Shown here: piece by piece, positions 1 to 64,000 of the stretch
Layout of the letters: each line of letters opens with the position of its first letter
Numbering within the stretch: the first letter of the stretch is position 1
NCBI RefSeq assembly: GCF_020991085.1
Contig: NZ_CP087720.1
Coordinates: 186,001-250,000 of the forward strand
Direction of reading: 5' to 3'
Length of the DNA: 64,000 nucleotides
From: Roseomonas sp. OT10
Lineage (GTDB): Bacteria; Pseudomonadota; Alphaproteobacteria; Acetobacterales; Acetobacteraceae
The notes under the pieces: model-generated
What the model was told of the DNA's origin: nothing
Database searches by the model: none
Seen by the model: only the letters and a program-made list of their open reading frames with translations
Made by a program: the position numbers and the translations under genes

Positions 1-39
1 ACCGCGACGCGTGATCTCCAATTCTGGTGTATCCGGCAT
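1..39 (-). CDS. Possible 5' end of a gene leaving the window
   Basis: An ATG at 39 reading leftwards gives 13 open codons (MPDTPELEITRRG) to the window edge. An AAGGAACC stretch lies a few bases upstream and could serve as a ribosome binding site. Nothing more can be said about the product; the call rests only on the start context. Confidence 0.3.
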   Translation of the reverse strand, partial: MPDTPELEITRRG

Positions 40-439
40 GACCTTGGTTCCTTTCGTCGTCCAGCGCTGATGAAAAGGGTCGATCCAACTGACCACCGCG
101 GAAAACACCGGGGCGCAATCCACTGTACCTAGTGTTCCATCTGCTCGATGGTTGCTGAGTCCGGATCATCGAAACGCTGAACGCTGTTCATCAATCCCAT
201 CGGCTGTGCATCTGGTCCTGATGTGGAGGCGCCTCATGTCAGGGGCCACCGCGTCGGACACGATCTCGCCACCAGCCGCCCCGAGGGTGATGACGGTTTG
301 GACCATCACCACGATGACACTGCCGCCTGCTTCCGTTGCATTCGGCACCCGGCGCGAGGCCGTCTCCGCTCGGACGGGGGGGAACCTCCGAGGCAATGTC
401 GCCAATCGGTCGCCAGGTGCACACAGCCATGACCGACAC
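40..439. other. Intergenic stretch, no supported gene
   Basis: Several overlapping ORFs exist on both strands, but all have low-complexity, arginine- and proline-rich translations typical of shadow frames in high-GC DNA. I see no RNA gene or clear terminator. It may hold the promoter of the leftward gene starting at 39. Confidence 0.4.
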
Positions 440-1150
440 TCAACGCGCCGCGCGCTTTTCGTTGTCGACGGCGTATCGCAGCCACAGGCGAGCACCTTCG
501 AGCAGGTTGTGGCTGGTGAGGGAGAGCCCGCTGATCGGCGCCGGGCCGCTACTGGTATCGCCGCCATCGAAGGTGGTCGGGGTGTCACGCCGAGCGTCGA
601 CCGCTGGTTCAAGAATCAGGCTGATCTCGTCGATCAGGCCAGCCCGTAGGAACGAACCGTTCATTCCACCCCCACCCTCGAGAAGGAGCCGCTCAATCCC
701 GAGTTCACGCTGCAGCGCGCCGAGGAGTAGCGCCAGGTCGATCTCGGTCTTGCCGGCGAACACGTATCCCACCCCGTCCCCGTGCAGCCCGGCCAGGTGC
801 GCGTCGGAGACCTGCTCGGTCAGGACGACCACGATCGGCTCACCATCCACATCTGCGCGACCCCATGCCACCTTGCCTTTGCCATCGACCATGATGGCGT
901 AAGCTTTGGCGCCCTTACGCGGCAGCCACGGCTCGCGGGCGAAGGTTTCGGCCACCTCATTGGGGTACGCCTCGCGCCTGGCGAATTCCTGCGCCGTGAC
1001 GCGACCCACGAGCCACGACCCGCCGCCCATCTCACGGTGCAGCCGGTCGTAGATGCCGGGATCGTGGACACCCGTCGGCGCCCAGCGGCGCGGCAGGATC
1101 TTACCGTCGAGGCTGCTGGTCATGTGGCAGATGACATGGGGCTTCGACAT
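440..1150 (-). CDS. RibD C-terminal / dihydrofolate reductase-like protein
   Basis: A 236-residue protein of the RibD C-terminal / DHFR-like superfamily, which are NAD(P)H-dependent reductases of pterin- or pyrimidine-like substrates. The N-terminus has the family's HMTSSLDGK signature, and near residues 150-175 it has the nucleotide-binding stretch LLLEGGGGMNGSFLRAGLID. I chose the ATG at 1150 because the homologous sequence begins there (MSKPHVICHM); the frame stays open to 1201, but the extra residues look unrelated. Only about 40 bp of upstream DNA survive before the IS21 end at 1189, so its native promoter may be lost. The substrate cannot be told. It could be a riboflavin-pathway paralogue or an orphan reductase. 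Confidence 0.85.
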   Translation of the reverse strand: MSKPHVICHMTSSLDGKILPRRWAPTGVHDPGIYDRLHREMGGGSWLVGRVTAQEFARREAYPNEVAETFAREPWLPRKGAKAYAIMVDGKGKVAWGRADVDGEPIVVVLTEQVSDAHLAGLHGDGVGYVFAGKTEIDLALLLGALQRELGIERLLLEGGGGMNGSFLRAGLIDEISLILEPAVDARRDTPTTFDGGDTSSGPAPISGLSLTSHNLLEGARLWLRYAVDNEKRAAR

Positions 1151-1299
1151 GCGGCGGGGTCCGACCTGAGTACAAACCTTCAACGCCCTGTTGATTTGCA
1201 CTGAGAGCTGACCCGGGAAGGGTCAGAGTTTCCGCCGAGAAATGACCCGTGTCTGTTCACCTCCCCGACCGGCTGTTCGGGGTTATCGGAGTGATCGAC

Positions 1300-2823
1300 A
1301 TGGAGTTGTTGAGCGTAATCCGCCGGTGGCACTACCGGGATCGCATCCCGATCCGCGAGATCGAGCGGCGGACGGGCCTGTCGCGGAACACGATCCGCAA
1401 ATACCTGCGGTCGAACACGGTTGAAGTGAAGTTCAAGGTTCCCGAGCGTCCGAGCCGCCTGGACCCGTTTGCCGACAAGCTCTCGGAATGGCTGAGGGTG
1501 GAGGCGGGCAAGGGCCGCAAGGGGCGCCGGACGGTGCGTCAGATCCACGCGGACCTGGTGTCCCTGGGTTATGGCGGATCCTACGGCCGGGTCGCAGCCT
1601 TCGTCCGGCGCTGGCAGGCGAGACGGGAGGTGGCGCAGCGGACCACCGGGCGCGGGGTGTTCGTACCGCTCGCCTTTCAGCCCGGCGAGGCGTTTCAGTT
1701 CGACTGGAGCGAGGACTGGGCGACGGTGGGCGGCAAGCGGCTCAAGCTGCAGGCCGCCCATACCAAGCTGTCCCACAGCCGAGCCTTCGTTATCCGGGCC
1801 TACAAACTGCAAACCCACGAGATGCTGTTCGACGCTCTGGCCGAGGCATTCCGGGTGCTGGGCGGGGTGCCGCGTCGCGGCATCTTCGACAACATGCGGA
1901 CGGCCGTGGATCGCGTCGGCACGGGCAAGGTCCGGCAGGTCAACGCGCGGTTCCAGGCGATGGCCAGCCATTACCTGTTCGAGCCGACATTCTGCTCTCC
2001 GGCCTCAGGTTGGGAGAAAGGTCAGGTCGAGAAAAACGTCCAGGACGCCCGGCGGCAGATCTGGCAGGGCATGCCGCCGTTCGCGGATCTGTCCTCCCTT
2101 AACGCCTGGCTGGAGGCCCGCTGCATCGAGCGCTGGGGCGAACTGTCCCACGGGGTGCTGCCGGGCAGCGTCGCCGAGGTGCATGCCCGGGAGAGGGCGA
2201 GCCTGATGCCGATGGGACGGGCGTTCGACGGCTTCGTCGAGCACGCCAAGCGGGTGTCGCCGACCTGCCTCGTGCACTTCGAGAGCAACCGCTACAGCGT
2301 CCCCGCCTCGTTCGCCAACCGGCCGGTGAGCCTGCGGGTCTATCCCGACCGGCTCGTCGTGGCAGCCGAGGGACAGATCCTGTGCGAGCACGCCCGGATC
2401 GTCGAGCGCTCGCACGACGTCCCCAGCCGCACCGTCTACGACTGGCGGCACTACCTGGCGGTGATCCAGCGCAAGCCGGGAGCGCTGCGCAACGGCGCGC
2501 CCTTCGCCGAGATGCCGGAGGCATTCCGCAGGCTCCAGGCCCAGCTCCTCCGGCGGCCAGGAGGCGAGCGGGAGATGGTGGACATCCTCGCCCTGGTGCT
2601 GCAGCACGACGAGGGGGCCGTGCTCTGCGCCGTGGAACTGGCCCTCGAGGATGGCGTCGCCACCAAGACCCACATCCTCAACATCCTGCACCGCCTGACC
2701 GACGGCATGAGCACGGCCGCGGCGATCGATGCACCCCAGGCCCTCGCCCTGAACCAGGAGCCGAGGGCCGACACCGGCCGCTACGACGCGCTGCGGACCC
2801 GCGAGGTGCGCCATGCGTCATGA
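1300..2823 (+). CDS. istA: IS21 transposase IstA
   Basis: A 507-residue DDE transposase. An N-terminal helix-turn-helix is visible ([19 protein letters not shown], about residues 17-35). The catalytic core begins around the AFQFDWSED motif, followed by the FDNMRTAV motif that carries the second acidic residue. The ATG at 1300 is chosen because GGAG lies 9 bp upstream and IS21 IstA proteins normally start close to the [11 protein letters not shown] motif; a GTG at 1249 in the same frame is possible. The 3' end overlaps istB by 11 bp, as is usual for translational coupling in this family. The gene appears intact. Confidence 0.95.
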
Positions 2824-3592
2824 TCCCGCCAGTGCCGCCCTCGTGGTCATGCTGCGCGGGCTCAAGATGTTCGGTATGGCCCAGGCAGTCACCGAGCTGG
2901 TGGAGCAGGGCGCGCCGGCGTTCGAGGCGGCGGTCCCCATCCTCTCCCAGTTGCTCAAGGCCGAGATGGCTGAACGCGAGGTGCGCTCGATCGCCTACCA
3001 CATCAAGGTAGCCCGGTTCCCCGCCTACAAGGATCTGGCGAGCTTTGATTTCGCCGTGAGCGAGGTCAACGAGGCGACGGTCCGGCAGCTGCACCGGGGC
3101 GAGTTCACCGAGCGGGCCGACAACGTCGTGCTCATCGGCGGGCCAGGCACCGGCAAGACGCACCTCGCCACGGCCCTGGGCGTCCAGGCCATCGAGCATG
3201 GCCGCAAGAAGGTCCGGTTCTACTCCACCGTCGACCTGGTGAATGCGCTGGAGCAGGAAAAGACCGCGAACAAGGCCGGGCAGCTCGCCGACCGCCTGCT
3301 CCGTCTCGACCTCGTCATCCTCGACGAGCTCGGCTACCTGCCGTTCAGCTCCTCGGGCGGTGCGCTGCTGTTCCACCTGCTCAGCAAACTCTACGAGCGC
3401 ACCAGCGTCGTGATCACCACCAACCTGAGTTTCAGCGAGTGGGGTGGCGTGTTCGGCGACGCCAAGATGACCACGGCCCTGCTCGACCGGCTCACCCACC
3501 ACTGCCACATCCTGGAGACCGGCAACGACAGCTTCCGGTTCAGGAGCAGCTCGGCCGAGCCCAGGAACAGGAGGACCAAAACACCCGCTTGA
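2813..3592 (+). CDS. istB: IS21 helper ATPase IstB
   Basis: A 259-residue AAA+ ATPase related to DnaC that helps IstA choose and join its target. The Walker A motif is [11 protein letters not shown] (about residues 105-115) and the Walker B region is [12 protein letters not shown] (about 165-176). The start overlaps the end of istA (ATG at 2813 inside the last codons of istA). Length and motifs are normal, so the IS looks transposition-competent. Confidence 0.95.
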
Positions 3593-3677
3593 CCCACGAC
3601 CAGAGCCCGCGGGACATATCTCTGCACGGGTCAGTTCTCGATGGAAACGTAGGGTCAGTTCTCAGCGAAACTCAACA

Positions 3678-3836
3678 CATGTCACCCCGGCGCCCCCGAA
3701 ACAGGAACAGGTGCCCCGAGAACGGGTCCTCCTTCAGCACCGTCTGCACCTGCGCGGCAAGCCCGTCGAAGCCCTTGCGCATGTCCGTCGTGCCGAGCGC
3801 CAGGTGGACGCGCGCTCCCGCGGGCAGTGCGAGCAT
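3678..3836 (-). pseudogene. tnpB: IS66 TnpB, truncated
   Basis: The ATG at 3836 overlaps the TGA of tnpA (TGATG). The translation has TnpB hallmarks: [20 protein letters not shown] and then [11 protein letters not shown]. The frame breaks at the IS21 boundary and runs two codons into the IS before a stop at 3672. Intact IS66 TnpB proteins are about 115 residues, so roughly half is gone. Confidence 0.85.
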
Positions 3837-4255
3837 CAGGCCTCCAACGCCGCGGCGAGCCGCCTCAGCACCTCCGGCCGGATCGCCTCTGAAACCCGCA
3901 ATATCCGGCTGTTCCGCAGAACCACCTCCACCCCGGCGGTGTCGCGGACAGGCTGCTCGGGATGGGTGAATGCCGGAGATGTCGCCTCAGGCGGTGACCC
4001 GTCCACCAAGTGCACTGGCACCAGTGAAGGAGATCTCTCCGCCTCCGGCGGGACCAGCCCCGGCATCGTGCCCTCGCGCGCCTGCCGCCGCCACTCAAAC
4101 AAGAGGCTTCGGCTCACCCCGTGCCGGTCGGCCACCCCAGCCAGCGACGTGCCGGGACACATCGTCTCCTCGATCAGCGCCAGCTTCTGCTCCGTCGTCC
4201 AGCGACGACGCCGCTGCACCACGCTGATCACCTCGCCACGCGATCCGTCCGACAA
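3836..4255 (-). CDS. tnpA: IS66 accessory protein TnpA
   Basis: A 139-residue IS66 OrfA/TnpA protein. An N-terminal helix-turn-helix ([16 protein letters not shown], then [19 protein letters not shown] at about residues 38-56) matches the DNA-binding domain of the family. The C-terminal part ends with the common [11 protein letters not shown] tail. It is coupled to the truncated tnpB by a TGATG overlap. Without tnpB and tnpC it cannot move on its own. Confidence 0.9.
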
Positions 4256-4594
4256 TGTCCTTACCCCTACGCGTAAGGGCGGTTACCGACAGATGGCCCG
4301 CCCTCAGGCGCGTAGGTCAGCCCACCCCCGTCAAGCGTCACAAGGCAGTCGAGGAAAGACGCTTACCGATCAGGCGCAGCAATTCGAGATGCTCTGGACC
4401 GTACACCCCTCGGATAAGGAACTCCCCGATTTCGAGGTCTGCCATCTGGCCCTCGGATGCCGCGTTCGGCTCGTGCCTGACGAACCGAAGTTCACGAGCC
4501 GGTTCTGAAACTGGACCAGCGTACCCCGGGACTTTCGGTTCTGGAACCACGCCGATCTACAGGCGGTGCCCAAGCGGCCAGCCCCAGCGAGGCA

Positions 4595-5785
4595 TCAAGA
4601 GCCGGACCGCTCCATTTTCCCTGGCCTGGATACCACGACCGCGCCTATGACCATCGAGAGCTGCTTAAGCCCTGCGATAAGCTTCTGGTGCTCTTCTACC
4701 CGCCGAGCCTCGTCCCACACGAACGGGATCAGCGATGTCCATCTCCGGTCTGTGGCGTACAGACTCGCGTCTGCAGCGATCTCCTCGATGATGTCCTGGA
4801 AGGATTTTCCTGGGCGCATGAACTTCACCTCCACCACAGTGCCGAGGCTGGGTATGGAGAGATCGACGCGAGGGTTTTTCTGCCCTACGGGTGACAGCGT
4901 TTCCTCATCGTTTAGATCAGGAAACAAAGGCGCCAGCACCGCCCAAAGCAGATTCTGAACGTGGTACTCATTCTCCACATCCCATTGCGTGATGTCCGAT
5001 CTCCGCGTCCTGGGGGCAGCTTCCCAGGTCCAGCGCTTAAACGAGCGCTGCACGCCCTCCAACACATGGAGTACATCGAGGGGGTCAAGGACCCCCATGC
5101 GCGCCGGTAGGTTGCGTTCGGTCAGCACGTTCAGCGCCCGTAGCAGCAATGCTGCTTCAGGTACTACTTCCTCGCCTGCGGCAAAGTGCAGGATGCGGTT
5201 CCAAGCTTCGTTGCAGCAGCGGTCGTCTGGACGACTGAGTAAAAGCTGCGAAAGGGCTACTCGTGCTTCGGGGAGCATCACAGCACTGTCCTGGCGCCCA
5301 GGAGCATCAATCAGGTGTGCTGCCGCGACGAAGAGCGATCGGTCCAGGGTTGCTAAATCCGGCGACGCTGCGCTCCTCACCACCAGATCTTTAAGCCAGC
5401 GTGCTTGAGAAGTACCGGCGTGGCGGCTAACGCCTAACGCGATGCCGAGCGCGGCGACGCCGTCTGCTTCGAGCGTGTATGGCTGATGCGGACGGAACCA
5501 TGCACGCTCACTCAACCACGCCAGACCATCGGACAAGGCGGGCTGGAAGCTATGCTCCAGATGTCCGGTCGCGGCCGCGTAGCCAAGGGCTGCCACGTCT
5601 CCGACGGACCGACCGCCGCCCGCGCCGAGGCTCGCGGCTGCAGCCCCGGGCAGTTCGCTCAATCGGTTCTGCTCATCCAGGAGCCAGGCTCGGAAAGCCT
5701 GCACATGAATGGCCGAGAATGGCGTCGGCTCGGCGGCCGCAATTAGGCCGGCCCTGATCTGGGGGATGGTGGGGCCGGCGCTCAC
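4595..5785 (-). CDS. PD-(D/E)XK nuclease partner of the Argonaute
   Basis: A 396-residue protein with a long helical N-terminal region and a C-terminal nuclease fold. The catalytic signature is VDLSIP (Asp about 308) followed by VVEVKF (Glu 319, Lys 321). The chosen start is GTG at 5785, because it overlaps the Argonaute stop (TTGTGA) and so implies translational coupling; the frame is open up to 5839 but would otherwise overlap 58 bp. Catalytically inactive long-B Argonautes are known to be paired with such nucleases in abortive-infection systems (BPAN type). Here the nuclease would be the effector set off by guide-target binding of the Argonaute. Because the Argonaute gene upstream is split by an IS, expression and control of this nuclease are probably lost or altered. 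The effector role is inferred from the neighbour and the motif. Confidence 0.8.
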   Translation of the reverse strand: MSAGPTIPQIRAGLIAAAEPTPFSAIHVQAFRAWLLDEQNRLSELPGAAAASLGAGGGRSVGDVAALGYAAATGHLEHSFQPALSDGLAWLSERAWFRPHQPYTLEADGVAALGIALGVSRHAGTSQARWLKDLVVRSAASPDLATLDRSLFVAAAHLIDAPGRQDSAVMLPEARVALSQLLLSRPDDRCCNEAWNRILHFAAGEEVVPEAALLLRALNVLTERNLPARMGVLDPLDVLHVLEGVQRSFKRWTWEAAPRTRRSDITQWDVENEYHVQNLLWAVLAPLFPDLNDEETLSPVGQKNPRVDLSIPSLGTVVEVKFMRPGKSFQDIIEEIAADASLYATDRRWTSLIPFVWDEARRVEEHQKLIAGLKQLSMVIGAVVVSRPGKMERSGS

Positions 5786-6756
5786 AAGAACCAAGGCCTG
5801 CGCATCACCGCGCCAACTACTGCGGTATCGGGGTCCCATCCCGGGGTACGCTCGAGGCCTGCGAGTTGCTTCGCAATTTCGTCGGCGTAGAGGAGTGTGA
5901 TCGGGAGCCTAGCTCGTTCGTAAGTACGCCAGGAGTGGCAGGCGAAATCCGATACCTGACGCGTCAGCGTTCGCATGTCGCGAAAGGTCGATTTCTCGTG
6001 CAGGCGGAGTAGCACCGGATCAGGGATGCCCTGCGACGCGGCTCTGATCTGATCCCGTCCGGTGAGGGAAAGGAGCCACTCGTGGTCGCTGAGTTCTACG
6101 GCCTGCCCACGCTCGGGCGCATAGGCACCCTTGCCAGTCGCTGAGGCGTGGTCGAACAGCGTGAATGGGTGGTCCTCGGCCACATGGAGGAAGGCGAACT
6201 TCACCCCACTCAGGCCCATGCTTTCCACAGCGGCAACCACGGCATCCGCAGTCTCTTGTCGCATCTGGGTGAAGGCATGAAAGACCAAGCGCACCGTGTC
6301 GCCCGCGCGCCAAGCCTCCTCTTGCCGTATGCGCTTGACCGCCTCGATGAGCGTGGCGCGCAGTGCCTCCGGGTAGCGGTCGAACGGTACTGCAGCCGTT
6401 CGGGCATCTAGTAGATAGTTACCCTGGCTAGAGAACACGGTCGTGATCCCGACGACCCGTTCCCCTGCACCTCGACGTCGCTCCTTGTGGGTATGAGATC
6501 CGAGGCCAAAGACAAGCTCGTGATCTGTCGAGGGCCGGGCCTTCAGCAGCCAAGGGGTACCGCCGAGCTTGGCGTAAGTGGCCAAGCTGACGTTTGCCAA
6601 AGCGCAGGCGTACTCGAAGTCGCCCATGGCCATCATCTCGGCGGAGAGTGCCTGCACTGGCACGTCGCGCCGCAGGAACGCAGCCTTCGCCCACCAGTAA
6701 GGGCTACTGGTGGCAGGACGATCCTTCCAGGATCGCTGGACCTGCACCAGGGCTAG
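5782..6756 (-). pseudogene. Long prokaryotic Argonaute, 3' part (end of MID, PIWI)
   Basis: This holds the 3' part of an Argonaute gene cut by IS1380. The MID 5'-phosphate pocket motif is present: YWWAK (Tyr 461 and Lys 465 of the rebuilt 765-residue protein), then Gln 476, then the conserved YAKLGGTPWLL. The PIWI domain follows, but the first catalytic Asp is replaced: the usual IGIDxS stretch reads FGLGSH (about 525-529), and the usual RDG-type motif reads VFHAFTQ. The protein therefore should bind but not slice. The C-terminus ends PWFL and overlaps the nuclease gene start by 4 bp. A GTG at 6747 could start a 321-residue fragment, but without the N and PAZ regions it is unlikely to work. 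Confidence 0.88.
6753..6756. repeat. Target duplication CTAG, left copy
   Basis: CTAG directly left of the IS1380 end, matching the copy at 8380-8383. Four-base duplications are normal for this IS family. Keeping one copy joins codons GAT-CTA-G to CC-CTG-GTG and restores the Argonaute frame. Confidence 0.9.
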
Positions 6757-8379
6757 CCGCTCTTATTCATCACGGGCCTACGGTGCGGCTGGCGGGCGTG
6801 GCGTAAGCTGCTGATTGCGTTTACGGACTTGGGTGTCGAGACCAATCCGCAGCAGCATCAGGCCGCGCCACACCCGCCATGGATGACGATACGACCGAGC
6901 CCTTCGGCTTTCCAGCGATCGGCCGCAAGAAGGTGGTCGCCGCCTTCGACGGCGGGCGGCTGACCTCGGATGGCGGGGTAATGCTGCTGGCCGCGGCCGA
7001 GCGACAGCTTGGCATTTGCGATCGGCTGGCGGCGCTGATCTTCGACCCGCGCGACCCGGCGCGGGTGGTCCACCCATTGGCCGACATCCTGCGAGCGCGG
7101 ATCCTGGCGATCGCCTGCGGCTATGAGGATGCCGACGACCTCGACCACCTGCGCCGGGATCCCGGCTTCAAGCTGGCCTGCGGTCGCCTGCCCGACAGCG
7201 GGCGGGACCTGTGCTCGCAGCCGACCATGTCGCGCTGGGAGAATGCGCCCTCCCTGCGCGAGGTGGTGCGCCTGATGCGGGCCATGGTGGACCTCTACTG
7301 CGCCAGCTACCCGAAGCCGCCCGCGGCGGTGACGTTGGACATCGACGACACGGTGGACGTGGTCCACGGGCGCCAACAGTTGTCGCTGTTCAACGCCCAC
7401 TACGACGAACGCTGCTTTCTGCCCATCCATGTCTACGACACCGCGACCTCCCGCCCGGTTATGGTGCTGCTGCGGCCGGGCAAGACCCCCTCCGGCGCGG
7501 AGATCCGGGGCCATCTCCGCCGTCTAGTCCGGCAAATCCGGCGCCACTGGCCGAGCACCCACATCACCCTGCGCGGCGATGGGCACTACGGCCGCCCGGA
7601 GGTGATGGCCTTCTGCGAGGCGGAGGGCATCGACTACGTCTTTGGCCTGCCAACCAATGCCGTGCTGCGGGCCGCCGTCGAGGACGCGGCCGACGACGTG
7701 CGGGTCCGCCGTGCCGAGGAGAATGCCCCGGTGCTGCGCCGCTATGCCGAGACCCACTATGGCGCCAAATCCTGGGGCAAGCAGCGTCGGGTGGTTGCCC
7801 GCATCGAGGCCAGCACCCAGGGCCTCGATATTCGCTTCGTGGTCACCAGCTTCACCCGCGGCAGCGCCGAGTGGGTCTATGACGCCCTATACTGCGCGCG
7901 GGGACAGGCGGAAAATCTGGTGAAGCTGCACAAGGCCCAACTCGCCTCCGATCGCACGTCTTGCCGCTCACCGCTGGCCAATCAGGTCCGTCTGGTCCTG
8001 CACACCGCCGCCTACTGGCTGCTGCTGACCCTGCGCGACCGCATTCCCACGACGCATGAGTTGGCGGCTGCCGAGTTCGCCACCCTCAGGCTACGCCTGC
8101 TCAAAGTGGCGGGCCGGGTCATCGAAACCGCCAGCCGGGTCCGCCTCGCCTTCGCCGCCGCCTGCCCGCATGCCGTGCTGTTCCGCGGCCTCGCCCGCAG
8201 CTTCCATCCGGCCGGACCATAAGCAACGGGGCTAGTGCCCCACCAATCCTCTCGCCCAGCAACTTCCAACGCCGCCCGTCAGGCCCAACCACCCCGCCGC
8301 AAGCGGATGCAGCCGCGTGCCGAACGCTCAAGTCAGCCTGCCAGGACGCCCTACGCTCCAACCCGGTGAATAGGACGGG
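6757..8379 (+). mobile_element. IS1380-family insertion sequence inside the Argonaute gene
   Basis: A 1623-bp element flanked by CTAG on both sides. Imperfect terminal repeats: left CCGCTCTTATTCATCACGGG; right end in reverse complement CCCGTCCTATTCACCGGG. It contains one transposase gene in the opposite direction to the Argonaute. The clean duplication and intact transposase point to a recent insertion. Confidence 0.9.
6879..8222 (+). CDS. IS1380-family DDE transposase
   Basis: A 447-residue transposase. Family features are the N-terminal SDGGVMLLAAAERQLG motif (about residues 30-45), the LDIDDTVDVVHG stretch carrying the first catalytic Asp (about 147-158), LRGDGHYG with the second Asp (about 228-235), and the C-terminal RGQAENLVKLHK motif with the Glu. 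Length is normal and no frameshift is seen. The start ATG at 6879 lies about 120 bp inside the left end. Confidence 0.95.
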   Translation: MDDDTTEPFGFPAIGRKKVVAAFDGGRLTSDGGVMLLAAAERQLGICDRLAALIFDPRDPARVVHPLADILRARILAIACGYEDADDLDHLRRDPGFKLACGRLPDSGRDLCSQPTMSRWENAPSLREVVRLMRAMVDLYCASYPKPPAAVTLDIDDTVDVVHGRQQLSLFNAHYDERCFLPIHVYDTATSRPVMVLLRPGKTPSGAEIRGHLRRLVRQIRRHWPSTHITLRGDGHYGRPEVMAFCEAEGIDYVFGLPTNAVLRAAVEDAADDVRVRRAEENAPVLRRYAETHYGAKSWGKQRRVVARIEASTQGLDIRFVVTSFTRGSAEWVYDALYCARGQAENLVKLHKAQLASDRTSCRSPLANQVRLVLHTAAYWLLLTLRDRIPTTHELAAAEFATLRLRLLKVAGRVIETASRVRLAFAAACPHAVLFRGLARSFHPAGP

Positions 8380-8383
8380 CTAG
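8380..8383. repeat. Target duplication CTAG, right copy
   Basis: CTAG directly right of the IS1380 end. It pairs with 6753-6756. Confidence 0.9.
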
Positions 8384-9706
8384 ATCCCATGGCTGGTCCC
8401 GAGTGGCGGCCGCAGACAGAGCGTTACGGGCGGCTTCAGCGTAGGCGTCAGCGCTGTCATCCTTGGCCTCGAAGAATTCAACTTGCGGCTTCTGAAGCCG
8501 GAAGCGGCCCAGCAGCCCCGTCGCATGGGGTACAAAGCCTTTGTGAGATTGAACTTCGGGGAGACCCTCAAGGAAGTGCGCGACCGTCTCTGCCATGGCA
8601 CCGCGCCGGCGTGCCTCGCAGATGACAGCAATCCTCGGCCGCTTTCGTTCAAAGGTCGCTCTATCGTAGGGCCCGGTCTTATCGAGCTGCCTCTGAGTCC
8701 AGTTGTCATTGCGAGAGCCGCTTGGGTCGAACGAGAACGTGGGCCGTTGGAACACCTCAGCTGGCGGAAATGGCACTGACTCCGCTTGGTCAAGTGGACT
8801 CTCAAACTGGAGAGGCACACCATCGGCGATCTGAAGGCCCGCACGTCCGAAGTAGCTCAGGGCGCGTTGAAGCGTCTCAAGGCTGGCCTTGCCTGCCCTC
8901 AGCTCCCCTTCGATCTCCTGCACCTCCTTGAGCACCCGCTCAGCCCGGCCCTGCATAAGCGCCTGCACGACCGCGTTGAAGTTGGCACGCGTGGGTTCAA
9001 GGAACGCGAACCCAAGGGCCATCTCCTCGGGTCCGCCGTCATGGTCGGCAAGTCTCAGGACTTTACCATCATTGGCAACCACGCGCCCAGCAAGTCGCAA
9101 GCGCCTGGCTACCTTCGGATCCGGGTTGTCCGTCCAAGTGGAAACGTAGTTCCCGATGAGCGGCATGCCGATCTCGTGCAACTGACCACAGTCGACCTCG
9201 ATCACGGTCCGGAGGCGGTTCCCGCAGGTCAGCACCACGTAGGGCTCCTCGCCGGGATGCTTGATGATCCGGGTCTCGAAGCGCAAGACGACACGCTTCT
9301 TCAGCCAGGGTGGCAGCCCGATGGAGGGCGGGATGACGTTCTCCTGCTTCGCCGTTTCGACGATAGGCGGACGTCGGCTGACCACCCGGTAAGCGCTGGG
9401 AAGGGTGAGGAGGCGGCGGAACACCGCCTCGCGGGTGAGTGTGGCGAGCAGCCGCATGTTGTCGGCGGCGGGCAGCTCCATCCGATGGCCAGGCAACTCG
9501 GCGCCAGGTTTGAGCGGCACGACAACCATGTCGTTCTCGCCGTAGCGAGTCGCGAAGACGTCCTGTGCCGGTCGGTCGAGGAGGTTATGGAGCTGTTCTC
9601 GGTTAAATGGGACCACCGCTGCAGGAATAGGCTGTCCAGGGCGAGCGAGCCGGAACCCGTTCAATGCCAGCACAGGTTCCTGACGTGCAGCGAATCGATC
9701 TGGCAT
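8380..9706 (-). pseudogene. Long prokaryotic Argonaute, 5' part (N, PAZ, start of MID)
   Basis: ATG at 9706. 442 native codons run to the IS junction; the frame then reads nine residues into the IS before stopping at 8351. It holds the N-terminal and PAZ-like lobes (LRFETRIIKHPGEEPYVVLT and following, about residues 140-260) and the first strands of MID (RPRIAVICEARRRG, about 355-370). Joined across the IS at CTAG it gives a single 765-residue Argonaute, a normal length for long-type pAgos. The gene lies upstream of and coupled to a PD-(D/E)XK nuclease. Long-B pAgos use small guides to detect invading plasmids or phage and trigger a partner effector. The assignment to the long-B clade is my inference from the missing catalytic Asp and the partner nuclease. 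Confidence 0.88.
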
Positions 9707-9879
9707 GGTGCAATTCTATCGGCTCGGCGGGTTCGTTCGCGATTCCGCCCTCAGGAAGGCTCCCACCTACGCCAAAATAGCAAGGTGCAACTTTTGATCG
9801 AGGGCTGATTACTGAGTGTAGGCGCTTTTGCAGCCCGCCGCTCTTCCTAGACGAGTAGACGAGCATGTCTGGTAGCCCC

Positions 9880-9908
9880 TTGAAAATGAGGCCCACCGAG
9901 GATATCTT
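9880..9908 (+). promoter_or_regulatory. Sigma-70-type promoter for a small RNA candidate
   Basis: TTGAAA at 9880-9885, a 17-bp spacer, then TATCTT at 9903-9908. Box match and spacing are near ideal for a housekeeping promoter and would start transcription near 9913-9916. It points away from the Argonaute gene. Confidence 0.6.
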
Positions 9909-9912
9909 ATGT

Positions 9913-10049
9913 CCTGCAGGGGAAGCCCTGCGGGCGACTTGTCCGGCCGCGTGTTTGGCAAGCGTCGTGGCCACCCGGAGGCCAAGAGCCCCGGTTGCCG
10001 GCCACCTTCTTCTGCCAAGCTTCGAGAGCCGCCTTCGGGCGGCTCTTTT
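9913..10049 (+). ncRNA. Small structured RNA candidate
   Basis: A transcript of about 135 nt is predicted between the promoter and a perfect terminator. Its 5' end folds into a 9-bp stem (9913-9921 with 9926-9934) closed by a GAAG loop. TTGGCA near 9955 can pair with TGCCAA near 10013, closing a middle domain. The only ORF (62 codons, start 9909) begins before the predicted transcript start, reads through the terminator and looks non-coding. I do not recognise an RNA family. A short leader peptide or a decayed gene remains possible. Confidence 0.45.
10025..10049 (+). terminator. Rho-independent terminator
   Basis: A perfect 9-bp stem AGAGCCGCC / GGCGGCTCT with a TTCG loop (10034-10037), followed by a T run (TTTT with the last stem base). 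The T run makes it a plus-strand terminator. It sits just beyond the stop of the convergent DUF3800 gene. Confidence 0.85.
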
Positions 10050-10050
10050 G

Positions 10051-10664
10051 CTATGGGATCTGGATCCCGTACCGTTCCCGCAGGCCAGTGGCGTTGAGCT
10101 CAGCGCCGACGATCCACTTCCGAGAATACGCCACCACGTCAGCCAACTGGAGCAGCCGCGAGGCAGACGAATCCAGCCGCGAAACCCGGTTCACGGCCCG
10201 GAACCGCCCGTCATTCCTCCGCGCCTTCCCGATCTCGGCTTCGAACGCCGGATGGTCGTATGGTGGTTCACGTCGGTGATCAGGTCGACGTTGCCGATGG
10301 TGTCGCGGCCGAGCACGTCCTGTTGGAAGCGCTTAAGCCCGATCTTCACGGTTTCGATCACCGCGTGAGCATAGAGCACCGGAGGCTCTCCACCGCGGGC
10401 CGGGATCTTCTGGTTGACGAGCACGAGCCGCCCTCGGGGCACTGCTGCCCAGAAACGCTGCAACAGGCTTTGGAGGTAGCTATCATCGAGCGCCGCCGCG
10501 TGAATCTCGTTCGCGCTAGGCTCCAGGAGATCGCTGAAGCATTTGTCCACGCGGCCGGCCTCACGCGCCAGCACGAGCACGCCCCCGAGATACAGGTCCC
10601 CGGCGCCGGCCGTGCCGTACTCATCGATAAAGCAGAGAACCTTCTTGTTGAGACCGGACGCCAT
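10051..10664 (-). pseudogene. DUF3800 family protein, frameshifted
   Basis: The 5' part (ATG 10664) begins with the DUF3800 signature LCFIDEYGTAGAG and stays open to 10191. The family's C-terminal part, SRLLQLADVVAYSRKWIVG, lies in another frame and ends at a stop at 10051-10053. The frame change is near 10255, where ITDVNHH should run on into YDHPAFEAEIG. Joined, the protein would be about 203 residues, close to the family size. DUF3800 proteins have an RNase H-like fold and are often found in defence and mobile regions. The gene starts 4 bp after the stop of the winged-helix gene upstream, so they form one operon. A sequencing error could also explain the shift. Confidence 0.75.
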
Positions 10665-10667
10665 GAC

Positions 10668-11207
10668 CTATCCCATAGTCGCGGCATCATTCTCTGCCGC
10701 TGCCGGAGGAGGGGTCCGTTTGGGTCGGAAGCCTGGGCGAGCCACGGCTTTTCGGCGTGCCTTATTCTCTTCCGCGACCTCGCGGAATGCCGGCTCCAGC
10801 TCTTTCAGCTTCGCGACCAAGCCCGACAGGTCGTACTCGTTGGAGATCTTGCCGCGGTTCAGGGCCCGCCGCTCAATCCGCCGCACGAAGCCTGATGCCT
10901 CCAGCTCGGCAATTCGACGCTGCACCTGCCGCTCGCTGAGGCTCAAGCGCTCTGCCAGGTCAGCCTTCTTCGGGAAGGGCTTCCGCCCTGCGTCCCACCA
11001 GAAGTCGGCCAGCTGCAGCAGCACCGCGAGCTGGGTCGGATCGAGCCCGAGCTTGCGCTGGGCGCGGAAGATCAGGGATGGCAGAATGCAGAAGCCCAGG
11101 TCCAGGACCTCCTGCCCCCACTTTTTTGTCGATGCTCGCGTCGGCTTCGTTTTCCCGCCCGCGGGTGGGGTGACACCCTCGGCTTCCGTGTTAGATTCAG
11201 TGCTCAT
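10668..11207 (-). CDS. Winged-helix DNA-binding protein
   Basis: A 179-residue protein with a central winged helix-turn-helix (ADLAERLSLSERQVQRRIAELEASGFVRR, about residues 80-108), like the DNA-binding part of plasmid replication or MarR-type regulators. The C-terminus is charged, with a Lys/Arg-rich tail. ATG at 11207 is preceded by AAGGAG; the frame is open to 11255 without a ribosome site. It is the first gene of a two-gene unit with the DUF3800 gene. It is likely a transcriptional regulator; target unknown. Confidence 0.7.
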   Translation of the reverse strand: MSTESNTEAEGVTPPAGGKTKPTRASTKKWGQEVLDLGFCILPSLIFRAQRKLGLDPTQLAVLLQLADFWWDAGRKPFPKKADLAERLSLSERQVQRRIAELEASGFVRRIERRALNRGKISNEYDLSGLVAKLKELEPAFREVAEENKARRKAVARPGFRPKRTPPPAAAENDAATMG

Positions 11208-11571
11208 CGCGCTCTCCTTGGGTGCCAAAATGCCCATGGAGAGCAAGCAGCTCAATGACCTCCGACCGGACGTTTTCGTCTCCTCCTACCAGTCGCAGGT
11301 GACCGGAAGTCTCGCGTCACTGGCGTCCAGACGTAAGTAGGACATACCGGCTAATCGGATGAACGGCGAAACTGATGAACGTAGGAACGGGGGATTACCG
11401 GTCGCAGATGTCCGGTCGGTTTGAGCAGAAGTCCGGCAGACATATTGGGGCGACCTCTGACATCCACGCCAGCCGCCGGACTGTCCTCGACGGCTGAGTT
11501 CATGGGCCCGGCTACCGTCTCGCGCGAATAGCCACAGGAGGCCAGTTCGCTCCGGCCGGTGGCCGCCCTGC
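11208..11571. other. Intergenic stretch, no supported gene
   Basis: One minus-strand frame (11351-11575) is open for 74 codons but has no family features. No terminator or RNA gene is seen. It must contain the promoter of the winged-helix gene and the 3' end of the kleisin operon. Confidence 0.4.
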
Positions 11572-12408
11572 TCACGCTCCGTAGTTTGCCCCTGGACGCG
11601 TATACAGGCGGATCGCCCCGAAGATCTCTTCCTGCACCATCTCTACCGCTCCGTTCCTGGCCAGCTCCAGCCCAGCCAGCAACGTGCTGGCGAGCGCCGC
11701 GCGGGCCTTCAGCGGCCTAGCCGGCTCCTCAGCCGGCAGTGGTGGGAGGAACAGAGCCAGGTCGCCACCCTGAGGATGGTGCCCTAGCACGGCGCGGATG
11801 TGCTCCAGGGCATCCGGGACTCTCCAGAGGTTCGGAATTGCGGGTCGGTAGGGCGGCGCTACTTCATCCTCCTGCCCTTCCCTCCCCTCCAGCATGACGA
11901 GGGTCGCCTCCAGGAACGCGACAAAGAGTTCCGCCTGTGGTTTTGGCGTCGCCCGCTCCTGATTGCCGCGCGCGAACACGTCCCAGCCGAGTTGCGGTCG
12001 TGCTGAGAGCCAGAAAGCTGCCGCCTTCATCGCAGCGAGTTCTTCCAACTGCCCGAGCCGTCGGTCCACCTCTGCCGCGGCCTCTTCGGCGGCCTGCAGA
12101 CTGGCGGGGGCGAGCAGCTGTGCCCGGAGCCGCAAGAGTTCGCTCGCCATCACCAGCCAGTCGGCCCGGCGCTCCAACCGGGCGAGACTGCCCTCCAGCG
12201 CGGCCACCAGCTGGTCGGTCAGAGGGATGATTGACAGTCGGCCGAGGTCGAGCTGGTGCCGGCGCACCATCTCCAGGAGAAAGTCGAGCGGCCCCTCGAA
12301 GCCCTCCACGCTGAGGTGAGGCATATCGGCCGGCCGAGGTCGCCCATCGGCGGCCTTCTCTTCCTGCCAGGGATCCTCAACCGCGGCCGCGGCGTCGGCG
12401 TCAGCCAC
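11572..12408 (-). CDS. ScpA-like kleisin (copy 1)
   Basis: A 278-residue protein with the N-terminal ScpA/kleisin domain. FEGPLDFLLEMVRRHQLDLG (about residues 36-55) matches the conserved ScpA helix that binds the SMC neck, and a long helical segment rich in Leu, Ala and Glu follows. ScpA normally joins SMC and ScpB in chromosome condensation; neither is seen here. GTG at 12408 is chosen because it overlaps the stop of the upstream gene by 8 bp, and the second copy at 63194 has the same arrangement. It is last in an antitoxin-toxin-recombinase-unknown-ScpA operon. A role in plasmid architecture or recombination is inference. Confidence 0.82.
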   Translation of the reverse strand: MADADAAAAVEDPWQEEKAADGRPRPADMPHLSVEGFEGPLDFLLEMVRRHQLDLGRLSIIPLTDQLVAALEGSLARLERRADWLVMASELLRLRAQLLAPASLQAAEEAAAEVDRRLGQLEELAAMKAAAFWLSARPQLGWDVFARGNQERATPKPQAELFVAFLEATLVMLEGREGQEDEVAPPYRPAIPNLWRVPDALEHIRAVLGHHPQGGDLALFLPPLPAEEPARPLKARAALASTLLAGLELARNGAVEMVQEEIFGAIRLYTRPGANYGA

Positions 12409-13138
12409 GACGCGCCCTGGCCGACCGGGGTGGTTTGTCCCGATTGTGCTTCTTGTCCCGAATGCCCTGCTTGTGCTGGATGGGCGCGATGGATCTGCGC
12501 GTGGGCTCATCGTCGTCGCCGCCCGCGTAGTCCGGCTGCAGGGTGAAGCTCAGGGCCGGCCAATTTCGGCGGAGTCGGCGCAGTGCCTGCCAGGGCGACC
12601 AGTCCGCTGACCAGAACTCGACGCGCAGCTCCGCCATCCGCCGCTTCCGGCCGTCGAGGGTGGGCTCCAGCTCCCGCACATGCCGCAGCGGGCGTGTCGT
12701 GCCCCAATGCGTCCAGAGCCAGATGCGGCTGTCTGGGTCGTCGGGCCCGAGACGCAGGATTCCGGGTGGGGCCGGCAGCAGGCGGTGCAAGTCGAAGGGG
12801 CAGCTATGGTCCGTGCCGATGCGGGCGATCGCCCGCTGGTGGTTGGCCGCCGCGGCATCCCGCAGCCGCCGGGCCAGGATCCGCGCGCCCTGCAGGCTGA
12901 TCGCCCGCTCACCCTCGGCTGGCGCCACGAGTGACAGAAACCAGTCCTCCTCCATGCCGTCGAAGTCCAGCACCCAGGGGATCACCCCTGCCCCGGCGGC
13001 TGCCGCCCGGAAGCGACCCATCTCCTCCGTCGGCCCGGTCACCACCAGCACATTGCGCAGCCAGTCGGTGTGCGCCGACGCCGGGAGCGCCGTCAGGTCC
13101 GGCGCGTCGTGGGCGGTCGGGGCAAGAGGGGCGGGCAT
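12401..13138 (-). CDS. Conserved unknown protein between recombinase and ScpA (copy 1)
   Basis: A 245-residue protein I do not recognise. It is strongly conserved with the paralogue at 62500-63201: shared blocks include GVIPWVLDFDGMEEDWFLSL (about residues 50-69), GARILARRLRDAAAANHQRA (about 83-102), CPFDLHRLLPAPPGILRLGP (about 112-131) and a Trp-rich EFWSADWSPWQALRRLRR block. A basic C-terminal tail ends in RARRG. No membrane segment or known catalytic motif is visible. It starts 10 bp after the recombinase stop and overlaps scpA. Repeated linkage to both genes suggests the three act together. Confidence 0.7.
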   Translation of the reverse strand: MPAPLAPTAHDAPDLTALPASAHTDWLRNVLVVTGPTEEMGRFRAAAAGAGVIPWVLDFDGMEEDWFLSLVAPAEGERAISLQGARILARRLRDAAAANHQRAIARIGTDHSCPFDLHRLLPAPPGILRLGPDDPDSRIWLWTHWGTTRPLRHVRELEPTLDGRKRRMAELRVEFWSADWSPWQALRRLRRNWPALSFTLQPDYAGGDDDEPTRRSIAPIQHKQGIRDKKHNRDKPPRSARARRG

Positions 13139-13148
13139 CCCCCCTGCC

Positions 13149-14246
13149 CTACAGGTCGAGCAGTCGGGCCGGGCTGTCCTGGGTGATCTTGGCCCGGCGG
13201 CGATAGCCTTGCGTGGTGGCGATGCTCTTCTGGCGGGTGTGGTGCATCACCTGCTCGTCCAGCGCGCCCTTCAGATAGGCCTCGGTGATGAAGCCGGCGC
13301 GCAGCCCGTGCGGCGAGAGGCGCTCGGTCTCATCCACGGTGAGGCTGGCGAGCTCGGCCCGCTTGCGCAGGATCCGCCACACGCTCTTGCTGTCGAGCCG
13401 TCCCTCGAGCACGCCGCGACCGCTGAGCCCGCGGAACACCGCGCCGTACTCGATCCGCGCCCGCCGCAGCCACTCCTCCATTGCCCGAACCGGGCAGGTC
13501 AGGGGATTGAGTCCCCGCGGGATGCCGACCGTGGCCCCCTCCCCTTCCTGGTCCCGCTTGGAGCGCAGGATCTGCAAGGTCATGCCCTCGGGCGTGAAGC
13601 GCAGCGCCTCGCGGTCGAGGGCCACCAGCTCGGAGCGTCGCAGCGCTCCTGCGAAGCCGGTCAGCAGCAGCGCCTTGTCGCGCAGGCCCGGCAGGTCGGT
13701 GCCGCAGGCGGCGAGCAGGCGCTTCACCTCGGCCGAGGTCAGGGCGGCGGCGGGCCGGGCCGGCTTGCCGTGGCTGGCGAGGATGCCGCGCAAGGTCATG
13801 CGGATGGCGGGGTGCCCGGGCTCGATCGGGTGACCGGTGCGCCGGTGCATCTCGGCGATCGCGGCGAGCCGGCGGCGCAGGCCGGAGCGGCCGAGCTGGC
13901 CGGCGAGGCTCGCCAGATACCCCGCGATCACCAGCGGCTCGGCCGGCAGCGGCGACACGCCACCCGCCTCGCACCAAGCCGAGAACAGGCTCCAGTCGGT
14001 CGCGTAGGCGCGGCGGGTGTTTTCGGACAGCGCCTTGCCGGCATAGCCGGACGCCTTGGCGACCGCTTCCCCGACGGGGCCGGAGAGTAGCGCCAGCACG
14101 GCGGCGGGGCTCTGGCCGGCGGCGGCGCGCAGCAGCGGCGTAGCCAGCACCGGGCGGTGCTCCGGCGGCAGCACCTCGCCTTCACGCGCCGACAACCTCG
14201 GATCCGCCGAACCCTCGGGCGGGGCGGCTTTATGGCCCTGGTTCAA
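13149..14246 (-). CDS. Tyrosine recombinase (copy 1)
   Basis: About 365 residues with the complete tyrosine-recombinase signature: Arg I in GALRRSELVALD, the HGLRAGF box (His-x-x-Arg), and the C-terminal HHTRQKSIATTQGY with the nucleophilic Tyr. The N-terminal SAM-like domain lies at about residues 50-140. The frame is open to 14846, but that extension only shadows the toxin-antitoxin genes. The TTG at 14246 overlaps the toxin stop (TTGA) and gives a length close to the second copy (351), so I use it; the exact start is uncertain. It likely resolves plasmid multimers or moves a local cassette. Confidence 0.85.
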   Translation of the reverse strand: MNQGHKAAPPEGSADPRLSAREGEVLPPEHRPVLATPLLRAAAGQSPAAVLALLSGPVGEAVAKASGYAGKALSENTRRAYATDWSLFSAWCEAGGVSPLPAEPLVIAGYLASLAGQLGRSGLRRRLAAIAEMHRRTGHPIEPGHPAIRMTLRGILASHGKPARPAAALTSAEVKRLLAACGTDLPGLRDKALLLTGFAGALRRSELVALDREALRFTPEGMTLQILRSKRDQEGEGATVGIPRGLNPLTCPVRAMEEWLRRARIEYGAVFRGLSGRGVLEGRLDSKSVWRILRKRAELASLTVDETERLSPHGLRAGFITEAYLKGALDEQVMHHTRQKSIATTQGYRRRAKITQDSPARLLDL

Positions 14247-14602
14247 GACCCGCCTGCCTCGGTCCTGGCGAGCTGGCTGAACCCGAACACGCCGAAGAAC
14301 AGCGCCGCCTGTGTCGCCAGCCACTCCGCCGGCGCCTCGCCCAGCCTGCCGGCAATGACGGAGCGGTCGAGCGTCGCCAGCTTGTCGAAGCGCACTACGG
14401 ACGGGACCTTCAGGCCGGTGCCCGCACCGGCCGCGAGCGGCGCCATGTCCGGTCCGCTGCGCGGCACCGAGGTGATGAAGCACACCACCAAGTCGGTGCG
14501 CCGGTCGTTGTCGCGCGACACCACCAGGGCCGGGCGCCGCTTGTCGCCGGACAGGTCGGTGAACGGGAAGCGGGTCAGGACGATGCTGCCGAAGGCGAAC
14601 AT
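14243..14602 (-). CDS. MazF/PemK-family toxin
   Basis: A 119-residue PemK/MazF endoribonuclease-type toxin. Family features are GSIVLTRFPFTDLSGDKRRP at residues 5-24, VVCFITSVPRS (about 38-48) and the C-terminal region with VRFDKLATLD. MazF toxins cut mRNA and are held by a cognate antitoxin. The ATG follows the antitoxin stop directly (TAGATG) and the stop overlaps the TTG of the recombinase, so it sits inside one operon. It probably stabilises the plasmid or the recombinase module. Confidence 0.88.
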   Translation of the reverse strand: MFAFGSIVLTRFPFTDLSGDKRRPALVVSRDNDRRTDLVVCFITSVPRSGPDMAPLAAGAGTGLKVPSVVRFDKLATLDRSVIAGRLGEAPAEWLATQAALFFGVFGFSQLARTEAGGS

Positions 14603-14821
14603 CTAACGCCCGGGCTTGGCCAGGTCGTTGTCGGTGTAGAGGTCCGGCTCGTCCTCGAGCCAGTCGAGCGCCCTGCCATCCTGGGCGATCCTGGCCATGG
14701 GCAGGCTCTCGGTGTCGGCGAGTTCCACCACGACGTGGACGCGGGTGCTTCCCGAGATGCCGCGTCGCGCGAGCTCGGCCGGAATGTCGCCGGCTTGGGC
14801 GTCGAGAACAATCTGCTGCAC
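14603..14821 (-). CDS. Antitoxin of the MazF-type toxin
   Basis: A 72-residue acidic protein directly upstream of the toxin. The N-terminus (LDAQAGDIPAELARRGI) and the acidic C-terminus (WLEDEPDLYTDNDLAKPGR) fit a small antitoxin whose C-terminal half wraps the toxin. ATG at 14821 is preceded by GGAGG (complement of CCTCC at 14828-14832). It is first in the operon and probably autoregulates with the toxin. The assignment rests mainly on position and size. Confidence 0.75.
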   Translation of the reverse strand: MQQIVLDAQAGDIPAELARRGISGSTRVHVVVELADTESLPMARIAQDGRALDWLEDEPDLYTDNDLAKPGR

Positions 14822-15212
14822 GGGTCACCTCCTTGCTGGCCAACACCCGGCCACCACGGTCCGGACCGCCTTCCTAACACGGCCGGGGCAGCGCCGGTCA
14901 TTGCACGCCCAGTCTACCGCAGGCAGCCAAAATAGGGCAATCGGCGTTCTCTTACTGTTAAATCCGATAATGACAGGTTATCGGGCGCGGCGGAGCGGTA
15001 ACCTTTTGATATTTGGTGCGGCGTGCCTGCAGGAGTTGCCTCCTCCGGACCGCGATGCGCGATGAGCCTGCCTTAAGGCAGGGCCGAGCGCGTTCATTTC
15101 ATCGCTTCCGGTTTGAACCGGCGGCCACATCGGAAGGAACGATCAGGAGGTGCCGCGATGTCGGGAAGGGTCCCGAGCTACGAAAGCCAGCTGGAGACCT
15201 CGAGTTAGAGGC
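14822..15212. other. Upstream region of the toxin-antitoxin operon
   Basis: It contains an inverted repeat at 14964-14984. On the plus strand an AGGAGG followed by ATG at 15158 opens a 16-codon ORF (MSGRVPSYESQLETSS) ending at 15208. This could be a short peptide or a gene start cut by the transposon inserted at 15213. No other gene is supported. Confidence 0.4.
14964..14984. repeat. Inverted repeat CCGATAA-N7-TTATCGG
   Basis: Perfect 7-bp arms (14964-14970 and 14978-14984) around TGACAGG, about 140 bp upstream of the antitoxin start. It is unusually AT-rich for this DNA. It could be an operator or a recombinase half-site pair. Confidence 0.5.
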
Positions 15213-15252
15213 CATAGCGTTGGTTGTCAGACAGACAACGCGAAGGGCGAAC
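15213..15252. repeat. Tn3-family terminal repeat, left
   Basis: Starts CATAGCGTTGGTTGTCAGAC and runs about 40 bp, matching the right end at 18960-18999 in inverted orientation with a few mismatches. No matching 5-bp target duplication flanks the element. Confidence 0.85.
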
Positions 15253-15270
15253 TTTTGACGAACACCGGGA

Positions 15271-15849
15271 TCATGGCGGAGGGGTGAGCGGTAGAGCGCC
15301 GGCTCGTCGCAGCTCACGATAGACGGTCGAGCGCCCGAGCCCGATCTGCCTGGCGGCCGCGGTCGGCGACAGGCCTGCGGCCACGAGCTTCAACGCCGCC
15401 TCGGCCCGGTCGCGATCGAGCGGTTGCCGGCCGGGGTGCCGGCCACGGGTCCGAGCGGCAGCGATGCCATCGCGCGTCCGCTCGGCGATCAGCCGGCGCT
15501 CGAAATGGGCGATCGCGCCGAACACGTGGAACACCAGCTCCCCGGCGGCCGAGGCGGTGTCGATCCGCTCCTCGAGGCTCAGCAGCGCGATGCCGCGCTC
15601 CTTCAGCATGGTGACGCTGGCCAGCAGCTCGGCCAGGGAGCGACCCAGCCGGTCGAGGCGCACCACGGCCAGCGTGTCGCCGCGCCGCGCGTATTCCAGC
15701 AGGGCGGCAAGGCCGGGTCGCTCCATCGAGCGACCGGAGCGGACATCGCTGAACACCCGGATGGCACCGGCCTGGCGCAGGCGCAGCTCCTGCCCGGCGA
15801 CGTCCTGGTCGCCGGTGGACACGCGTGCATAGCCCAGGACGTCGCCCAT
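15271..15849 (-). CDS. tnpR: Tn3-family serine resolvase
   Basis: A 192-residue small serine recombinase. The catalytic Ser lies in GYARVSTGDQD (about residues 6-16). The conserved Arg region is VVRLDRLGRSLAELL (about 63-77) and the E-helix is ERTRDGIAAARTRGRHPGRQ. A C-terminal helix-turn-helix follows (LSPTAAARQIGLGRSTVYREL). ATG at 15849 is chosen because the family sequence starts at GDVLGYARVS; the open frame to 16074 is noise. It is divergent from tnpA, and the 136 bp between them should hold the res site. It resolves cointegrates during transposition. Confidence 0.93.
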   Translation of the reverse strand: MGDVLGYARVSTGDQDVAGQELRLRQAGAIRVFSDVRSGRSMERPGLAALLEYARRGDTLAVVRLDRLGRSLAELLASVTMLKERGIALLSLEERIDTASAAGELVFHVFGAIAHFERRLIAERTRDGIAAARTRGRHPGRQPLDRDRAEAALKLVAAGLSPTAAARQIGLGRSTVYRELRRAGALPLTPPP

Positions 15850-15985
15850 GCCGTCCCCGAAACGCTCGGTTCCTGGACAGCCGGCGCGAGGCTGCGTGGT
15901 ACCGCCTGGAACCGTCCACAGACTACGTCTCCCAATCCAGGGGCGTCCACGATCATGATGCAGGGTTGGGGGACGGAAACACGCC
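15850..15985. promoter_or_regulatory. Presumed res site and divergent promoters
   Basis: The only non-coding DNA between divergent tnpR and tnpA, where Tn3 elements keep their resolution site and overlapping promoters. I could not define the three sub-sites by eye. Confidence 0.45.
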
Positions 15986-18943
15986 TTGGTTCGACGACAG
16001 CTGCTGACCGACGCGGAGCGCCAGACCCTGCTCGGTATCCCGACCGACCCCGACGACCTGGCCCGGCACTTCACCCTGTCCCGGCCCGACCAAGAGCTGG
16101 TGGCCGGGCGGCGGGGCGACCCCAGCCGCCTCGGCTATGCCGTGCAACTCGCCCTGCTGCGACACCCCGGCACGACGCTGGCCAACCTCGGCCAGTCGGT
16201 CGACCCGCTGATGACCTGGCTGGCACGGCAGCTGGAGATCCCGGCAGCCGCCTTTGCCGACTATGCCCGGCGCCCCCAGACCATGACCGACCACGCCAGG
16301 CAGCTCGCCGCCATGCTCGGCCTGCGACCGGCGACCGCGGCCGACCTGCCCTTCATGGTCGAGGCCGCGACGGAGGCGGCGCGTGGCACGGAGGCCGGCG
16401 CGCCGATCGTGGCCGCCATCATCGCGGCGCTGCGCGGCGCGCGCATCATCCTGCCGGCCGCCGCGGTGATCGAGCGCGCCGCCATCGCAGGCCGTGCACG
16501 GGCCCGCCGGCTCGCGACCATCGGCATGCTGGCTGGCGTCCCGGACGCGCAGATGGCGGAACTCGAGCGGCTGCTCGTGCCGGACCCGGCGGTGGGCATG
16601 GCGCCGTTCGTCTGGCTCAAGGCCCTGCCGGCCGCCCCCAAGGCGGACCACGTCCGCGCCCTGCTCGACCGGCTGCATCGGGTCCGCGGGCTTGGCCTGC
16701 GGGACGAGGCCGCCGCGGCGGTACACGAGGCACGGCGACGGCAGTTCGTCCGCGAGGGCCAGGCCGCCGATGCCCACCAGCTCGCGCGCTACACGGCGCG
16801 CCGGCGCCGGGCCATCCTTGTCGCCACCCTCCTCGATCTCGAAATCCGCCTGACCGATGCGGTGCTGGACATGGCCGACCGGCTGATCGGCAGCCTGTTC
16901 GCCAGGGCCCGCAACACCGCCCGCCGCCATTACGCGGCCAGTGCCGGCGAGGTCGGCCGGCTGATGCGCCTGTTCCACGGCACCATCAACGCGCTGGCCG
17001 CGGCCCGGGAGAACGGCCTCGATGCCTTCGAGGCCGTGGATGAGTCGGTCGGCTGGACGAAGCTCCTGCATGTCCGCGGCGAGGTGGCGGCCCTGGCCGA
17101 TCTGGCCGACGAGGATCCGCTGCTGCGCGCCGCCGGGCGCTGGCGGACGCTGCGCAAGTTCGCCCCCGACCTGATCACGGCCCTGGAGTTCCGCGCCGCC
17201 CGCGCCGACGAGCCGGTGCTGGCCGCCCTGCGGCTGCTCGCCGACCTCGACCGCACCGGCCGACGCGAGATTCCCCCCAATGCGCCGATGCCGTTCCGCA
17301 AGGCATGGCGGCACCTCGTCGCCACCGGTGCGGCGCCCGACCGGCGGCTCTACGAGACGGCGGTGCTGGCGACGCTGCGCGATCGGCTGCGCTCGGGCGA
17401 TGTCTGGGTGGAGCGGTCTTCCGGCTACCGGCGCTTCGACAGCTACCTGCTGCCCACCGAGGCGGTGCCGAATGCCGCGGCGACGCTCGGACTGCCGGCC
17501 ACGGCCGACGAATGGCTGGCGACGCGGGGCGCCGACCTCGACCGCCGCCTGCGGCACTTCGCGCGCCGACTGAAACGCGGCGATCTGGAAGGTGTCGAGT
17601 TCCGCGACGGACGCCTGCACGTCACCCCGGTGCGGGCAGCCACGCCGCCCGAGGCGATGACCCTGGCCCGTGCGATCGAAGCCCTGATGCCGGCCGCACG
17701 GATCACCGAGGTGCTGCACGACGTCGCCCGCGCCACCGGCTTCGCTACGGCCTTCACCAACTTGCGGACCGGCGAGTGCTGCGCCGACGAGAGCGCCCTG
17801 CTCGCCGCCGTGCTGGCCGACGCCACCAACCTCGGCCTTGGCCGCATGGCGGCGGCCAGCCAGGGCATCACCCGCGACAGGCTGATCTGGACGGCCGACG
17901 CCTACATCCGGCCGGAAACCTACCGGGCAGCGCTCGCGCGTATCATCGACGCCCACCATGCGCTGCCGATCGCCGCCGCCTGGGGCAACGGCGCCACCTC
18001 GTCCTCCGACCGGCAGTTCTTCCGCTCCGCCAGGCGGGGCGACGCCACCGGGGAGATCAACGCCCGCTATGGCGCCGACCCCGGCCTCGGCTTCTATACC
18101 CACGTCTCCGACCAGCACGGGCCCTACAGCACCTGCATCATGTCGGCCACCAGCCACGAGGCCCCGTACGTGCTGGACGGGCTGCTGCACCACGGCACCG
18201 CGCTGCGGATCGGCACGCACTACGTCGATACCGGTGGCGCCTCGGACCATGTGTTCATCCTCTGCGCCATGCTGGGCATCCGGTTCTGCCCGCGGCTGCG
18301 CGACTTCGCCGACCGCAGGCTCGCCACCCTCGCGCCGACCTCGACCTACAAGGAACTCGCCCCGCTGCTGGGACGCCGGGTCAAGGCGGAAGTGATCCGC
18401 GGGCACTGGGACGAGGTCCTGCGCCTGGTCGCCTCGCTGCGCGCCGGCACCGTGCTGCCCTCCGCCATGCTGCGCAAGCTCGCCGCCTACCGGCGGCAGA
18501 ACCAACTCGACCTGGCGTTGCAGGAACTCGGCCGCGTCGAGCGCACCCTGTTCATGCTCGACTGGCTGGAATCCCCCTCGCTCCGCCAGCGCTGCCAGGC
18601 CGGGCTGAACAAGAGCGAGCAGCGCCATGCGCTCGCCCAGGCAGTGTTCACCTTCAAGCAGGGCCGCGTCGCCGACCGCAACCATGAGGCACAGCCGTAC
18701 CGCGCCTCCGGGCTGAACCTCGTGATCGCCGCCATCGTGTACTGGAACTCCACCTACATCGCCGATGCCGTCGCGCACCTGCGCGCCCAGGGCCAAGCCG
18801 TGCCGGACGAGTTGCTCGCCCACACCTCGCCCCTGACCTGGGAGCACATCGGCTTCTCCGGCGACTTCCTCTGGGACCGTGCCGCCGCCACCGCAGGGCG
18901 GCGGCGCCCTCTCAATCCAGATCGCGGCAGGACAGCCGCCTGA
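15986..18943 (+). CDS. tnpA: Tn3-family transposase TnpA
   Basis: A 985-residue transposase, normal for Tn3. The C-terminal DDE domain is recognisable by SSSDRQFFRS, the GFYTHVSDQHGPY block (about residues 690-715), DTGGASDHVF and the final LGRVERTLFMLDWLESPSLR region. The start is TTG at 15986, preceded by a purine-rich GGGGGACGG. It ends 17 bp before the right inverted repeat. A second, broken copy of its 3' part lies at 51093-52124. Confidence 0.95.
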   Translation: MVRRQLLTDAERQTLLGIPTDPDDLARHFTLSRPDQELVAGRRGDPSRLGYAVQLALLRHPGTTLANLGQSVDPLMTWLARQLEIPAAAFADYARRPQTMTDHARQLAAMLGLRPATAADLPFMVEAATEAARGTEAGAPIVAAIIAALRGARIILPAAAVIERAAIAGRARARRLATIGMLAGVPDAQMAELERLLVPDPAVGMAPFVWLKALPAAPKADHVRALLDRLHRVRGLGLRDEAAAAVHEARRRQFVREGQAADAHQLARYTARRRRAILVATLLDLEIRLTDAVLDMADRLIGSLFARARNTARRHYAASAGEVGRLMRLFHGTINALAAARENGLDAFEAVDESVGWTKLLHVRGEVAALADLADEDPLLRAAGRWRTLRKFAPDLITALEFRAARADEPVLAALRLLADLDRTGRREIPPNAPMPFRKAWRHLVATGAAPDRRLYETAVLATLRDRLRSGDVWVERSSGYRRFDSYLLPTEAVPNAAATLGLPATADEWLATRGADLDRRLRHFARRLKRGDLEGVEFRDGRLHVTPVRAATPPEAMTLARAIEALMPAARITEVLHDVARATGFATAFTNLRTGECCADESALLAAVLADATNLGLGRMAAASQGITRDRLIWTADAYIRPETYRAALARIIDAHHALPIAAAWGNGATSSSDRQFFRSARRGDATGEINARYGADPGLGFYTHVSDQHGPYSTCIMSATSHEAPYVLDGLLHHGTALRIGTHYVDTGGASDHVFILCAMLGIRFCPRLRDFADRRLATLAPTSTYKELAPLLGRRVKAEVIRGHWDEVLRLVASLRAGTVLPSAMLRKLAAYRRQNQLDLALQELGRVERTLFMLDWLESPSLRQRCQAGLNKSEQRHALAQAVFTFKQGRVADRNHEAQPYRASGLNLVIAAIVYWNSTYIADAVAHLRAQGQAVPDELLAHTSPLTWEHIGFSGDFLWDRAAATAGRRRPLNPDRGRTAA

Positions 18944-18959
18944 TCCACGTTCACGCCCC

Positions 18960-18999
18960 GTTCGCTCTTCGCGTTGTCCGTCTGACAACCGACGCTATG
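18960..18999. repeat. Tn3-family terminal repeat, right
   Basis: The reverse complement starts CATAGCGTCGGTTGTCAGAC and matches 51037-51076 in 39 of 40 positions, differing only in one G/T. Confidence 0.85.
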
Positions 19000-19038
19000 C
19001 ACTCATGTAGGGGCCGCGCCGTCCTCCCCCGCCGCGGG

Positions 19039-20220
19039 TCAGGCCCGGCGGCGCTCCGGGCCGGCACCCCGGACCAGGCGGTCGAGGGGCAGGTCGGGCG
19101 GCGTGGTGCGCCAGCGGGCGCGCTCGGCGTCCGTCGGCTCCCGCACCGCGTCGCGCCAGCGCATCGTGCCGCCGTGCCAGCAGACCCAGTACGCCGCCTC
19201 GTCGCCCGCGAGGTAGCGCGCGGCCTCGCGGGGGCCGAGGAGGTGCACGCCGCCCTCGCGCAGGCGCCGCACGGCGGTCCTGAGCCAAGCCGAACGCCAG
19301 AGGTCCTCCGCGTCCGGCTCGACGGCGAGGCCACAGAGGTCCGCGTAGCGGTCCTCCGGCCAGCCGTCGGGCTCGCGCGTCGAGGTGCAGCCGTAGATCG
19401 AGGCCGAGTAGCCGCTGCCCCAGCGCGAGGGGAGGAAGTCCACGGCAGCGCAGGGCGCCTCGGCGTAGCGGACGCCGTCGGCGAGGAGGTCCTCGGAGTT
19501 CGCGAGCCGCTCCATCTCGGGGAAGCGCGGCATCAGGCCGGGGTCGGCGCGGACGATGCGCTCGCGCACGCGGTCGAGGAGGGCGGGGTCGGGAAGGCGG
19601 TCGGCCCGCATGAGGTCGAGGAGGTCGAAGGCGACCGCGTTCGCCTCGCCCGCGGGCGAGACGGCGGAGACGCCCGAGCCAAAGGCGTGAGCAGCCCAGC
19701 CCTCCAGTTCCGCCGCCAGCGCCGCGTAGGGGGCGCGGTAGCGCGGCCGGCCGTGGTCGGGGTCGAGGCCCATCGCCGCGCAGGCTTCGCGGTAGGCGGG
19801 GTGGTCCCAGCCGTAGCCCGTCCCCGAGAGGGCAAGGGCGCGGGAGAGGAGGGGATGCGCCTCGTCCAGGTCGGCGGGCGCGGTGCCGGGGGTGAGCGGC
19901 TGAAGGGCGAGGATCGGCTTGACCCTGTAGGGCACCACCTTCGCCGCGACCGCCTGCCGCACGGCGCCGTCACGGACCTCGAAGACGACGGTGGGACCAC
20001 CGACCGCGAGGAAGGAGCGCGCCATGTCGGCCGCCGCCCCGTGCTGCTGCGGGAGGGAGGCGACGACCTCCCAGGCGGTCACGAGGCGGTCGCGCCCGCT
20101 GTCGGGACCGTGCCGCTCGACACGCCAGCCCTCCCCCTCGCGCACCGCGACGTGCCGCGCTGCCAGCGGCACGAAGCGCCGCACCTCACCTTCGCTCGTC
20201 CGGTCCACCCTCACCGTCAC
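19039..20220 (-). CDS. Unrecognised protein, 393 residues
   Basis: I do not recognise this protein. It is soluble-looking, without a signal peptide or membrane helices. Distinct stretches are ALQPLTPGTAPADLDEAHPL (about residues 105-124), SRWGSGYSASIYGCTSTREP (about 268-287) and a Trp/Tyr-rich YWVCWHGGTMRWRD near the C-terminus. Starts are GTG codons at 20220 or 20214 after a GGAGG. Codon use is like a real high-GC gene, with the other frames rich in Arg and Pro. It is the last of a set of minus-strand genes beginning at 26060 and lies next to the Tn3 right end, which bounds the cargo block. Confidence 0.6.
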   Translation of the reverse strand: MTVRVDRTSEGEVRRFVPLAARHVAVREGEGWRVERHGPDSGRDRLVTAWEVVASLPQQHGAAADMARSFLAVGGPTVVFEVRDGAVRQAVAAKVVPYRVKPILALQPLTPGTAPADLDEAHPLLSRALALSGTGYGWDHPAYREACAAMGLDPDHGRPRYRAPYAALAAELEGWAAHAFGSGVSAVSPAGEANAVAFDLLDLMRADRLPDPALLDRVRERIVRADPGLMPRFPEMERLANSEDLLADGVRYAEAPCAAVDFLPSRWGSGYSASIYGCTSTREPDGWPEDRYADLCGLAVEPDAEDLWRSAWLRTAVRRLREGGVHLLGPREAARYLAGDEAAYWVCWHGGTMRWRDAVREPTDAERARWRTTPPDLPLDRLVRGAGPERRRA

Positions 20221-20495
20221 GCCTCCAGAACAGGAAGGAACATGGACACCGGGCGGAGGACGTCATGCAAGAGCCCTGCGCACCGTGCCGTGGCGGTGAT
20301 GAAGCGTGTCTGACCCTCCTAGGGCCGACGATGTGGGGATTTCGTGCCACCCTTCTGTGGCGCGCAGGTGCTTGATCTTCCTCATGCGCGGGATCTGCGC
20401 GGAAGGGTTCCCTTTCCTGCTGCAAGCGTCGGTCGACCAGCTTCATAGAACAAGCGCGGTCGGTCCTCAGCTTGGCGGTCAGAAACGGCAGATTA

Positions 20496-20909
20496 CTATT
20501 CGTCTGCCCCAGTTTTGGCCTGAGGATGAATGCGAGAGCGATAGTGCGCGTCGGTCAAGACCAGCGTGCACCTCGTTGGTAACGCAAATCGCTCCATGAG
20601 CTTGTTTGTCCAGTCGTCTTGCAGCAGCGTGGGATCGAGGAGCAGGAGGTAGCGGTCATCCTCTGCGCGCCAGTTCACCCGCCCGCGGGGGTAGGTGCCG
20701 TAGTCTCTCGAAAGCCCCCTGCCGAGGCTCGGCCAGACGTCGACGTGACCTTCCTCAACCGTTCGGAAGCCGCCGATGTCAGGTATGTCGGAGGCGGGAC
20801 GGGAGAGGTCGCGGATCTCCCAGTTGCCGAGCGTATTTGGCACGACCCAGAAGATGCCGAGCCGCGGCATGGGCGTGAACGTTGCTGGACAAGGGATGAT
20901 CCTCGCCAT
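20496..20909 (-). CDS. Unrecognised protein, 137 residues
   Basis: The ATG at 20909 overlaps the stop of the upstream gene (TGATG), so the two are translationally coupled. The sequence starts MARIIPCPATFTPMPRLGIFWVV and has an acidic and aromatic middle (RAEDDRYLLLLDPTLLQDDW). No motif that I can name. The frame is open further upstream to 21026 but that would overlap the previous gene. Its function is unknown. Confidence 0.55.
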   Translation of the reverse strand: MARIIPCPATFTPMPRLGIFWVVPNTLGNWEIRDLSRPASDIPDIGGFRTVEEGHVDVWPSLGRGLSRDYGTYPRGRVNWRAEDDRYLLLLDPTLLQDDWTNKLMERFALPTRCTLVLTDAHYRSRIHPQAKTGADE

Positions 20910-21268
20910 CAGGACACCTGGAAGTAGGTGCGGCTGCCGATGGGCTCGCCGTCCTTCTCGAAACGGCCGGACGTCCACTTTTCCGGGCGCTCCATGAACA
21001 CCTCCCATACGATGAGGCCGAAGCACCGTGCCGCGATCTGCTCATTGCAGCGCGCCGCCTTTTCGTAGATCGCCTGGTAGGGTGTTCCGCGCCAGTCGGA
21101 GCCGGGCATCCAGCCCGCGGTCTGGATCCGGGTTCCACTGATCTCCGCGTTGAGTGCAGCTTTGACGGCCGTCACCTCGGTCGGCGTCATCAGCGACGTC
21201 ATCCGGCGGTACTCGACCTCGTAGGGTACCTTCGTGATGCGCTTCCCGCTCATCATGTCGACCAACAT
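20909..21268 (-). CDS. Unrecognised protein, 119 residues
   Basis: ATG at 21268 has GGGAGAG 7-8 bp upstream. The protein starts MLVDMMSGKRITKVPYEVEY and contains CNEQIAARCFGLIVWEVFME. Cys residues at two positions do not make a clear zinc site. It is coupled to the 137-residue gene downstream. The larger open frame to 21526 is discarded because its N-terminal half is Arg/Pro-rich noise. Confidence 0.5.
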   Translation of the reverse strand: MLVDMMSGKRITKVPYEVEYRRMTSLMTPTEVTAVKAALNAEISGTRIQTAGWMPGSDWRGTPYQAIYEKAARCNEQIAARCFGLIVWEVFMERPEKWTSGRFEKDGEPIGSRTYFQVS

Positions 21269-21360
21269 GCAGCTCTCCCAAGGACGCCTGTCGATGACGG
21301 GGTTGACGGTGGGCAGCCTGGCCGTTCGAAGATCGCCGGCGTGCCCACGCGCCGGGGACG

Positions 21361-21885
21361 TCAGTAGCGGACCGAGATCTCGATCGAGCTCTCGGGCACG
21401 CCGAGGCCGAGCGCGAGGCCGGCCTTGGCCTCGGGGATGGTGAGCGGACCCGGGCCATCCTGGTCCTCGTCCTGCGCCGTGCCTGCCGAGGGCGCGGCGA
21501 GCCGGCGCTCCGGCATCGGATGCCAATCCAGGGTGGCGGGGTCCGTGATGCCGAAGTCCTCGAGGGAGCCATAGCGCACGGGGTTACGCAGCCCCGGCCA
21601 GGCATTCGGAACATCTATTAGTGTGTATTCCGAGAACATCACGAGATACCTTCCCGGCCGACCCTCGGGCGAAGGCTCGACGCCGCTGATCCGGCCGACC
21701 ATGAAGGCGTGATGGTGTTCGCGATCGGCGCCGCCCCAATGCCCGTTGTGTCGGTTCTGGACGCAGACACAGTATGCGAGGGGCTCGACGTTCTCCGGCT
21801 TCAGGCGCCATGCCTGCGTGCCGCCGTCAGCAAGCAGCCGGGCGGTTCCTCTTGCGGTCAGGACGACGAGGCAGGGGGTGGTCAT
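21361..21885 (-). CDS. Unrecognised protein, 174 residues
   Basis: Starts MTTPCLVVLTARGTARLLAD. A His-rich stretch VQNRHNGHWGGADREHHHAF (about residues 42-61) could bind metal. The C-terminus has LTIPEAKAGLALGLGVPESS, which looks like a small helix-turn-helix or a phage/plasmid accessory motif. ATG at 21885 follows an AGGATG sequence. No family can be named. It may be in one transcript with the genes on either side. Confidence 0.5.
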   Translation of the reverse strand: MTTPCLVVLTARGTARLLADGGTQAWRLKPENVEPLAYCVCVQNRHNGHWGGADREHHHAFMVGRISGVEPSPEGRPGRYLVMFSEYTLIDVPNAWPGLRNPVRYGSLEDFGITDPATLDWHPMPERRLAAPSAGTAQDEDQDGPGPLTIPEAKAGLALGLGVPESSIEISVRY

Positions 21886-22043
21886 GGGGACATCCTATCC
21901 CGGAGTTCGTAAGAGCATACGCCATAGTTCTCTGGGAAAATGCAACGAATATTCGAGGAAAACTTTTCGACCGAGAGATGCCCTCCCTGATGACCCCGCA
22001 ACGGCGCGCCACCCTCTGGGGCCGCTCACTACGATAGCGCTGC

Positions 22044-22829
22044 TCAAGCCGGCCCTATCGTCGGTGTCTGCCTGTGGTGGAGAACATGCTTTCGCCAAGC
22101 GCCCCGTCCCCGGCCCCGTGACATGAGGAGGAGCTCGGCATCCATCCGGGAGAGCGAGACCTCGCCGGCGATGCGATCAACGGCGGAACAGAACCGCTCA
22201 TAGCGGTCCGGGCCGTTCTCATCACTGACCTGGAATGCCGAGCGGAGGCCTACCTGGCGCGTCTTCTTCGACCTCTTCCAGGTGTAGGTCGCGTTCATCA
22301 GCACGGTATTCGGGTCGCCGGTCAGAACGTTAAGCGAGCAGCCGGTCCACTGGTCCATGATATAGCCGACGTCGTGCACATCCTTCCCGCGAAGGAAGAA
22401 GACGAGCTTTGTGAAGTAGGCAGGTCCCATGCCGGGCAAGACCTTCCTCAACCGCAACGCGTGGAAGCGCGAGTACGCATCGGCACGGCCGAGGTCTTCG
22501 AACCGCACCTCCTCTGCCGCCCGCCGCCACACCGCGCCCGCGCCCGCGCCAAAGAGGGCCTTGCCATGGCTGACACGCATGCCGCCCCACGCCAGAATCA
22601 CGGCGCAGAGCGTCATCGTGTCCTGGCTGGCATCGGCAACCAAGCTGAACAGGTCCTCCCGGTTCGGCTCCGACCGATGCCGCTCTATGCCAGGCAGTCC
22701 ATCTCTTTCACCAAGCCCGAGGCTGGTTACCCATTCCAGGCCGGTGCGGGTGCCACGTTCCTCGGCAGCCCGGTCGTACGCCCTACGAGCCTTGCGGAGC
22801 GCATCGAGGTGTCTCGGCTCCAAGTCCAT
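22044..22829 (-). CDS. OGG-fold DNA glycosylase-like protein
   Basis: A 261-residue protein resembling the 8-oxoguanine DNA glycosylase (OGG) fold. A helix-hairpin-helix-like LPGMGPAYFTKLVFFLRG (about residues 136-153) is followed by YIMDQWTG, whose Asp sits where the HhH-GPD catalytic Asp would be. The family cuts oxidised or modified bases from DNA. ATG at 22829 has GGGAGGAT upstream; the open frame to 23120 is discarded. In a defence island such proteins may act on modified phage DNA, but that is inference. It follows the 361-residue gene by 122 bp. Confidence 0.65.
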   Translation of the reverse strand: MDLEPRHLDALRKARRAYDRAAEERGTRTGLEWVTSLGLGERDGLPGIERHRSEPNREDLFSLVADASQDTMTLCAVILAWGGMRVSHGKALFGAGAGAVWRRAAEEVRFEDLGRADAYSRFHALRLRKVLPGMGPAYFTKLVFFLRGKDVHDVGYIMDQWTGCSLNVLTGDPNTVLMNATYTWKRSKKTRQVGLRSAFQVSDENGPDRYERFCSAVDRIAGEVSLSRMDAELLLMSRGRGRGAWRKHVLHHRQTPTIGPA

Positions 22830-22951
22830 CAAGATCCTCCCTACGCTCCCAGGACGGAGCCCACAGTCTCCATGCAAAAGGCCGGACGCGCTCCGCAGGC
22901 AACCTGCACGGCCTTCAGTCGATCGAGCTGTCCGGCCCCGCGGGCTTCCCC

Positions 22952-24037
22952 TCAGCGTCGGAAACCAAACCAATCCTCCACGAACTCCAAAGGTGCATCG
23001 GCGAAGGCTTTCCTGCACGCCAGGGCGAGGGCCTTGCTGGCGCTGCAAGCCTGGCGTAACGCCGAGCGGGCAAGTGCCCCGCCGACGTAGTCGTCGACGC
23101 AGTCGATGTCGCTCGTCCACGTCGACCAGTAGATGGGAGCGCGATAGCTGCCCCAGCCAGCGCTACGTAGCAGCGCGACCTCATCGTCCCAGCGCATGAC
23201 GAGCGCTCCCGGTATCACGTCGAATCTGTAGAGAGTTCCCTTTACCCCTACCTTGAAGGATTGGATCGCGTCGGGGTGGGCCAGGACCTCGTCGCACACT
23301 CCGATCGACCAGAGGTCGCGACAGTCTCCGACATTGATACCGACGAGCCTCATGGCCTCCATGATTCGGGCGCGATACTTGATGGGACGAGAGTTGCCTG
23401 CTCCCTTGACCTGCTCCGCATCCATGTCGGGAAGCGAAACCTGCAAGACGGCTGCGCTTTCGCCATCGGCCGTTTCCAGCACGTGGAAGGCGCTCTCCCC
23501 TTTCCGGAGCAGCTGCGCGTAGTCTGAGGCGAAGTCGGGATTCGCAAGGCAGTTTCTGAGGGCGTGGCCCGCGCGCTTCAGGTCCTTCTCCGTCGTGAGC
23601 CGGACGACCCTTCCCCCGAGGCGGTGCGACAACGCGATGCTCGCGGGCTCGGCGCGTTGCTTGACCTCGCTGTTTCGGTTGATGTGATTCTTCCGGACCG
23701 ACTGGAACTGCTTGCACAGCCCGTGCAGGTCGTCGAAGCCCACTAGATCCTCCTTCAAGGCCCGCAGGGTCTTTCTCGCGATGTCCGTCGCCTGCTGGCC
23801 ATGATGGTTCTTCTTGCTGCCCATCCAGCTCAGCGTCTTGATGACGTAGTCCACGACCTCCAGGGTCGTGCCTGTCATCCGCATCCTTTCCGATTCCTTG
23901 CCGGTCACCCGGCCAGGCTCGTCGAGGACCCACTTGGCGGTGATCGCCGCGAATGCTGGCCGGATGTCCGTGCCGAGCCGGGCTGCGCGGGACGCGACGT
24001 TGCGGCTGATGCGGTCGATTGCGGGAGCAGTGCTCAT
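22952..24037 (-). CDS. Unrecognised protein with PcfJ-like region
   Basis: 361 residues with a good start (GAGGAG 8 bp before ATG 24037). The middle stretch RAGHALRNCLANPDFASDYA (about residues 157-176), then GESAFHVLET, is reminiscent of the PcfJ-like region of some mobile-element proteins, in which a conserved Cys follows a helix; this is a weak resemblance. The N-terminal half is helical and basic. No membrane segments. It probably shares a transcript with the OGG-like gene downstream. Confidence 0.5.
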   Translation of the reverse strand: MSTAPAIDRISRNVASRAARLGTDIRPAFAAITAKWVLDEPGRVTGKESERMRMTGTTLEVVDYVIKTLSWMGSKKNHHGQQATDIARKTLRALKEDLVGFDDLHGLCKQFQSVRKNHINRNSEVKQRAEPASIALSHRLGGRVVRLTTEKDLKRAGHALRNCLANPDFASDYAQLLRKGESAFHVLETADGESAAVLQVSLPDMDAEQVKGAGNSRPIKYRARIMEAMRLVGINVGDCRDLWSIGVCDEVLAHPDAIQSFKVGVKGTLYRFDVIPGALVMRWDDEVALLRSAGWGSYRAPIYWSTWTSDIDCVDDYVGGALARSALRQACSASKALALACRKAFADAPLEFVEDWFGFRR

Positions 24038-24166
24038 GCTGGTTTCTCCTCACGTGTTGATATCGTAACGATTAGTGCTAAACCTCGGGCGCTTCTGGGC
24101 CCTGTCGGATCATAAAGTCTGTTTAAGAGGCTTTATGGGGTGGAGCCGGCCGCCCCAAGCTGCGGC

Positions 24167-24694
24167 CTACTGGGGAAGAGCCTCGATAAACTTGGCCAAG
24201 CGCTCCGCCTCGCGAGACGTGAGGTCGGCCGGCAGCTCGATGCTAATCCTCAGGCCTGGGCGCAGGTTGAACACGTGCTCAACCAGGGCACCGTCGTCGC
24301 CCTCGGCGGCCTCGTCCTCCACAACCTCGTCCTCGTCCACCTTGTGGATCTCTTTCGTGGACCCGCTTGCGGCGGCACCTACGTCCCGAATGCTGTAGTC
24401 CCAGACGATACGGGTCTTCGCTCCCCGGCGGCCCACCACGAACCTCCCGAATCCTGCGTTCGCTAGGTCTTGCAGCAGGCCCACTGCCGCTTCGTGCCCC
24501 AGCTGCCCGTGCCGGCGAACCGTGTCGACCGATGTCTCCCGGCTGTCCTTCTGCCGGCCCGCTGCCCAGGTGAAGAAGGGGTGATTGTCGGGATCGCGGT
24601 AGAGGGACTGAAGCGCCTTGGCCTTGGCTTGCGAGATCTCTTCGGACACGGGACCAACGTCCTTTGATGTGGTGGCACGGTCCTTATAGGCCAA
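24167..24694 (-). CDS. Unrecognised protein with wHTH-like N-terminus
   Basis: 175 residues, or 160 if the GTG at 24649 with an upstream AAAGGA is used instead of the TTG at 24694. The N-terminal half has a helix-rich segment (DTVRRHGQLGHEAAVGLLQDLANAGFGRFVVGRR) that looks like a small winged helix. A strongly acidic stretch KVDEDEVVEDEAAEGDD lies at about residues 118-134. It is preceded by a palindrome at 24696-24718 that may be its operator. A regulatory role is plausible but unproven. Confidence 0.5.
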   Translation of the reverse strand: MAYKDRATTSKDVGPVSEEISQAKAKALQSLYRDPDNHPFFTWAAGRQKDSRETSVDTVRRHGQLGHEAAVGLLQDLANAGFGRFVVGRRGAKTRIVWDYSIRDVGAAASGSTKEIHKVDEDEVVEDEAAEGDDGALVEHVFNLRPGLRISIELPADLTSREAERLAKFIEALPQ

Positions 24695-24695
24695 A

Positions 24696-24718
24696 TTTAG
24701 GCTTTTAACCAGCCTAAA
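24696..24718. promoter_or_regulatory. Palindromic operator-like site
   Basis: TTTAGGCT at 24696-24703 and AGCCTAAA at 24711-24718 form a perfect 8-bp inverted repeat with a 7-bp spacer, directly upstream of the 175-residue gene in an AT-rich pocket. This is the size of a dimeric repressor site. Confidence 0.45.
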
Positions 24719-24818
24719 AGAGAGAAATAGACGACGAAAATACAGTCAAAGAGCGCGTTGACCTATCGCTTGCATGCCCCCGAACCTCTAGCGCTGCCAG
24801 ATGGCGCTTGGGATCGGC

Positions 24819-26060
24819 CTACCGCGCAGGGCGGAGCCACGGATCGGCCGGCTGCTCCGCCTCCTTGTCGAGGGCCTCGTAGCCCCGCAGCAGGGCGTCC
24901 ACGCCCCCCGATAGCGGATCCAGGCGCGCGGCGTGCTCGGCGGCCCAGGAGAGCCACGCGCGAACCTCCTCCGGCACCGCGTCCCCGGCCGTTCCAGCGC
25001 GGCACTCGACCTCGGCGACGAAGCGCCGGACGGCTTCAGCCCGGCCCCAGGCCTCTGCCTGGCCCTCCAGCTGCTTCCTCCGCGCCTCCTCCGCCCTGCG
25101 GCGTCGCTCGGCCTCGGCGCGCTCCCGCGCCCGCTCCTGCCGCTCGGCCGCCTCGCGGGCCTCCCCCTCGCGGCGCCGGCGGATCGCGGCACCGATCTTG
25201 GCGAGCGCCACGACCACCTCGTTGAGCCTCTCCTCGACGGGGCCGCGGCGGCCGTCGGTCCAGCGCTTCTGGACGCTGTCAGCCCCGGGGAGCCAGACGT
25301 CGATGCGCAGGGTGAGCTTGCCGCTCGGCGTGAAGTCCCACTTGGGAAAGGTGTTCCAGGACGAGCGCTTGAATTCGGCCAGCTCGGCCGGCGTCGGGAC
25401 GTGGTCGCTCCGGTCGGCATTCTCCTCGATGACGAAGGGGATCCGGTCTCCCTCGACGATCACGGTGGGCGGGGTGCCCCGGCCGCCCACGCGCGGGTCG
25501 GGCCGGGCGCCCGGGTCGAGCCGGTAGCCGCGTCCCTCCAGCGCCTTCAGAAGCGCGTCGGCGATGCGGAGCGCCCTGGACCTCATCGCCGGGGAGACGC
25601 GGACTGAGAGGGGTGCGGGCTCGCGTGCGGCCTCCGGGGGGAAGCGGGGCCAGATCATCCCGAAGTCGTCGGTCTTCGCGCCGGCGATGGCGTCCGCGGT
25701 CGCCCGAACGGCAGGGTGCGGGTCTGTCAGACGCTCGGCGACGGTGATTCGGTTCTCGGGGCGTGCCTCCTCCTCGAGCCGCGCCGCGACGGCGGGGTCA
25801 TCCGTCAGCGTGTCGACCTTCACCGAGGCCGTGATGGTGACGGCCTTCTCCGTCGCAGGATTCTCGGCGGGCGGGAGCGGCGGCTGCGGGCTCGGCTTGC
25901 CGTGCTGGAGCTTCGCCCAGTGCCCGCGGGGCGGCACGGGAACTCCGAGCTTGCGGCAGGTCTTGGCGAGGGCGACGCCGGAGACGCCGTACCGCTCCGC
26001 AACGCGCGTCATGGGCTCGCGCCAGACTTGGTCGTACAGCTCCTTTCGGCTCGCGTGCAT
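24819..26060 (-). CDS. Unrecognised HTH and coiled-coil protein
   Basis: 413 residues. The N-terminus has a helix-turn-helix-like block (RVAERYGVSGVALAKTCRKL, about residues 19-38) followed by the motif VPVPPRGHWAKLQHGK. The C-terminal third is a long charged coiled coil rich in Arg, Glu and Ala (about 290-355). I have no name for the family. It reads away from the divergent GHKL ATPase gene; about 210 bp separate the two starts and should hold both promoters. A DNA-binding function is likely. Confidence 0.6.
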   Translation of the reverse strand: MHASRKELYDQVWREPMTRVAERYGVSGVALAKTCRKLGVPVPPRGHWAKLQHGKPSPQPPLPPAENPATEKAVTITASVKVDTLTDDPAVAARLEEEARPENRITVAERLTDPHPAVRATADAIAGAKTDDFGMIWPRFPPEAAREPAPLSVRVSPAMRSRALRIADALLKALEGRGYRLDPGARPDPRVGGRGTPPTVIVEGDRIPFVIEENADRSDHVPTPAELAEFKRSSWNTFPKWDFTPSGKLTLRIDVWLPGADSVQKRWTDGRRGPVEERLNEVVVALAKIGAAIRRRREGEAREAAERQERARERAEAERRRRAEEARRKQLEGQAEAWGRAEAVRRFVAEVECRAGTAGDAVPEEVRAWLSWAAEHAARLDPLSGGVDALLRGYEALDKEAEQPADPWLRPAR

Positions 26061-26272
26061 GGGTCGGCGTCATCATCCTCCCGCGAGAGGGTAGGACGGA
26101 GAATTCCCCGGGCCCATCCAGGTGCTCCCCAACCCAGGGAAGGGAGAGCTCGGGTTGGAGGATGTCAGCTGTAACGAACCGCCATGCCCATCTCCCTCAC
26201 TATTGAGGGCTGCTTCCGGTCCTCGCCCCGACGCCGAACAGCCGGCGTCACAGAGAATGGAGCACGAGTGCC

Positions 26273-28126
26273 ATGCTGAACGACGACATTATCCCCGGCG
26301 AAACCTCCGGGACCGCGCCCGACGACTCTGCCCTCGACTGGTCCTCCGATGCGCCGCGTGGTGGCCGGGCGGTCATGGGCCGCATCCTGAAGGAGAAGGC
26401 GTCGGTCCCGCTCTTCTTCGCGCAGACCCTCGTCCAGTCGCTCCGCGACGTTGGCTACGACCACACGACCTCCGCCCTCTGCGAGCACGTCGACAACGCG
26501 ATCCAGGCCGGCGCGAAGGAGGTCCGCGTCCTCTTCCGCCAGACGGGGAAGAAGGGCGAGTACCGGATTGACGCGGCGGTCTACGACGACGGGCGCGGCA
26601 TGTCCCCGTCTGTCCTGAAAGTCGCGACCTCCTTCGGCGGCTCGCTCAACTTCAACAACCGCAAGGGCATCGGGCGGTTCGGGATGGGCATGAAGACTGC
26701 GGCGCTGAGCCTCAGCCCCGTGATGGAGCTCTACTCCTGGCAGGAGGCGGGCGCCTTCTACAACATGACCCTCGACGTGGAGGCGATCGGGAAGGAGCGG
26801 GCCAACCTCGTCCAGCTTCCCGATCCCACGCTCATGACCGAGCTCCCGGACGAGGTCGCCGACCTCTTCCTCAAGCCGATGTCGTTCCCGTCGGACCGGT
26901 CGGAGCAGCAGCTCCTGGCCGAGCCGGGCGAGGATCTCGCCGATCGCCTCGGCCGCTCGGGAACCATCGTCTACATGCCGGAATGCGACCGGCTGACCTA
27001 CGCGAAGGCTCAGACGCTCGTGGACCACGCGACGAAGGAGATGGCGCGGGTGTACCGCCGCGCGATCGGTGCTGGCCTCCGCCTCTTCGTGAACAACCGG
27101 CGCGTGGAGGCGTCGGACCCGACCTACTCGATGCCGAACGCGCGGCACGCCCGCCTCGACATCTCGCCGAAGCAGAGCCGCCTCATTCTCCCGAAGCAGG
27201 TCGACATCAAGCTCCACGAGAACGGGTCGGAGACCGTACCCGTCACGGTGAAGATCTTCCGCCTGCCGATTGAGGAGTGGTCCAAGCTCGACCGGAAGAC
27301 GCAGCGAAACGACCTCCGCATCTTCGACGGCTACACCGTATCCATCCTGCGGAACGGGCGGGAGGTGTTCGCGGGGCCGATGCCGAGGCTCACGACGCGG
27401 CACAGCGTCACGAACTGGTACCGTATCCAAATCGACATTCCCGGCGAGCTCGACGAGGCCTTCGGCATCGCCTCGAACAAGCAGGGCGTGCGGATGAAGG
27501 GCTACGTCGAGGACGCGATCAAGGACGCGATCGGCGGCGAGATCTCGCGCATCAACGACGAGATCAAGCGCTTCCAGGCCGAGATGGCGGCGGCCCGCTC
27601 CCCGGCGAAGCCGACGACGAGCGAGGCGAAGGCAGCCGAGGCCGACCCGTTCCAGCGCACCCAGATGGCGTCCCTCTCGCCAGAGGAGGAAGCCCAGCTC
27701 GAGGAGAACCTCCGCGGCCTCGCCTTGACGCTGCGCCGCGACGGCGAGACGGACGATGAGGCCTTCGAGCGGGTGAAGGCATCTCCCTACATCATCGTCT
27801 TCCGCCACGACGAGTATTGGCCGTTCTACGACGTGCAGCAGCGCTTCGGCCGGACCATCCTCACCCTCAACACGGCCCACCCCTTCTTCACGCAGCTCTA
27901 CGACCCCATCAGCAAGATGGGCGTGGCGGCGGAGGCGGAGGACACGCCGGGGGGGGCCGCCCCACCGGCGGAGCAGAGCGGCCCCATCGTGGCGCTCGAC
28001 CTCCTGCTCCTCTCTCTCGCGCGGACGCAGGGGCGCCTGGCCGGGACTGGCGATGACGCGAAGAAGGTCCTCGACCTGCTGCGGCGCGAGTGGTCCGACA
28101 CCTACCGGGTGCAGATGACGGCCTGA
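26273..28126 (+). CDS. GHKL (Hsp90/MORC-type) ATPase
   Basis: 617 residues with a Bergerat ATP-binding fold at the N-terminus: N-box SALCEHVDNAIQAGAKEVRV (about residues 67-86), G1 box DDGRGMSP (about 104-111) and G2 box KGIGRFGMGMKTAALS (about 128-143). A transducer-like domain follows, then a coiled-coil segment (about 415-445) and a unique C-terminal domain. Proteins of this type dimerise on ATP binding and often gate a partner effector. The next genes on the same strand are an HTH protein and a DUF4917 protein, so they may form one defence unit. GGAG lies about 12 bp before the ATG. Confidence 0.85.
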   Translation: MLNDDIIPGETSGTAPDDSALDWSSDAPRGGRAVMGRILKEKASVPLFFAQTLVQSLRDVGYDHTTSALCEHVDNAIQAGAKEVRVLFRQTGKKGEYRIDAAVYDDGRGMSPSVLKVATSFGGSLNFNNRKGIGRFGMGMKTAALSLSPVMELYSWQEAGAFYNMTLDVEAIGKERANLVQLPDPTLMTELPDEVADLFLKPMSFPSDRSEQQLLAEPGEDLADRLGRSGTIVYMPECDRLTYAKAQTLVDHATKEMARVYRRAIGAGLRLFVNNRRVEASDPTYSMPNARHARLDISPKQSRLILPKQVDIKLHENGSETVPVTVKIFRLPIEEWSKLDRKTQRNDLRIFDGYTVSILRNGREVFAGPMPRLTTRHSVTNWYRIQIDIPGELDEAFGIASNKQGVRMKGYVEDAIKDAIGGEISRINDEIKRFQAEMAAARSPAKPTTSEAKAAEADPFQRTQMASLSPEEEAQLEENLRGLALTLRRDGETDDEAFERVKASPYIIVFRHDEYWPFYDVQQRFGRTILTLNTAHPFFTQLYDPISKMGVAAEAEDTPGGAAPPAEQSGPIVALDLLLLSLARTQGRLAGTGDDAKKVLDLLRREWSDTYRVQMTA

Positions 28127-28338
28127 GCGCCGGGGGCGGGGATGACCATCCCCGCCCCTTGCGCGAGTGGAACGTGCGATTAGTATCGAGGACGGGTCGA
28201 AGGTCTTGATGCGGTCCCGCATCCCCTCCCCTCCGGGCACAGCGTCCTGGGGTGGAGGAGCGGGGAAGCCGACATGAAGGCCGACGTCCCGGTCACCCTG
28301 CGCGCCGACAGTGGCCGCACAGAACGAGGGTTTGGACG

Positions 28339-28782
28339 ATGGCGGAGATCCCGCATCCCTGGCGTGCCTATGCGCGCCTTCAGCAACAGGTCGGACAGAG
28401 CCGCCGCGCCGACGCGCGGGCCTGGGCCGTCGAGGCCGGCCTCGATCACCTCCTCGGAGTGCCGGCCGGAGCGGCGGAGGGTGACGACGTCGCCCGCGCC
28501 GTTTCGACCGCGCGCCGGCGCGAGGCGCACCGCGGCGGGGCCCTGCGGCGCCATGCAGAGGTCTGGAGCGGCCCCCGGCACCCGGAGACTGCGATCCACG
28601 CCCGCCTGACGCTCGAAGCTATCCGGAGCCGCCTGACAGGGTCGGAGTGGGACGTCCTCTGCGATGTCGGAGCCGGGCGGAGCTACGACGAGATCGCGGA
28701 GGCGCGGGGCGGCACCCCCGGGGGCTGCCGCATCCGGGTCCTCCGCCTCCGGCGAACCCTCGCCGTGCGGGAGGCCGCGTGA
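28339..28782 (+). CDS. HTH protein resembling sigma factor region 4
   Basis: 147 residues. The C-terminal third, LTGSEWDVLCDVGAGRSYDEIAEARGGTPGG and on, looks like the sigma region 4 / LuxR-type helix-turn-helix (about residues 97-140). The N-terminal part is helical with no motif. ATG at 28339 sits after GGACG and fits the conserved part; the open frame back to 28252 is discarded. The stop overlaps the ATG of the next gene by one base (TGATG), so the two are co-translated. It is probably a regulator or adaptor of the DUF4917 protein. Confidence 0.6.
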   Translation: MAEIPHPWRAYARLQQQVGQSRRADARAWAVEAGLDHLLGVPAGAAEGDDVARAVSTARRREAHRGGALRRHAEVWSGPRHPETAIHARLTLEAIRSRLTGSEWDVLCDVGAGRSYDEIAEARGGTPGGCRIRVLRLRRTLAVREAA

Positions 28783-29798
28783 TGACTGAGGTGATGACGT
28801 TCGCGGACGCCCTGGGGCGCTCCGACCCGGGCAAGCGCAAGCTCCTCCTCGGCAACGGCTTCAGCATCGCGTGGCGGGCGACGGCCTTCACCTACCGCTC
28901 GCTTCTCGAGGCCGCGGACCTACCGCGGCTGCCCCGCGCGAAGGCGGTGTTCGACGCCCTCGGAACCTCCGACTTCGAGGAGGTGATCCGCTCCCTGCTG
29001 AGTGCAGCGCGGATCACCCCGGCTTTCGGGTCGGCCGGCGCCGCGATGGCGGAGGAGATGCGGGAGGATGCGGAAGCGCTGAAGGGCATCCTCGTCGAGG
29101 CGATAGCGAGCCGACATCCCGACCGCCCACAGGCTGTCGGTGACGCCGCCTTCGCGGCGTGTCGTGCCTTCCTTCGACACTTCGGCTGCTACTACACCCT
29201 GAACTACGACCTCCTTCTCTACTGGGCCCTGATGCACGATGAGGCGGACGGCGCCGTCCTGCCGCGGAACGACGGCTTTGTGCATCCCGACGGTGAGGGA
29301 GAGACGGAGTACGTGGTCTGGGAGGGCGGTGGTGATCAGGATGTCCACTTCCTTCACGGTGCGCTTCACCTCCTCGACGCCGGCGCCGAGCTACAGAAGC
29401 GAACATGGATCCGGACGTCGGTGCCGCTGATGGACCAAGTGCGGGAAGCGCTGGATCAGGAGCGCTACCCACTCTTCGTCGCGGAGGGTGAAAGCCGGCA
29501 AAAACTTTCCCGCATCCAGCATCACGGCTACCTCAGCCGCGCGCTGCGGAGCTTTGGCAGCATCGGCGGCGACCTCTTCATCTACGGGCACTCGCTCGCG
29601 CCGAACGACGAACACGTGCTGCGCAAGATCGAGCGCGGGAAGGTAAAGCGGCTCTTCGTCAGCCTCTACGGAGACCCCTCGTCGCCCGACAACGTCCGTA
29701 TCATCCGGCGCGCGATGGAGATGTCGGAGCGGCGTGGCGGCCGGAAACCGCTGGAGGTGCAGTTCTACGATGCAGCTTCCGCCCAGGTCTGGGGGTGA
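28782..29798 (+). CDS. DUF4917 SIR2-like protein
   Basis: 338 residues of the DUF4917 family, which shares the SIR2-like NAD-binding fold. LLLGNGFSIAW (about residues 21-31) is the nucleotide-binding loop. YTLNYDLLLYW (about 140-150), DVHFLHGALHLLD (about 186-198) with the key His, and LFIYGHSLAPNDEHVLRKI (about 264-282) complete the fold. SIR2-like proteins in defence systems destroy NAD+ after infection is sensed. It is coupled to the HTH gene. Its 3' end overlaps the convergent serine recombinase gene by 34 bp. An effector role with the upstream GHKL ATPase is inferred. Confidence 0.75.
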   Translation: MTEVMTFADALGRSDPGKRKLLLGNGFSIAWRATAFTYRSLLEAADLPRLPRAKAVFDALGTSDFEEVIRSLLSAARITPAFGSAGAAMAEEMREDAEALKGILVEAIASRHPDRPQAVGDAAFAACRAFLRHFGCYYTLNYDLLLYWALMHDEADGAVLPRNDGFVHPDGEGETEYVVWEGGGDQDVHFLHGALHLLDAGAELQKRTWIRTSVPLMDQVREALDQERYPLFVAEGESRQKLSRIQHHGYLSRALRSFGSIGGDLFIYGHSLAPNDEHVLRKIERGKVKRLFVSLYGDPSSPDNVRIIRRAMEMSERRGGRKPLEVQFYDAASAQVWG

Positions 29799-30508
29799 TG
29801 CCGTGGACCTGGTCCTTGGCTGGCACGGTTCAGCACGCGCCTGACCTGCCAAGGCCGCCACCCCTCCCCGCCTCGTGGCGTGCGCACGCCGCGGGCGGTG
29901 AGGGCGTCCGCGAGTTCCTGCAAGGTGATGGCCCCTGCCCTCCTCGCGGCCTCGACGTAGGGCAGCACCTCCGCCGCGCGCCGCGCCGCCTCAGCCGACC
30001 ACGCCGCGCGCGCATCGGCGGCGGTGGCCGTGTCGCCGGGCTTGAGGCGCGGGTTGCCGAGCCGCACTCCTCGTGCCTTCGCGGCAGCCAGCGCCGCCTT
30101 CGTGCGTGCCGAGGTGGCGTGTGCCTCCTCCTCCGCGACGAGGGCCATGACGCCGATCGTGAGGCGATTAGCATAGGGCATGTCGGCCGCGACGAACTCG
30201 ACGCCGGCCTTCTCTAGCCCCAGCAGGAAGTGGGCGTCGCGGGCGAGGCGGTCGAGCTTTGCGATCAGCAGCACGGCGCGCCGCAGGCGGCATTCGGCCA
30301 GGGCGAGGGCGAGCTGCGGCCGGTCTCCCTTCCTGCCGCTCTCGACCTCCTCGAAAGCGGCGGTGACGGTGCCGCCGCATCCCGCCGCGTGTCGGGCAAC
30401 GGCCTCGCGCTGGGCGTCGAGGCCGAGACCCGATCTGCCCTGCTTGTCGGTCGAGACCCGGTAGTAGGCGACGAAGCGCGGCCCGGCGGGGGCGGGAGAG
30501 GGTGCCAT
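29765..30508 (-). CDS. Serine recombinase (resolvase/invertase type)
   Basis: 247 residues. The N-terminal resolvase domain has FVAYYRVSTDKQGRSGLGLD (about residues 12-31) with the catalytic Ser, then LIAKLDRLARDAHFLLGL and the FVAADMPYANRLTIGVMALVAEEE block, and the C-terminal part has LQELADALTARGVRTPRG as a DNA-binding element. It is related to site-specific DNA invertases often found on plasmids. An IS5 element lies 24 bp upstream of its start and has probably removed or replaced its promoter. Confidence 0.85.
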   Translation of the reverse strand: MAPSPAPAGPRFVAYYRVSTDKQGRSGLGLDAQREAVARHAAGCGGTVTAAFEEVESGRKGDRPQLALALAECRLRRAVLLIAKLDRLARDAHFLLGLEKAGVEFVAADMPYANRLTIGVMALVAEEEAHATSARTKAALAAAKARGVRLGNPRLKPGDTATAADARAAWSAEAARRAAEVLPYVEAARRAGAITLQELADALTARGVRTPRGGEGWRPWQVRRVLNRASQGPGPRHHPQTWAEAAS

Positions 30509-30529
30509 CGCCCGTGAAGGTGCCCTGGA

Positions 30530-31339
30530 TTAGGCTCTACGGACAAGGTTATGTGCCAGGCGCCAGTTGATGAGCGCCGCGGCCAAGCAGGCGAAGGCGC
30601 GGAAGCTTGCATGCGTCTTGTCCAGGCGCAGGCTCATGCGGCGGAAGTCCTTCAGGCGGTTGAACGCGTTCTCGACCAGGTGCCGGGTCCGGTACAGGGC
30701 CTCGTCGTAGGCGTGCCGGACCACCCTGTTGCGCCTGGGCGGCACGCACACGCCGATGCCGCGGCCATGCCAGTGCCCGCGCAAGGTGTCCGTGTCGTAG
30801 GCCCTGTCACCGACCACGAACACGGGTTGCAGCCCCTCGGTGAGCGCCCCGGCGTGGCGACAGTCGGCCTGCTGGCCCGGCGTGACCAGCAGGCGGCGCA
30901 CGAAGCCCAGGCCGTCCACCGCGTGATGGACCTTGCTGGTCAGCCCGCCCCTGCTGCGGCCGATGCCCTCCTCGCCTCCACCACGGGCGCCTGTGCTGGT
31001 GCGGTGGCACTTCACGCTGGTGCTGTCCACGTGCAGCACGTCCGGCGCCGCCCGGGGCTGCGAGCTCTGGAACAGGCGCTCGAAGACGCCCTTCCTGGCC
31101 CAGCGCCGGAAGCGCCTGCGGGCTGCGTCCGCAGACGGCACCAAGCAGCCCAGCTCCGCCCAGCTGCAGCCCTGGCGCAGCACCAGGAAGCAAGCCCCCA
31201 CGAACCGGCGCAAGGCGTCGGGGTCGTGCAGGTGCATGTATGGCTCCGCCCGCAGGGCCGGCAGCATGCGTTGCCACACCCCATCCCCGATGACATGCTC
31301 CTTCACGCCCAGGCCCCATGTGATGCTCGCAACACACAC
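30530..31339 (-). CDS. IS5-family transposase
   Basis: 269 residues. DDE signature: VLHVDSTSVKCHR (first Asp, about residues 100-112), VVGDRAYDTDTLRG (second Asp, about 174-187) and the C-terminal YRTRHLVENAFNRLKDFRRM motif with the Glu. The stop codon TAA is completed by the TA target duplication outside the IS end, a known economy of this group. No frameshift is seen, unlike the two-frame layout of many IS427 members. Confidence 0.93.
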   Translation of the reverse strand: MCVASITWGLGVKEHVIGDGVWQRMLPALRAEPYMHLHDPDALRRFVGACFLVLRQGCSWAELGCLVPSADAARRRFRRWARKGVFERLFQSSQPRAAPDVLHVDSTSVKCHRTSTGARGGGEEGIGRSRGGLTSKVHHAVDGLGFVRRLLVTPGQQADCRHAGALTEGLQPVFVVGDRAYDTDTLRGHWHGRGIGVCVPPRRNRVVRHAYDEALYRTRHLVENAFNRLKDFRRMSLRLDKTHASFRAFACLAAALINWRLAHNLVRRA

Positions 31340-31416
31340 GAACGCCCGGGCAGGCCACGGGACACACTCGCCCCGTGGCCACCCCCCTCACCTCAGAAAA
31401 TCTTGTCCGTAGAGCC
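30533..31416 (-). mobile_element. IS5-family (IS427-like) insertion sequence
   Basis: 884 bp with terminal repeats GGCTCTACGGACAAG at both ends and a TA duplication (30531-30532 and 31417-31418). One transposase on the minus strand. Confidence 0.9.
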
Positions 31417-31520
31417 TAGACGAATTCACAATCTAAAACGACCGTTTGAGGAATCGTGAACTGGCCCCCGAACTCACCGGATGGCATGATGGACTCCACT
31501 GCTGGCCGGAAGAGGGGGCA

Positions 31521-31814
31521 ATGGCGAAGGGACGCGACCGCGAGCGCCGCTGGATCGTGCTCGGCACCGACGGCCGCCACGTCACCCTTGGCCGGCACTC
31601 CGACCCGACGGAGGAGGAGGTCCTTGCGGCCGAGCGCTCCCTGTCCGCCAACGGCCTCGCCGGCTGGCTCGCGGTGATGGAGGGCGACTACTACGCCCGC
31701 CGCGGCCGGCCGGGCCTGATGATGGTCCGTCCTCTCGCCGCGCCAACGGGCGCCTTCAAGGATGCTGCGGCGGCGTTCGAGGCAGCGCGCGCCCGCACGC
31801 TCCAGCCGGCGTAG
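31521..31814 (+). CDS. Small unrecognised protein, 97 residues
   Basis: ATG at 31521 after GAGGGGGC. The protein MAKGRDRERRWIVLGTDGRH and so on has a compact alpha/beta look with LSANGLAGWLAVMEGDYYAR in the middle. The open frame to 31446 begins just inside the IS5 flank and is discarded. I cannot assign a function. It sits alone between an IS and the DISARM-like operon. Confidence 0.55.
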   Translation: MAKGRDRERRWIVLGTDGRHVTLGRHSDPTEEEVLAAERSLSANGLAGWLAVMEGDYYARRGRPGLMMVRPLAAPTGAFKDAAAAFEAARARTLQPA

Positions 31815-32097
31815 CGCCGCTCGCGCACCGTCGCGGCCACCACCACCTGATGCGCATGCGGCAGCAGCCCTGGGCCGACGTGCCCGATGCCGCCGTGCCG
31901 TCATGCGCGGCAACAGGGCAAAGGACACGAGCCTGTCGAGGGCTCGTCAGGCCGATCGACGCGGGCCCCAATGGCGTCGAGGATCCGCTTGCCGGCAAGG
32001 CCGGCGAACCTACGTCCCTCCTGCATACCCTCGGCTCGAAGGCGATCCATCCACGGCACCGGGATGGACGCACCTCCGGCCTTCCCCGACCGTGCGA

Positions 32098-32790
32098 TCA
32101 GACGTAGGTGGCTAGGAACGGCTTGACGTACTTGCCGACGTCCATCGTCCCGAAGACGCGAATGCGCGCCTTCCCGGGACGAAAACGCATGGCGAGATGG
32201 CAGGTCTCCGAGATGACTCCGTTCCTCCCGAGCCCGACGAGCTTGGGCAGGCCCATGCCTACCTTCAGGTTCGGGTCTTGGACGTCCTGCAGGACGAGGG
32301 TGCCTTGACCGTTGGCGAACGTCCTCCAGGCGTCGCCATACGGCGTCCAGCCGACGGGGACGAGATCCACCTCCACCTCGCAGAAAGCGTTTCGCGCGGA
32401 CGCCCGGGCGGCGCACCAGGCCTCGTAGGGATCGCGATGGAGGTGGCCCCGTGCCGCGAGGTGACCGAGCACGGACCTGTAGGTCGCTTCGATCGACCGC
32501 GTGAACTCGACCTTCTCGGTGACCTTCCGGCCGCGCTTGCCGGCGACCTCGGCGTGAACGTCCGCGCTCGGCAGTCCCAGTCTTCCGAGCAGGCTCCCCA
32601 ACCCGATCCTGAGCTTGCCTCCGACGGTCGCCTCCCGAGTTCCCTCAGTCTGGACGGAAGATGCAGTCGCGCGCAGGTCCTCGACCTGCGCGATCAAGTT
32701 CGTCAGGCCCTCGTCGTCCCGATAGACGATCTCGCTCGGGATGCGGCCTTCCGATGCCCCTGCAGGCGTGCCCTCAATCGGAGCGATCAG
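32098..32790 (-). CDS. DUF6414-like protein
   Basis: About 230 residues. EIVYRDDEGLTNLIAQVEDL (about residues 18-37) and the following AGKRGRKVTEKVEFTRSIEAT resemble DUF6414 proteins, of unknown function and often near defence genes. There is no ATG, GTG or TTG at the expected N-terminus. The likeliest start is the CTG at 32790, which overlaps the methyltransferase stop as CTGA; ATC or ATT just after it are alternatives. Translational coupling to the methyltransferase would explain a weak start. Confidence 0.5.
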   Translation of the reverse strand: MIAPIEGTPAGASEGRIPSEIVYRDDEGLTNLIAQVEDLRATASSVQTEGTREATVGGKLRIGLGSLLGRLGLPSADVHAEVAGKRGRKVTEKVEFTRSIEATYRSVLGHLAARGHLHRDPYEAWCAARASARNAFCEVEVDLVPVGWTPYGDAWRTFANGQGTLVLQDVQDPNLKVGMGLPKLVGLGRNGVISETCHLAMRFRPGKARIRVFGTMDVGKYVKPFLATYV

Positions 32791-33833
32791 GCGGGCACCA
32801 TGTCGAGCGTGCGAAGGATACTCCGGCCGATCACCTGCCCCAATCGTACGGGAACCGCATTCCCGATCAGCCGACCTATCGTCTTCATGATCACCGGCTC
32901 GTCGTCGTCCAGGAAGGCATACTTCCGGGGGAAGGTCTGCAGGATCGCTGCCTCCCGGAGCGAGAGGCCCCGGTCCTGCTCGGGATGACCGAACCGCCCG
33001 CTTCCGAAGGCGTACGCCTGGGTTGTCATGGTCGGCGCGATGCGATCCCACTCCATTCGGCCGTAGACGCTACCGTAGCCCTGTCCTTCCGCACGCCGAT
33101 GGCACGGGGCCCTGAGGTTCGCGTGCCAGTCCCGCCAAGTCCCCCCCGGCACGGAGGCACGGATCCTCCTGAGATTGAGCTTCGAGAGGGCGCTCGCCTT
33201 GTGCAGCCGGTCGCCGGGATCCGTTTCGCCCGCGGCGAGCCGGGGCAGGTCGCCGATCTCCTCCCGGACGGTCGTCGGAGTCTGGCCGAATTCCAGCGGC
33301 GTCAGGAGATGGATCTCTTGATCCTGCGCGGCGAGGAGGACTAGTCGGCGGCGCATCTGAGGGACCCCGTAGTCGGAGCACTGCACCACGTTCTCGTCGA
33401 TGTGGTAGCCGTGCGACCGTAGCGTCGCGACGAAGTCGGCGTGGACCTCGTGCTTGAGGAGGGCCTCCACGTTCTCCATGGAGACGATGTCGGGCTTCGT
33501 CTCCTCGATCAGCTCCGCGAACTTCTCGAGCAGCCGCCACCGCTCGTCAGTGCTCGCCGACCGCCCCTGGGTGTAGCGGGAGAACGGTTGGCACGGCGCG
33601 CAGCCCACGAGGATCCGGACCTCGGCGTCGCCCCACCACTCCCGGAGGTCGTCCCCGTCGAGGTCGCCGACGTCGCGCTCGTGGAAGCGCGCCCGGTTGT
33701 TCTCCTCGTAGGGGAAGCGGCACGCCGGATCCATGTCGACGCCGGCGGCGACGACGAGACCCTCCTTCTCCAGACCGGCGGTCAGACCGCCGGCACCGCA
33801 GAAGAGGTCTATGGTCCTGGCCCGCGAATCCAT
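32787..33833 (-). CDS. DNA (cytosine-5) methyltransferase of the DISARM-like operon
   Basis: 348 residues. Motif I TIDLFCGAGGLTAG at residues 7-20, motif IV GCAPCQPFS with the catalytic Cys (about 76-84), motif VI MENVEALL, motif VIII QMRRRLVLLA, and a C-terminal GRLIGNAVPVRLG (motif X). Start ATG 33833 fits motif I spacing; the frame is open to 33872. It lies downstream of drmB, in the place of the DrmMII enzyme of class 2 DISARM, and would mark self DNA. A Vsr endonuclease gene lies on the other side of the locus, as expected for a 5mC enzyme. The target sequence cannot be read from the protein. Confidence 0.9.
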   Translation of the reverse strand: MDSRARTIDLFCGAGGLTAGLEKEGLVVAAGVDMDPACRFPYEENNRARFHERDVGDLDGDDLREWWGDAEVRILVGCAPCQPFSRYTQGRSASTDERWRLLEKFAELIEETKPDIVSMENVEALLKHEVHADFVATLRSHGYHIDENVVQCSDYGVPQMRRRLVLLAAQDQEIHLLTPLEFGQTPTTVREEIGDLPRLAAGETDPGDRLHKASALSKLNLRRIRASVPGGTWRDWHANLRAPCHRRAEGQGYGSVYGRMEWDRIAPTMTTQAYAFGSGRFGHPEQDRGLSLREAAILQTFPRKYAFLDDDEPVIMKTIGRLIGNAVPVRLGQVIGRSILRTLDMVPA

Positions 33834-33937
33834 CCCACGCCGGTCGTTTCCGCGCCGAGGGCAGCATAACACGGGCCGTTGTCAAGATTGAGCGCGCCGG
33901 AGCCTACGTGGAAGCCTCGCCCGGAGTGTGGCCGACC

Positions 33938-35650
33938 TCAGGCCCGGAGGTAGCCGCCATCCCCGAAGAGGACGCCGCGGTCGAGGTATCGGTTAAACGC
34001 CCGGCAGGAGGGCTCCCCGAGGTGGAGGCAGGCCGGGCACGCGCCTCCCGAGGTGGTGCATCCCGGGTCGAGGGCGCACCGGCTCTCGTCGTGGACCACC
34101 GCGTCGAGGAGGCGGTGGAGCTCCGTGTCGAAGACCGCCTGGAGGCCGCCGAGGACGAAGTCCCCCCGCGCCGCACCGTAGACGTAGAAGCCGAGGTGGC
34201 GGGGCACGAGGAGCTCAGAAAGCGCGCTCCTCTCGATGCCCGCGAACACCGACGCCGCGCGGACGACGCGGTGGGCATAGGAGTGGACGAGGGTCAGGAG
34301 GGCCGAGCCCAGCCCGTCGTCGGGATCCTGCCCGTAGTGGGGCACCACGGCGGAGGACAGGATCGCGACGCGCGCCGCGCGGTCGTCCGCGGCGGGCGGG
34401 AGGGAGTAGCCCTGGGCGACCAGCCACGCGTGGACCCGCAGCGGCGCGAGCCAGAAGAGTAGTGCTTCCGTCTGCGCGAGGTCGCCGTAGATGGTGTAGC
34501 CGCCCCTGGGGGTCCGGTAGGTCCGGAGCCGATCCTCGCCGGGCGCGCCGCCGCCCCGGGTGTACCCGAACTGCGCGGTCAGCACGGGGAAGCGGTCGAT
34601 GAGCTCGACGGTCTCCAGGCCGGCCACGGAGAGGGCTGCCCCGTACCGCGCGCCGTGGATTCCGGCGAGGACCGGATCGTGGGCGGACCGCTCGCGCAGA
34701 ACGGCGATCGTCGCTCTCGGCTCGGCCATCGAGAGGGCGATGGTGACCGCCTCCTTCTCGGCCTCCTCCCGGACCGCTTCGGGTAGGGCGACCGGGACGG
34801 GATCATCGGCGAGCTCGCCGGCGGCCTCGGCGGCCTGGACCATAGCGGCGATGACGGCATCGGACAGGCCGGTGGCCTTCAGCTCGCGGGTCAGCGCGTC
34901 CCGCGTCGGGCGACCCGCGCGGATCCCACCCGGGGCCATGCCGTCCAGAACCCACCGAAGCGCCCGCGCAGGTCCCCCGGCATCCGTGATCTCCTGGATC
35001 CGCTCGTTCGAGGGCGGGTTCACCATGACGCAGGAGCGAGGAGTGAACACGGACGAGGCGCGGTGGACCTGGAAGACGTAGCGCGGATCGCCGACGCCGC
35101 ACGTGCAGTTCCGGGCAACGAAGCCCCGCTGGGTGACCCGGTTGCAGACCGGGCACTCGAACTGGATCTCGCGTGCCGAGGACGTCCCCGGCCAGCGCAC
35201 GCGCACCTGCTTGTGGGTGGGACAGCGCGGCAGGTAGGGGGCGATGAGGTCGCCGCACCCGGAGTGGAAGCCCACGAACGGCAGCTGTCCCCGCGCGTCG
35301 CTGCTCCCGCACTGGCAGTTCCCGGTCGGAGCGTCGTGGATGCGGTTGCAGGTCCGACAGACCCAGACGCGGGGAAAGGGCTCCAGCTGCACGCCATCCT
35401 CGCGACTCACGGAGACGACCTCTAGATCCGTCCTCGCGTGCATGTCCTGGACGAAACCGTCGTCGGTGCCCGCCGCCTCCCATGGGGAGGCCAGTCGCTT
35501 CAGCTCCGACCTGAGGCCATCGGTGTAGACTCGCCGGATGGCACCGGGCTGCCGCCAGTGGGAGACCTTCCAGACGCTGCCCTTCGCATCGACGGTCTGG
35601 TCGGGCAGGAACCCGAACAGGATCTGCGTCGCGCTCCGCTGATCCCTCAT
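33938..35650 (-). CDS. drmB: DISARM DrmB-like protein (DUF1998)
   Basis: 570 residues. The N-terminal half has Cys pairs typical of zinc ribbons (CRTCNRIH...CQCG; CPVCNRVT...CTCG, about residues 98-180). The C-terminal DUF1998-like domain contains LVHSYAHRVVRAASVFAGIE (about 455-474) and a final Cys cluster (GCTTSGGACPACLHL). DrmB with the DrmA helicase forms the DISARM core that binds and blocks incoming DNA. Its ATG overlaps the drmA stop (ATGA). The downstream methyltransferase is about 100 bp away. Confidence 0.85.
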   Translation of the reverse strand: MRDQRSATQILFGFLPDQTVDAKGSVWKVSHWRQPGAIRRVYTDGLRSELKRLASPWEAAGTDDGFVQDMHARTDLEVVSVSREDGVQLEPFPRVWVCRTCNRIHDAPTGNCQCGSSDARGQLPFVGFHSGCGDLIAPYLPRCPTHKQVRVRWPGTSSAREIQFECPVCNRVTQRGFVARNCTCGVGDPRYVFQVHRASSVFTPRSCVMVNPPSNERIQEITDAGGPARALRWVLDGMAPGGIRAGRPTRDALTRELKATGLSDAVIAAMVQAAEAAGELADDPVPVALPEAVREEAEKEAVTIALSMAEPRATIAVLRERSAHDPVLAGIHGARYGAALSVAGLETVELIDRFPVLTAQFGYTRGGGAPGEDRLRTYRTPRGGYTIYGDLAQTEALLFWLAPLRVHAWLVAQGYSLPPAADDRAARVAILSSAVVPHYGQDPDDGLGSALLTLVHSYAHRVVRAASVFAGIERSALSELLVPRHLGFYVYGAARGDFVLGGLQAVFDTELHRLLDAVVHDESRCALDPGCTTSGGACPACLHLGEPSCRAFNRYLDRGVLFGDGGYLRA

Positions 35651-38600
35651 CGCAGATCTCCGTAGATCGGCACCTGTTCCTCGACGTCTCTGAGGGAGAG
35701 CATCGGCGCACGGGTCGGGGACGCCTCGGACGTGAACCGCTTCCCCACCGGCGGCGTCCGGATGTTCCGCTCGAACCGCCGGAACCAGTCGTCGAGGTAG
35801 TCCCGCAGTTCCACGTCGAGGCTAGCGTCGGCCGCGACGCTCGCCTTGATTTCCTCGCGATCCCTCTCGAGCCAGCGTGGATGACCCAGCAGGTAGGCCC
35901 GAAGCTTGGCGATGGTCGTCAGCGCGCTGCCATACCGGGTCTCGTGCAGGGCGAGGACGCGGGCGAGTTCGAGCCCAGGGATCGTCCTCTCGAGCACCCG
36001 GCGGCTCCGGCGCGTGATCGGGATGGTCTCGACGAACCGGTCGCCGTGCTCCACGAACTTCTCGAAATTGCGGAACACCGCAGCGTCCCGTTCCCGCCCG
36101 ATCTTGTGGACGACGAACACGACGCCGGGCCAGCGCCGTCCGACGCGCGCGGTCGCCTGGATGAACTCGGCGGTGCCGAGCGGTAGGCCGAGCATCACCA
36201 TGACGTTCAGCCGGTCCACGTCCACGCCGTGTGACATCATGGAGGAGGCGGACACGACGTGGACCCGGTCGAGGAACTCCCCCTCGGGCCGCTCCAGGCG
36301 GTTGAGTACCTTCCGGACCTCGTCGAAGCCCGTTCGGCCCGTGAGGGAGACGACGGTCGGAGGCGGTCCGTCCACCCGGATCTGGGTCTCCGCGGAGCGC
36401 TCGACGGCGTCGAGGTCGCGGAGCGTGTTACCGTAGACGACGTTCGTCCCGTAATTGCTGAGGATCGAAGCGGCCCACGCCGAATCGACCCCTGCCTCGG
36501 CGCAGACGCCAATGGGGTCGGCCTGGAGCCGGCGGGCGATGCCCTGCAGGATGGAGAGCAGACGGTCGGTCGCGAATTCGATCGTCACGCCGCGCGGCGC
36601 GAGCGCTACGAAGCGCCGCATGTGCTGGTCGGACGGCGTCGCCCAGAAATTGTCGCGCGGCGACGGTCCCGGCTCGGGGAAGACCCGGGCCTCGCGACGG
36701 TAGAGGACGTCCACCTGCCGGCGGTATCCGGCGAGGGTCGCAGAGGAGGCGAGAATCTTCGGCCGCGCCCCGCAGAGTTCCTGCTGGAGGTCGTCGTAGA
36801 GCCCCTCGTAGTGGGCATCCACCGCGCCGAGACTGTCCCGGAGGAGGTGCAGCTCGTCCTGTAGGCGGTAGGAGGGTCCGAACAGGGCGGGGTCACAGGT
36901 CAAGGCGGTGGGGGTCGCATTGCAGCCAGGGACGAGGCAGCCCTTGGGCGTCTTGCTCCGCGGCGAGTATGTCCACCCGTGCCCCGCCCTGGGGCACCGT
37001 CCGAGCGGCGGGCCGACCAGGCCCCGCATGGACGCCTGGAAGGCGATGCTGGCCGCCTTGTCGAGCGTTCCGACGACGACCGTGGGAAGGAACCGGTAGA
37101 TCTCGTTGTCCACCACGAAGATCGGGAGGGGGCCGTCGGTCCAGGCGCATCCCGGATTCCCGCACCGGTGCTCCAGCCGCCAGAGGGTCTCGTCCAGGCC
37201 GATGGAGACCTGCTCCTCCCGACAGAAGGGGCACTGCTCGACGACCTTCGCCTTTTCGAGCTTCGCCTGGCTGTAGGGGTACCACTGGGCCGTCGTCTCG
37301 GCGTCGGGGTCCAGCCTGTTCGGAGTGGATCCGTCGCCGACGAAGAAGCCGAGGGAGAAGGGATCGCCGCCGATCCCCTCCTCTCGGCGGACGATCTCCG
37401 CGCCGGCGAGGGCATTCGCGAAGCGCTGGGTCTGCTGCAGGGAGAGGAGGCGGAGCGGGAACCGGCTCCACGCGGTCACGCCGCTATCCTTCCCGCGGAG
37501 ACGGTCGAGGAACGCCGCGGTCACGAGCAGCCCGAGGTAGGTCTCCGTCTTCCCGCCACCCGTCGCGAACCAGACGATGTCGGCCGTCCCGCTCTCCGCC
37601 GTCGGTTCGGCGACGGCCCGTAGGTTCGCGAGGAGGAAGCCGACCTGGAACGGACGCCAGGCGTCGTATTTCCCGCTCGCCGAAATGGCGATCGCCCGGT
37701 TCATGAGGCGGAAGCACCGGAGCAGCCGGTCGTCCCCCCTCAGCAGGTCGAGGCCAGCTTGGATCCGCGCGATCTCCGTCCGGAAGCCTTCCGCGCCGCG
37801 CTGCGCTTCCTCCCGCATGGCGGCCGACCACCACTCGGTCGCGGCACGCCCGTCCAGGACCTCGTCCGACCACACCCCATCGCCCCAGGAGCGGTGTGCG
37901 GTCGCCAGCCTCTCGAGCGCAGGGATGGGGTCGGCCGCGAGGGTCGCGAACCGGAGATCCGGCGCTTCGAACGCCGGGTTCCAGAAGTGCGGGCGACGAC
38001 GGAGGCTGGTCGGGGCGTCGACTGTCCGCAGGCCGCCGCCCTGCAACTCCTCAACCCCGCAGTTCTGGCCGTAGGCCGGCACCGATCTGTCGTAGCGGAA
38101 CGAGTCTGGGAGGGACTCGAGGGAGAAAGGCCTCGTCGCCAGCCCGCTCAGCTCCAGCGTGCACTCGTAGAGCCGGGTATCGACGCCGGTATGCTGTTCG
38201 GGGGAGCGATTGACGAATTCGACGACGAGCTCCGGCGAGCCGTCCCGCCCGACCCCGACCTCGACCCGGACCTCGGCACGGTGGACGTCGAGGCCGGTAG
38301 CGGACCGGAGCGCCTCCTCCAGCGTATCCATGCCGAACGGGGCCTGACCTCCGACGATCGTGCACGGGACGAGGACCCTGCCCATCCGGGTCTTTGTCCA
38401 CTCCCCGTCGTCCTTCAGCCAGACCGCACAGTCCACCCCGACCTCGAACGACCAGGGTCCGGCATCCCTGGGCCGAACCCGCAGTCCGACGGCGCACGGC
38501 TCAAGACGCTCCGCGCGATCGCCACGCGGGTCGTTGCCGACCGCGTCGGCAGGCTGGAGGCGACCGAGGAAGTACTTGCCTGAGGGAGCGTGCTCCGACC

Positions 38601-38685
38601 GCGCGTCGTCCGTGCCCCTCGCTGCGGCGATGACCCGGGCATGGAGCCACTCGGAGAAGATCTCCGATGCGCGATACTCGTCCAA
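35647..38685 (-). CDS. drmA: DISARM DrmA-like helicase
   Basis: 1012 residues, superfamily 2 helicase. Walker A WFATGGGKTETYLGLL at about residues 376-391, a DEAH-like box QDELHLLRD near 612, a zinc-finger-like Cys set (CPFCREEQ...CGNPGC, near 485-515), and helicase C-terminal motifs SASSMMSHGVDVDRLNVMVM (about 810-830) and QATARVGRRWPG (about 845). DrmA loads on unmethylated or single-stranded phage DNA with DrmB. The gene starts 10 bp after the sigma factor gene and is coupled to drmB. The pieces fit DISARM, but no phospholipase-type drmC follows. Confidence 0.88.
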   Translation of the reverse strand: MDEYRASEIFSEWLHARVIAAARGTDDARSEHAPSGKYFLGRLQPADAVGNDPRGDRAERLEPCAVGLRVRPRDAGPWSFEVGVDCAVWLKDDGEWTKTRMGRVLVPCTIVGGQAPFGMDTLEEALRSATGLDVHRAEVRVEVGVGRDGSPELVVEFVNRSPEQHTGVDTRLYECTLELSGLATRPFSLESLPDSFRYDRSVPAYGQNCGVEELQGGGLRTVDAPTSLRRRPHFWNPAFEAPDLRFATLAADPIPALERLATAHRSWGDGVWSDEVLDGRAATEWWSAAMREEAQRGAEGFRTEIARIQAGLDLLRGDDRLLRCFRLMNRAIAISASGKYDAWRPFQVGFLLANLRAVAEPTAESGTADIVWFATGGGKTETYLGLLVTAAFLDRLRGKDSGVTAWSRFPLRLLSLQQTQRFANALAGAEIVRREEGIGGDPFSLGFFVGDGSTPNRLDPDAETTAQWYPYSQAKLEKAKVVEQCPFCREEQVSIGLDETLWRLEHRCGNPGCAWTDGPLPIFVVDNEIYRFLPTVVVGTLDKAASIAFQASMRGLVGPPLGRCPRAGHGWTYSPRSKTPKGCLVPGCNATPTALTCDPALFGPSYRLQDELHLLRDSLGAVDAHYEGLYDDLQQELCGARPKILASSATLAGYRRQVDVLYRREARVFPEPGPSPRDNFWATPSDQHMRRFVALAPRGVTIEFATDRLLSILQGIARRLQADPIGVCAEAGVDSAWAASILSNYGTNVVYGNTLRDLDAVERSAETQIRVDGPPPTVVSLTGRTGFDEVRKVLNRLERPEGEFLDRVHVVSASSMMSHGVDVDRLNVMVMLGLPLGTAEFIQATARVGRRWPGVVFVVHKIGRERDAAVFRNFEKFVEHGDRFVETIPITRRSRRVLERTIPGLELARVLALHETRYGSALTTIAKLRAYLLGHPRWLERDREEIKASVAADASLDVELRDYLDDWFRRFERNIRTPPVGKRFTSEASPTRAPMLSLRDVEEQVPIYGDLR

Positions 38686-38695
38686 GCGGTTCCTC

Positions 38696-39829
38696 CTACT
38701 CGACGAAGGACTTCAACGGGCGGCTGATACGGGGATGCTTCAAGCGCCTCAGCCCCTTCGCCTCGATCTGCCGGATCCGCTCGCGGGTGACATTGTAGCT
38801 CCGCCCAATCTCCTCCAGCGTCTCGGGGCGGCCGGTGTCCACTCCGAAACGTCGCTTGAGGATGGCCTCCGTCCGGGGCGGCAGCACGCGGAGGGCGGAT
38901 GCGACGTTCTTCGTGAGAGCCCGGTCGATGGCGACCTGCTCCGGCGACGGGTCCTCGCAGGGTATGATCGAGATCAGTCCTCCACCCTCGCCTTCGTCGT
39001 CCAGCGCCGCTTCGAGGGACACCACTCCCGTCCGGATGGCCTTCCTGACCCGCTGGACCCGGCGCTGGGACCACTCAAGTTCGATGGCCATCTCCTCCAG
39101 GGTCGGCGAGCGGCCATGCTCCACGCCGAAGCGATCCTCGGCGCGGCGGAGCTTCAGCATGTCCTCGGCGACGTGCACGGGGAACCTGATCGTCGTGCCG
39201 CGGTCCACGATCGCGCGGGTGATCGCCTGGCGGATCCACCAGGTCGCGTAAGTGGAGAGCTTGAGTTCCCGCGTGTGGTCGAAGAGCTCGACGGCACGGA
39301 TGAGCCCGGGAACCCCTTCCTGGACGAGGTCCTCGAGCGTGAGGCTGGAGTAGCGAAGATGGCGGCGGGCCACCGAGTACACCAGGCGCATGTTGCACTC
39401 GACGAGGGTCTCGAACGCCTCCTTCCCGAGCGCGACCACCTGCCGCGTGGCGTGGTCGGAGGCGACGGTGCCTTCGGCGATCGCTACCTCCATGCGCCGC
39501 CCCTGGAGGTAGCGCCGGCAGAGCTCGCCCTCCTCCTTCCGGCACAGGAGGCGATGGGCCATCAGCCGGTCGAAGACCCCACGTCCGGCACGACTGGCGA
39601 CCTGCGGAGCCGTACCTACCTCCGCCTCGTCGTCCTGAAGCGGGATCCCGGCCTCCGAAAGAGCGCGGAAGAGGGCGGCGCAGGCTTCGGGATTCAGGCC
39701 CCGCCGCTCAATAAGGAGTTCCACCCGTGAGTGCTGGATCGGGCTCTCCGCTCGCGAATAGTCGGCCCGCAGTGTCCGCACGACCCCCTCGACGAGTTCG
39801 CGCTGCTCCTCGTCCACGCCCGGTCCCAT
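38696..39829 (-). CDS. Sigma-70 family RNA polymerase sigma factor
   Basis: 377 residues with regions 2, 3 and 4 all present. Region 2: VECNMRLVYSVARRHLRYSS and ELKLSTYATWWIRQAITRAI (about residues 145-205). Region 3: SPTLEEMAIELEWSQRRVQR. Region 4: VLPPRTEAILKRRFGVDTGR and ERIRQIEAKGLRRLKH (about 315-370). It is a group 1/2-type factor rather than an ECF. It is first in the operon with drmA (10-bp gap). A dedicated full-size sigma factor next to DISARM genes is unusual and may control this operon or the divergent nuclease operon. Only 59 bp separate it from vsr. Confidence 0.93.
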   Translation of the reverse strand: MGPGVDEEQRELVEGVVRTLRADYSRAESPIQHSRVELLIERRGLNPEACAALFRALSEAGIPLQDDEAEVGTAPQVASRAGRGVFDRLMAHRLLCRKEEGELCRRYLQGRRMEVAIAEGTVASDHATRQVVALGKEAFETLVECNMRLVYSVARRHLRYSSLTLEDLVQEGVPGLIRAVELFDHTRELKLSTYATWWIRQAITRAIVDRGTTIRFPVHVAEDMLKLRRAEDRFGVEHGRSPTLEEMAIELEWSQRRVQRVRKAIRTGVVSLEAALDDEGEGGGLISIIPCEDPSPEQVAIDRALTKNVASALRVLPPRTEAILKRRFGVDTGRPETLEEIGRSYNVTRERIRQIEAKGLRRLKHPRISRPLKSFVE

Positions 39830-39888
39830 CCTCGAATGTGGAGGATCGTCCCATTATCCGCGATGATGATCAACGGGGGGACGGGAAC
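39830..39888. promoter_or_regulatory. Divergent promoter region between sigma factor and vsr
   Basis: 59 bp between two divergent starts. The short AT-rich patch (CCATTATCCGCGATGATGATCA) could hold overlapping -10 elements. I do not see a clear standard -35/-10 pair, which would fit control by the special sigma factor, but this is speculation. Confidence 0.35.
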
Positions 39889-40317
39889 GTGAATCCATTG
39901 CCGGACGCGGTCTCGGAAAGGACGCGAGCCCGGATGAGGGCGACGAAGGGCAAGGATAACCGAGGCGAACTGGCCCTGCGGTCGGCGCTCCACCGGCTCG
40001 GGCTACGCTTCCGTCTCCAGCGTCGTCTCCTGCCTGGCTCCACCCGTACGGCGGACGTCGTCTTCCCCGCCGCCCGGGTCGCGGTCTTCCTGGACGGCTG
40101 TTTCTGGCACGGCTGTCCCGTCCACGGGACCTGGCCGAAGCGAAACGGCGACTGGTGGCGCGCGAAGATCGAAGCGAACCGGCGCAGGGACCGCGACACG
40201 GACGAGCGACTGACCGCGCTCGGGTGGCGGGTGGTCAGGGTCTGGGAACATGAGGTCCCAGCCGAGGCGGCGGAGAGGGTTTCCGGTCTCGTGAGGGGAG
40301 AGCCCGCCCCTGGGTGA
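39889..40317 (+). CDS. vsr: Very short patch repair endonuclease Vsr
   Basis: 142 residues. Vsr nicks DNA at T:G mismatches left by deamination of 5-methylcytosine. Conserved parts: RTRARMRATKGKDNRGELAL at about residues 10-29, TADVVFPAARVAVFLDGCFW with catalytic Asp and the zinc His/Cys of FWHGCPVHG (about 62-85), and the C-terminal WRVVRVWEHE. GTG at 39889 has GGGGGACGGG upstream and gives the normal family length. It is divergent from the sigma-drm operon and likely guards the sites of its methyltransferase. Confidence 0.92.
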   Translation: MNPLPDAVSERTRARMRATKGKDNRGELALRSALHRLGLRFRLQRRLLPGSTRTADVVFPAARVAVFLDGCFWHGCPVHGTWPKRNGDWWRAKIEANRRRDRDTDERLTALGWRVVRVWEHEVPAEAAERVSGLVRGEPAPG

Positions 40318-40424
40318 GGCGACGCCCGGAGCGGGTGACCGGACCTCGAGTGTGGCCCTGGGGATGGTCCTCTATGCCGTCGGGCGCGAGGATGCTGGCT
40401 GGGTCGCCCTCGTGGGGCGTCCAG

Positions 40425-41465
40425 ATGCGAGGACGGGGGGCGGTGAGCGATACGAAGGCGAAGGTCCGGGATCCGAAGGTGCCGCTTGCGGCGATGGAGG
40501 GTGCCGCGGACGTGCGCTCCGCCGTCCGGGACTGGAAGGCGCGGTTCGCGGAAGGGGCCGCGCGTCGGCCCGGTGCCGAAGACATCCTCCTCCATCCCGA
40601 TCTGGGCCTGTGGGGCCATTTCGGCAGCTGGCGGGGCCGGATGGTGAACACCTTCGGCGCGAGACACGACGAGCCCGGCGGCAACCGGGTGGTCGAGATC
40701 AATCCCCCGAACGAAGGCATCGCCCCGGGACTGCAGGGAGTGCTGGCCCGAGACGCCGCCGGCCGACGCTGGGTGCTCCACAAGGGGCGCATGTCGGTTC
40801 CGGAGCGCCGCATCTCGACGGCGGAGTTCGCGCGGCTGTCCCGCACCCGACCCGTGGGCGTGCGTTTCTCCGATGGTTCCGAGGTAGCCTGCCATCCCGT
40901 CGCGGATCTCGACGCGCCGGCGGGGGATGTGCAGCGCCGCATGGCGGCTTACGTCGCCGAGTGCCGGCGGGTTCGGGACATCGTCGCCCTGGGTGAGGTC
41001 GCGGCGGATCGGAACGAGGCAGTCGAGCGGGCGGAGCGGAGCTTCCCGGAACTGCGGGGCAGCTACGAGGTCGGCGCGCAGGACGCACGGACTGCCCATC
41101 GCCACCATGCGGACGTCTGGCACGCCCTCGTCGCCGAACTGGACGCCCTGGAGGTCAGGCACGGCAACGGGCGCGTCGGGCGATGGGGCCCCGACCTGCG
41201 GACCATCGGGGGTGGCGCGGTCTTGTTCGAGATCAAGGTCGCGGCGACGGCGGCGGACCTGCAGACGGCGGTCGGCCAGCTGTTCCTCTACGAGAAGCTG
41301 CTTGAGGAGCCGCATCGCAAGGTGGCGGTCCTACCCGCGGGCGATCTCGGACGGGTCGAGGAGCTGCTCGCATCCCTGAACGTGGAGATCCTGCCATACC
41401 ACCGGCGGGGCCGCCGCGTATCCTTACCCCGGAACGTCCTTCGCCGCATCGTTGGCCGAGGGTGA
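40425..41465 (+). CDS. PD-(D/E)XK nuclease-like protein
   Basis: 346 residues from ATG 40425; GTG 40443 after a G-rich stretch is equally possible. The C-terminal part carries a restriction-endonuclease-like signature: GPDLRTIGGGAVLFEIKVAA, with Asp and the E-x-K core, then AVGQLFLYEKLL, the usual helix after the active site (about residues 258-290). The N-terminal part is unrecognised. It follows vsr on the same strand and precedes an HNH nuclease. It may act as the restriction part of the locus; this is inference from fold and place. Confidence 0.65.
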   Translation: MRGRGAVSDTKAKVRDPKVPLAAMEGAADVRSAVRDWKARFAEGAARRPGAEDILLHPDLGLWGHFGSWRGRMVNTFGARHDEPGGNRVVEINPPNEGIAPGLQGVLARDAAGRRWVLHKGRMSVPERRISTAEFARLSRTRPVGVRFSDGSEVACHPVADLDAPAGDVQRRMAAYVAECRRVRDIVALGEVAADRNEAVERAERSFPELRGSYEVGAQDARTAHRHHADVWHALVAELDALEVRHGNGRVGRWGPDLRTIGGGAVLFEIKVAATAADLQTAVGQLFLYEKLLEEPHRKVAVLPAGDLGRVEELLASLNVEILPYHRRGRRVSLPRNVLRRIVGRG

Positions 41466-41556
41466 TCCAGGGGGATCGGATGCCGGTCCGTCGGGTCCAG
41501 GGCGACCGAATGGGGCTGACAAGAGCCAAGGGCATCGCGACGGGGTTCGAAGGCGC

Positions 41557-42468
41557 ATGACGAAGGCTGTCTTCGACGTTCGGCCGGGTTCCGGCTACGA
41601 CGACGAGGTCGTCCGCCGATATCACTTCCCCCGGCAATATCTAGCGGCCGCGCTCGCGGCGGTCGGTGACTGGGTCGTCTACCGGGAACCCCGCAGGGGT
41701 GGCGGCAGGGCGGGTTACGTTGCGGTCGCGCGGGTCCGCAGCGTCGAGCCGGATCCCGCCCGGGTCGGTCACTCCTACGCCCACATGTCGGACTACCTCC
41801 CATTCGACCGTCCGGTCCCCCTTGATGGGCCGGTCGGAGCCTACGAGGCGATCTTGCGCGGAGTGGCCGGTGCGGACCGCGGGAGGACGCTCCAGGGCCG
41901 ATCGGTGCGGGCCCTGGTGGAGAAGGACTTCGTCGCGATCGTCCATGCCGGCCTGGCCGAGACGTTGGACCCCGCCAACGCCGTCCGGCTTGGGTTGGCT
42001 GGGGCGGAGGTGGACGACGAGACCGCCTACCTCGTCCAGCTCCCCGAGCTGGAGCACGAACGCCGGATCGAAGCGCTCCTCGTGAACCGCAGGATCCGGA
42101 ACGCTGCCTTCCGCCGGAGCGTGCTCGACGCCTACGAGGACCGCTGCGCGGTGACGGGGCTCCGGATGGTCAACGGCGGCGGCCGGGCGGAGGCGCAGGC
42201 GGCGCACATCCTGCCCGTCGCGGACGGCGGCCCCGACGTGGTGCAGAACGGCATCGCGCTGTCGGCGACGGCCCACTGGCTGTTCGACCGGCACCTGATC
42301 TCCCTGACAGACGATCTCGCTCTCCTCGTCTCGCACAACAAGGTGCCCGCCGCGCTGAGATCGCTGTTCGCTCGGCAGATGCAGTTGGTCCACCTGCCTT
42401 CGGATCGAAGGCTGTGGCCTCGACCGGAGTTCGTGGCGAGGCATCGCGCCATCTTCGCTTCGGGGTGA
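41557..42468 (+). CDS. HNH endonuclease with N-terminal reader-like domain
   Basis: 303 residues. The C-terminal HNH motif: CAVTGLRMVNGG, then AEAQAAHILPVADGGPDVVQNGIALSATAHWLFD (about residues 197-245), with the His-Asn-His order and a leading Cys. The N-terminal part, YHFPRQYLAAALAAVGDWVV with PRRGGGRAGYVAVARV, looks like the small beta-domain found in front of HNH in modification-dependent or Vsr-linked nucleases. ATG at 41557 is chosen because this conserved part starts there. It is third in the plus-strand vsr operon. Confidence 0.85.
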   Translation: MTKAVFDVRPGSGYDDEVVRRYHFPRQYLAAALAAVGDWVVYREPRRGGGRAGYVAVARVRSVEPDPARVGHSYAHMSDYLPFDRPVPLDGPVGAYEAILRGVAGADRGRTLQGRSVRALVEKDFVAIVHAGLAETLDPANAVRLGLAGAEVDDETAYLVQLPELEHERRIEALLVNRRIRNAAFRRSVLDAYEDRCAVTGLRMVNGGGRAEAQAAHILPVADGGPDVVQNGIALSATAHWLFDRHLISLTDDLALLVSHNKVPAALRSLFARQMQLVHLPSDRRLWPRPEFVARHRAIFASG

Positions 42469-42472
42469 TGTC

Positions 42473-44377
42473 GTGCGGGCTCGCCGATCGGCGGGGATGC
42501 ACGATCGAATTTCGGATACGTCGTGGCCGCCCCGGGGCCTGACGAAGGCGGAACTCGGTGGTATCAGCTGGTCCAGCGAGTGCCACCGGCTTCGATACGA
42601 GATGCGCGGAAGTTCACCTCCGAACACCTTGGCCAGGATGCTGAGGATCACGCACGAGGGCGTCCCCGAACACCTTAAGGAGTTCACCCGACGCCGGCCG
42701 GAGCTCTACGATCTCTACCTGGACGACCGCGGGCAGGCTCTGGTCGTCAAGGCCGTGGACCTCGAACTGATGAGGCGGGGAAGACGCCCGAGGATGATCG
42801 CGGCGAACCTGAGCCGAGAGGTGCTCCAGCGGCTCACCCTGGACGACCTGAGCACCCTCACGCACTACCGCGACTGCGCCGACCTGGAACTGCTCCGCAG
42901 GATCCGTCCTGAATTGCAGTCCTTCATGGCCCGGCGGGATCGACCCTCCGGACCGTACTACGCCGCGCTCTCCCACATCGCCGACGTGGCAAGCCTCGGG
43001 GTCGGGACGTTGTCGCCGGGGGTGCTGGCTCGTACCGCGAGGCATGGCACCCACGTCGAGGTAGGCAGTGTGAAGGAGGGGCACGGTCTCAGGTGCGCGG
43101 AGCTGAACGAGGCGGACCGAACGCTCGTCGGACTGTGGCAGTCCGGTCGCGACGGACCGGACCCACGCTCCGGAGACCACAAGTTTCGGAAGTCCTTCTC
43201 CGTCCTGTTCCTCGCATTCGCTCGACTGGCCGAGAAGCACGTTCTCGACCTCTACCGTTGTGGTCTGGGCGTGGATGCTCGGGACGTCTCGATCACGCAG
43301 GTCCTGGAGCCCTCCGACCTTTGGAGAACGTACGACGTCCAGGCCGACATCCCGCTCGACGTCAAGAACGCGACGAGCCGCCGGGAACGGGTCCGGCACG
43401 CCTTTATCGGCAAGTTCAAGCGTATCGAGAGGGAGGATATCGCGATCGCAGGCGTGGCTTCGCAGGTCGATTACGACCGCGTCGCCCCGGGAACGGACGG
43501 CGGAATCAGCGCCACGGTTCGCCAGACCTTCCTCGGGATCGCTTCCCTGTCGTCGATCAAGCGGATCGAACACGCAATTAACGATCTGCCGAACCGTGTC
43601 CAGAGGATGGAGATAGCCTTCTACCGGAACTCCCTGCCGCCTTGGGCCTTCGAGTTCCCGCGCCCCGTTATCGACCACGAACGCCTGCTGGTGCTGGCGG
43701 AAGCCTTCGCATGGCGGCCCGAGACAATCCTCTGCGCCGCCATCGCTCGTGGACGAAGCAAGGAGGTAAGGCCCTACCGGGGTCTGGACGAGGAGCGGAG
43801 AAGTATCGTCGACCTGTTCGCGAAAGTCGTCGATCGCGCCAGCTACACGAAGGCGACCATCGCCCTGTTCGCGATTTCGGAGTTCGTCAACCGGTGCCTG
43901 GTCCACGAGGATCCGACGCCTTTCGTCCGATTCCTCCGCGAGATCGTCTCGGTTGAAGACTTCACCAACCTTCCCGAGAAGACCGACGTGCGGTTGGTTC
44001 CGTATCTGAGACGGCAACGGCTGAAGTACGAGATCTCGAGCGACTGCGAGGCGAGCTGCTGTGGCGGCCTATACGATCCTACGCACTCGATTCGAAATCT
44101 CCTGGAATTGCTGGAGCGATGTGGGCAGGCGATCACGAAATACGACATCACCTTCGAACACTTCGATGCCCCGCACCCCCACATTCTATTGGGGCGGACC
44201 ACCGAAGGGCTCATGCTCACGTTGTACGCTTACTGCGGTGGTCGGCTGGCCAGCGGCGCTTGGTGCAATAGATTTCCTCTGGTCGTCGGAGAGAATGCCA
44301 TCTGCGACGGGTGTGGACGGCTCATCTGTGACGAGTGCGATTTTTGCTCGGAGGGATGTGGGAAGTCTCGGCCATGA
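42473..44377 (+). CDS. Large unrecognised protein with C-terminal Cys cluster
   Basis: 634 residues from GTG 42473, or slightly shorter from ATG 42497. It starts 5 bp after the HNH gene stop, so it is the last gene of the vsr operon. Most of it is helical with no family match I can name. A possible nuclease-like acid pair is DVQADIPLDVKNA (about residues 290-302, D...DVK). The C-terminus has a dense zinc-binding-like set, CDGCGRLICDECDFCSEGCG (about 610-629). It may be a DNA-sensing or effector component special to this locus. The function is unknown. Confidence 0.6.
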   Translation: MRARRSAGMHDRISDTSWPPRGLTKAELGGISWSSECHRLRYEMRGSSPPNTLARMLRITHEGVPEHLKEFTRRRPELYDLYLDDRGQALVVKAVDLELMRRGRRPRMIAANLSREVLQRLTLDDLSTLTHYRDCADLELLRRIRPELQSFMARRDRPSGPYYAALSHIADVASLGVGTLSPGVLARTARHGTHVEVGSVKEGHGLRCAELNEADRTLVGLWQSGRDGPDPRSGDHKFRKSFSVLFLAFARLAEKHVLDLYRCGLGVDARDVSITQVLEPSDLWRTYDVQADIPLDVKNATSRRERVRHAFIGKFKRIEREDIAIAGVASQVDYDRVAPGTDGGISATVRQTFLGIASLSSIKRIEHAINDLPNRVQRMEIAFYRNSLPPWAFEFPRPVIDHERLLVLAEAFAWRPETILCAAIARGRSKEVRPYRGLDEERRSIVDLFAKVVDRASYTKATIALFAISEFVNRCLVHEDPTPFVRFLREIVSVEDFTNLPEKTDVRLVPYLRRQRLKYEISSDCEASCCGGLYDPTHSIRNLLELLERCGQAITKYDITFEHFDAPHPHILLGRTTEGLMLTLYAYCGGRLASGAWCNRFPLVVGENAICDGCGRLICDECDFCSEGCGKSRP

Positions 44378-44604
44378 GAGCGGGTCGTCGTTCCTCCGCG
44401 GCAGGATGAAGTCCCACCGCCCGAGCTGGTGGCGCCAGTCCCGGGGAAATATCTGCACATGGTCGGTGATCACGCCGCCCACCCCGGGACCGGCAAGGGA
44501 CGTGCGGCGCTCCGCCGCGCAGCAGCTCGCGAGCGAGCGGCCGCTTAAGCGGCGTTTTCCTGAGCGGATGCCAGGCAGCGTGCCCGCACCGCCCGCTGAC
44601 GTTA

Positions 44605-45558
44605 GAGCCTGATCCGAAATTAAGTTGAGTGGTATCAGCGGGTTAGCTTGACGCCAGCCCAGGTCATTGATTCAGGGGTTTTTGCGAAAACTTCCGGAGA
44701 TCAACGATGTGGACCGATACCACTCGGGCGCAGTATGCCCGTGCGGAACTGGCTTTGCCAAGCGATTTGACCGATGCCGAATGGGCACTGCTGGAGCCGT
44801 TCTTTCCGCCAGCATCGCATGTGGGCCGCCCGCGCAAGTGGCCACTCAGGCGGATTGTCGAGGCGATCCTGTATCTGCTGCGTGGCGGCCTGCCGTGGCG
44901 GATGCTGCCGCCCTGCTTTCCGCCGGTCTCGACGGTGCGGCGCTGGTTCTACCTGTGGCGGGACAATAGGCTGTGGTTGTCATTGAACCATGCTCTGTTG
45001 CTGATCGCCCGTGAGGGGACGGGTCGCGAAGCCTCGCCCAGCGCCGGGGTAATCGACAGCCAAAGCGTCAAAACCACGGAAAGCGGCGGACCTCGGGGCT
45101 ATGATGCGGGCAAGAAGACCAAGGGCCGCAAGCGCCACATCCTGACCGACACCGACGGCAATCTCGTCCATGCGGTAGTCCACACCGCCGACATCCAGGA
45201 CCGTGACGGTGCGCCGCTGGTGCTGGCCGAGATCATCAAGCGCTTCCCGTGGCTGCGCCATGTCTTCGCCGATGGTGGATATGCTGGCGACAAGCTCAGG
45301 GACGCCCTCCGGCGGATCGGCAAATGGACCGTCGAGATCGTCAAACGGTCAGATGCCGCAAGAGGGTTTGTCGTCCTCCCGCGCCGTTGGGTTGTCGAAC
45401 GCACACTGGCTTGGCTCAATCGGAACCGCCGCCTCGCCAAGGACTTCGAGCAGACCATCGCATCGGCTACCGCATGGCTCTTCATCGCCTCGATCCAGCT
45501 CTTCGCACGCCGCATCGCAAGGCCATGAAATCACGCCGGATAATTATGAATCAGACTC
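44605..45558 (+). mobile_element. IS5-family (IS1031-like) insertion sequence
   Basis: 954 bp. Ends GAGCCTGATCCGAAATTA (left) and, in reverse complement, GAGTCTGATTCATAATTA (right). A TTA duplication flanks it (44602-44604 and 45559-45561). It sits exactly at the stop codon of the convergent methyltransferase gene. Confidence 0.88.
44707..45528 (+). CDS. IS5-family transposase
   Basis: 273 residues. N-terminal DUF4096-like block LTDAEWALLEPFFPPA (about residues 21-36), DDE core with VIDSQSVKTTE (first Asp, about 115-125), HVFADGGYAGDKL (second Asp) and VLPRRWVVERTLAWLNRNRR (Glu, about 225-244). Intact. Typical of the IS1031 group. Confidence 0.94.
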   Translation: MWTDTTRAQYARAELALPSDLTDAEWALLEPFFPPASHVGRPRKWPLRRIVEAILYLLRGGLPWRMLPPCFPPVSTVRRWFYLWRDNRLWLSLNHALLLIAREGTGREASPSAGVIDSQSVKTTESGGPRGYDAGKKTKGRKRHILTDTDGNLVHAVVHTADIQDRDGAPLVLAEIIKRFPWLRHVFADGGYAGDKLRDALRRIGKWTVEIVKRSDAARGFVVLPRRWVVERTLAWLNRNRRLAKDFEQTIASATAWLFIASIQLFARRIARP

Positions 45559-46638
45559 TTAGGCCCGCTTGCCCATCCCCGGCACCGCGCGCTCGGCCAT
45601 CGCCCCGGCGACGTGGGCGACGAGGCTCCTGCCGATGACCTCGCCGATCCGCACGGGCACAGCGTTCCCGATCAGGCGTCCCATGATGCTGAAGATGAGG
45701 GGCTTGCCCTTCTCGACGAAGCGGTAGCGTCGCGGGAAAGTCTGGAGGATGGCAGCCTCCCGCAGGGTGATCGCCCGATCCTGGGCAGGGTGCCCGAACC
45801 GGCCGTTCCCGTATCCGAAGCACTGCGTCGTCATGGTCGGAGCTGGGGCATCCCACTCCATCCGGCCGTACACGCTGGGGTAGGTCTGCCCCGTATCCTT
45901 CGCGTGGCACTTCGCGCGCAGCGACGCGTCCCAGTCGCGCCAGGTTCCGCCAGGCTTCGAAGCCCTGATCCGCCGCAGGTTAAGGTCGCTCAGGCGACAC
46001 GCCGCATGCAGCGGATCGCGCGGATCGGCCTCCCCAGCCTCAAGGGGCCTGAGCTTGGCGATTGCCGCGCGGACGGTCCGCGCTTTCCTCTGCCGACCTG
46101 CCGGCGCGAGCGACACCGCACCGAGCCGGGAGGCCAGCAGGACGAGCCTCTTGCGCGTCTGCGGCACCCCGTAGCGCACGCAATCGACGACGTCCCAGGA
46201 GACTTGGTAGCCGGCGAGGTCGGCTAGGAACTGCGCGAAGACCGGGCAGTCCACGAGCTGCGGCACGTTCTCCATCGTGACGAGATGCGGCTGAGACTCC
46301 CTGACCAGGCGGCCGAAGTCGCGGACCAGGTCCCATTGCCCATCGTCGCGCCGACCCTTGCGGCTGTACGTCGAGAAGGGTTGGCAAGGAGCGCACCCTG
46401 CAAGCAATCTCACGGCACCCGCCCCGAACATCGCCTGCACCTCGCCTCCGGTCAGGTCGCGCACGTCGCGCTCGTGGAAGGCGGCATCGTTGTTGGCCTC
46501 GTATGGCACCTTGCAGTCGGGATCGAGGTCGATCCCCGCCACAACCTTCACGCCCGCGCGTGCGAGGCCGTGCGTCAGGCCGCCGACGCCACAGAAGAGG
46601 TCAACGCACTCGATCGAAGGAACCAGGGGCATCGTCAT
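45559..46638 (-). CDS. DNA (cytosine-5) methyltransferase of the DUF262-HEPN operon
   Basis: 359 residues, with motif I CVDLFCGVGGLTHG (about 11-24), motif IV GCAPCQPFSTYSRKG (Cys about 82), motif VI MENVPQLVD and motif X GRLIGNAVPVRIG. It is similar to, but clearly different from, the methyltransferase at 32787; both share the LNLRRIRAS-PGGTWRDW block, so they may have related targets. The ATG overlaps the HEPN gene stop by 4 bp (ATGA). The IS5 inserted at its stop: the TAA is made from the TTA target duplication, so a few C-terminal residues may be altered. Confidence 0.9.
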   Translation of the reverse strand: MTMPLVPSIECVDLFCGVGGLTHGLARAGVKVVAGIDLDPDCKVPYEANNDAAFHERDVRDLTGGEVQAMFGAGAVRLLAGCAPCQPFSTYSRKGRRDDGQWDLVRDFGRLVRESQPHLVTMENVPQLVDCPVFAQFLADLAGYQVSWDVVDCVRYGVPQTRKRLVLLASRLGAVSLAPAGRQRKARTVRAAIAKLRPLEAGEADPRDPLHAACRLSDLNLRRIRASKPGGTWRDWDASLRAKCHAKDTGQTYPSVYGRMEWDAPAPTMTTQCFGYGNGRFGHPAQDRAITLREAAILQTFPRRYRFVEKGKPLIFSIMGRLIGNAVPVRIGEVIGRSLVAHVAGAMAERAVPGMGKRA

Positions 46639-47366
46639 GCCCCGGCCCGCGCGGGACGGCGTTCCGGCCTCAGGTATTCATGGCCTGCGATCGCCGTCGC
46701 GAAGGATTCCACGACTTCGCGGAGGTAGGCAGCCGTGCCCTCCTTCAGCTTTCGGAGTTCGCTGACGGTGAACGTTCCGGCGCATTCGACGAAGGACAGG
46801 TTGCCGTGCGCCAGCTTGTTTCGGCGATGCCTGATGAACTCAAGCGTTCCCATCCCCTCGTGGAAGTGCCTCTTCACCCCGCGCTTCGTCTCTTCGGTCA
46901 GGCGAGCCTGCAAGCCGAGCCGTTTGAGCATCTTCTCAATGCGATCGTCGTCCCAGTTGCCGCCACCGCCGGAGACCTTGAAACCGGCTACAGGTGACCC
47001 TGCAACCAGCATCTCGAACATTTCCAGCGCTGAGGTCAGCCGCCTGTCGTAGACGAGATCCTCGTGGGTCCGCGCGATTGACCGTACCCACTCCAGCCGC
47101 ACCCTGTCCGAGAGGTCGTGTGGCCTCCAGCCCTTGCCGTCGACGGCGGTGCAGACAGCCTCGACGCACTGCGTCGCGGTCGCCTCGACCAAGCTGTAGA
47201 GCAGCAGGAAGACTGTCGAGTAGAGGATCTTCTGCTGCTGCGGGGACACCTTCGGCCCGCTCCTCGGCTTGCCCGCCCCTATCTGCGCTTCGATGCTGTC
47301 CAGCAGTTCGAGGTGCGCGTCGATCTCCTGGAGGCGCTCCTCGAACGCGGTGCGTAGGGCTTCCAT
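46635..47366 (-). CDS. HEPN protein, MAE_28990-like
   Basis: 243 residues. The HEPN RNase signature R-x4-6-H is present as FIRHRRNKLAHGNLSF (about residues 185-200). The rest is helical, including LYSTVFLLLYSLVEATATQC (about 48-67). This matches the MAE_28990/MAE_18760-like HEPN family. Such proteins cleave RNA or act as abortive effectors. Its ATG overlaps the DUF262 stop (TGATG), so synthesis is coupled. It probably forms a toxin-control pair with DUF262, with the methyltransferase as third member. Confidence 0.85.
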   Translation of the reverse strand: MEALRTAFEERLQEIDAHLELLDSIEAQIGAGKPRSGPKVSPQQQKILYSTVFLLLYSLVEATATQCVEAVCTAVDGKGWRPHDLSDRVRLEWVRSIARTHEDLVYDRRLTSALEMFEMLVAGSPVAGFKVSGGGGNWDDDRIEKMLKRLGLQARLTEETKRGVKRHFHEGMGTLEFIRHRRNKLAHGNLSFVECAGTFTVSELRKLKEGTAAYLREVVESFATAIAGHEYLRPERRPARAGA

Positions 47367-48478
47367 CAGGCGCTCAGCAGGCGGGTCCGGACGAATTCCA
47401 TCCGGTCCCGCAGGCGGCGGATCGCGTTCGCCCCGTCGGACCCGATGACCTTCTTGAACTCTGCGCTGCCGATCCAGGCGGATACGTCCGGCGTCTGGCT
47501 TGCGAGCGCTGGACGCTCCTCAAGAGCCTGGAAGCTGCCGATCGCGATCGCCTCGAAGCGTGTGCGCGGCGTCTCCGTCCCCTTCGGGGTACGCCTGAAC
47601 CCATGCGGGAACACCCGTGCGACGAAGCTCATCGTGTGGCGGAAGCGCTCTCGATAGCCGGCTTCAAGGGACGGATCTGCCTCGAAGGCGGCGTTCATCC
47701 TCTTCGAGTAGTCATACAGGAAGTCGGATACGCGGTCCTTGTAGCCCTCCAACCCGTCGCCGTAGGCGAAGAAGCGCGTCACCAGCTCTTCACGCTCCCG
47801 CATGTTTTCCTGCGCCTTCGGCACCGGCGCCAACTCGCCGAACGCGGGATCCCTGGCTAGGTCGATCACCATCCGCACGAAGGGGCCGACCAAGGCCCCG
47901 CGCCGGACCTCGGCGGTGTTCGCAATCTTGCTGCCCGTGTTGATGCGCTCGAACAGGTCGAAGCGCGCCCGCTCGTCGGCACGCTCGTTCAGGATGATGC
48001 CGCGGATCGAACGGTTGTTGGTCTTGCGTTGGCGGGACTCCGGCAGATCCTTGAAGCGGAACCCGGAGATCAGGTTGAGCGTGTCGAGCTCTCCCAGCCG
48101 AAAGCCTCCGAGGATGAATTGCTGGATGGTCCGCAGCCTCTGAGAGCCATCCACTATCTCCAGCCGTCCATCCGGGCGCTCCCAGAAGAACAGGAACGGG
48201 ATGGGCAGGCCCATGAGGATAGACTCGACGAAGCGCGACTTCCTCGCGTCTTCCCAGGTGTCCTCGCGCTGATAGTCCGGGATGAAGAACGAGCCGTCCT
48301 CCATCTTGTTTGCGAGGATCTCGATCGTGTACTCGACCAAGTTGAATTCGATCCGCTTCGACTGTTCGGCTATCTGGGCCTCGGCTGCGGCCTTCTGCTC
48401 CTCCGTGAGTGCCGTGGGCAGCTCCTCAGCCGAGGCAGCCTCATCGCCTGCCATGTCTTGGGCGTCGCCCGAGGACAT
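47366..48478 (-). CDS. DUF262 (ParB-like / GmrS-type) protein
   Basis: 370 residues. The DUF262 signature: FFIPDYQREDTWEDARKSRF (about residues 62-81), LPIPFLFFWERPDGRLEIVD and the DGSQRLRTIQQF motif (about 107-118); later FERINTGSKIANTAEVRRG (about 171-189). DUF262 domains hydrolyse nucleotides and sense modified DNA in systems such as GmrSD. ATG at 48478 overlaps the stop of the small upstream gene (TGATG). Together with HEPN and Dcm this makes a compact predicted defence operon. Confidence 0.87.
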   Translation of the reverse strand: MSSGDAQDMAGDEAASAEELPTALTEEQKAAAEAQIAEQSKRIEFNLVEYTIEILANKMEDGSFFIPDYQREDTWEDARKSRFVESILMGLPIPFLFFWERPDGRLEIVDGSQRLRTIQQFILGGFRLGELDTLNLISGFRFKDLPESRQRKTNNRSIRGIILNERADERARFDLFERINTGSKIANTAEVRRGALVGPFVRMVIDLARDPAFGELAPVPKAQENMREREELVTRFFAYGDGLEGYKDRVSDFLYDYSKRMNAAFEADPSLEAGYRERFRHTMSFVARVFPHGFRRTPKGTETPRTRFEAIAIGSFQALEERPALASQTPDVSAWIGSAEFKKVIGSDGANAIRRLRDRMEFVRTRLLSA

Positions 48479-48756
48479 CACCGCACCCCCGGGCTTACGG
48501 CGCGCCGCGGTCCGGGCGCCGCGCGGTGCCGGTTGCCTCGGGAGCCGCGGCGATCCTTCTCGTCATCGGGCGACACCGGCAGCCCGATCGCGCGGAGCCC
48601 CTGCATGACGAGCACTCGAATCGTCGTGCCCTCCTCGGCGGCCCTGACGCGCAGCGCCCGGTGCAGCTCGGCACGGACGGGGGTCACGACCTGCACGACC
48701 GTGGCTGGTCTTCGCCGGGGGAGGTTGTCGCCGTGCTCTGCGAATCGGGTGGGCAT
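48478..48756 (-). CDS. Small ribbon-helix-helix-like protein
   Basis: 92 residues. The middle, VTPVRAELHRALRVRAAEEGTTIRVLVMQGLRAIGLPV (split at residues 24-61), has the strand-helix-helix pattern of small plasmid regulators of the RHH type. The tail is basic. It leads the DUF262-HEPN-Dcm operon with a TGATG overlap, so it probably autoregulates it. Alternatively it is a stray partition-type RHH protein. Confidence 0.6.
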   Translation of the reverse strand: MPTRFAEHGDNLPRRRPATVVQVVTPVRAELHRALRVRAAEEGTTIRVLVMQGLRAIGLPVSPDDEKDRRGSRGNRHRAAPGPRRAVSPGVR

Positions 48757-48866
48757 GCGGAATCTAAAGGCGATCCGGATACGTCGTGCAATAAAGCCAT
48801 TATCCCATGTCGGGCCTGGTTGGGAGGTCGGTCGCGGTCGCTCGTCGTAGGGAATATGCTGTGCCG

Positions 48867-49547
48867 ATGGCGCCCGACGTCGCAGAAGCCGGCCTCTCCC
48901 GTCCTCCCCGTCGCCCGTGGGACCTGCACCCGGCGCTCACCGAGGAGCGCCTCGCCGCGGCAGCCCGGCTGCTGGCCCGCGGTCGCGCCGACGCCCTGGC
49001 GCTGGCCGATCCCTGGGCCGGGGACGACGCCTGGTCCGTCGGCTGCCGCGCCTATGCCTTCTCGAAGCACCAACTAGCCCGCGCTGCCGAGAGCGGGCGC
49101 TACCCCTGGCTCGGCATCCTCGACGAAACTCATCACTTCGTCTTCCTCGTGGACGGCGTGCCCGTGCGCTTCTTCCGTGGCGACGCGGAGGACCCCACGA
49201 AGCGCACGCTGCGCCAGCAGGAGAGCGAGGCGGAGCAGCTCGCCCTGGCGCTGGGCGGCGACGAGGCGGAGGGACTGATGTTCCGGCTCGCGGTGGAGAC
49301 GGGCGAGGCCGGCGAGGTGAAGCGGGTCGTGTTCCTCGCGCTCCGGGGCGAGGAGGGCCGCGTCGAATGCTTCTGGCCCGTGCCAGTGGACGCCGAGGCA
49401 TCCGCGCCAGGGCCGGAGAGGGGGCGCAGGAACAGTGCCGCCCACCTCCAGCTTCCCCTCTCGGCCGGCGCCCGCGCCCCTGCCCGCAAAGGCGGCCGGC
49501 GCCGCCGGGACACGCCGGCCGTGGAGGCCCCCGGCACCCTCGCCTGA
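48867..49547 (+). CDS. Conserved plasmid-type hypothetical protein, 226 residues
   Basis: ATG at 48867. It starts MAPDVAEAGLSRPPRRPWDL; the conserved-looking middle is AYAFSKHQLARAAESGRYPW with ILDETHHFVFLVDGVPVRFF (about residues 64-105), followed by an acidic, Glu-rich helix and a low-complexity basic tail. No function can be named. It looks like a real gene by codon use, and the shadow frames are Arg/Pro-rich. Confidence 0.6.
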   Translation: MAPDVAEAGLSRPPRRPWDLHPALTEERLAAAARLLARGRADALALADPWAGDDAWSVGCRAYAFSKHQLARAAESGRYPWLGILDETHHFVFLVDGVPVRFFRGDAEDPTKRTLRQQESEAEQLALALGGDEAEGLMFRLAVETGEAGEVKRVVFLALRGEEGRVECFWPVPVDAEASAPGPERGRRNSAAHLQLPLSAGARAPARKGGRRRRDTPAVEAPGTLA

Positions 49548-49726
49548 TCCCGCAGCGGACCTCTCCGCCCCCAGGTGGAACGGTCGTCCCGGAGCCTTCC
49601 CGCCGCCCCCTCCGGGGTGCCACACCGCCCGCGCCCGGCGCGGCATCGCGCGACCGCCGACGGTCGGCGGCGGACTGCCGCGGACGGGGCCGCACCACCT
49701 CGCCCCAGGACCACTCCCAAGACCTG

Positions 49727-50614
49727 ATGATGAACCTCCTCGACCCCCTGCGACGCCTCCACGACGAATTCCGCGCCCGCCGCCTCGCCCGCCGCGGCGA
49801 CGCCCTCCGCAACGCCCCCGAGCTGTGGGACTTCGTCGCCACCCTCGCCGACGACCTCATGCCGGGGCCGGCCCACGAGATCCCGCGCGACCTCTTCCAG
49901 GCGCTTGCCTTCGCCTGGGCGGTGCGCGCCGAGCGCGGCGTGCCGCACGACCCCTACGCCGTGCTGCGCCACGTCCGCGACCGCGCCTGGCAGGGCTGGC
50001 GCGACCCCCGGGTGCTCGCCGCCGGCCTCCGCGAGGAGCTGCCCCATGCGCGCAGCGCCGAGCGCATCGGGCGCTTCCTCAAGGAGATCGCCGACAAGGG
50101 CTGCTCCCACCTCTTCCTCCCCCTCGTCTCCGGCGTGGACCGGCACCAGGCACAGCACCGGCCGCCGGCGCACCTCCTCCTCGACGCGCTCGGGGAGGAA
50201 CTGGCCGGCTCCACCATGGGGCGGATCGCGCGCGAGGCCTTCGCGCTGACGCCGTCCGCCACCGCCCGCGAGCGCGATGCGTTGATGGTGGCCCTCCTCG
50301 TCGAGGCCTGGGGCAAGGGCGACCGCGCGATGGACGGCCCGGCGCTCATCCGGGCCGCGGCCGACGGGCTCCGCCGCCTCTATCTCACGCCGGAGGCGGC
50401 ACTCGCCGCCGTCCGTGCCGACGCCATCGCCGGCCACGCGCGCGCGGCCGAGGTCGTCGCGGCCGCGGTGGAAGTGTCGGAGCTGGACCGCCCGCTATGG
50501 CTGGAGGCGCTGTTTCACGCCGAGGGCTGGCGCGCGGGGACGCAGCACTTCGAGCACACCGTCGAGATACGGGACGGCACGGTGCGCGAGGTTCTGGCCG
50601 CCTCGGCCCGTTAG
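49727..50614 (+). CDS. Unrecognised helical protein, 295 residues
   Basis: ATG ATG at 49727 (MMNLLDPLRRLHDEFRARRL). It is highly helical and Ala/Arg/Leu-rich, with KEIADKGCSHLFLPLVSGVD (about 123-142) and a C-terminal LDRPLWLEALFHAEGWRAGT. No known domain or membrane segment. It lies in the same direction as the 226-residue gene, 180 bp downstream, and could share its transcript. Function unknown. Confidence 0.55.
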   Translation: MMNLLDPLRRLHDEFRARRLARRGDALRNAPELWDFVATLADDLMPGPAHEIPRDLFQALAFAWAVRAERGVPHDPYAVLRHVRDRAWQGWRDPRVLAAGLREELPHARSAERIGRFLKEIADKGCSHLFLPLVSGVDRHQAQHRPPAHLLLDALGEELAGSTMGRIAREAFALTPSATARERDALMVALLVEAWGKGDRAMDGPALIRAAADGLRRLYLTPEAALAAVRADAIAGHARAAEVVAAAVEVSELDRPLWLEALFHAEGWRAGTQHFEHTVEIRDGTVREVLAASAR

Positions 50615-51036
50615 GGGAGGGGTCGTGCCCCCGGGCGCATGCCCCGCGGCAGAGGCGGACCCGGGGGTTACGCCCGAACCGGTAGAGCCTTGGCCGGGGC
50701 CGATCAACGCGCAGCGTGACATGGCTCCCGATCCGAAACTTCCAAGCGCACCTCGTCCACGTGATGGGACCGTGACGCGTCAGCGCTCTCTCGCTGCACG
50801 AGAGGTATCCGATTGCATGCGGAGCGATATACGTCCGCATGCGAGCGTATATGGCCCTGCCCGACCTCCGCAGCTTCTCCTACGGGAGCGGATAGGAGCG
50901 GACGACCGCCGTCCCATCCTCGCTGAGGCCGACGTCGAGCGCCGTGTTCACGAGGTCCGGGCGCTCCGCCACCCAAGTGAGCGCGGCCTTGAACAACACG
51001 AGCTGGATGACCCGCCGCACGGCAGGAAGGAAAGGG
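50615..51036. other. Intergenic stretch up to the Tn3 remnant
   Basis: No ORF with credible sequence. It marks the right edge of the 32-kb cargo block. The repeated TACGTCCGCATGCGAGCGTATATG-like text near 50830 is AT-richer but I see no promoter or terminator that I can defend. Confidence 0.35.
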
Positions 51037-51076
51037 CATAGCGTCGGTTGTCAGATAGACAACGCGAAGAGCGAAC
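51037..51076. repeat. Tn3-family terminal repeat, inverted third copy
   Basis: Starts CATAGCGTCGGTTGTCAGAT. Same end type as 18960-18999 but facing the opposite way. It defines the outer end of the Tn3 remnant. Confidence 0.85.
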
Positions 51077-51092
51077 GGGGCGTGAACGTGGA

Positions 51093-52124
51093 TCAGGCGG
51101 CTGTCCTGCCGCGATCTGGATTGAGCGGGCGTCGCCGCCCTGCACTGGCGGCGGCACGGTCCCAGAGGAAGTCCCCGGAGAAGCCGATGTGCTCCCAGGT
51201 CAGGGGCGAGGTGTGGGCGAGCAACTCGTCCGGCACTGCGCGGCCCTGAGCGCGCAGGTGCGCGACGGTATCGGTGATGTAGGTGGAGTTCCAGTATACG
51301 ATGGCGGCGATCACGAGGTTCAGCCCGGAGGCGCGGTACGGCTGTGCCTCATGGTTGCGGTCGGCGACGCGGCCCTGCTTGAAGGTGAACACCGCCTGGG
51401 CGAGCGCATGGCGCTGCTCGCTCTTGTTCAGGCCGGCCTGGCAGCGCTGGCGCAGTGCCGGGGATTCCAGCCAGTCGAGCATGAACAGGGTGCGCTCGAC
51501 GCGGCCCAGTTCCTGCAGCGCCAGATCGAGTTGGTTCTGCCGCCGGTAGGCGGCGAGCTTTCGCAGCATGGCGGAGGGCAATACGGTGTCGGCACGAAGC
51601 GAGGCGACCAGTCGCAGGACCTCGTCCCAATGCCCACGGATCACCTCCGCCTTGACCCGGCGCCCCAGCAGCGGGGCGAGTTCCTTGTAGGCCGAGGTCG
51701 GCGCGAGGGTAGCGAGCCTGCGGTCGGCGAAGTCGCGCAGCCGCGCAGCCGCGGGCAGAACCGGATGCCCAGCATGGCGCAGAGAATGAACACGTGGTCC
51801 GAGGCGCCACCCGTGTCGACGTAGTGCGTGTCGATCCGCAGCGCTGTGCCGTGGTGCAGCAGCCCGTCCAGCACGTACGGGGCCTCGTGGCTGGTGGCCG
51901 ACATGATGCAGGCGCTGTAGGGCCCGTGCTGGTCGGAGACGTGGGTGTAGAAGCCCAGGCCGGGGTCGGCGCCATAGCGGGCGTTGACCTCGCCGGCGGC
52001 GTCGCCGCGCCGGGCCGAGCGGAAGAATTGCCGGTCCGACGACGAGGTGGTGCCGTCGCCCCAGGCGGCGGCGACCGGCAGCGCGTGGTGTGCGTCGATG
52101 ATGCGCGCGAGCGTCGCCCGGTCC
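51093..52124 (-). pseudogene. tnpA: Tn3 TnpA 3' fragment with frameshift
   Basis: It covers the C-terminal third of TnpA, from ALARIIDAHHALP to the end. An 8-bp tandem duplication (GCGCAGCC at 51735-51742 and 51743-51750) breaks the frame at FCPRLR compared with the intact copy. Both halves otherwise align well with residues from about 650 to 985 of the intact protein. It is non-functional. Confidence 0.88.
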
Positions 52125-52126
52125 CG

Positions 52127-52267
52127 CCGAACCTCGTCCGCCACGTCGCCCCGCTCGGCTGGCAACACGTCGGCCTCACCGGCGACTACGTCTGGGCCGC
52201 CGACACCCAGCCCACCCCTGGCGCGCTCAGGCCGCTACGAGAGCGGCCCTCAATTCTCGCGGCATGA
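52127..52267 (+). pseudogene. C-terminal tail of a different Tn3-family transposase
   Basis: About 46 codons on the plus strand: LVRHVAPLGWQHVGLTGDYV, then WAADTQP and a stop at 52265. This is the standard C-terminal end of another Tn3-type TnpA (APLGWEHI...GDY). It abuts the inverted tnpA fragment tail to tail, so two elements recombined here. Confidence 0.7.
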
Positions 52268-52299
52268 GTTCCGCCTCCGTTCGCCCGAGCCGGACACTC

Positions 52300-52497
52300 A
52301 GCGCACTTTCGTGTCCTGACCCCAAGGCGGTCCGCGATCACACCGTTCGGCAGATCCGGCTCAGCATCGCCCATCAGCACGATACGGGCCCGCATCACCG
52401 CCGCCTGACCTGCGCTACGCCGACGGACCAGGCGCTGCAACGCCTCGCGCTCCTCCGCCGTCAGCACCACCGATGCCGCTTTCGGGCCGCGTCCCAT
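52300..52497 (-). pseudogene. IS630-type transposase, N-terminal fragment
   Basis: ATG at 52497. VVLTAEEREALQRLVRRRSA followed by AAVMRARIVLMGD matches the N-terminal helical part of IS630-family transposases. The similarity is lost after about residue 65, where the frame runs into unrelated sequence. The catalytic domain is absent. Confidence 0.65.
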
Positions 52498-52568
52498 GGT
52501 CGCCTCCCATCAGAGACGACCCACCCTACACCTCTATCAAAACGCCAACGAAATTCCGGTTCAGACCA

Positions 52569-53192
52569 CTAGTCCCAGCTTTCCGCGGGCACCCTGGCCA
52601 GGCTTCCCCCCGCCAGGGTCGAGAAGCGCCGGCCGTGCGGCGAGATGCTCTGGCGCGCGGCATCGACCATGGCGCGCAGGCGGTCCCGGTGGATGCGCCG
52701 CTCGCCGCACTCGGCCTCGCACAACGCGATCATCTCGCAGATCTGGGGCTTGAACCGCTTCGTCCGCCGCCAGTGCCGCGCGGCCGCCTCGACGACCCAG
52801 GCCGGGTAGCCGCCCAGATCCTCCGCCCAGTCGTCGGCCATCATCATCTCGATCTGCTGCGGCTGCGGCTCGACCCGGTAGTGCGAGATCAGCGCCAGCA
52901 GCCGTGCCAGCAGCTCGGCGCGGTCCATCGGCTCGAACCACGCTTCCACCGCCGTCAGATGCTCCTCGACACGCGCCAGGAGCGCGCGATCCGTGATCGG
53001 TGGCGCACGCCAGACCACCACCTCTCGGCTTGGGCCGCCTTCCGGAAAGACCAGGCGCGAGGAGACCACTCCACGCCGGAGCAGGCGAAGCACGTCCTCC
53101 GGTGGGGTCGGCCAGGGCGGGGCGGCTTCAGGGCGCGCGGGCGCCGGGGCACCCCTCCGTTCCTGCCGGATGGCGGAGGTCTGGCTCCTCAC
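52569..53192 (-). CDS. Replication-region hypothetical protein
   Basis: 207 residues. It starts with GTG at 53192, 3 bp after the stop of the winged-helix gene, so they form an operon. Features: LLARLLALISHYRVEPQPQQ (about residues 91-110), then EDLGGYPAWVVEAAARHWRR (about 122-141) and a Cys pair ICEMIALCEAECGERR. It resembles small proteins that sit beside helix-turn-helix replication factors in plasmids and prophages. No enzymatic motif. Confidence 0.6.
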   Translation of the reverse strand: MRSQTSAIRQERRGAPAPARPEAAPPWPTPPEDVLRLLRRGVVSSRLVFPEGGPSREVVVWRAPPITDRALLARVEEHLTAVEAWFEPMDRAELLARLLALISHYRVEPQPQQIEMMMADDWAEDLGGYPAWVVEAAARHWRRTKRFKPQICEMIALCEAECGERRIHRDRLRAMVDAARQSISPHGRRFSTLAGGSLARVPAESWD

Positions 53193-53195
53193 CGG

Positions 53196-54044
53196 TCAGA
53201 TCCTTCCGGCCAGGCGCGGGGCGGCGGCGGCGGCGGCCCAGGCGCTCATCCGCCCCTCCAGGCGCTCACCTCGGTCCGCGGGCCGCCTGGGGGCGTGCCA
53301 CGGCGGGCGAGGCCCGGCCCCCCCTTCCCTAACCCCTCCCGGGGCTCCGGAGGTGTTGCCCTGGCTGGCGCGGCGTCCCCCAGGGCCATGGTCCTCGATC
53401 AGCCAGGCGAGCCAGGCGTCCCCCAGGGCGGCGGGAGCGTAGCGGTAGCCCTTGGCCCGGCAGCGGTGCACGAACAGCGCGGCGTGTCCCAGCAGATCGG
53501 CCTCCGGACAGGCGCCCCGCCCCCGCTCCAGTTCCTCCTCGCTCGGCCGCCAGTCCTGGGGCACCTCCGTGACCGCGGGTCTTGCCGGCTCCCGTGACGG
53601 GGATGGGGCCTCGCTCGCGGCGCGCGGTTCAGGGCGTGTCTGACTCTGTTCAGGAACGGGCTGACTCTGGTCACCCCGGTGACGGGGGGAGTCCTGCATC
53701 GCATCGGGGGGAGTCACCGGGATGACGGTCCCGACGCCCGCCTCCGGCGGTTCGAGGCGCAGGCGGTACTCGCAGGAGGTGTTGCCGCCGTTCCGGCGCG
53801 AGCGGCCTGTCTTCTCCAGGAAGCCTTCGGCCGCCAGCCGGGCTACGACGCCGTTCACCCAGGGGCGGCTGCGACGGAGATGCCGGGCCAGAGTCGCCTG
53901 GGACGGGTCGCACCGCCCCGCCTCGTCGGCATAGGTGGCCATGGCCGCCATCACGCAGAAGCGGTCCGCATCCATCCCGGGGTGAAGCAGCCACCAGGCG
54001 GGGACCCTGCCCCACCGCGTCACCATGCCGTTCCTGCCATTCAT
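53196..54044 (-). CDS. Winged-helix protein of the replication region
   Basis: 282 residues. ATG 54044 has GGAGGTG upstream. The N-terminal helix-turn-helix domain is clear: GRCDPSQATLARHLRRSRPW then VNGVVARLAAEGFLEKTGRS (about residues 43-82), as in plasmid and phage replication proteins. The rest is low-complexity Pro/Arg-rich linker and a helical C-terminus. It is divergent from the iteron array. It probably binds the origin region or regulates copy number. Confidence 0.7.
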   Translation of the reverse strand: MNGRNGMVTRWGRVPAWWLLHPGMDADRFCVMAAMATYADEAGRCDPSQATLARHLRRSRPWVNGVVARLAAEGFLEKTGRSRRNGGNTSCEYRLRLEPPEAGVGTVIPVTPPDAMQDSPRHRGDQSQPVPEQSQTRPEPRAASEAPSPSREPARPAVTEVPQDWRPSEEELERGRGACPEADLLGHAALFVHRCRAKGYRYAPAALGDAWLAWLIEDHGPGGRRASQGNTSGAPGGVREGGAGPRPPWHAPRRPADRGERLEGRMSAWAAAAAAPRLAGRI

Positions 54045-54149
54045 CCGGCACCTCCATGGGCCACCCAATGCGGCCCGACGAGCGATGCCAAGACCGCCGG
54101 GCCAAGCCGGTCAAAGGGAAAAATCCCCCCGTATGAAGGGCTTGGTCGC

Positions 54150-54790
54150 GATCCTGACGGAGAATCGCGCTCGCCATGACGGCGGAAGGCGCGCTTGTGA
54201 CGGAGGTACGCGCGCCTCGCCGGGCCCGAGTCCGCGACTCGGGGTATGACGGAGAACCGCGCGCCTATGACGGAAAGCCTCGCGGCTTGCATTGCCCTCG
54301 TGTCCGCCATGCCCGTGGGCACGGCCCCGGCATGACGGAATCCCGCGCACCTTGGTGGCCGGCGGCCTTTCCCGTCTTCCAGGCGCCTCGCCTGGGGCCT
54401 GGAAAGCGCGCGGCCTTCCGTCATGTCGCGCCTGGCGCGACAGGGCTTGTCCTCCCCCTCCTCCGGGCTGGTGATCCAGGCGCGCGGTTCTCCGTCATGT
54501 TGCTCCCGCCCTCCCATGGCCCGCTCGTCCACCGGACGCGGAAAACCCCGCGTTCCACGCCCCCGGCAGGGGGCGGCATGACGGAGAACCGCGCGCCTTG
54601 CGCCGGCTGGGACCGGAGCGCAGCGCCATGGCGAGGCAGATCGGGCGAATCCGCCTGAGTTCGGTTTCGGGCATGGGCATTCCCCGGGTTGCCCTGCCGT
54701 CGGGAAGGGCCCCGATCCTGCAAGCGCGCGGCCTACCGTCATAGGCGCGCGGCTTTCCGTCATGCACGCGCGCTTCCCCGTCATGCCCTT
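54150..54790. repeat. Iteron array, probable plasmid origin
   Basis: About twelve copies of a roughly 22-bp repeat, consensus TATGACGGAAAACCGCGCGC. Forward copies start near 54153, 54175, 54197, 54245, 54267, 54331 and 54578; inverted copies end near 54425, 54499, 54743, 54764 and 54786. They lie directly upstream of the RepA gene. Iterons bind the initiator, so this is the likely oriV and copy-control site. The open frame through the repeats on the minus strand is an artefact. Confidence 0.82.
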
Positions 54791-54878
54791 CCCACCCCAT
54801 CGGCGGGTCCACCTTGCCCGGACAACAGTGGAACAGGCAGGGTGGTCCGCCGCGTGACCGGCAGAGGAGGCCAGGGCG

Positions 54879-56006
54879 ATGATGCAGCGCGCGACCCCGA
54901 AGATCCCGCTCCGGCAGGATCCGCCCCTGCAGATCACCCTGTTCGAGACGGACGACGACGGGCGCTACAGCAACACGATCGATCTCTACGATCTGGCGCC
55001 GCGCTTCGTGTTCTATACCGAGAGCCGCAAGGAGGGGAGCTACCTCAAGAGCATCCGCCGCCAGTTCGAGCACGGCGGCCTCCCCTACTCCCTGCTGCTG
55101 CGGCCCGGACGCATCGTGCGGTCGGATGGCACGGAGCGGGAGCAGTTCCCGGGCGAGCGCGAGCAGATCGTCGAGGCGGTGATCCACCGCCTGGCCACGG
55201 ATCGCGGCAAGCTAACGGTGAACAACGAGAAGGTCCGGCTGACCTTCACCATGTACGAGATCCGCGAGGAACTGCGGAAGGTGCGCCACCTCTTCGCGAT
55301 CGAGGAGATCAAGGACGCCCTCACCATCCTGCACACCGCGGTGGTGGAGATCACCCGGGTGGACAAGAAGTCCACGCAGGTCATGTCCTCGTCCAGCTTC
55401 CCCGTCCTGGCGCTTCGCCGTCGCGAGGACGAGGACCGCGCCTATCTTGAGTTCAACCCACTGGTGGAAGGGGCCATCAAGGACCTTCGCTACCGTCACA
55501 TGAACTACGAGTGGCTGATGCGCATCAGCCATCCGCTGTCGCGCTGGCTCTACAAGCGGCTTTGCCAGACCTTCGGCAACGTGACGGGGATCGGGCCCGC
55601 CATCGTGCCGACCGCGAGTATGACCGCCATGGAGATCGCCCGCGATGGCGGCGTCGCGCCCCGCTCCCGGCCGCGCGACACGCTGCGCAACGTCGGGAAT
55701 GCCGTGGATATCCTGGTCAAGCAGGGGATCATCGAGCAGGTGGAGGGCGAGGTCATCCGCGAAGGGCGCAAGAACGTCGACATCCTGTTCGACTTCGTGC
55801 CCACGGCGACGTTTCTGGAGGAGATCCGCCGTTCCGACCGGCTCTATCGCGACGCCCACCGGCGGATGACCGAGGCGGGCGGCGAGAGGCCCGACCGCTT
55901 CGTGCGGGTGGACCGCGGCATCACCGCCCGCGTGCGTGCGGAGCGCCGTCAGCTCGCGCTGCTCTCGGACGACAGCAAGGCCGCCGTGGCCGCCACCGGA
56001 GGCTGA
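54879..56006 (+). CDS. repA: Plasmid replication initiator RepA-like protein
   Basis: 375 residues. It matches alphaproteobacterial RepA-type initiators by TIDLYDLAPRFVFYTESRKE (about residues 30-49), then YLEFNPLVEGAIKDLRYRHM (about 189-208) and SHPLSRWLYKRLCQTFGNV, and by the tandem winged-helix layout. The start ATG follows GGCGATG; a second ATG is immediately next to it. It lies just downstream of the iterons it should bind. The C-terminus is basic. It initiates plasmid replication. Confidence 0.82.
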   Translation: MMQRATPKIPLRQDPPLQITLFETDDDGRYSNTIDLYDLAPRFVFYTESRKEGSYLKSIRRQFEHGGLPYSLLLRPGRIVRSDGTEREQFPGEREQIVEAVIHRLATDRGKLTVNNEKVRLTFTMYEIREELRKVRHLFAIEEIKDALTILHTAVVEITRVDKKSTQVMSSSSFPVLALRRREDEDRAYLEFNPLVEGAIKDLRYRHMNYEWLMRISHPLSRWLYKRLCQTFGNVTGIGPAIVPTASMTAMEIARDGGVAPRSRPRDTLRNVGNAVDILVKQGIIEQVEGEVIREGRKNVDILFDFVPTATFLEEIRRSDRLYRDAHRRMTEAGGERPDRFVRVDRGITARVRAERRQLALLSDDSKAAVAATGG

Positions 56007-56073
56007 GTTCCGCGCCCACGTCGCCGGGAGATGGGGGCGCAGGGCGCCTTCCACCGCATCGGCGGCGGAATGC

Positions 56074-56670
56074 TCAGTCTCTCCCCGGCCTGCTGGTCAG
56101 CGCGGCTTCGATCCGCCGCAGCTCATCCTCCAGGCGGTCACGCTCCCGTTGCAGCTTCTCGCGCCGGGCCAGGAGCGACTGCCGCGTCTCGACCGGTTCC
56201 GCACCCTGGTTCCGGCGCCAGGCCACCAGCTCCGCCCGGCGCAGTTCGGGCCGGATCAGCCCTTCAGCCTCGGCTTGGCGAAGCAGCGGCGGGTCCAGGG
56301 TGCTGAGCAGGTAGATGGTGGAATAGCTGCCCGGCAGCCGTTCCACGGGGATGGCCTTCTGCCGGTCCATCTCGATGGCCCAGCGCGCGGCCTCGCGCAA
56401 CTGGTAGGCGGTGCGGCCCGAGAAGGGCAGATGCGCCTCGACGGCCGCGATGTATTCGCCGTGCGGCAGCATGTCCTTGGCCCGGATGAGCAGGCGGCCG
56501 ATATCGAGGAAGGTGTTCTGCGCCCGCGACCACAGAAGGGTGATCTCCGCGACGAACTCGTCCGCCCGCCTGGGTTCCGCCTTGGCGACCTGCAGGGCAT
56601 GAACGCGCGCATCGCCCTCCAGCAGCACTGGCTCCGGTGCCTGATCGAGCTTAAGCCGTTTGGCTGACAC
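56074..56670 (-). CDS. ParA partner protein (DUF3102-like)
   Basis: 198 residues. The central region, TFLDIGRLLIRAKDMLPHGE (about residues 53-72), followed by FSGRTAYQLREAARWAIEMD, is a helical DNA-binding-like segment seen in DUF3102-type and ParB-like plasmid proteins. A coiled coil ends the protein (REKLQRERDRLEDELRRIEA). It overlaps the 3' end of parA by 20 bp, so it is the second gene of a partition operon. It is likely the centromere-binding partner, although no ParB nuclease-like domain is present. Confidence 0.7.
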   Translation of the reverse strand: MSAKRLKLDQAPEPVLLEGDARVHALQVAKAEPRRADEFVAEITLLWSRAQNTFLDIGRLLIRAKDMLPHGEYIAAVEAHLPFSGRTAYQLREAARWAIEMDRQKAIPVERLPGSYSTIYLLSTLDPPLLRQAEAEGLIRPELRRAELVAWRRNQGAEPVETRQSLLARREKLQRERDRLEDELRRIEAALTSRPGRD

Positions 56671-57331
56671 GAGACTTCCCCTTCCTCTTGCCTGACCTGG
56701 CGGCCTTCAGGCCCAATCGGCCTGAGACGAACTCCCAGACGGCGCGCATCTCCTCCGCGCCCGGATGGGTCGGCACGTCGACAAGGCTGAGACCCTTGGC
56801 ACCGGCGCGCGCATAGTCGGTGCGATCCGCCACCTCCACCGGGCACAGCTCACCGGCTTCTAGCAGGAAGCGCTTGACCGCGTTGATGTTCACGCGCGGC
56901 TTGACGAAGTTCAGGACCGCCACGGCCGGGCGTCCCTCCGCGGTCAGGTGGCGCAGGAACGGTGCCACCGATTCCGCGTCGTCGAAGGAGACGCGGGAAG
57001 GCACGATGATCAGATGGGCCGCCGCGAGCAACGCGCCGAAGGCTGCCGGCTGGGTTTCTATGCTCGGCGGCGTGTCGATGAAGAGCACGTCCGTCTCCTC
57101 GAACTCGGCGTCGTCGATCAGCGCATCGGCGTCCGCCCAAGCGACCTTGTAGTGGGCGATCTGCGGGACATCTTTCGGACGGCGCCGGGCCCAGATGGTC
57201 AGCGTCGCCTGGGGGTCGAGATCGGCGGTGGCAACCCGCAGGCCGGCATGTGCGGCAGCAGCAGCCAAGTTCCGCGACAGGAGGGACTTTCCGGACCCCC
57301 CCTTCGGGCTGCACACCAGTATCCTCAGCAC
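56651..57331 (-). CDS. parA: ParA-family partition ATPase
   Basis: 226 residues. Deviant Walker A CSPKGGSGKSLLSRNLAAAA (about residues 7-26), Walker B-like DVLFIDTPPS (about 81-90) and the region LIIVPSRVSFDDAESV. The start is GTG at 57331 with GGGGAGG 8 bp upstream; the frame continues to 57406, but there the context is poor. ParA positions plasmid copies at division with its DNA-binding partner, encoded next. The parS site was not found by eye. Confidence 0.9.
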   Translation of the reverse strand: MLRILVCSPKGGSGKSLLSRNLAAAAAHAGLRVATADLDPQATLTIWARRRPKDVPQIAHYKVAWADADALIDDAEFEETDVLFIDTPPSIETQPAAFGALLAAAHLIIVPSRVSFDDAESVAPFLRHLTAEGRPAVAVLNFVKPRVNINAVKRFLLEAGELCPVEVADRTDYARAGAKGLSLVDVPTHPGAEEMRAVWEFVSGRLGLKAARSGKRKGKSRVSQTA

Positions 57332-57955
57332 GGCCAACGCCTCCCCGTTGCTGCCCCAAACGGCCTGTAGCATGCAGCTTGGGCGGCCGCCTAGCGAGGG
57401 TTCCAAAAGACTGACCCAGAGGTAGCTTGAAGAGGACTAGGTGCAGCCGAAGGAGGGGTTGTCGTTTTAGGCGGCAGGTCCGCAGCGGGCGCTGAGGCTG
57501 ACGGAGGGGGCGGCATCGAGATGATGGTCAGATGTTTGGCAAGGACCATGCTCTTGGGACCGTGCCGGTAATCTCGCCAGCATGTTGGCCGGGAGCCTGG
57601 AATGTTTAACCGGTCAGTCTTTTCAAGCGGACCGCTTTACGAGGGCCCGGGCCTCGCAGGCGGAATCTGTCATTCGTGGGCTTCTCCCGATGAGGGCCGC
57701 TCACAGTGTGGGATCATCGCTAGGATACGTCTCACGGCGCTCGGAACTGCGGCAGGGCCGGTAGGTGGCGCGCCCGCCGCTGAAGGTCCCGTTGCTGGTG
57801 CTATGCGTCATGCTAGTGCGAAACATGGAACGGCTGGGCGGGGTAGTGAGGCAAAGCATTACAGCCGCGCACTCAGCGCCGCGGACAATGCCGCCAGGCC
57901 TTGAGCCCTTGCGACCGAGGGCCACGCCCTGACCGTAGATCTGAGACTCCATGAC
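57332..57955. other. Intergenic region between parA and the kdpA fragment
   Basis: 624 bp. Open frames exist on both strands but show no family features. It should hold the parA promoter and possibly parS. I see no clear inverted or direct repeats that would mark the centromere, nor a terminator. Confidence 0.35.
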
Positions 57956-58636
57956 ATGACACCGTCCGGTTGGGCGAAGATCGCGCTCGTTCTCGCCGCC
58001 CTGGCCCAGGGCCGTCTCGGGCCCGCCGCGGCCCTCGATGCCCGCCTGCTGAGCCTCGCCGGGGTGGACCCGTCGTGCGGCCAGAACTGGCTCGGCTACC
58101 TGCTGGCCATGCTGGCCTTCAACGCGGCGGGCTTCGCGCTCCTCTACGCGATCCTGCGGCTGCAAGGGGTGCTGCCGCTGAACCCGCAGGGCTTCGCCGG
58201 CATCCCGCCCTGGCTGGCGCTGAACACCGCCGTCTCCTTCGTCACCAACACGAACTGGCAGGCCTACAGCGGCGAGGCGGCGATGTCGCACCTGTCGCAG
58301 ATGGCGGGGCTGGCGGTGCAGAACTTCCTCTCCGCCGCCACCGGCCTCGCGCTCGCCTTCGCGGTCGCGCGCGCCTTCGCCGGCGGCGGGCTGCGGGAGC
58401 TGGGCAACTTCTGGGCGGATGCGACGCGGGTGACGCTGTGGCTGCTGCTGCCCCTGGCGCTGCTCGCGGCCTTCGCCTTCGTCGCCATGGGCGTGCCGCA
58501 GACGCTGGCGGCCGCCGTCACCGCCGCCACCCCGGACGGCGCGGAGCAGGCGATCGCGCTGGGCCCCGTCGCCTTCCAACTCGCCATCAAGCATCTCGGG
58601 ACCAATGGCGGCGGCTTCTTCGGCGTGAACTCGCTG
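57956..58636 (+). pseudogene. kdpA: Potassium-transporting ATPase subunit KdpA, fragment
   Basis: It shows clear KdpA sequence: [40 protein letters not shown] and [14 protein letters not shown], with several membrane helices. About 226 codons remain of a normal 560-600. It seems to lack a block near the N-terminus as well, and the C-terminal two thirds are replaced after GVNS by unrelated sequence. Kdp takes up potassium together with KdpB and KdpC, which are absent here. It is a dead remnant of a chromosomal operon. Confidence 0.85.
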
Positions 58637-58728
58637 CATCGTAGGGATGCAGGTTCGCAGCCACGTAGCGTACGCCGATGTCGCGGTGCGTCGCTCGCTC
58701 GATCCGCCGTGAAGAGAGGATGCCGTTA

Positions 58729-59835
58729 GCCTAGCTGTCTGGTTGTGAGACCTCCTTGGTAGCTTCAGCGACGAGGCGTGCCTGGGCGATGTTGCTCGGA
58801 CCGGCATGACCTTCGGGCTTGCCGCGGGCGAGCTCGCGGTGGGCCTTGAGGCGTTCGGCGACGACCTGGCTGGGCATTCTGCCATCGAGCACGCGCTGGC
58901 GGCGGGCGTTGTAGGCGGTGTTGAAGCCGCGGAGCAGTTGCTCGAGCTGCTGGTGCGAGTGGACAGTGATGCCGAGCACCTCGCTGCTGATGCGGCCGTT
59001 GAAGCGCTCGGCCATGCCGTTGGTCTGCGGCGTACGAGGCCGGGTGTGCCGGTACTCGGCGCCGAGGTCGGCGCAGGCCCTGGCGAAGGCGGCGGTGAAG
59101 CAGCTGCCGTTGTCGGTCAGCACGTAGGTGAGGCGGAAGGGGAAGGCGGCCGCGGCCTCGCGCAGGAAGGCGATAGCGCTCCTCTCCGTCTCGTCGTCCT
59201 TGACCGCGAGATGGACGGAGCGCGAGTGGCGGTCGATGGTGACGAAGAGGTAGCGCTTGCGCTGCTCGCCGGCGATGGTCCGCAGCTTGGGCAGGTGCTT
59301 GATGTCGATATGAACGAAGCCGAGGTCGTAATCCCGGAAGGTGCCCTGGCCCTTGGCTGGCGCGGCGGAGGGCGGCAGCGGCCGACGGCTAATCCCCTCG
59401 GCCTTGAGGATGCGCCAGACGCTGTCGCGGTTGAGGTGCGGCAGGAAGTGGGTGACCACGAAGGTGAGGTCGTCGAGGGCGAAGTGGGTGGCCCGGCGCA
59501 GGGCGCAGACCACCGCCCGCTCTTCGTCGGTGGCCTTCCAGGGCAGCCGGTGAGGCCTGGCCGAGCGGTCCAGGCACGCGCCAACCCTGCGCTTGCGCCA
59601 TTTGCGGATGGTCTCGGCAATCACCTCGTAGCGCCCGGCCAGAGTGCCGCTGGGCTCGGTCGAGCGGGCGATCTCGACGCGGATCGCAGGCGTGGTGCGG
59701 GCATTCGGATGGATCTGGAGCATGGCTTATCTCCGTCCCCGCAGGGCGCGAGGCAGGCGCTCGAACCGGTAGGCGCACTCTACAATCGCTACCCCAACCG
59801 GGTCCCAACAATGTTCCGCAACCTGACAGCTAGGC
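58729..59835 (-). mobile_element. IS481-family insertion sequence
   Basis: Ends share GCCTAGCTGTC-GGTTG, with one mismatch, in inverted orientation (58729-58744 and 59820-59835). It contains one transposase. The insertion is within an IS1182 remnant at the right side. The exact target duplication could not be settled because the end sequence is itself palindromic (CTAG). Confidence 0.8.
58731..59723 (-). CDS. IS481-family transposase
   Basis: 330 residues. N-terminal helix-turn-helix (LAGRYEVIAETIRKWRKRR, about residues 28-46), then the rve DDE domain: FVHIDIKHLPKL (first Asp, about 135-146), YVLTDNGSCFTAAFARAC (second Asp, about 203-220) and RTPQTNGMAERFNGRISSEV (Glu, about 233-252). Intact. 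The TAG stop is formed within the terminal repeat. Confidence 0.93.
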   Translation of the reverse strand: MLQIHPNARTTPAIRVEIARSTEPSGTLAGRYEVIAETIRKWRKRRVGACLDRSARPHRLPWKATDEERAVVCALRRATHFALDDLTFVVTHFLPHLNRDSVWRILKAEGISRRPLPPSAAPAKGQGTFRDYDLGFVHIDIKHLPKLRTIAGEQRKRYLFVTIDRHSRSVHLAVKDDETERSAIAFLREAAAAFPFRLTYVLTDNGSCFTAAFARACADLGAEYRHTRPRTPQTNGMAERFNGRISSEVLGITVHSHQQLEQLLRGFNTAYNARRQRVLDGRMPSQVVAERLKAHRELARGKPEGHAGPSNIAQARLVAEATKEVSQPDS

Positions 59836-60036
59836 GTAGATCAGGAGCGCCAGCAGCAGCCGCGGATGGTACTGCGCCTTGCCGCCGGGCAGCGCCCGCA
59901 CCTCGAAGGCTCCGAGCGGCGCTCGCTCCGCTGCCGCGACCACGAAATGCGCCACGTCATCCGCCGGGAGCCAGTCCTTGGCATCCGGCGGCGGCAGGAA
60001 CGCCTGGTCACGGCTGAACGGGATGAACTGCGCCAT
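59836..60036 (-). pseudogene. IS1182-type transposase, N-terminal fragment
   Basis: ATG at 60036. The translation starts MAQFIPFSRDQAFLPPPDAK, then DWLPADDVAHFVV and ALPGGKAQYHPRLLLALLIY, which is the conserved N-terminal region of IS1182 transposases. It stops at the IS481 junction. The remaining catalytic part is absent. Confidence 0.82.
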
Positions 60037-60121
60037 GCCCGCCAGATTCGCCGATCTCAGCCCAGATGGGAATCCGACAGGCTGCTAGCTTGCGTCGGAA
60101 TACGCAGCCAGGGGAGGAACA

Positions 60122-60544
60122 TCAACGGATCACCCACGGATCCAACAACGAGACGCCAGTCGCCAGGAAATCCGCGGTATTGCGCGTCACGACGGTCAGA
60201 TCGTGCACGAGGCCCGTTGCGGCGATCAGGGCATCGCGTTCAGCCCTCGGGTCCGGCACGTGCAGTCGTGCACATCGCTGGGCGACCCGAGTGTCGACCG
60301 GCAGGACACGCTCCCGGAAGGTCGGAAGGACCTGGTCCTCAAGCCAGCGCCTGAGCATCTGCCCCTGTGCCGGATCCCGATGCTCGATCCGCAGCACGCC
60401 GAGTTCAAGCTCCAGGACCGTGATGGCCGAGAGGAACAATCCGGCGACTTCCACACTATCGGCCCAGCGCACCACGGATGGATCGGCGTTGCCTGTCCGA
60501 GCTTTGCGCAACTCCGAGACGACGTTGGTGTCGAGGAGAAACAT
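60122..60544 (-). CDS. vapC: VapC-type PIN-domain toxin
   Basis: 140 residues. PIN-domain ribonuclease: MFLLDTNVVSELRKA with the first catalytic Asp at residue 5, LSAITVLELELG with the conserved Glu (about 38-49), AERDALIAATGL with the third acidic residue, and VVTRNTADF with the last Asp. VapC toxins cut tRNA or rRNA. Its ATG overlaps the antitoxin stop (TGATG). It stabilises the plasmid together with the upstream antitoxin. Confidence 0.92.
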   Translation of the reverse strand: MFLLDTNVVSELRKARTGNADPSVVRWADSVEVAGLFLSAITVLELELGVLRIEHRDPAQGQMLRRWLEDQVLPTFRERVLPVDTRVAQRCARLHVPDPRAERDALIAATGLVHDLTVVTRNTADFLATGVSLLDPWVIR

Positions 60545-60798
60545 CAGGACAGATCGGCAGCCTGCATTCCGAGATGGATCTTGGGCGGATCGAAGCCGAT
60601 GCCGTCATCATCCGGCATCGCCAGCAAATCGGCGATTCCCGTTTGAGCCCCGCGAAGGCGCTGGTAGTCCTCGAAACTCAACAGGACATGGGCCGGCCGG
60701 CCGCGATCGGTGATGAAGACCGGGCCCTCGACCGCCGCCTTCTTGGCCCGGCCGGTATCCTGATTGAACTCGCGGCTGGTGAGGGTCGTGACGGGCAT
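60544..60798 (-). CDS. Phd/YefM-type antitoxin
   Basis: 84 residues. ATG 60798 with AGGAGG 6 bp upstream. The Phd signature is LTSREFNQDTGRAKKAAVEG at residues 6-25, then PVFITDRGRPAHVLLSFEDY. The acidic C-terminus (MPDDDGIGFDP) should bind and block VapC. It is first in the operon and likely autorepressed at the AT-rich site at 60822-60837. Confidence 0.92.
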   Translation of the reverse strand: MPVTTLTSREFNQDTGRAKKAAVEGPVFITDRGRPAHVLLSFEDYQRLRGAQTGIADLLAMPDDDGIGFDPPKIHLGMQAADLS

Positions 60799-60821
60799 GG
60801 AGGCTCCTCCTGAGGATGTAG

Positions 60822-60837
60822 GAACATTTATACATTC
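60822..60837 (-). promoter_or_regulatory. AT-rich palindrome / -10 region of the antitoxin operon
   Basis: GAACATTTATACATTC is an imperfect palindrome 24 bp upstream of the antitoxin ATG. On the minus strand it contains a TATAAA -10-like box. Phd-type antitoxins usually bind such sites over their own promoter. Confidence 0.4.
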
Positions 60838-61112
60838 TGGCGTTGCTTTCAAGAGGTCTGCGACGACGGATTGACGGTAGGCGTCCAAAGGGTGTGACCG
60901 CTGCCCGCCTCCAAGCGCTGAGCCTGGCGCGGTCAGGCGCCAAACTACCGCCGGAGGCCTTGTTTCCAGGGCGTTTGGTGCCTCGCGAAAGCCCCTTCAC
61001 GCACGCTAATGTATGATTAGCGTGCTTTCGACGGAAAAGGGTTGGGTTGCCTCAGTTGAAGTGCCGCGTCATCCTGATGCCGTGCAGCTTTTCGAAAGGA
61101 AGGGGAAGCGCG
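60838..61112. other. Divergent intergenic region before the second recombinase module
   Basis: No credible gene in 275 bp. It contains the strong palindrome at 61001-61025. Promoters for both the Phd/VapC operon and the plus-strand recombinase operon should lie here. Confidence 0.4.
61001..61025. repeat. Perfect inverted repeat upstream of recombinase copy 2
   Basis: GCACGCTAAT at 61001-61010 and ATTAGCGTGC at 61016-61025, exact 10-bp arms with the spacer GTATG. It lies 88 bp before the DUF7673-like gene that leads the recombinase operon. This geometry fits an operator, or less exactly a tyrosine recombinase core site. Confidence 0.6.
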
Positions 61113-61436
61113 ATGCACGCCACGGACCTTGCCGACGACGATGAGGCGGACGGTGCCCTTCTGCGTTTGCTGACCATCGCCGAGGGCGACACACACCAAT
61201 CCGCCTACGTCGCGAATTTCCTCCTGGCCTGGTGGAACGCTCGCAACTGCGGCGGCTTCGATCTCACCGACCTCTGGGGGGTCGATAGCGCGATCTCCTG
61301 CGACATGGTCCGCGTGATGGGCTTCGTCGCCCGCCGTCACAACTACCCTACGACCTACGGCCTTGGGGCGCGCTTCGAAGGACTGGTCCAAACCTGGCGC
61401 CCGCACCTCACCGGCAAGCCACGACCCTCCGCATGA
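61113..61436 (+). CDS. DUF7673-like small protein
   Basis: 107 residues. ATG 61113 after GGGGAAG. The part SAYVANFLLAWWNARNCGGF (about residues 30-49), followed by DLTDLWGVDSAISCDMVRV, is typical of a small plasmid-borne family annotated as DUF7673, function unknown. The stop overlaps the ATG of the recombinase by 4 bp (ATGA), so the gene belongs to the recombinase operon. The first module has a toxin-antitoxin pair in this position. Confidence 0.7.
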   Translation: MHATDLADDDEADGALLRLLTIAEGDTHQSAYVANFLLAWWNARNCGGFDLTDLWGVDSAISCDMVRVMGFVARRHNYPTTYGLGARFEGLVQTWRPHLTGKPRPSA

Positions 61437-62488
61437 ACAGCAGATCGAAGGTGGTAGCGGTATCGCTCGCTGCGCCCACCGCTTCGGCCCCCGCATCGCG
61501 GTCGCCTGCCAGCACCCGTGAAGCCCTGCCGCCGGAGCTGGCGCACCTGGCCGAGGGGAGCTTCGGCGAGGCGCTGGCCAAGGCGGTGGACCTCGCCCAA
61601 TACACCCTCGCACCCCGCACCGCGCAGGCCTACGAGGGCTATTGGAGCGCCTTCCAGGCCTGGTGCGAGGGCCACGCCGCCCCGTCGCTGCCGGCCCCGC
61701 CTGCGATCGTCGCGGCCTACCTCGCCGAGCGCTCTGCCACCCTCGGCCGCTCCGGCCTGCGCCTGATCCTGGCCGCCATCGCCCACCACCACCGCCGCGC
61801 CGGCCAGCCCTGGACCTCGCGCGATCCGGTCATCGGCAGCGTCATGCGCGGCATCCTGCGCCAGCAACAGCGCCCCGCCCGCCCGGCCGCGGCCCTGACC
61901 TCGGCCGAGGTCAAGCGCCTGCTCGACGCCTGCGGCGGCGACCTCGCGGGCACCCGCGACCGGGCGCTGTTCCTGCTGGGCTTCGCCGGCGCCCTGCGCC
62001 GCTCCGAGCTGGTGGCGGTCGACCGCGAGCACCTGCGCTTCACCCCCGAGGGGCTGGTGCTGACCATCCCGCACTCCAAGCGCGACCAGGAGGGGCAGGG
62101 GGCCTCCCTGGGCATCCCGCGCGGGCTGAACCCGCTGACCTGTCCGGTGCGCGCGATGGAGGAGTGGCTGCGGCGTTCGCGCATCCCCTACGGCGCGGTG
62201 TTCCGGCGCCTGAGCAGCCGCGGCGCGCTGGAGGGGCGGCTGACCGGCAACGGCGTGTGGCGGATCCTGCGCCGGCGGGCAGAGATTGCCGGCATCAGCG
62301 TGGAGGAGGGCGAGCGCCTGTCGCCGCACGGGCTGCGGGCGGGCTTCATTACCGAGGCCTACCTGAAGGGGGCGCTGGACGAGCAGGTGATGCACCACAC
62401 CCGGCAGAAGAGCCTGGCCACCACCCAGGGCTACCGGCGGCGGGCGCGCATCACCCGCGACAGCCCCGCCCGCCTGCTCGACCTGTAG
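61433..62488 (+). CDS. Tyrosine recombinase (copy 2)
   Basis: 351 residues, closely related to copy 1 at 13149 (the last 200 residues differ at only about one in five positions). Catalytic residues: Arg in GALRRSELVAVD (about residue 185), HGLRAGF box (about 300) and HHTRQKSLATTQGY with the Tyr (about 335). The N-terminal core-binding domain is at about 60-140. ATGA overlap with the upstream gene makes the start secure. It may resolve multimers or recombine with sites near the modules. Confidence 0.9.
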   Translation: MNSRSKVVAVSLAAPTASAPASRSPASTREALPPELAHLAEGSFGEALAKAVDLAQYTLAPRTAQAYEGYWSAFQAWCEGHAAPSLPAPPAIVAAYLAERSATLGRSGLRLILAAIAHHHRRAGQPWTSRDPVIGSVMRGILRQQQRPARPAAALTSAEVKRLLDACGGDLAGTRDRALFLLGFAGALRRSELVAVDREHLRFTPEGLVLTIPHSKRDQEGQGASLGIPRGLNPLTCPVRAMEEWLRRSRIPYGAVFRRLSSRGALEGRLTGNGVWRILRRRAEIAGISVEEGERLSPHGLRAGFITEAYLKGALDEQVMHHTRQKSLATTQGYRRRARITRDSPARLLDL

Positions 62489-62499
62489 GGCAGGGAAGG

Positions 62500-63201
62500 T
62501 TGCCCGCGCCTGCCGGGGCGGCCTATGCCGCCGACCCGCCCCCTCAGGCGGAGGCTCCCCTGGCGCCTGCGGACACAGAGTGGCTGCGCCACACCCTGAC
62601 GGTGAGTGGACCGAATGAGGCGGTGGCGCGCTTTGCCGCGGCTGCGGCCGGGCCCGGGGTGATCCCCTGGGTGCTGGACCTCGACCGGATGGAGGAGGAC
62701 TGGTTCCTGACGCTCGCATCCCCGCCGGAGGGTGAGCGGGCGATCAGCCTGGCCGGGGCGCGCATCCTGGCGCGGCGGCTGCGCGAGGCGGCGGCGGCCA
62801 ACCACCAGCGGGCGCTGGCGCGGATGGTCAGCGACCGGCGCTGCCCCTTCGACCTGCAGCGGCTGTTGCCGGTGCCGCCGGCGATCCTGCGGCTGGGGCC
62901 GGAGGATCCGGCCAGCCGGGCATGGCTATGGGCGCAGTGGGGCACGACGCGGGCGCTACGGCACGTTCGGCTGCTGCCCACCGAGCTGGACGGGCGGCGC
63001 AAGCGGATGGGTGAGCTACGGGTGGAGTTCTGGTCGGCCGACTGGTCGCCCTGGCAGGCGCTGCGGCGACTGCGGCGCGGCTGGCCAGAGCTGACCCTGG
63101 CGCTGCGGCCGCACTACGGGGACGCCGCCGAGGCCGAAGCGGCGGGCGAGGGGAAGGTGGCGATCCTCCATCGCAAGTCGGCGCGAGCGCGCCGTGGCTG
63201 A
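62500..63201 (+). CDS. Conserved unknown protein between recombinase and ScpA (copy 2)
   Basis: 233 residues, paralogue of 12401-13138. The start is TTG at 62500 (LPAPAGAAYA), in the same place as the ATG of copy 1, where GGGAAGG precedes it; the open frame runs on upstream but there it only shadows the recombinase. Shared blocks are GVIPWVLDLDRMEEDWFLTL, GARILARRLREAAAANHQRA and the EFWSADWSPWQALRRLRR region. Its stop overlaps the GTG of the kleisin gene by 8 bp, exactly as in copy 1. Its function is unknown; DNA binding or a recombinase accessory role is possible. Confidence 0.75.
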   Translation: MPAPAGAAYAADPPPQAEAPLAPADTEWLRHTLTVSGPNEAVARFAAAAAGPGVIPWVLDLDRMEEDWFLTLASPPEGERAISLAGARILARRLREAAAANHQRALARMVSDRRCPFDLQRLLPVPPAILRLGPEDPASRAWLWAQWGTTRALRHVRLLPTELDGRRKRMGELRVEFWSADWSPWQALRRLRRGWPELTLALRPHYGDAAEAEAAGEGKVAILHRKSARARRG

Positions 63202-64000
63202 GGCGGCCTCGGCCGCGGCAGCCGACGATTGGGGGCGGGACTTACCGACGGCGGAGCAGTGTTCGCCCGAGGCGGCGCCGCACCTGGCGGTGGAGGGGTT
63301 CGCGGGGCCGCTGGACTTCCTGCTGGAGATGGTGCGCCGGCAGCGGCTGGATCTCGGGCGGCTGCCGATCGTCGCCCTGGTCGAGCAGCTGGTGGCGGCG
63401 TTGGAGGACAGGGCCGGGGCGGTGCCGCTGGAGCGCCGGGGCGAGTGGCTGGTGATGGCCGCCGAGTTGGTGCGGCTGAAGGCGCAGCTACTGTGGCCGG
63501 CGAGCCCACAGGAGGCGGAGGCCGCCGAGGCCGAGGCGCGGCGGCGGCTGGGGCAGATGGAGGGGATCGCGGTCATCCGTGCGGCGGCGGCGTGGCTGGG
63601 GGCGCGGCCGCAGCTGGGCCAGGCGGTGTTCGAGCGGGGGCGGCAGCACAGGCCAGCGGGACCGGGGGCGGAGCGGGTGGTGGCGTTCTGGGAGGCGACG
63701 CTGGTCATCCTGGAGGGCAGGGCCGGGGAGAGGAGCGAATCCGACGCCCCGGCCGCTTGGCGCCCCACGCCGCCCGAGCTGTGGCGGGTGCCCGAGGCGC
63801 TAGCGCGCATCGCCGCGCTGCTGCGCGAAGCGCCGGCCGAGGGCCTGACGCTTGACGCCTGCCTGCCGGCGCTCGACCCCGCGGCACCGGACCGGCCGCT
63901 CCAATACCGCGCAGCGCTGGCCAGCACCCTCGTCGCCGGGCTGGAACTCGCCCGTGACGGTGCTGCCCGCATCGAGCAGGAGGAATCGTTCGGGAACATT
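63194..64000 (+). CDS. ScpA-like kleisin (copy 2, runs off the window)
   Basis: 269 open codons from GTG 63194 to the window end. The translation starts VAEAASAAAADDWGRDLPTA and contains FAGPLDFLLEMVRRQRLDLG, the same ScpA/kleisin helix as in copy 1. The helical middle aligns well with copy 1 (ERRGEWLVMAAELVRLKAQL), and the end (ALASTLVAGLELARDGAARI) matches its C-terminal region, so only a few residues lie outside the window. No SMC or ScpB gene is visible within the window. Confidence 0.82.
   Translation, partial: MAEAASAAAADDWGRDLPTAEQCSPEAAPHLAVEGFAGPLDFLLEMVRRQRLDLGRLPIVALVEQLVAALEDRAGAVPLERRGEWLVMAAELVRLKAQLLWPASPQEAEAAEAEARRRLGQMEGIAVIRAAAAWLGARPQLGQAVFERGRQHRPAGPGAERVVAFWEATLVILEGRAGERSESDAPAAWRPTPPELWRVPEALARIAALLREAPAEGLTLDACLPALDPAAPDRPLQYRAALASTLVAGLELARDGAARIEQEESFGNI

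Follow-up and report, generated by a model that had tools for sequence, protein, structure and literature searches.

A BPAN-type Argonaute-nuclease operon, very probably inactivated recently by a CTAG-inserting IS1380-family element

Gene organization at the locus

The window, a 64,000-nucleotide stretch of DNA from a Roseomonas genome, lies on C2, a separate 286,493-base contig that carries a ParA-type gene and is plasmid-like. Two minus-strand frames, separated by an IS1380-family element, are followed directly by a nuclease gene whose start overlaps the end of the second frame by 58 bases (Table 1). As listed, the ORF of the N-terminal half encodes 451 aa, running 10 codons into the IS, to position 8351, and the C-terminal half has an alternative GTG start at 6747, from which 321 aa are encoded. 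Summed arithmetically, without joining, the halves (441 + 325) give 766 codons, that is 765 aa and a stop codon. A 765-codon original frame had been predicted, and its natural counterpart is the uninterrupted Ago of Roseomonas sp. E05, which is exactly 765 aa long.

Table 1. Features of the interrupted locus, and the third copy in R. gilardii U14-5
Feature	Position	Strand	Basis
bAgaN nuclease, PD-(D/E)XK, 414 aa	4595..5839	-	PADLOC, Pfam and PDB matches
Probable long-B pAgo gene, 3′ half, 325 codons including stop	5782..6756	-	ORF listing
CTAG repeat, left of IS	6753..6756		
IS1380-family element, 1,623 bp, imperfect terminal inverted repeats	6757..8379	+	NF033539, CTAG flanks
IS1380 transposase, 447 aa, open frame	6879..8222	+	NF033539, DDE_Tnp_1_4
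CTAG repeat, right of IS	8380..8383		
Probable long-B pAgo gene, 5′ half, 441 codons, stop-free	8384..9706	-	ORF listing
Third copy, remnant	R. gilardii U14-5 plasmid 1, NZ_CP015585.1 (L004)		Annotated Piwi domain-containing protein

The interrupted gene encodes a long-B-type Argonaute, probably catalytically inactive

Both pAgo halves and the nuclease were each searched separately against profiles and PDB sequences, with the pAgo entered as halves rather than as a joined protein. The original prediction took the two frames to be parts of one long pAgo, and this is borne out: pAgo_II is the top PADLOC profile for both, matched at positions 2-404 of 724 by the N half (3e-85) and at 404-724 by the C half (1.1e-139), ranges that abut at the IS1380 insertion. 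With domain names taken from the family, the 5′ half comprises N, L1, PAZ-type and L2, and MID probably begins within it. No Pfam family matches the N half up to E = 1, and the C half matches a single one, Piwi (PF02171), at 30.2 bits, barely above the 28.9 cut-off; the intact E05 Ago scores 26.5 bits, slightly under it. Against the RsAgo equivalog NF052569 (NCBIfam), for which the cut-off is 700 bits, the two halves reach 64.5 and 200.5 bits. In the PDB, the C half is closest to EcAgo (2.7e-74), followed by RsAgo (about 2e-48) and AfAgo (1e-11), with the remaining argonautes at E 2e-4 or worse, and the N half matches EcAgo (PDB 23wq) at 2.6e-29. RsAgo (PDB 5awh, 6d8a) is thus the second-best PDB relative, with a weaker match than EcAgo. 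In a 30-row tree built from the window, U14-5 and 28 of the 80 surveyed loci, the window pAgo groups with that of E05 with support of 100/98, consistent with probable membership of the long-B clade. The genome itself contains a single match, found both by the Piwi profile and with the C half as query, and these searches found no second intact pAgo copy.

The position of the cut can be judged from PADLOC profile PDLC02436 (460 positions), which from its span appears to be a MID-PIWI model. The N half matches it from residue 319, at profile positions 10-125, and the C half resumes at 125, so that the IS seems to cut the protein inside MID and not at a domain border. Counted from base 6753, the C half has Y19, K23, Q34 and K62, with the spacing of Y463, K467, Q478 and K506, residues described as the guide-5′-phosphate pocket of RsAgo (PMC6299218). 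The predicted retention of the guide-binding Tyr, Lys and Gln therefore holds and extends to a second Lys, and the whole pocket for the guide 5′ end sits C-terminal of the IS, with the insertion upstream.

At VFGLGSH, which we take to be the position of the first catalytic residue of PIWI, the Asp is absent, as in EcAgo. The prediction of an inactive PIWI is upheld at this position, and the domain is likely to be one without the catalytic tetrad.

The downstream gene product matches PADLOC Aga_Helical-REase (2.7e-121), Pfam DpnII-MboI (172 bits) and EcbAgaN (5.5e-44), as expected for the PD-(D/E)XK nuclease predicted here, and has no match in NCBIfam at E up to 1. The phmmer match to EcbAgaN is limited to residues 219-409, approximately the last 191 residues, within which D326 and E337-V-K339 align with the D-EVK motif. 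A nuclease with this motif directly downstream of the pAgo marks a BPAN locus, and the anticipated layout, an inactive long-B pAgo coupled to a nuclease, is that of the EcAgo/EcbAgaN pair. As in EcBPAN, a long-B pAgo lies upstream of a PD-(D/E)XK DNase with a D-EVK motif, and the two pAgo halves and the nuclease each match that system in sequence. In contrast to EcBPAN, the window pAgo is split by an IS, the nuclease match is confined to part of the protein, and the system is known here from sequence.

The IS1380-family element

The element between the halves has the DDE_Tnp_1_4 transposase (549 bits), the short terminal inverted repeats and the 4-bp direct repeat of the known IS1380 family, and these features, with a score of 422.5 bits against NF033539 (cut-off 180), confirm the predicted IS1380 with a CTAG duplication. 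Particular to this element relative to the family is the CTAG target, present at both ends in all four near-identical copies examined (the window, L003, L005 and L107). CTAG is also at both ends of two of three copies that are 82-88% identical, with CTAA in the third, and three remoter copies (73-75%) have TTAG at the left end, their right ends not being reliably placed. The element is recently mobile, since an identical second copy is present on its own contig (C2:81928-83550) and further copies, each flanked by CTAG, are found in genome G266 (100%) and in R. mucosa TT14 (99.8%). ISEcp1 and ISPme1 are assigned to the same family, and ISPme1 is described as having a strong outward promoter and mobilising DNA beside its 3′ end (PMC9330008). 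It is unlikely that such a promoter drives bAgaN; if it too left the window element at the 3′ end, it would read towards 9706, in antisense across the N half and in the opposite direction from the nuclease.

Intact and decayed relatives

An uninterrupted counterpart is present in Roseomonas sp. E05 (NZ_JASIRT010000023.1, L019), with the 765-aa Ago at 8602..10899, which matches pAgo_II over residues 14-765 (768 bits), and a 414-aa nuclease at 10842..12086. Both proteins have the lengths seen or predicted in the window and the neighbourhood 8377-15193 is common at 95.65%, but the E05 locus has no interruption. Codon by codon, 16 of 2,295 bases differ between the Ago genes, three of them nonsynonymous: 7 in the 441-codon half (6 synonymous, 1 nonsynonymous) and 9 in the 324-codon half (7 and 2). 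The nuclease genes differ at 16 of 1,242 bases (12 synonymous, 4 nonsynonymous). The original prediction would have failed on further frame-breaking changes, and this comparison reveals none in either half or in the nuclease, all of which equal the E05 genes in length.

A third copy, in R. gilardii U14-5, is a remnant that is 99.6-100% identical to the window over four shared pieces, with 3 differences, all synonymous, in the 1,425 coding bases compared. In this copy the nuclease is interrupted by an IS66 (8-bp repeat) and the pAgo by an IS3 (3-bp repeat), and homology stops at window position 9041, beside an IS6-family element, as in an IS6-type truncation. These breaks look like ordinary IS-driven decay. 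U14-5 and E05 have the same 60-base stretch with a single CTAG, which is the empty IS1380 site. R. gilardii U14-5 belongs to the same genus as the window genome.

Probable inactivation of the operon

BPAN, the pairing of a long-B pAgo with bAgaN, is a known type of system, and we conclude with high confidence that a BPAN abortive-infection operon, carried by a plasmid-like contig, was recently inactivated here by insertion of a CTAG-targeting IS1380 into the pAgo; the window copy would be a member whose pAgo frame is interrupted. The mechanism is drawn from EcBPAN, the EcAgo-EcbAgaN pair of Escherichia coli, described as killing cells that carry certain plasmids, with little effect of the nuclease alone on viability (PMC10620215). 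By analogy, the inactive pAgo of the intact operon would load small 5′-phosphate RNA guides, recognise single-stranded DNA of an invader and switch on bAgaN, with degradation of cellular DNA. With the pAgo cut before its guide-binding pocket, guide loading and activation should fail. The bAgaN frame is whole and lies behind the IS, its start overlapping the end of the interrupted pAgo gene, and we infer that its expression is lost; a weak scan of the minus strand at 6600-10100, for sigma-70 consensus sites only, found no promoter-like site. Because the pAgo is cut before the pocket, bAgaN with its overlapping start is behind the IS and the EcBPAN nuclease alone barely affects viability, the window locus should be silent. 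The few differences from E05 and U14-5 point to a recent break, and with clean frames in both halves and the nuclease, decay since the break is invisible and the insertion can be dated no more closely than 'recent'.

The original prediction held the locus to be recently silenced or phase-variable, and only the former description is supported. For phase variation, exact excision of the IS1380 between the CTAG repeats would toggle the suicide system in the population. This gains some appeal from intact frames on either side of the IS, from CTAG around the near-identical and most of the 82-88% copies, from the use of IS1380 transposases as an outgroup to piggyBac (PMC12732532), and from the footprint-free exit of piggyBac from its 4-bp TTAA site (PMC7351741). 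A 4-bp repeat is, however, equally expected from plain insertion, and the remoter copies have TTAG. IS-free alleles are known from E05 and U14-5, other strains that most simply represent the pre-insertion state, and none is seen in the one consensus genome of the window strain. In passages of PMC9330008 and PMC12732532 no IS1380 element is said to excise precisely, and among the titles and abstract openings listed none deals with reversible IS inactivation of defence or with pAgo genes broken by IS. A switch is very improbable and, positive evidence being absent, phase variation is rejected as the main reading. There is a very slim chance that IS1380 leaves as cleanly as piggyBac, with BPAN reversibly silenced in the majority of cells and restored in the rest; clean excision would then be a bet-hedging device carried by a plasmid. 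An IS misplaced by the assembler, conceivable given the identical copy on the same contig, is hard to credit with CTAG on both sides, different flanks at each copy, and a genome in 3 contigs with completeness given as 100.

Selection might instead have favoured the loss, as BPAN would kill plasmid-receiving cells, and IS breaks would then have been fixed repeatedly. The different IS breaks in two near-identical copies, the plasmid-dependent killing ascribed to EcBPAN (PMC10620215) and an IS-split BPAN pAgo in the distant Oculatella (L057) are in keeping with this. Against it, L057 is the one case of an IS inside pAgo among 80 surveyed loci, all with the matchable C half that the survey required, so that breaks there are undercounted, and the IS load is high in any case: a Pfam scan of 48 window proteins recognises 8 as transposases or pieces thereof, and in a 31-kb stretch of U14-5 transposase, TnpB or integrase-core genes make up 13 of the 28 annotated features. 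Selection need not be invoked where transposase genes are this dense, and on these data it is not separable from drift. We regard it as possible, though rather unlikely, and with the IS load high on both replicons reject it as a demonstrated cause. That the fragments are made separately and assemble into a working Argonaute is highly improbable. In Archaeoglobus fulgidus, Ago is reported to function in a heterodimer, paired with a protein of N-L1-L2 make-up (PMC10954474), and the GTG at 6747 could start the C half, but the cut seems to fall within MID, the site is empty in U14-5, so the split layout is not shared, and the promoter scan, weak as it is, also speaks against it. A functional split is rejected on the position of the cut and a layout not common to relatives.

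With inactivation by the IS1380 as the preferred reading, E05, the window and U14-5 form a natural series of one pAgo suicide system, intact, IS1380-split and multiply IS-broken. The series suggests quick loss to IS elements, though the sequence is still marked by purifying selection, and looks like the ordinary loss of a defence system. The intact E05 pair provides defined material with which to test an alphaproteobacterial BPAN, and the window IS1380 a specific element with which to ask about clean IS1380 excision.

Related loci

Of 114 relatives, the survey took in the best 80. In 72 of these the pAgo frame stays open for 680 codons or more without touching the stored end; three frames reach an end (L058, L062, L075) and five are shorter. 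Apart from L057, the short frames are those of L042 and L095, both MAGs, in which a continuous match in one frame fits internal stops or sequence errors, of L079, which has no matching N-terminal part, and of L087, which starts near a contig end. In 77 of the 80 loci, one of three nucleases of this kind is matched downstream of the pAgo (E up to 1e-3).

Structure of the operon

Searched separately, both halves of the split Argonaute (Ago) gene match the 724-position PADLOC profile pAgo_II, the N half over positions 2-404 (3e-85) and the C half over positions 404-724 (1.1e-139), and both match EcAgo (PDB 23wq; 2.6e-29 and 2.7e-74, respectively) more strongly than RsAgo. Pfam gave no match in the N half. 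The nuclease matches PADLOC Aga_Helical-REase (2.7e-121), Pfam DpnII-MboI and, over residues 219-409, EcbAgaN (PDB 23wq; 5.5e-44), with no match in NCBIfam. As described in PMC10620215, BPAN operons (long-B pAgo plus bAgaN nuclease) have the pAgo gene first and the nuclease gene second, and the window operon has this layout.

The guide 5' phosphate is held in RsAgo by Y463, K467, Q478 and K506 (PMC6299218). Y19, K23, Q34 and K62 of the C half have identical spacing, and their equivalents are invariant in six aligned sequences, the window included. The nuclease keeps D326 and E337-V-K339, aligned with the EcbAgaN motif whose mutation abolishes activity (PMC10620215).

Coordinates of the Ago locus and of the second defence cluster in the window
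Feature	Position	Strand	Remarks
Ago N half	9706-8384	minus	441 codons, stop-free
IS1380 element	6757-8379		1,623 bp; CTAG at either end; separates Ago halves
Ago C half	6756-5782	minus	325 codons including stop
Nuclease gene	5839-4595	minus	start overlaps Ago gene end by 58 bases
ATPase, partial MzaB match	26273-28126		second defence cluster
DUF4917/PDC-S21 protein	28647-29798		second defence cluster
C5 methylase	32787-33872		second defence cluster
Protein with DrmB match in C-terminal part	33938-35650		second defence cluster
DISARM-like DrmA	35647-38685		second defence cluster
Sigma-70-like protein matching MzaA	38696-39829		second defence cluster

The IS1380 transposase has an open frame of 447 aa (NF033539 at 422.5 bits), and a second copy of the element, 100% identical, is present on the same contig. 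Nine further copies were checked for flanking bases. Three near-identical copies (loci L003, L005 and L107) have CTAG on both sides, like the window copy; of three copies with 82-88% identity, two are flanked by CTAG and one by CTAA on both sides. In the remaining three copies (73-75% identity) the left flank is TTAG, their right ends being unreliably placed. CTAG is scarce in the window (36 observed, ~186 expected from base composition), and the CTAG flanks therefore reflect a target preference of this IS1380.

Intact and broken relatives

The C half matched 10 of 397 genomes of the family, four of them weakly (E ~1e-4, 27-30% identity) and three at 99-100% identity, namely its own genome, R. 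gilardii U14-5 and Roseomonas sp. E05. In E05 the Ago gene is uninterrupted, encoding 765 aa (768 bits against pAgo_II), and the nuclease has 414 aa, so that the 765-residue protein originally predicted from the joined halves is found in nature and the joining is unnecessary.

The U14-5 copy, on plasmid NZ_CP015585.1, shares four pieces with the window at 99.6-100% identity. The IS1380 site is there a single CTAG with the insert absent, and the same 60 bases are present in E05. The U14-5 genes are broken elsewhere, the nuclease by IS66 at window 5259-5266 (8-bp repeat) and Ago by IS3 at window 8838-8840 (3-bp repeat), and homology stops at window 9041, adjoining an IS6-family element. E05 shares one flank with the window (8377-15193, 95.65%) and the opposite flank with U14-5 (2.8 kb, 94.9%); we infer that E05 has the older arrangement, of which the window and U14-5 each lost one side. 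An ORF upstream of Ago has 157 aa in the window (10191-10664) and 204 aa in E05 (locus L019, 7643-8257). The two differ at the C-terminus, which suggests that the window copy has a small frameshift.

Relative to E05, the window has 6 synonymous and 1 nonsynonymous differences in the N half, 7 and 2 in the C half and 12 and 4 in the nuclease gene; relative to U14-5, 3 and 0 in 1,425 coding bases compared. Purifying selection acted on the Ago gene up to a time shortly before the break.

Among the best 80 of 114 related places in genome contigs, 77 have a nuclease downstream and five have an Ago frame that is short without running to an end. In one of these five, Oculatella sp. LEGE 06141 (L057, 3306-6996), an unrelated DDE element (DDE_Tnp_1) interrupts a BPAN Ago; as read from the printed ends, it has inverted ends of 14 bp and lies between 9-bp repeats. 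With this one IS-split locus among 80, IS breaks of BPAN genes are recurrent yet rare, in a sample partly blind to C-half breaks. The alphaproteobacterial MAG contig JAHDXS010000001.1 has three separate BPAN loci (L050, L052, L073), each with an open 730-aa Ago frame and a downstream nuclease. In a tree built from 30 C halves, comprising 28 of the 80 loci together with the window and U14-5, the window groups with U14-5 and E05 (support 100/98), inside a seven-row set (100/100) that includes Brevundimonas, Pseudotabrizicola, Methylobacterium and R. populi.

Function and origin of the break

EcBPAN, the E. coli system, is described as binding small 5'-phosphate RNAs and recognising DNA targets, whereupon the nuclease destroys the genome; the nuclease by itself has scarcely any effect on viability (PMC10620215). 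By analogy, the intact Roseomonas pair would work likewise. In the window copy, IS1380 prevents a whole Ago being made. Because of this, and because a sigma-70 consensus scan of 6600-10100, itself weak evidence, found no minus-strand promoter-like site, the nuclease is probably not expressed together with Ago. Searches of the window's own genome with the Piwi profile and with the C half each gave a single match, revealing no second intact Ago copy, and the system is likely 'off'.

The original prediction also proposed that exact excision of IS1380 may make the system phase-variable. Kinship is the best argument for such a reversible insertion, as IS1380 transposases have served as an outgroup to piggyBac (PMC12732532), which leaves its 4-bp target footprint-free (PMC7351741). 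The passages of PMC9330008 and PMC12732532 consulted contain no account of an IS1380 element excising precisely. No positive result supports the proposal. That two near-identical BPAN copies are each broken by different IS elements is striking, and might suggest that selection favoured loss, but a Pfam scan of 48 window proteins identifies 8 as transposases or pieces thereof, and in a 31-kb stretch of U14-5 transposase, TnpB or integrase-core genes account for 13 of the 28 features annotated. With transposase genes this dense, chance decay in IS-rich replicons suffices to explain the breaks, and selection for loss need not be invoked.

Other genes in the window

Among the genes of the second defence cluster (26273-39829) lie a resolvase and an IS4/5-type transposase. 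Consecutive genes for a C5 methylase, a HEPN protein and a GmrSD_N/NsnA-like protein (45559-48481) are a possible further defence operon. PemK-like (14243-14602) and PIN-domain (60122-60544) genes probably encode toxins of toxin-antitoxin pairs. A kdpA piece at 57956-58729 adjoins an rve transposase; it covers positions 35-237 of the 548-position profile, and this potassium-transport gene appears to be truncated.
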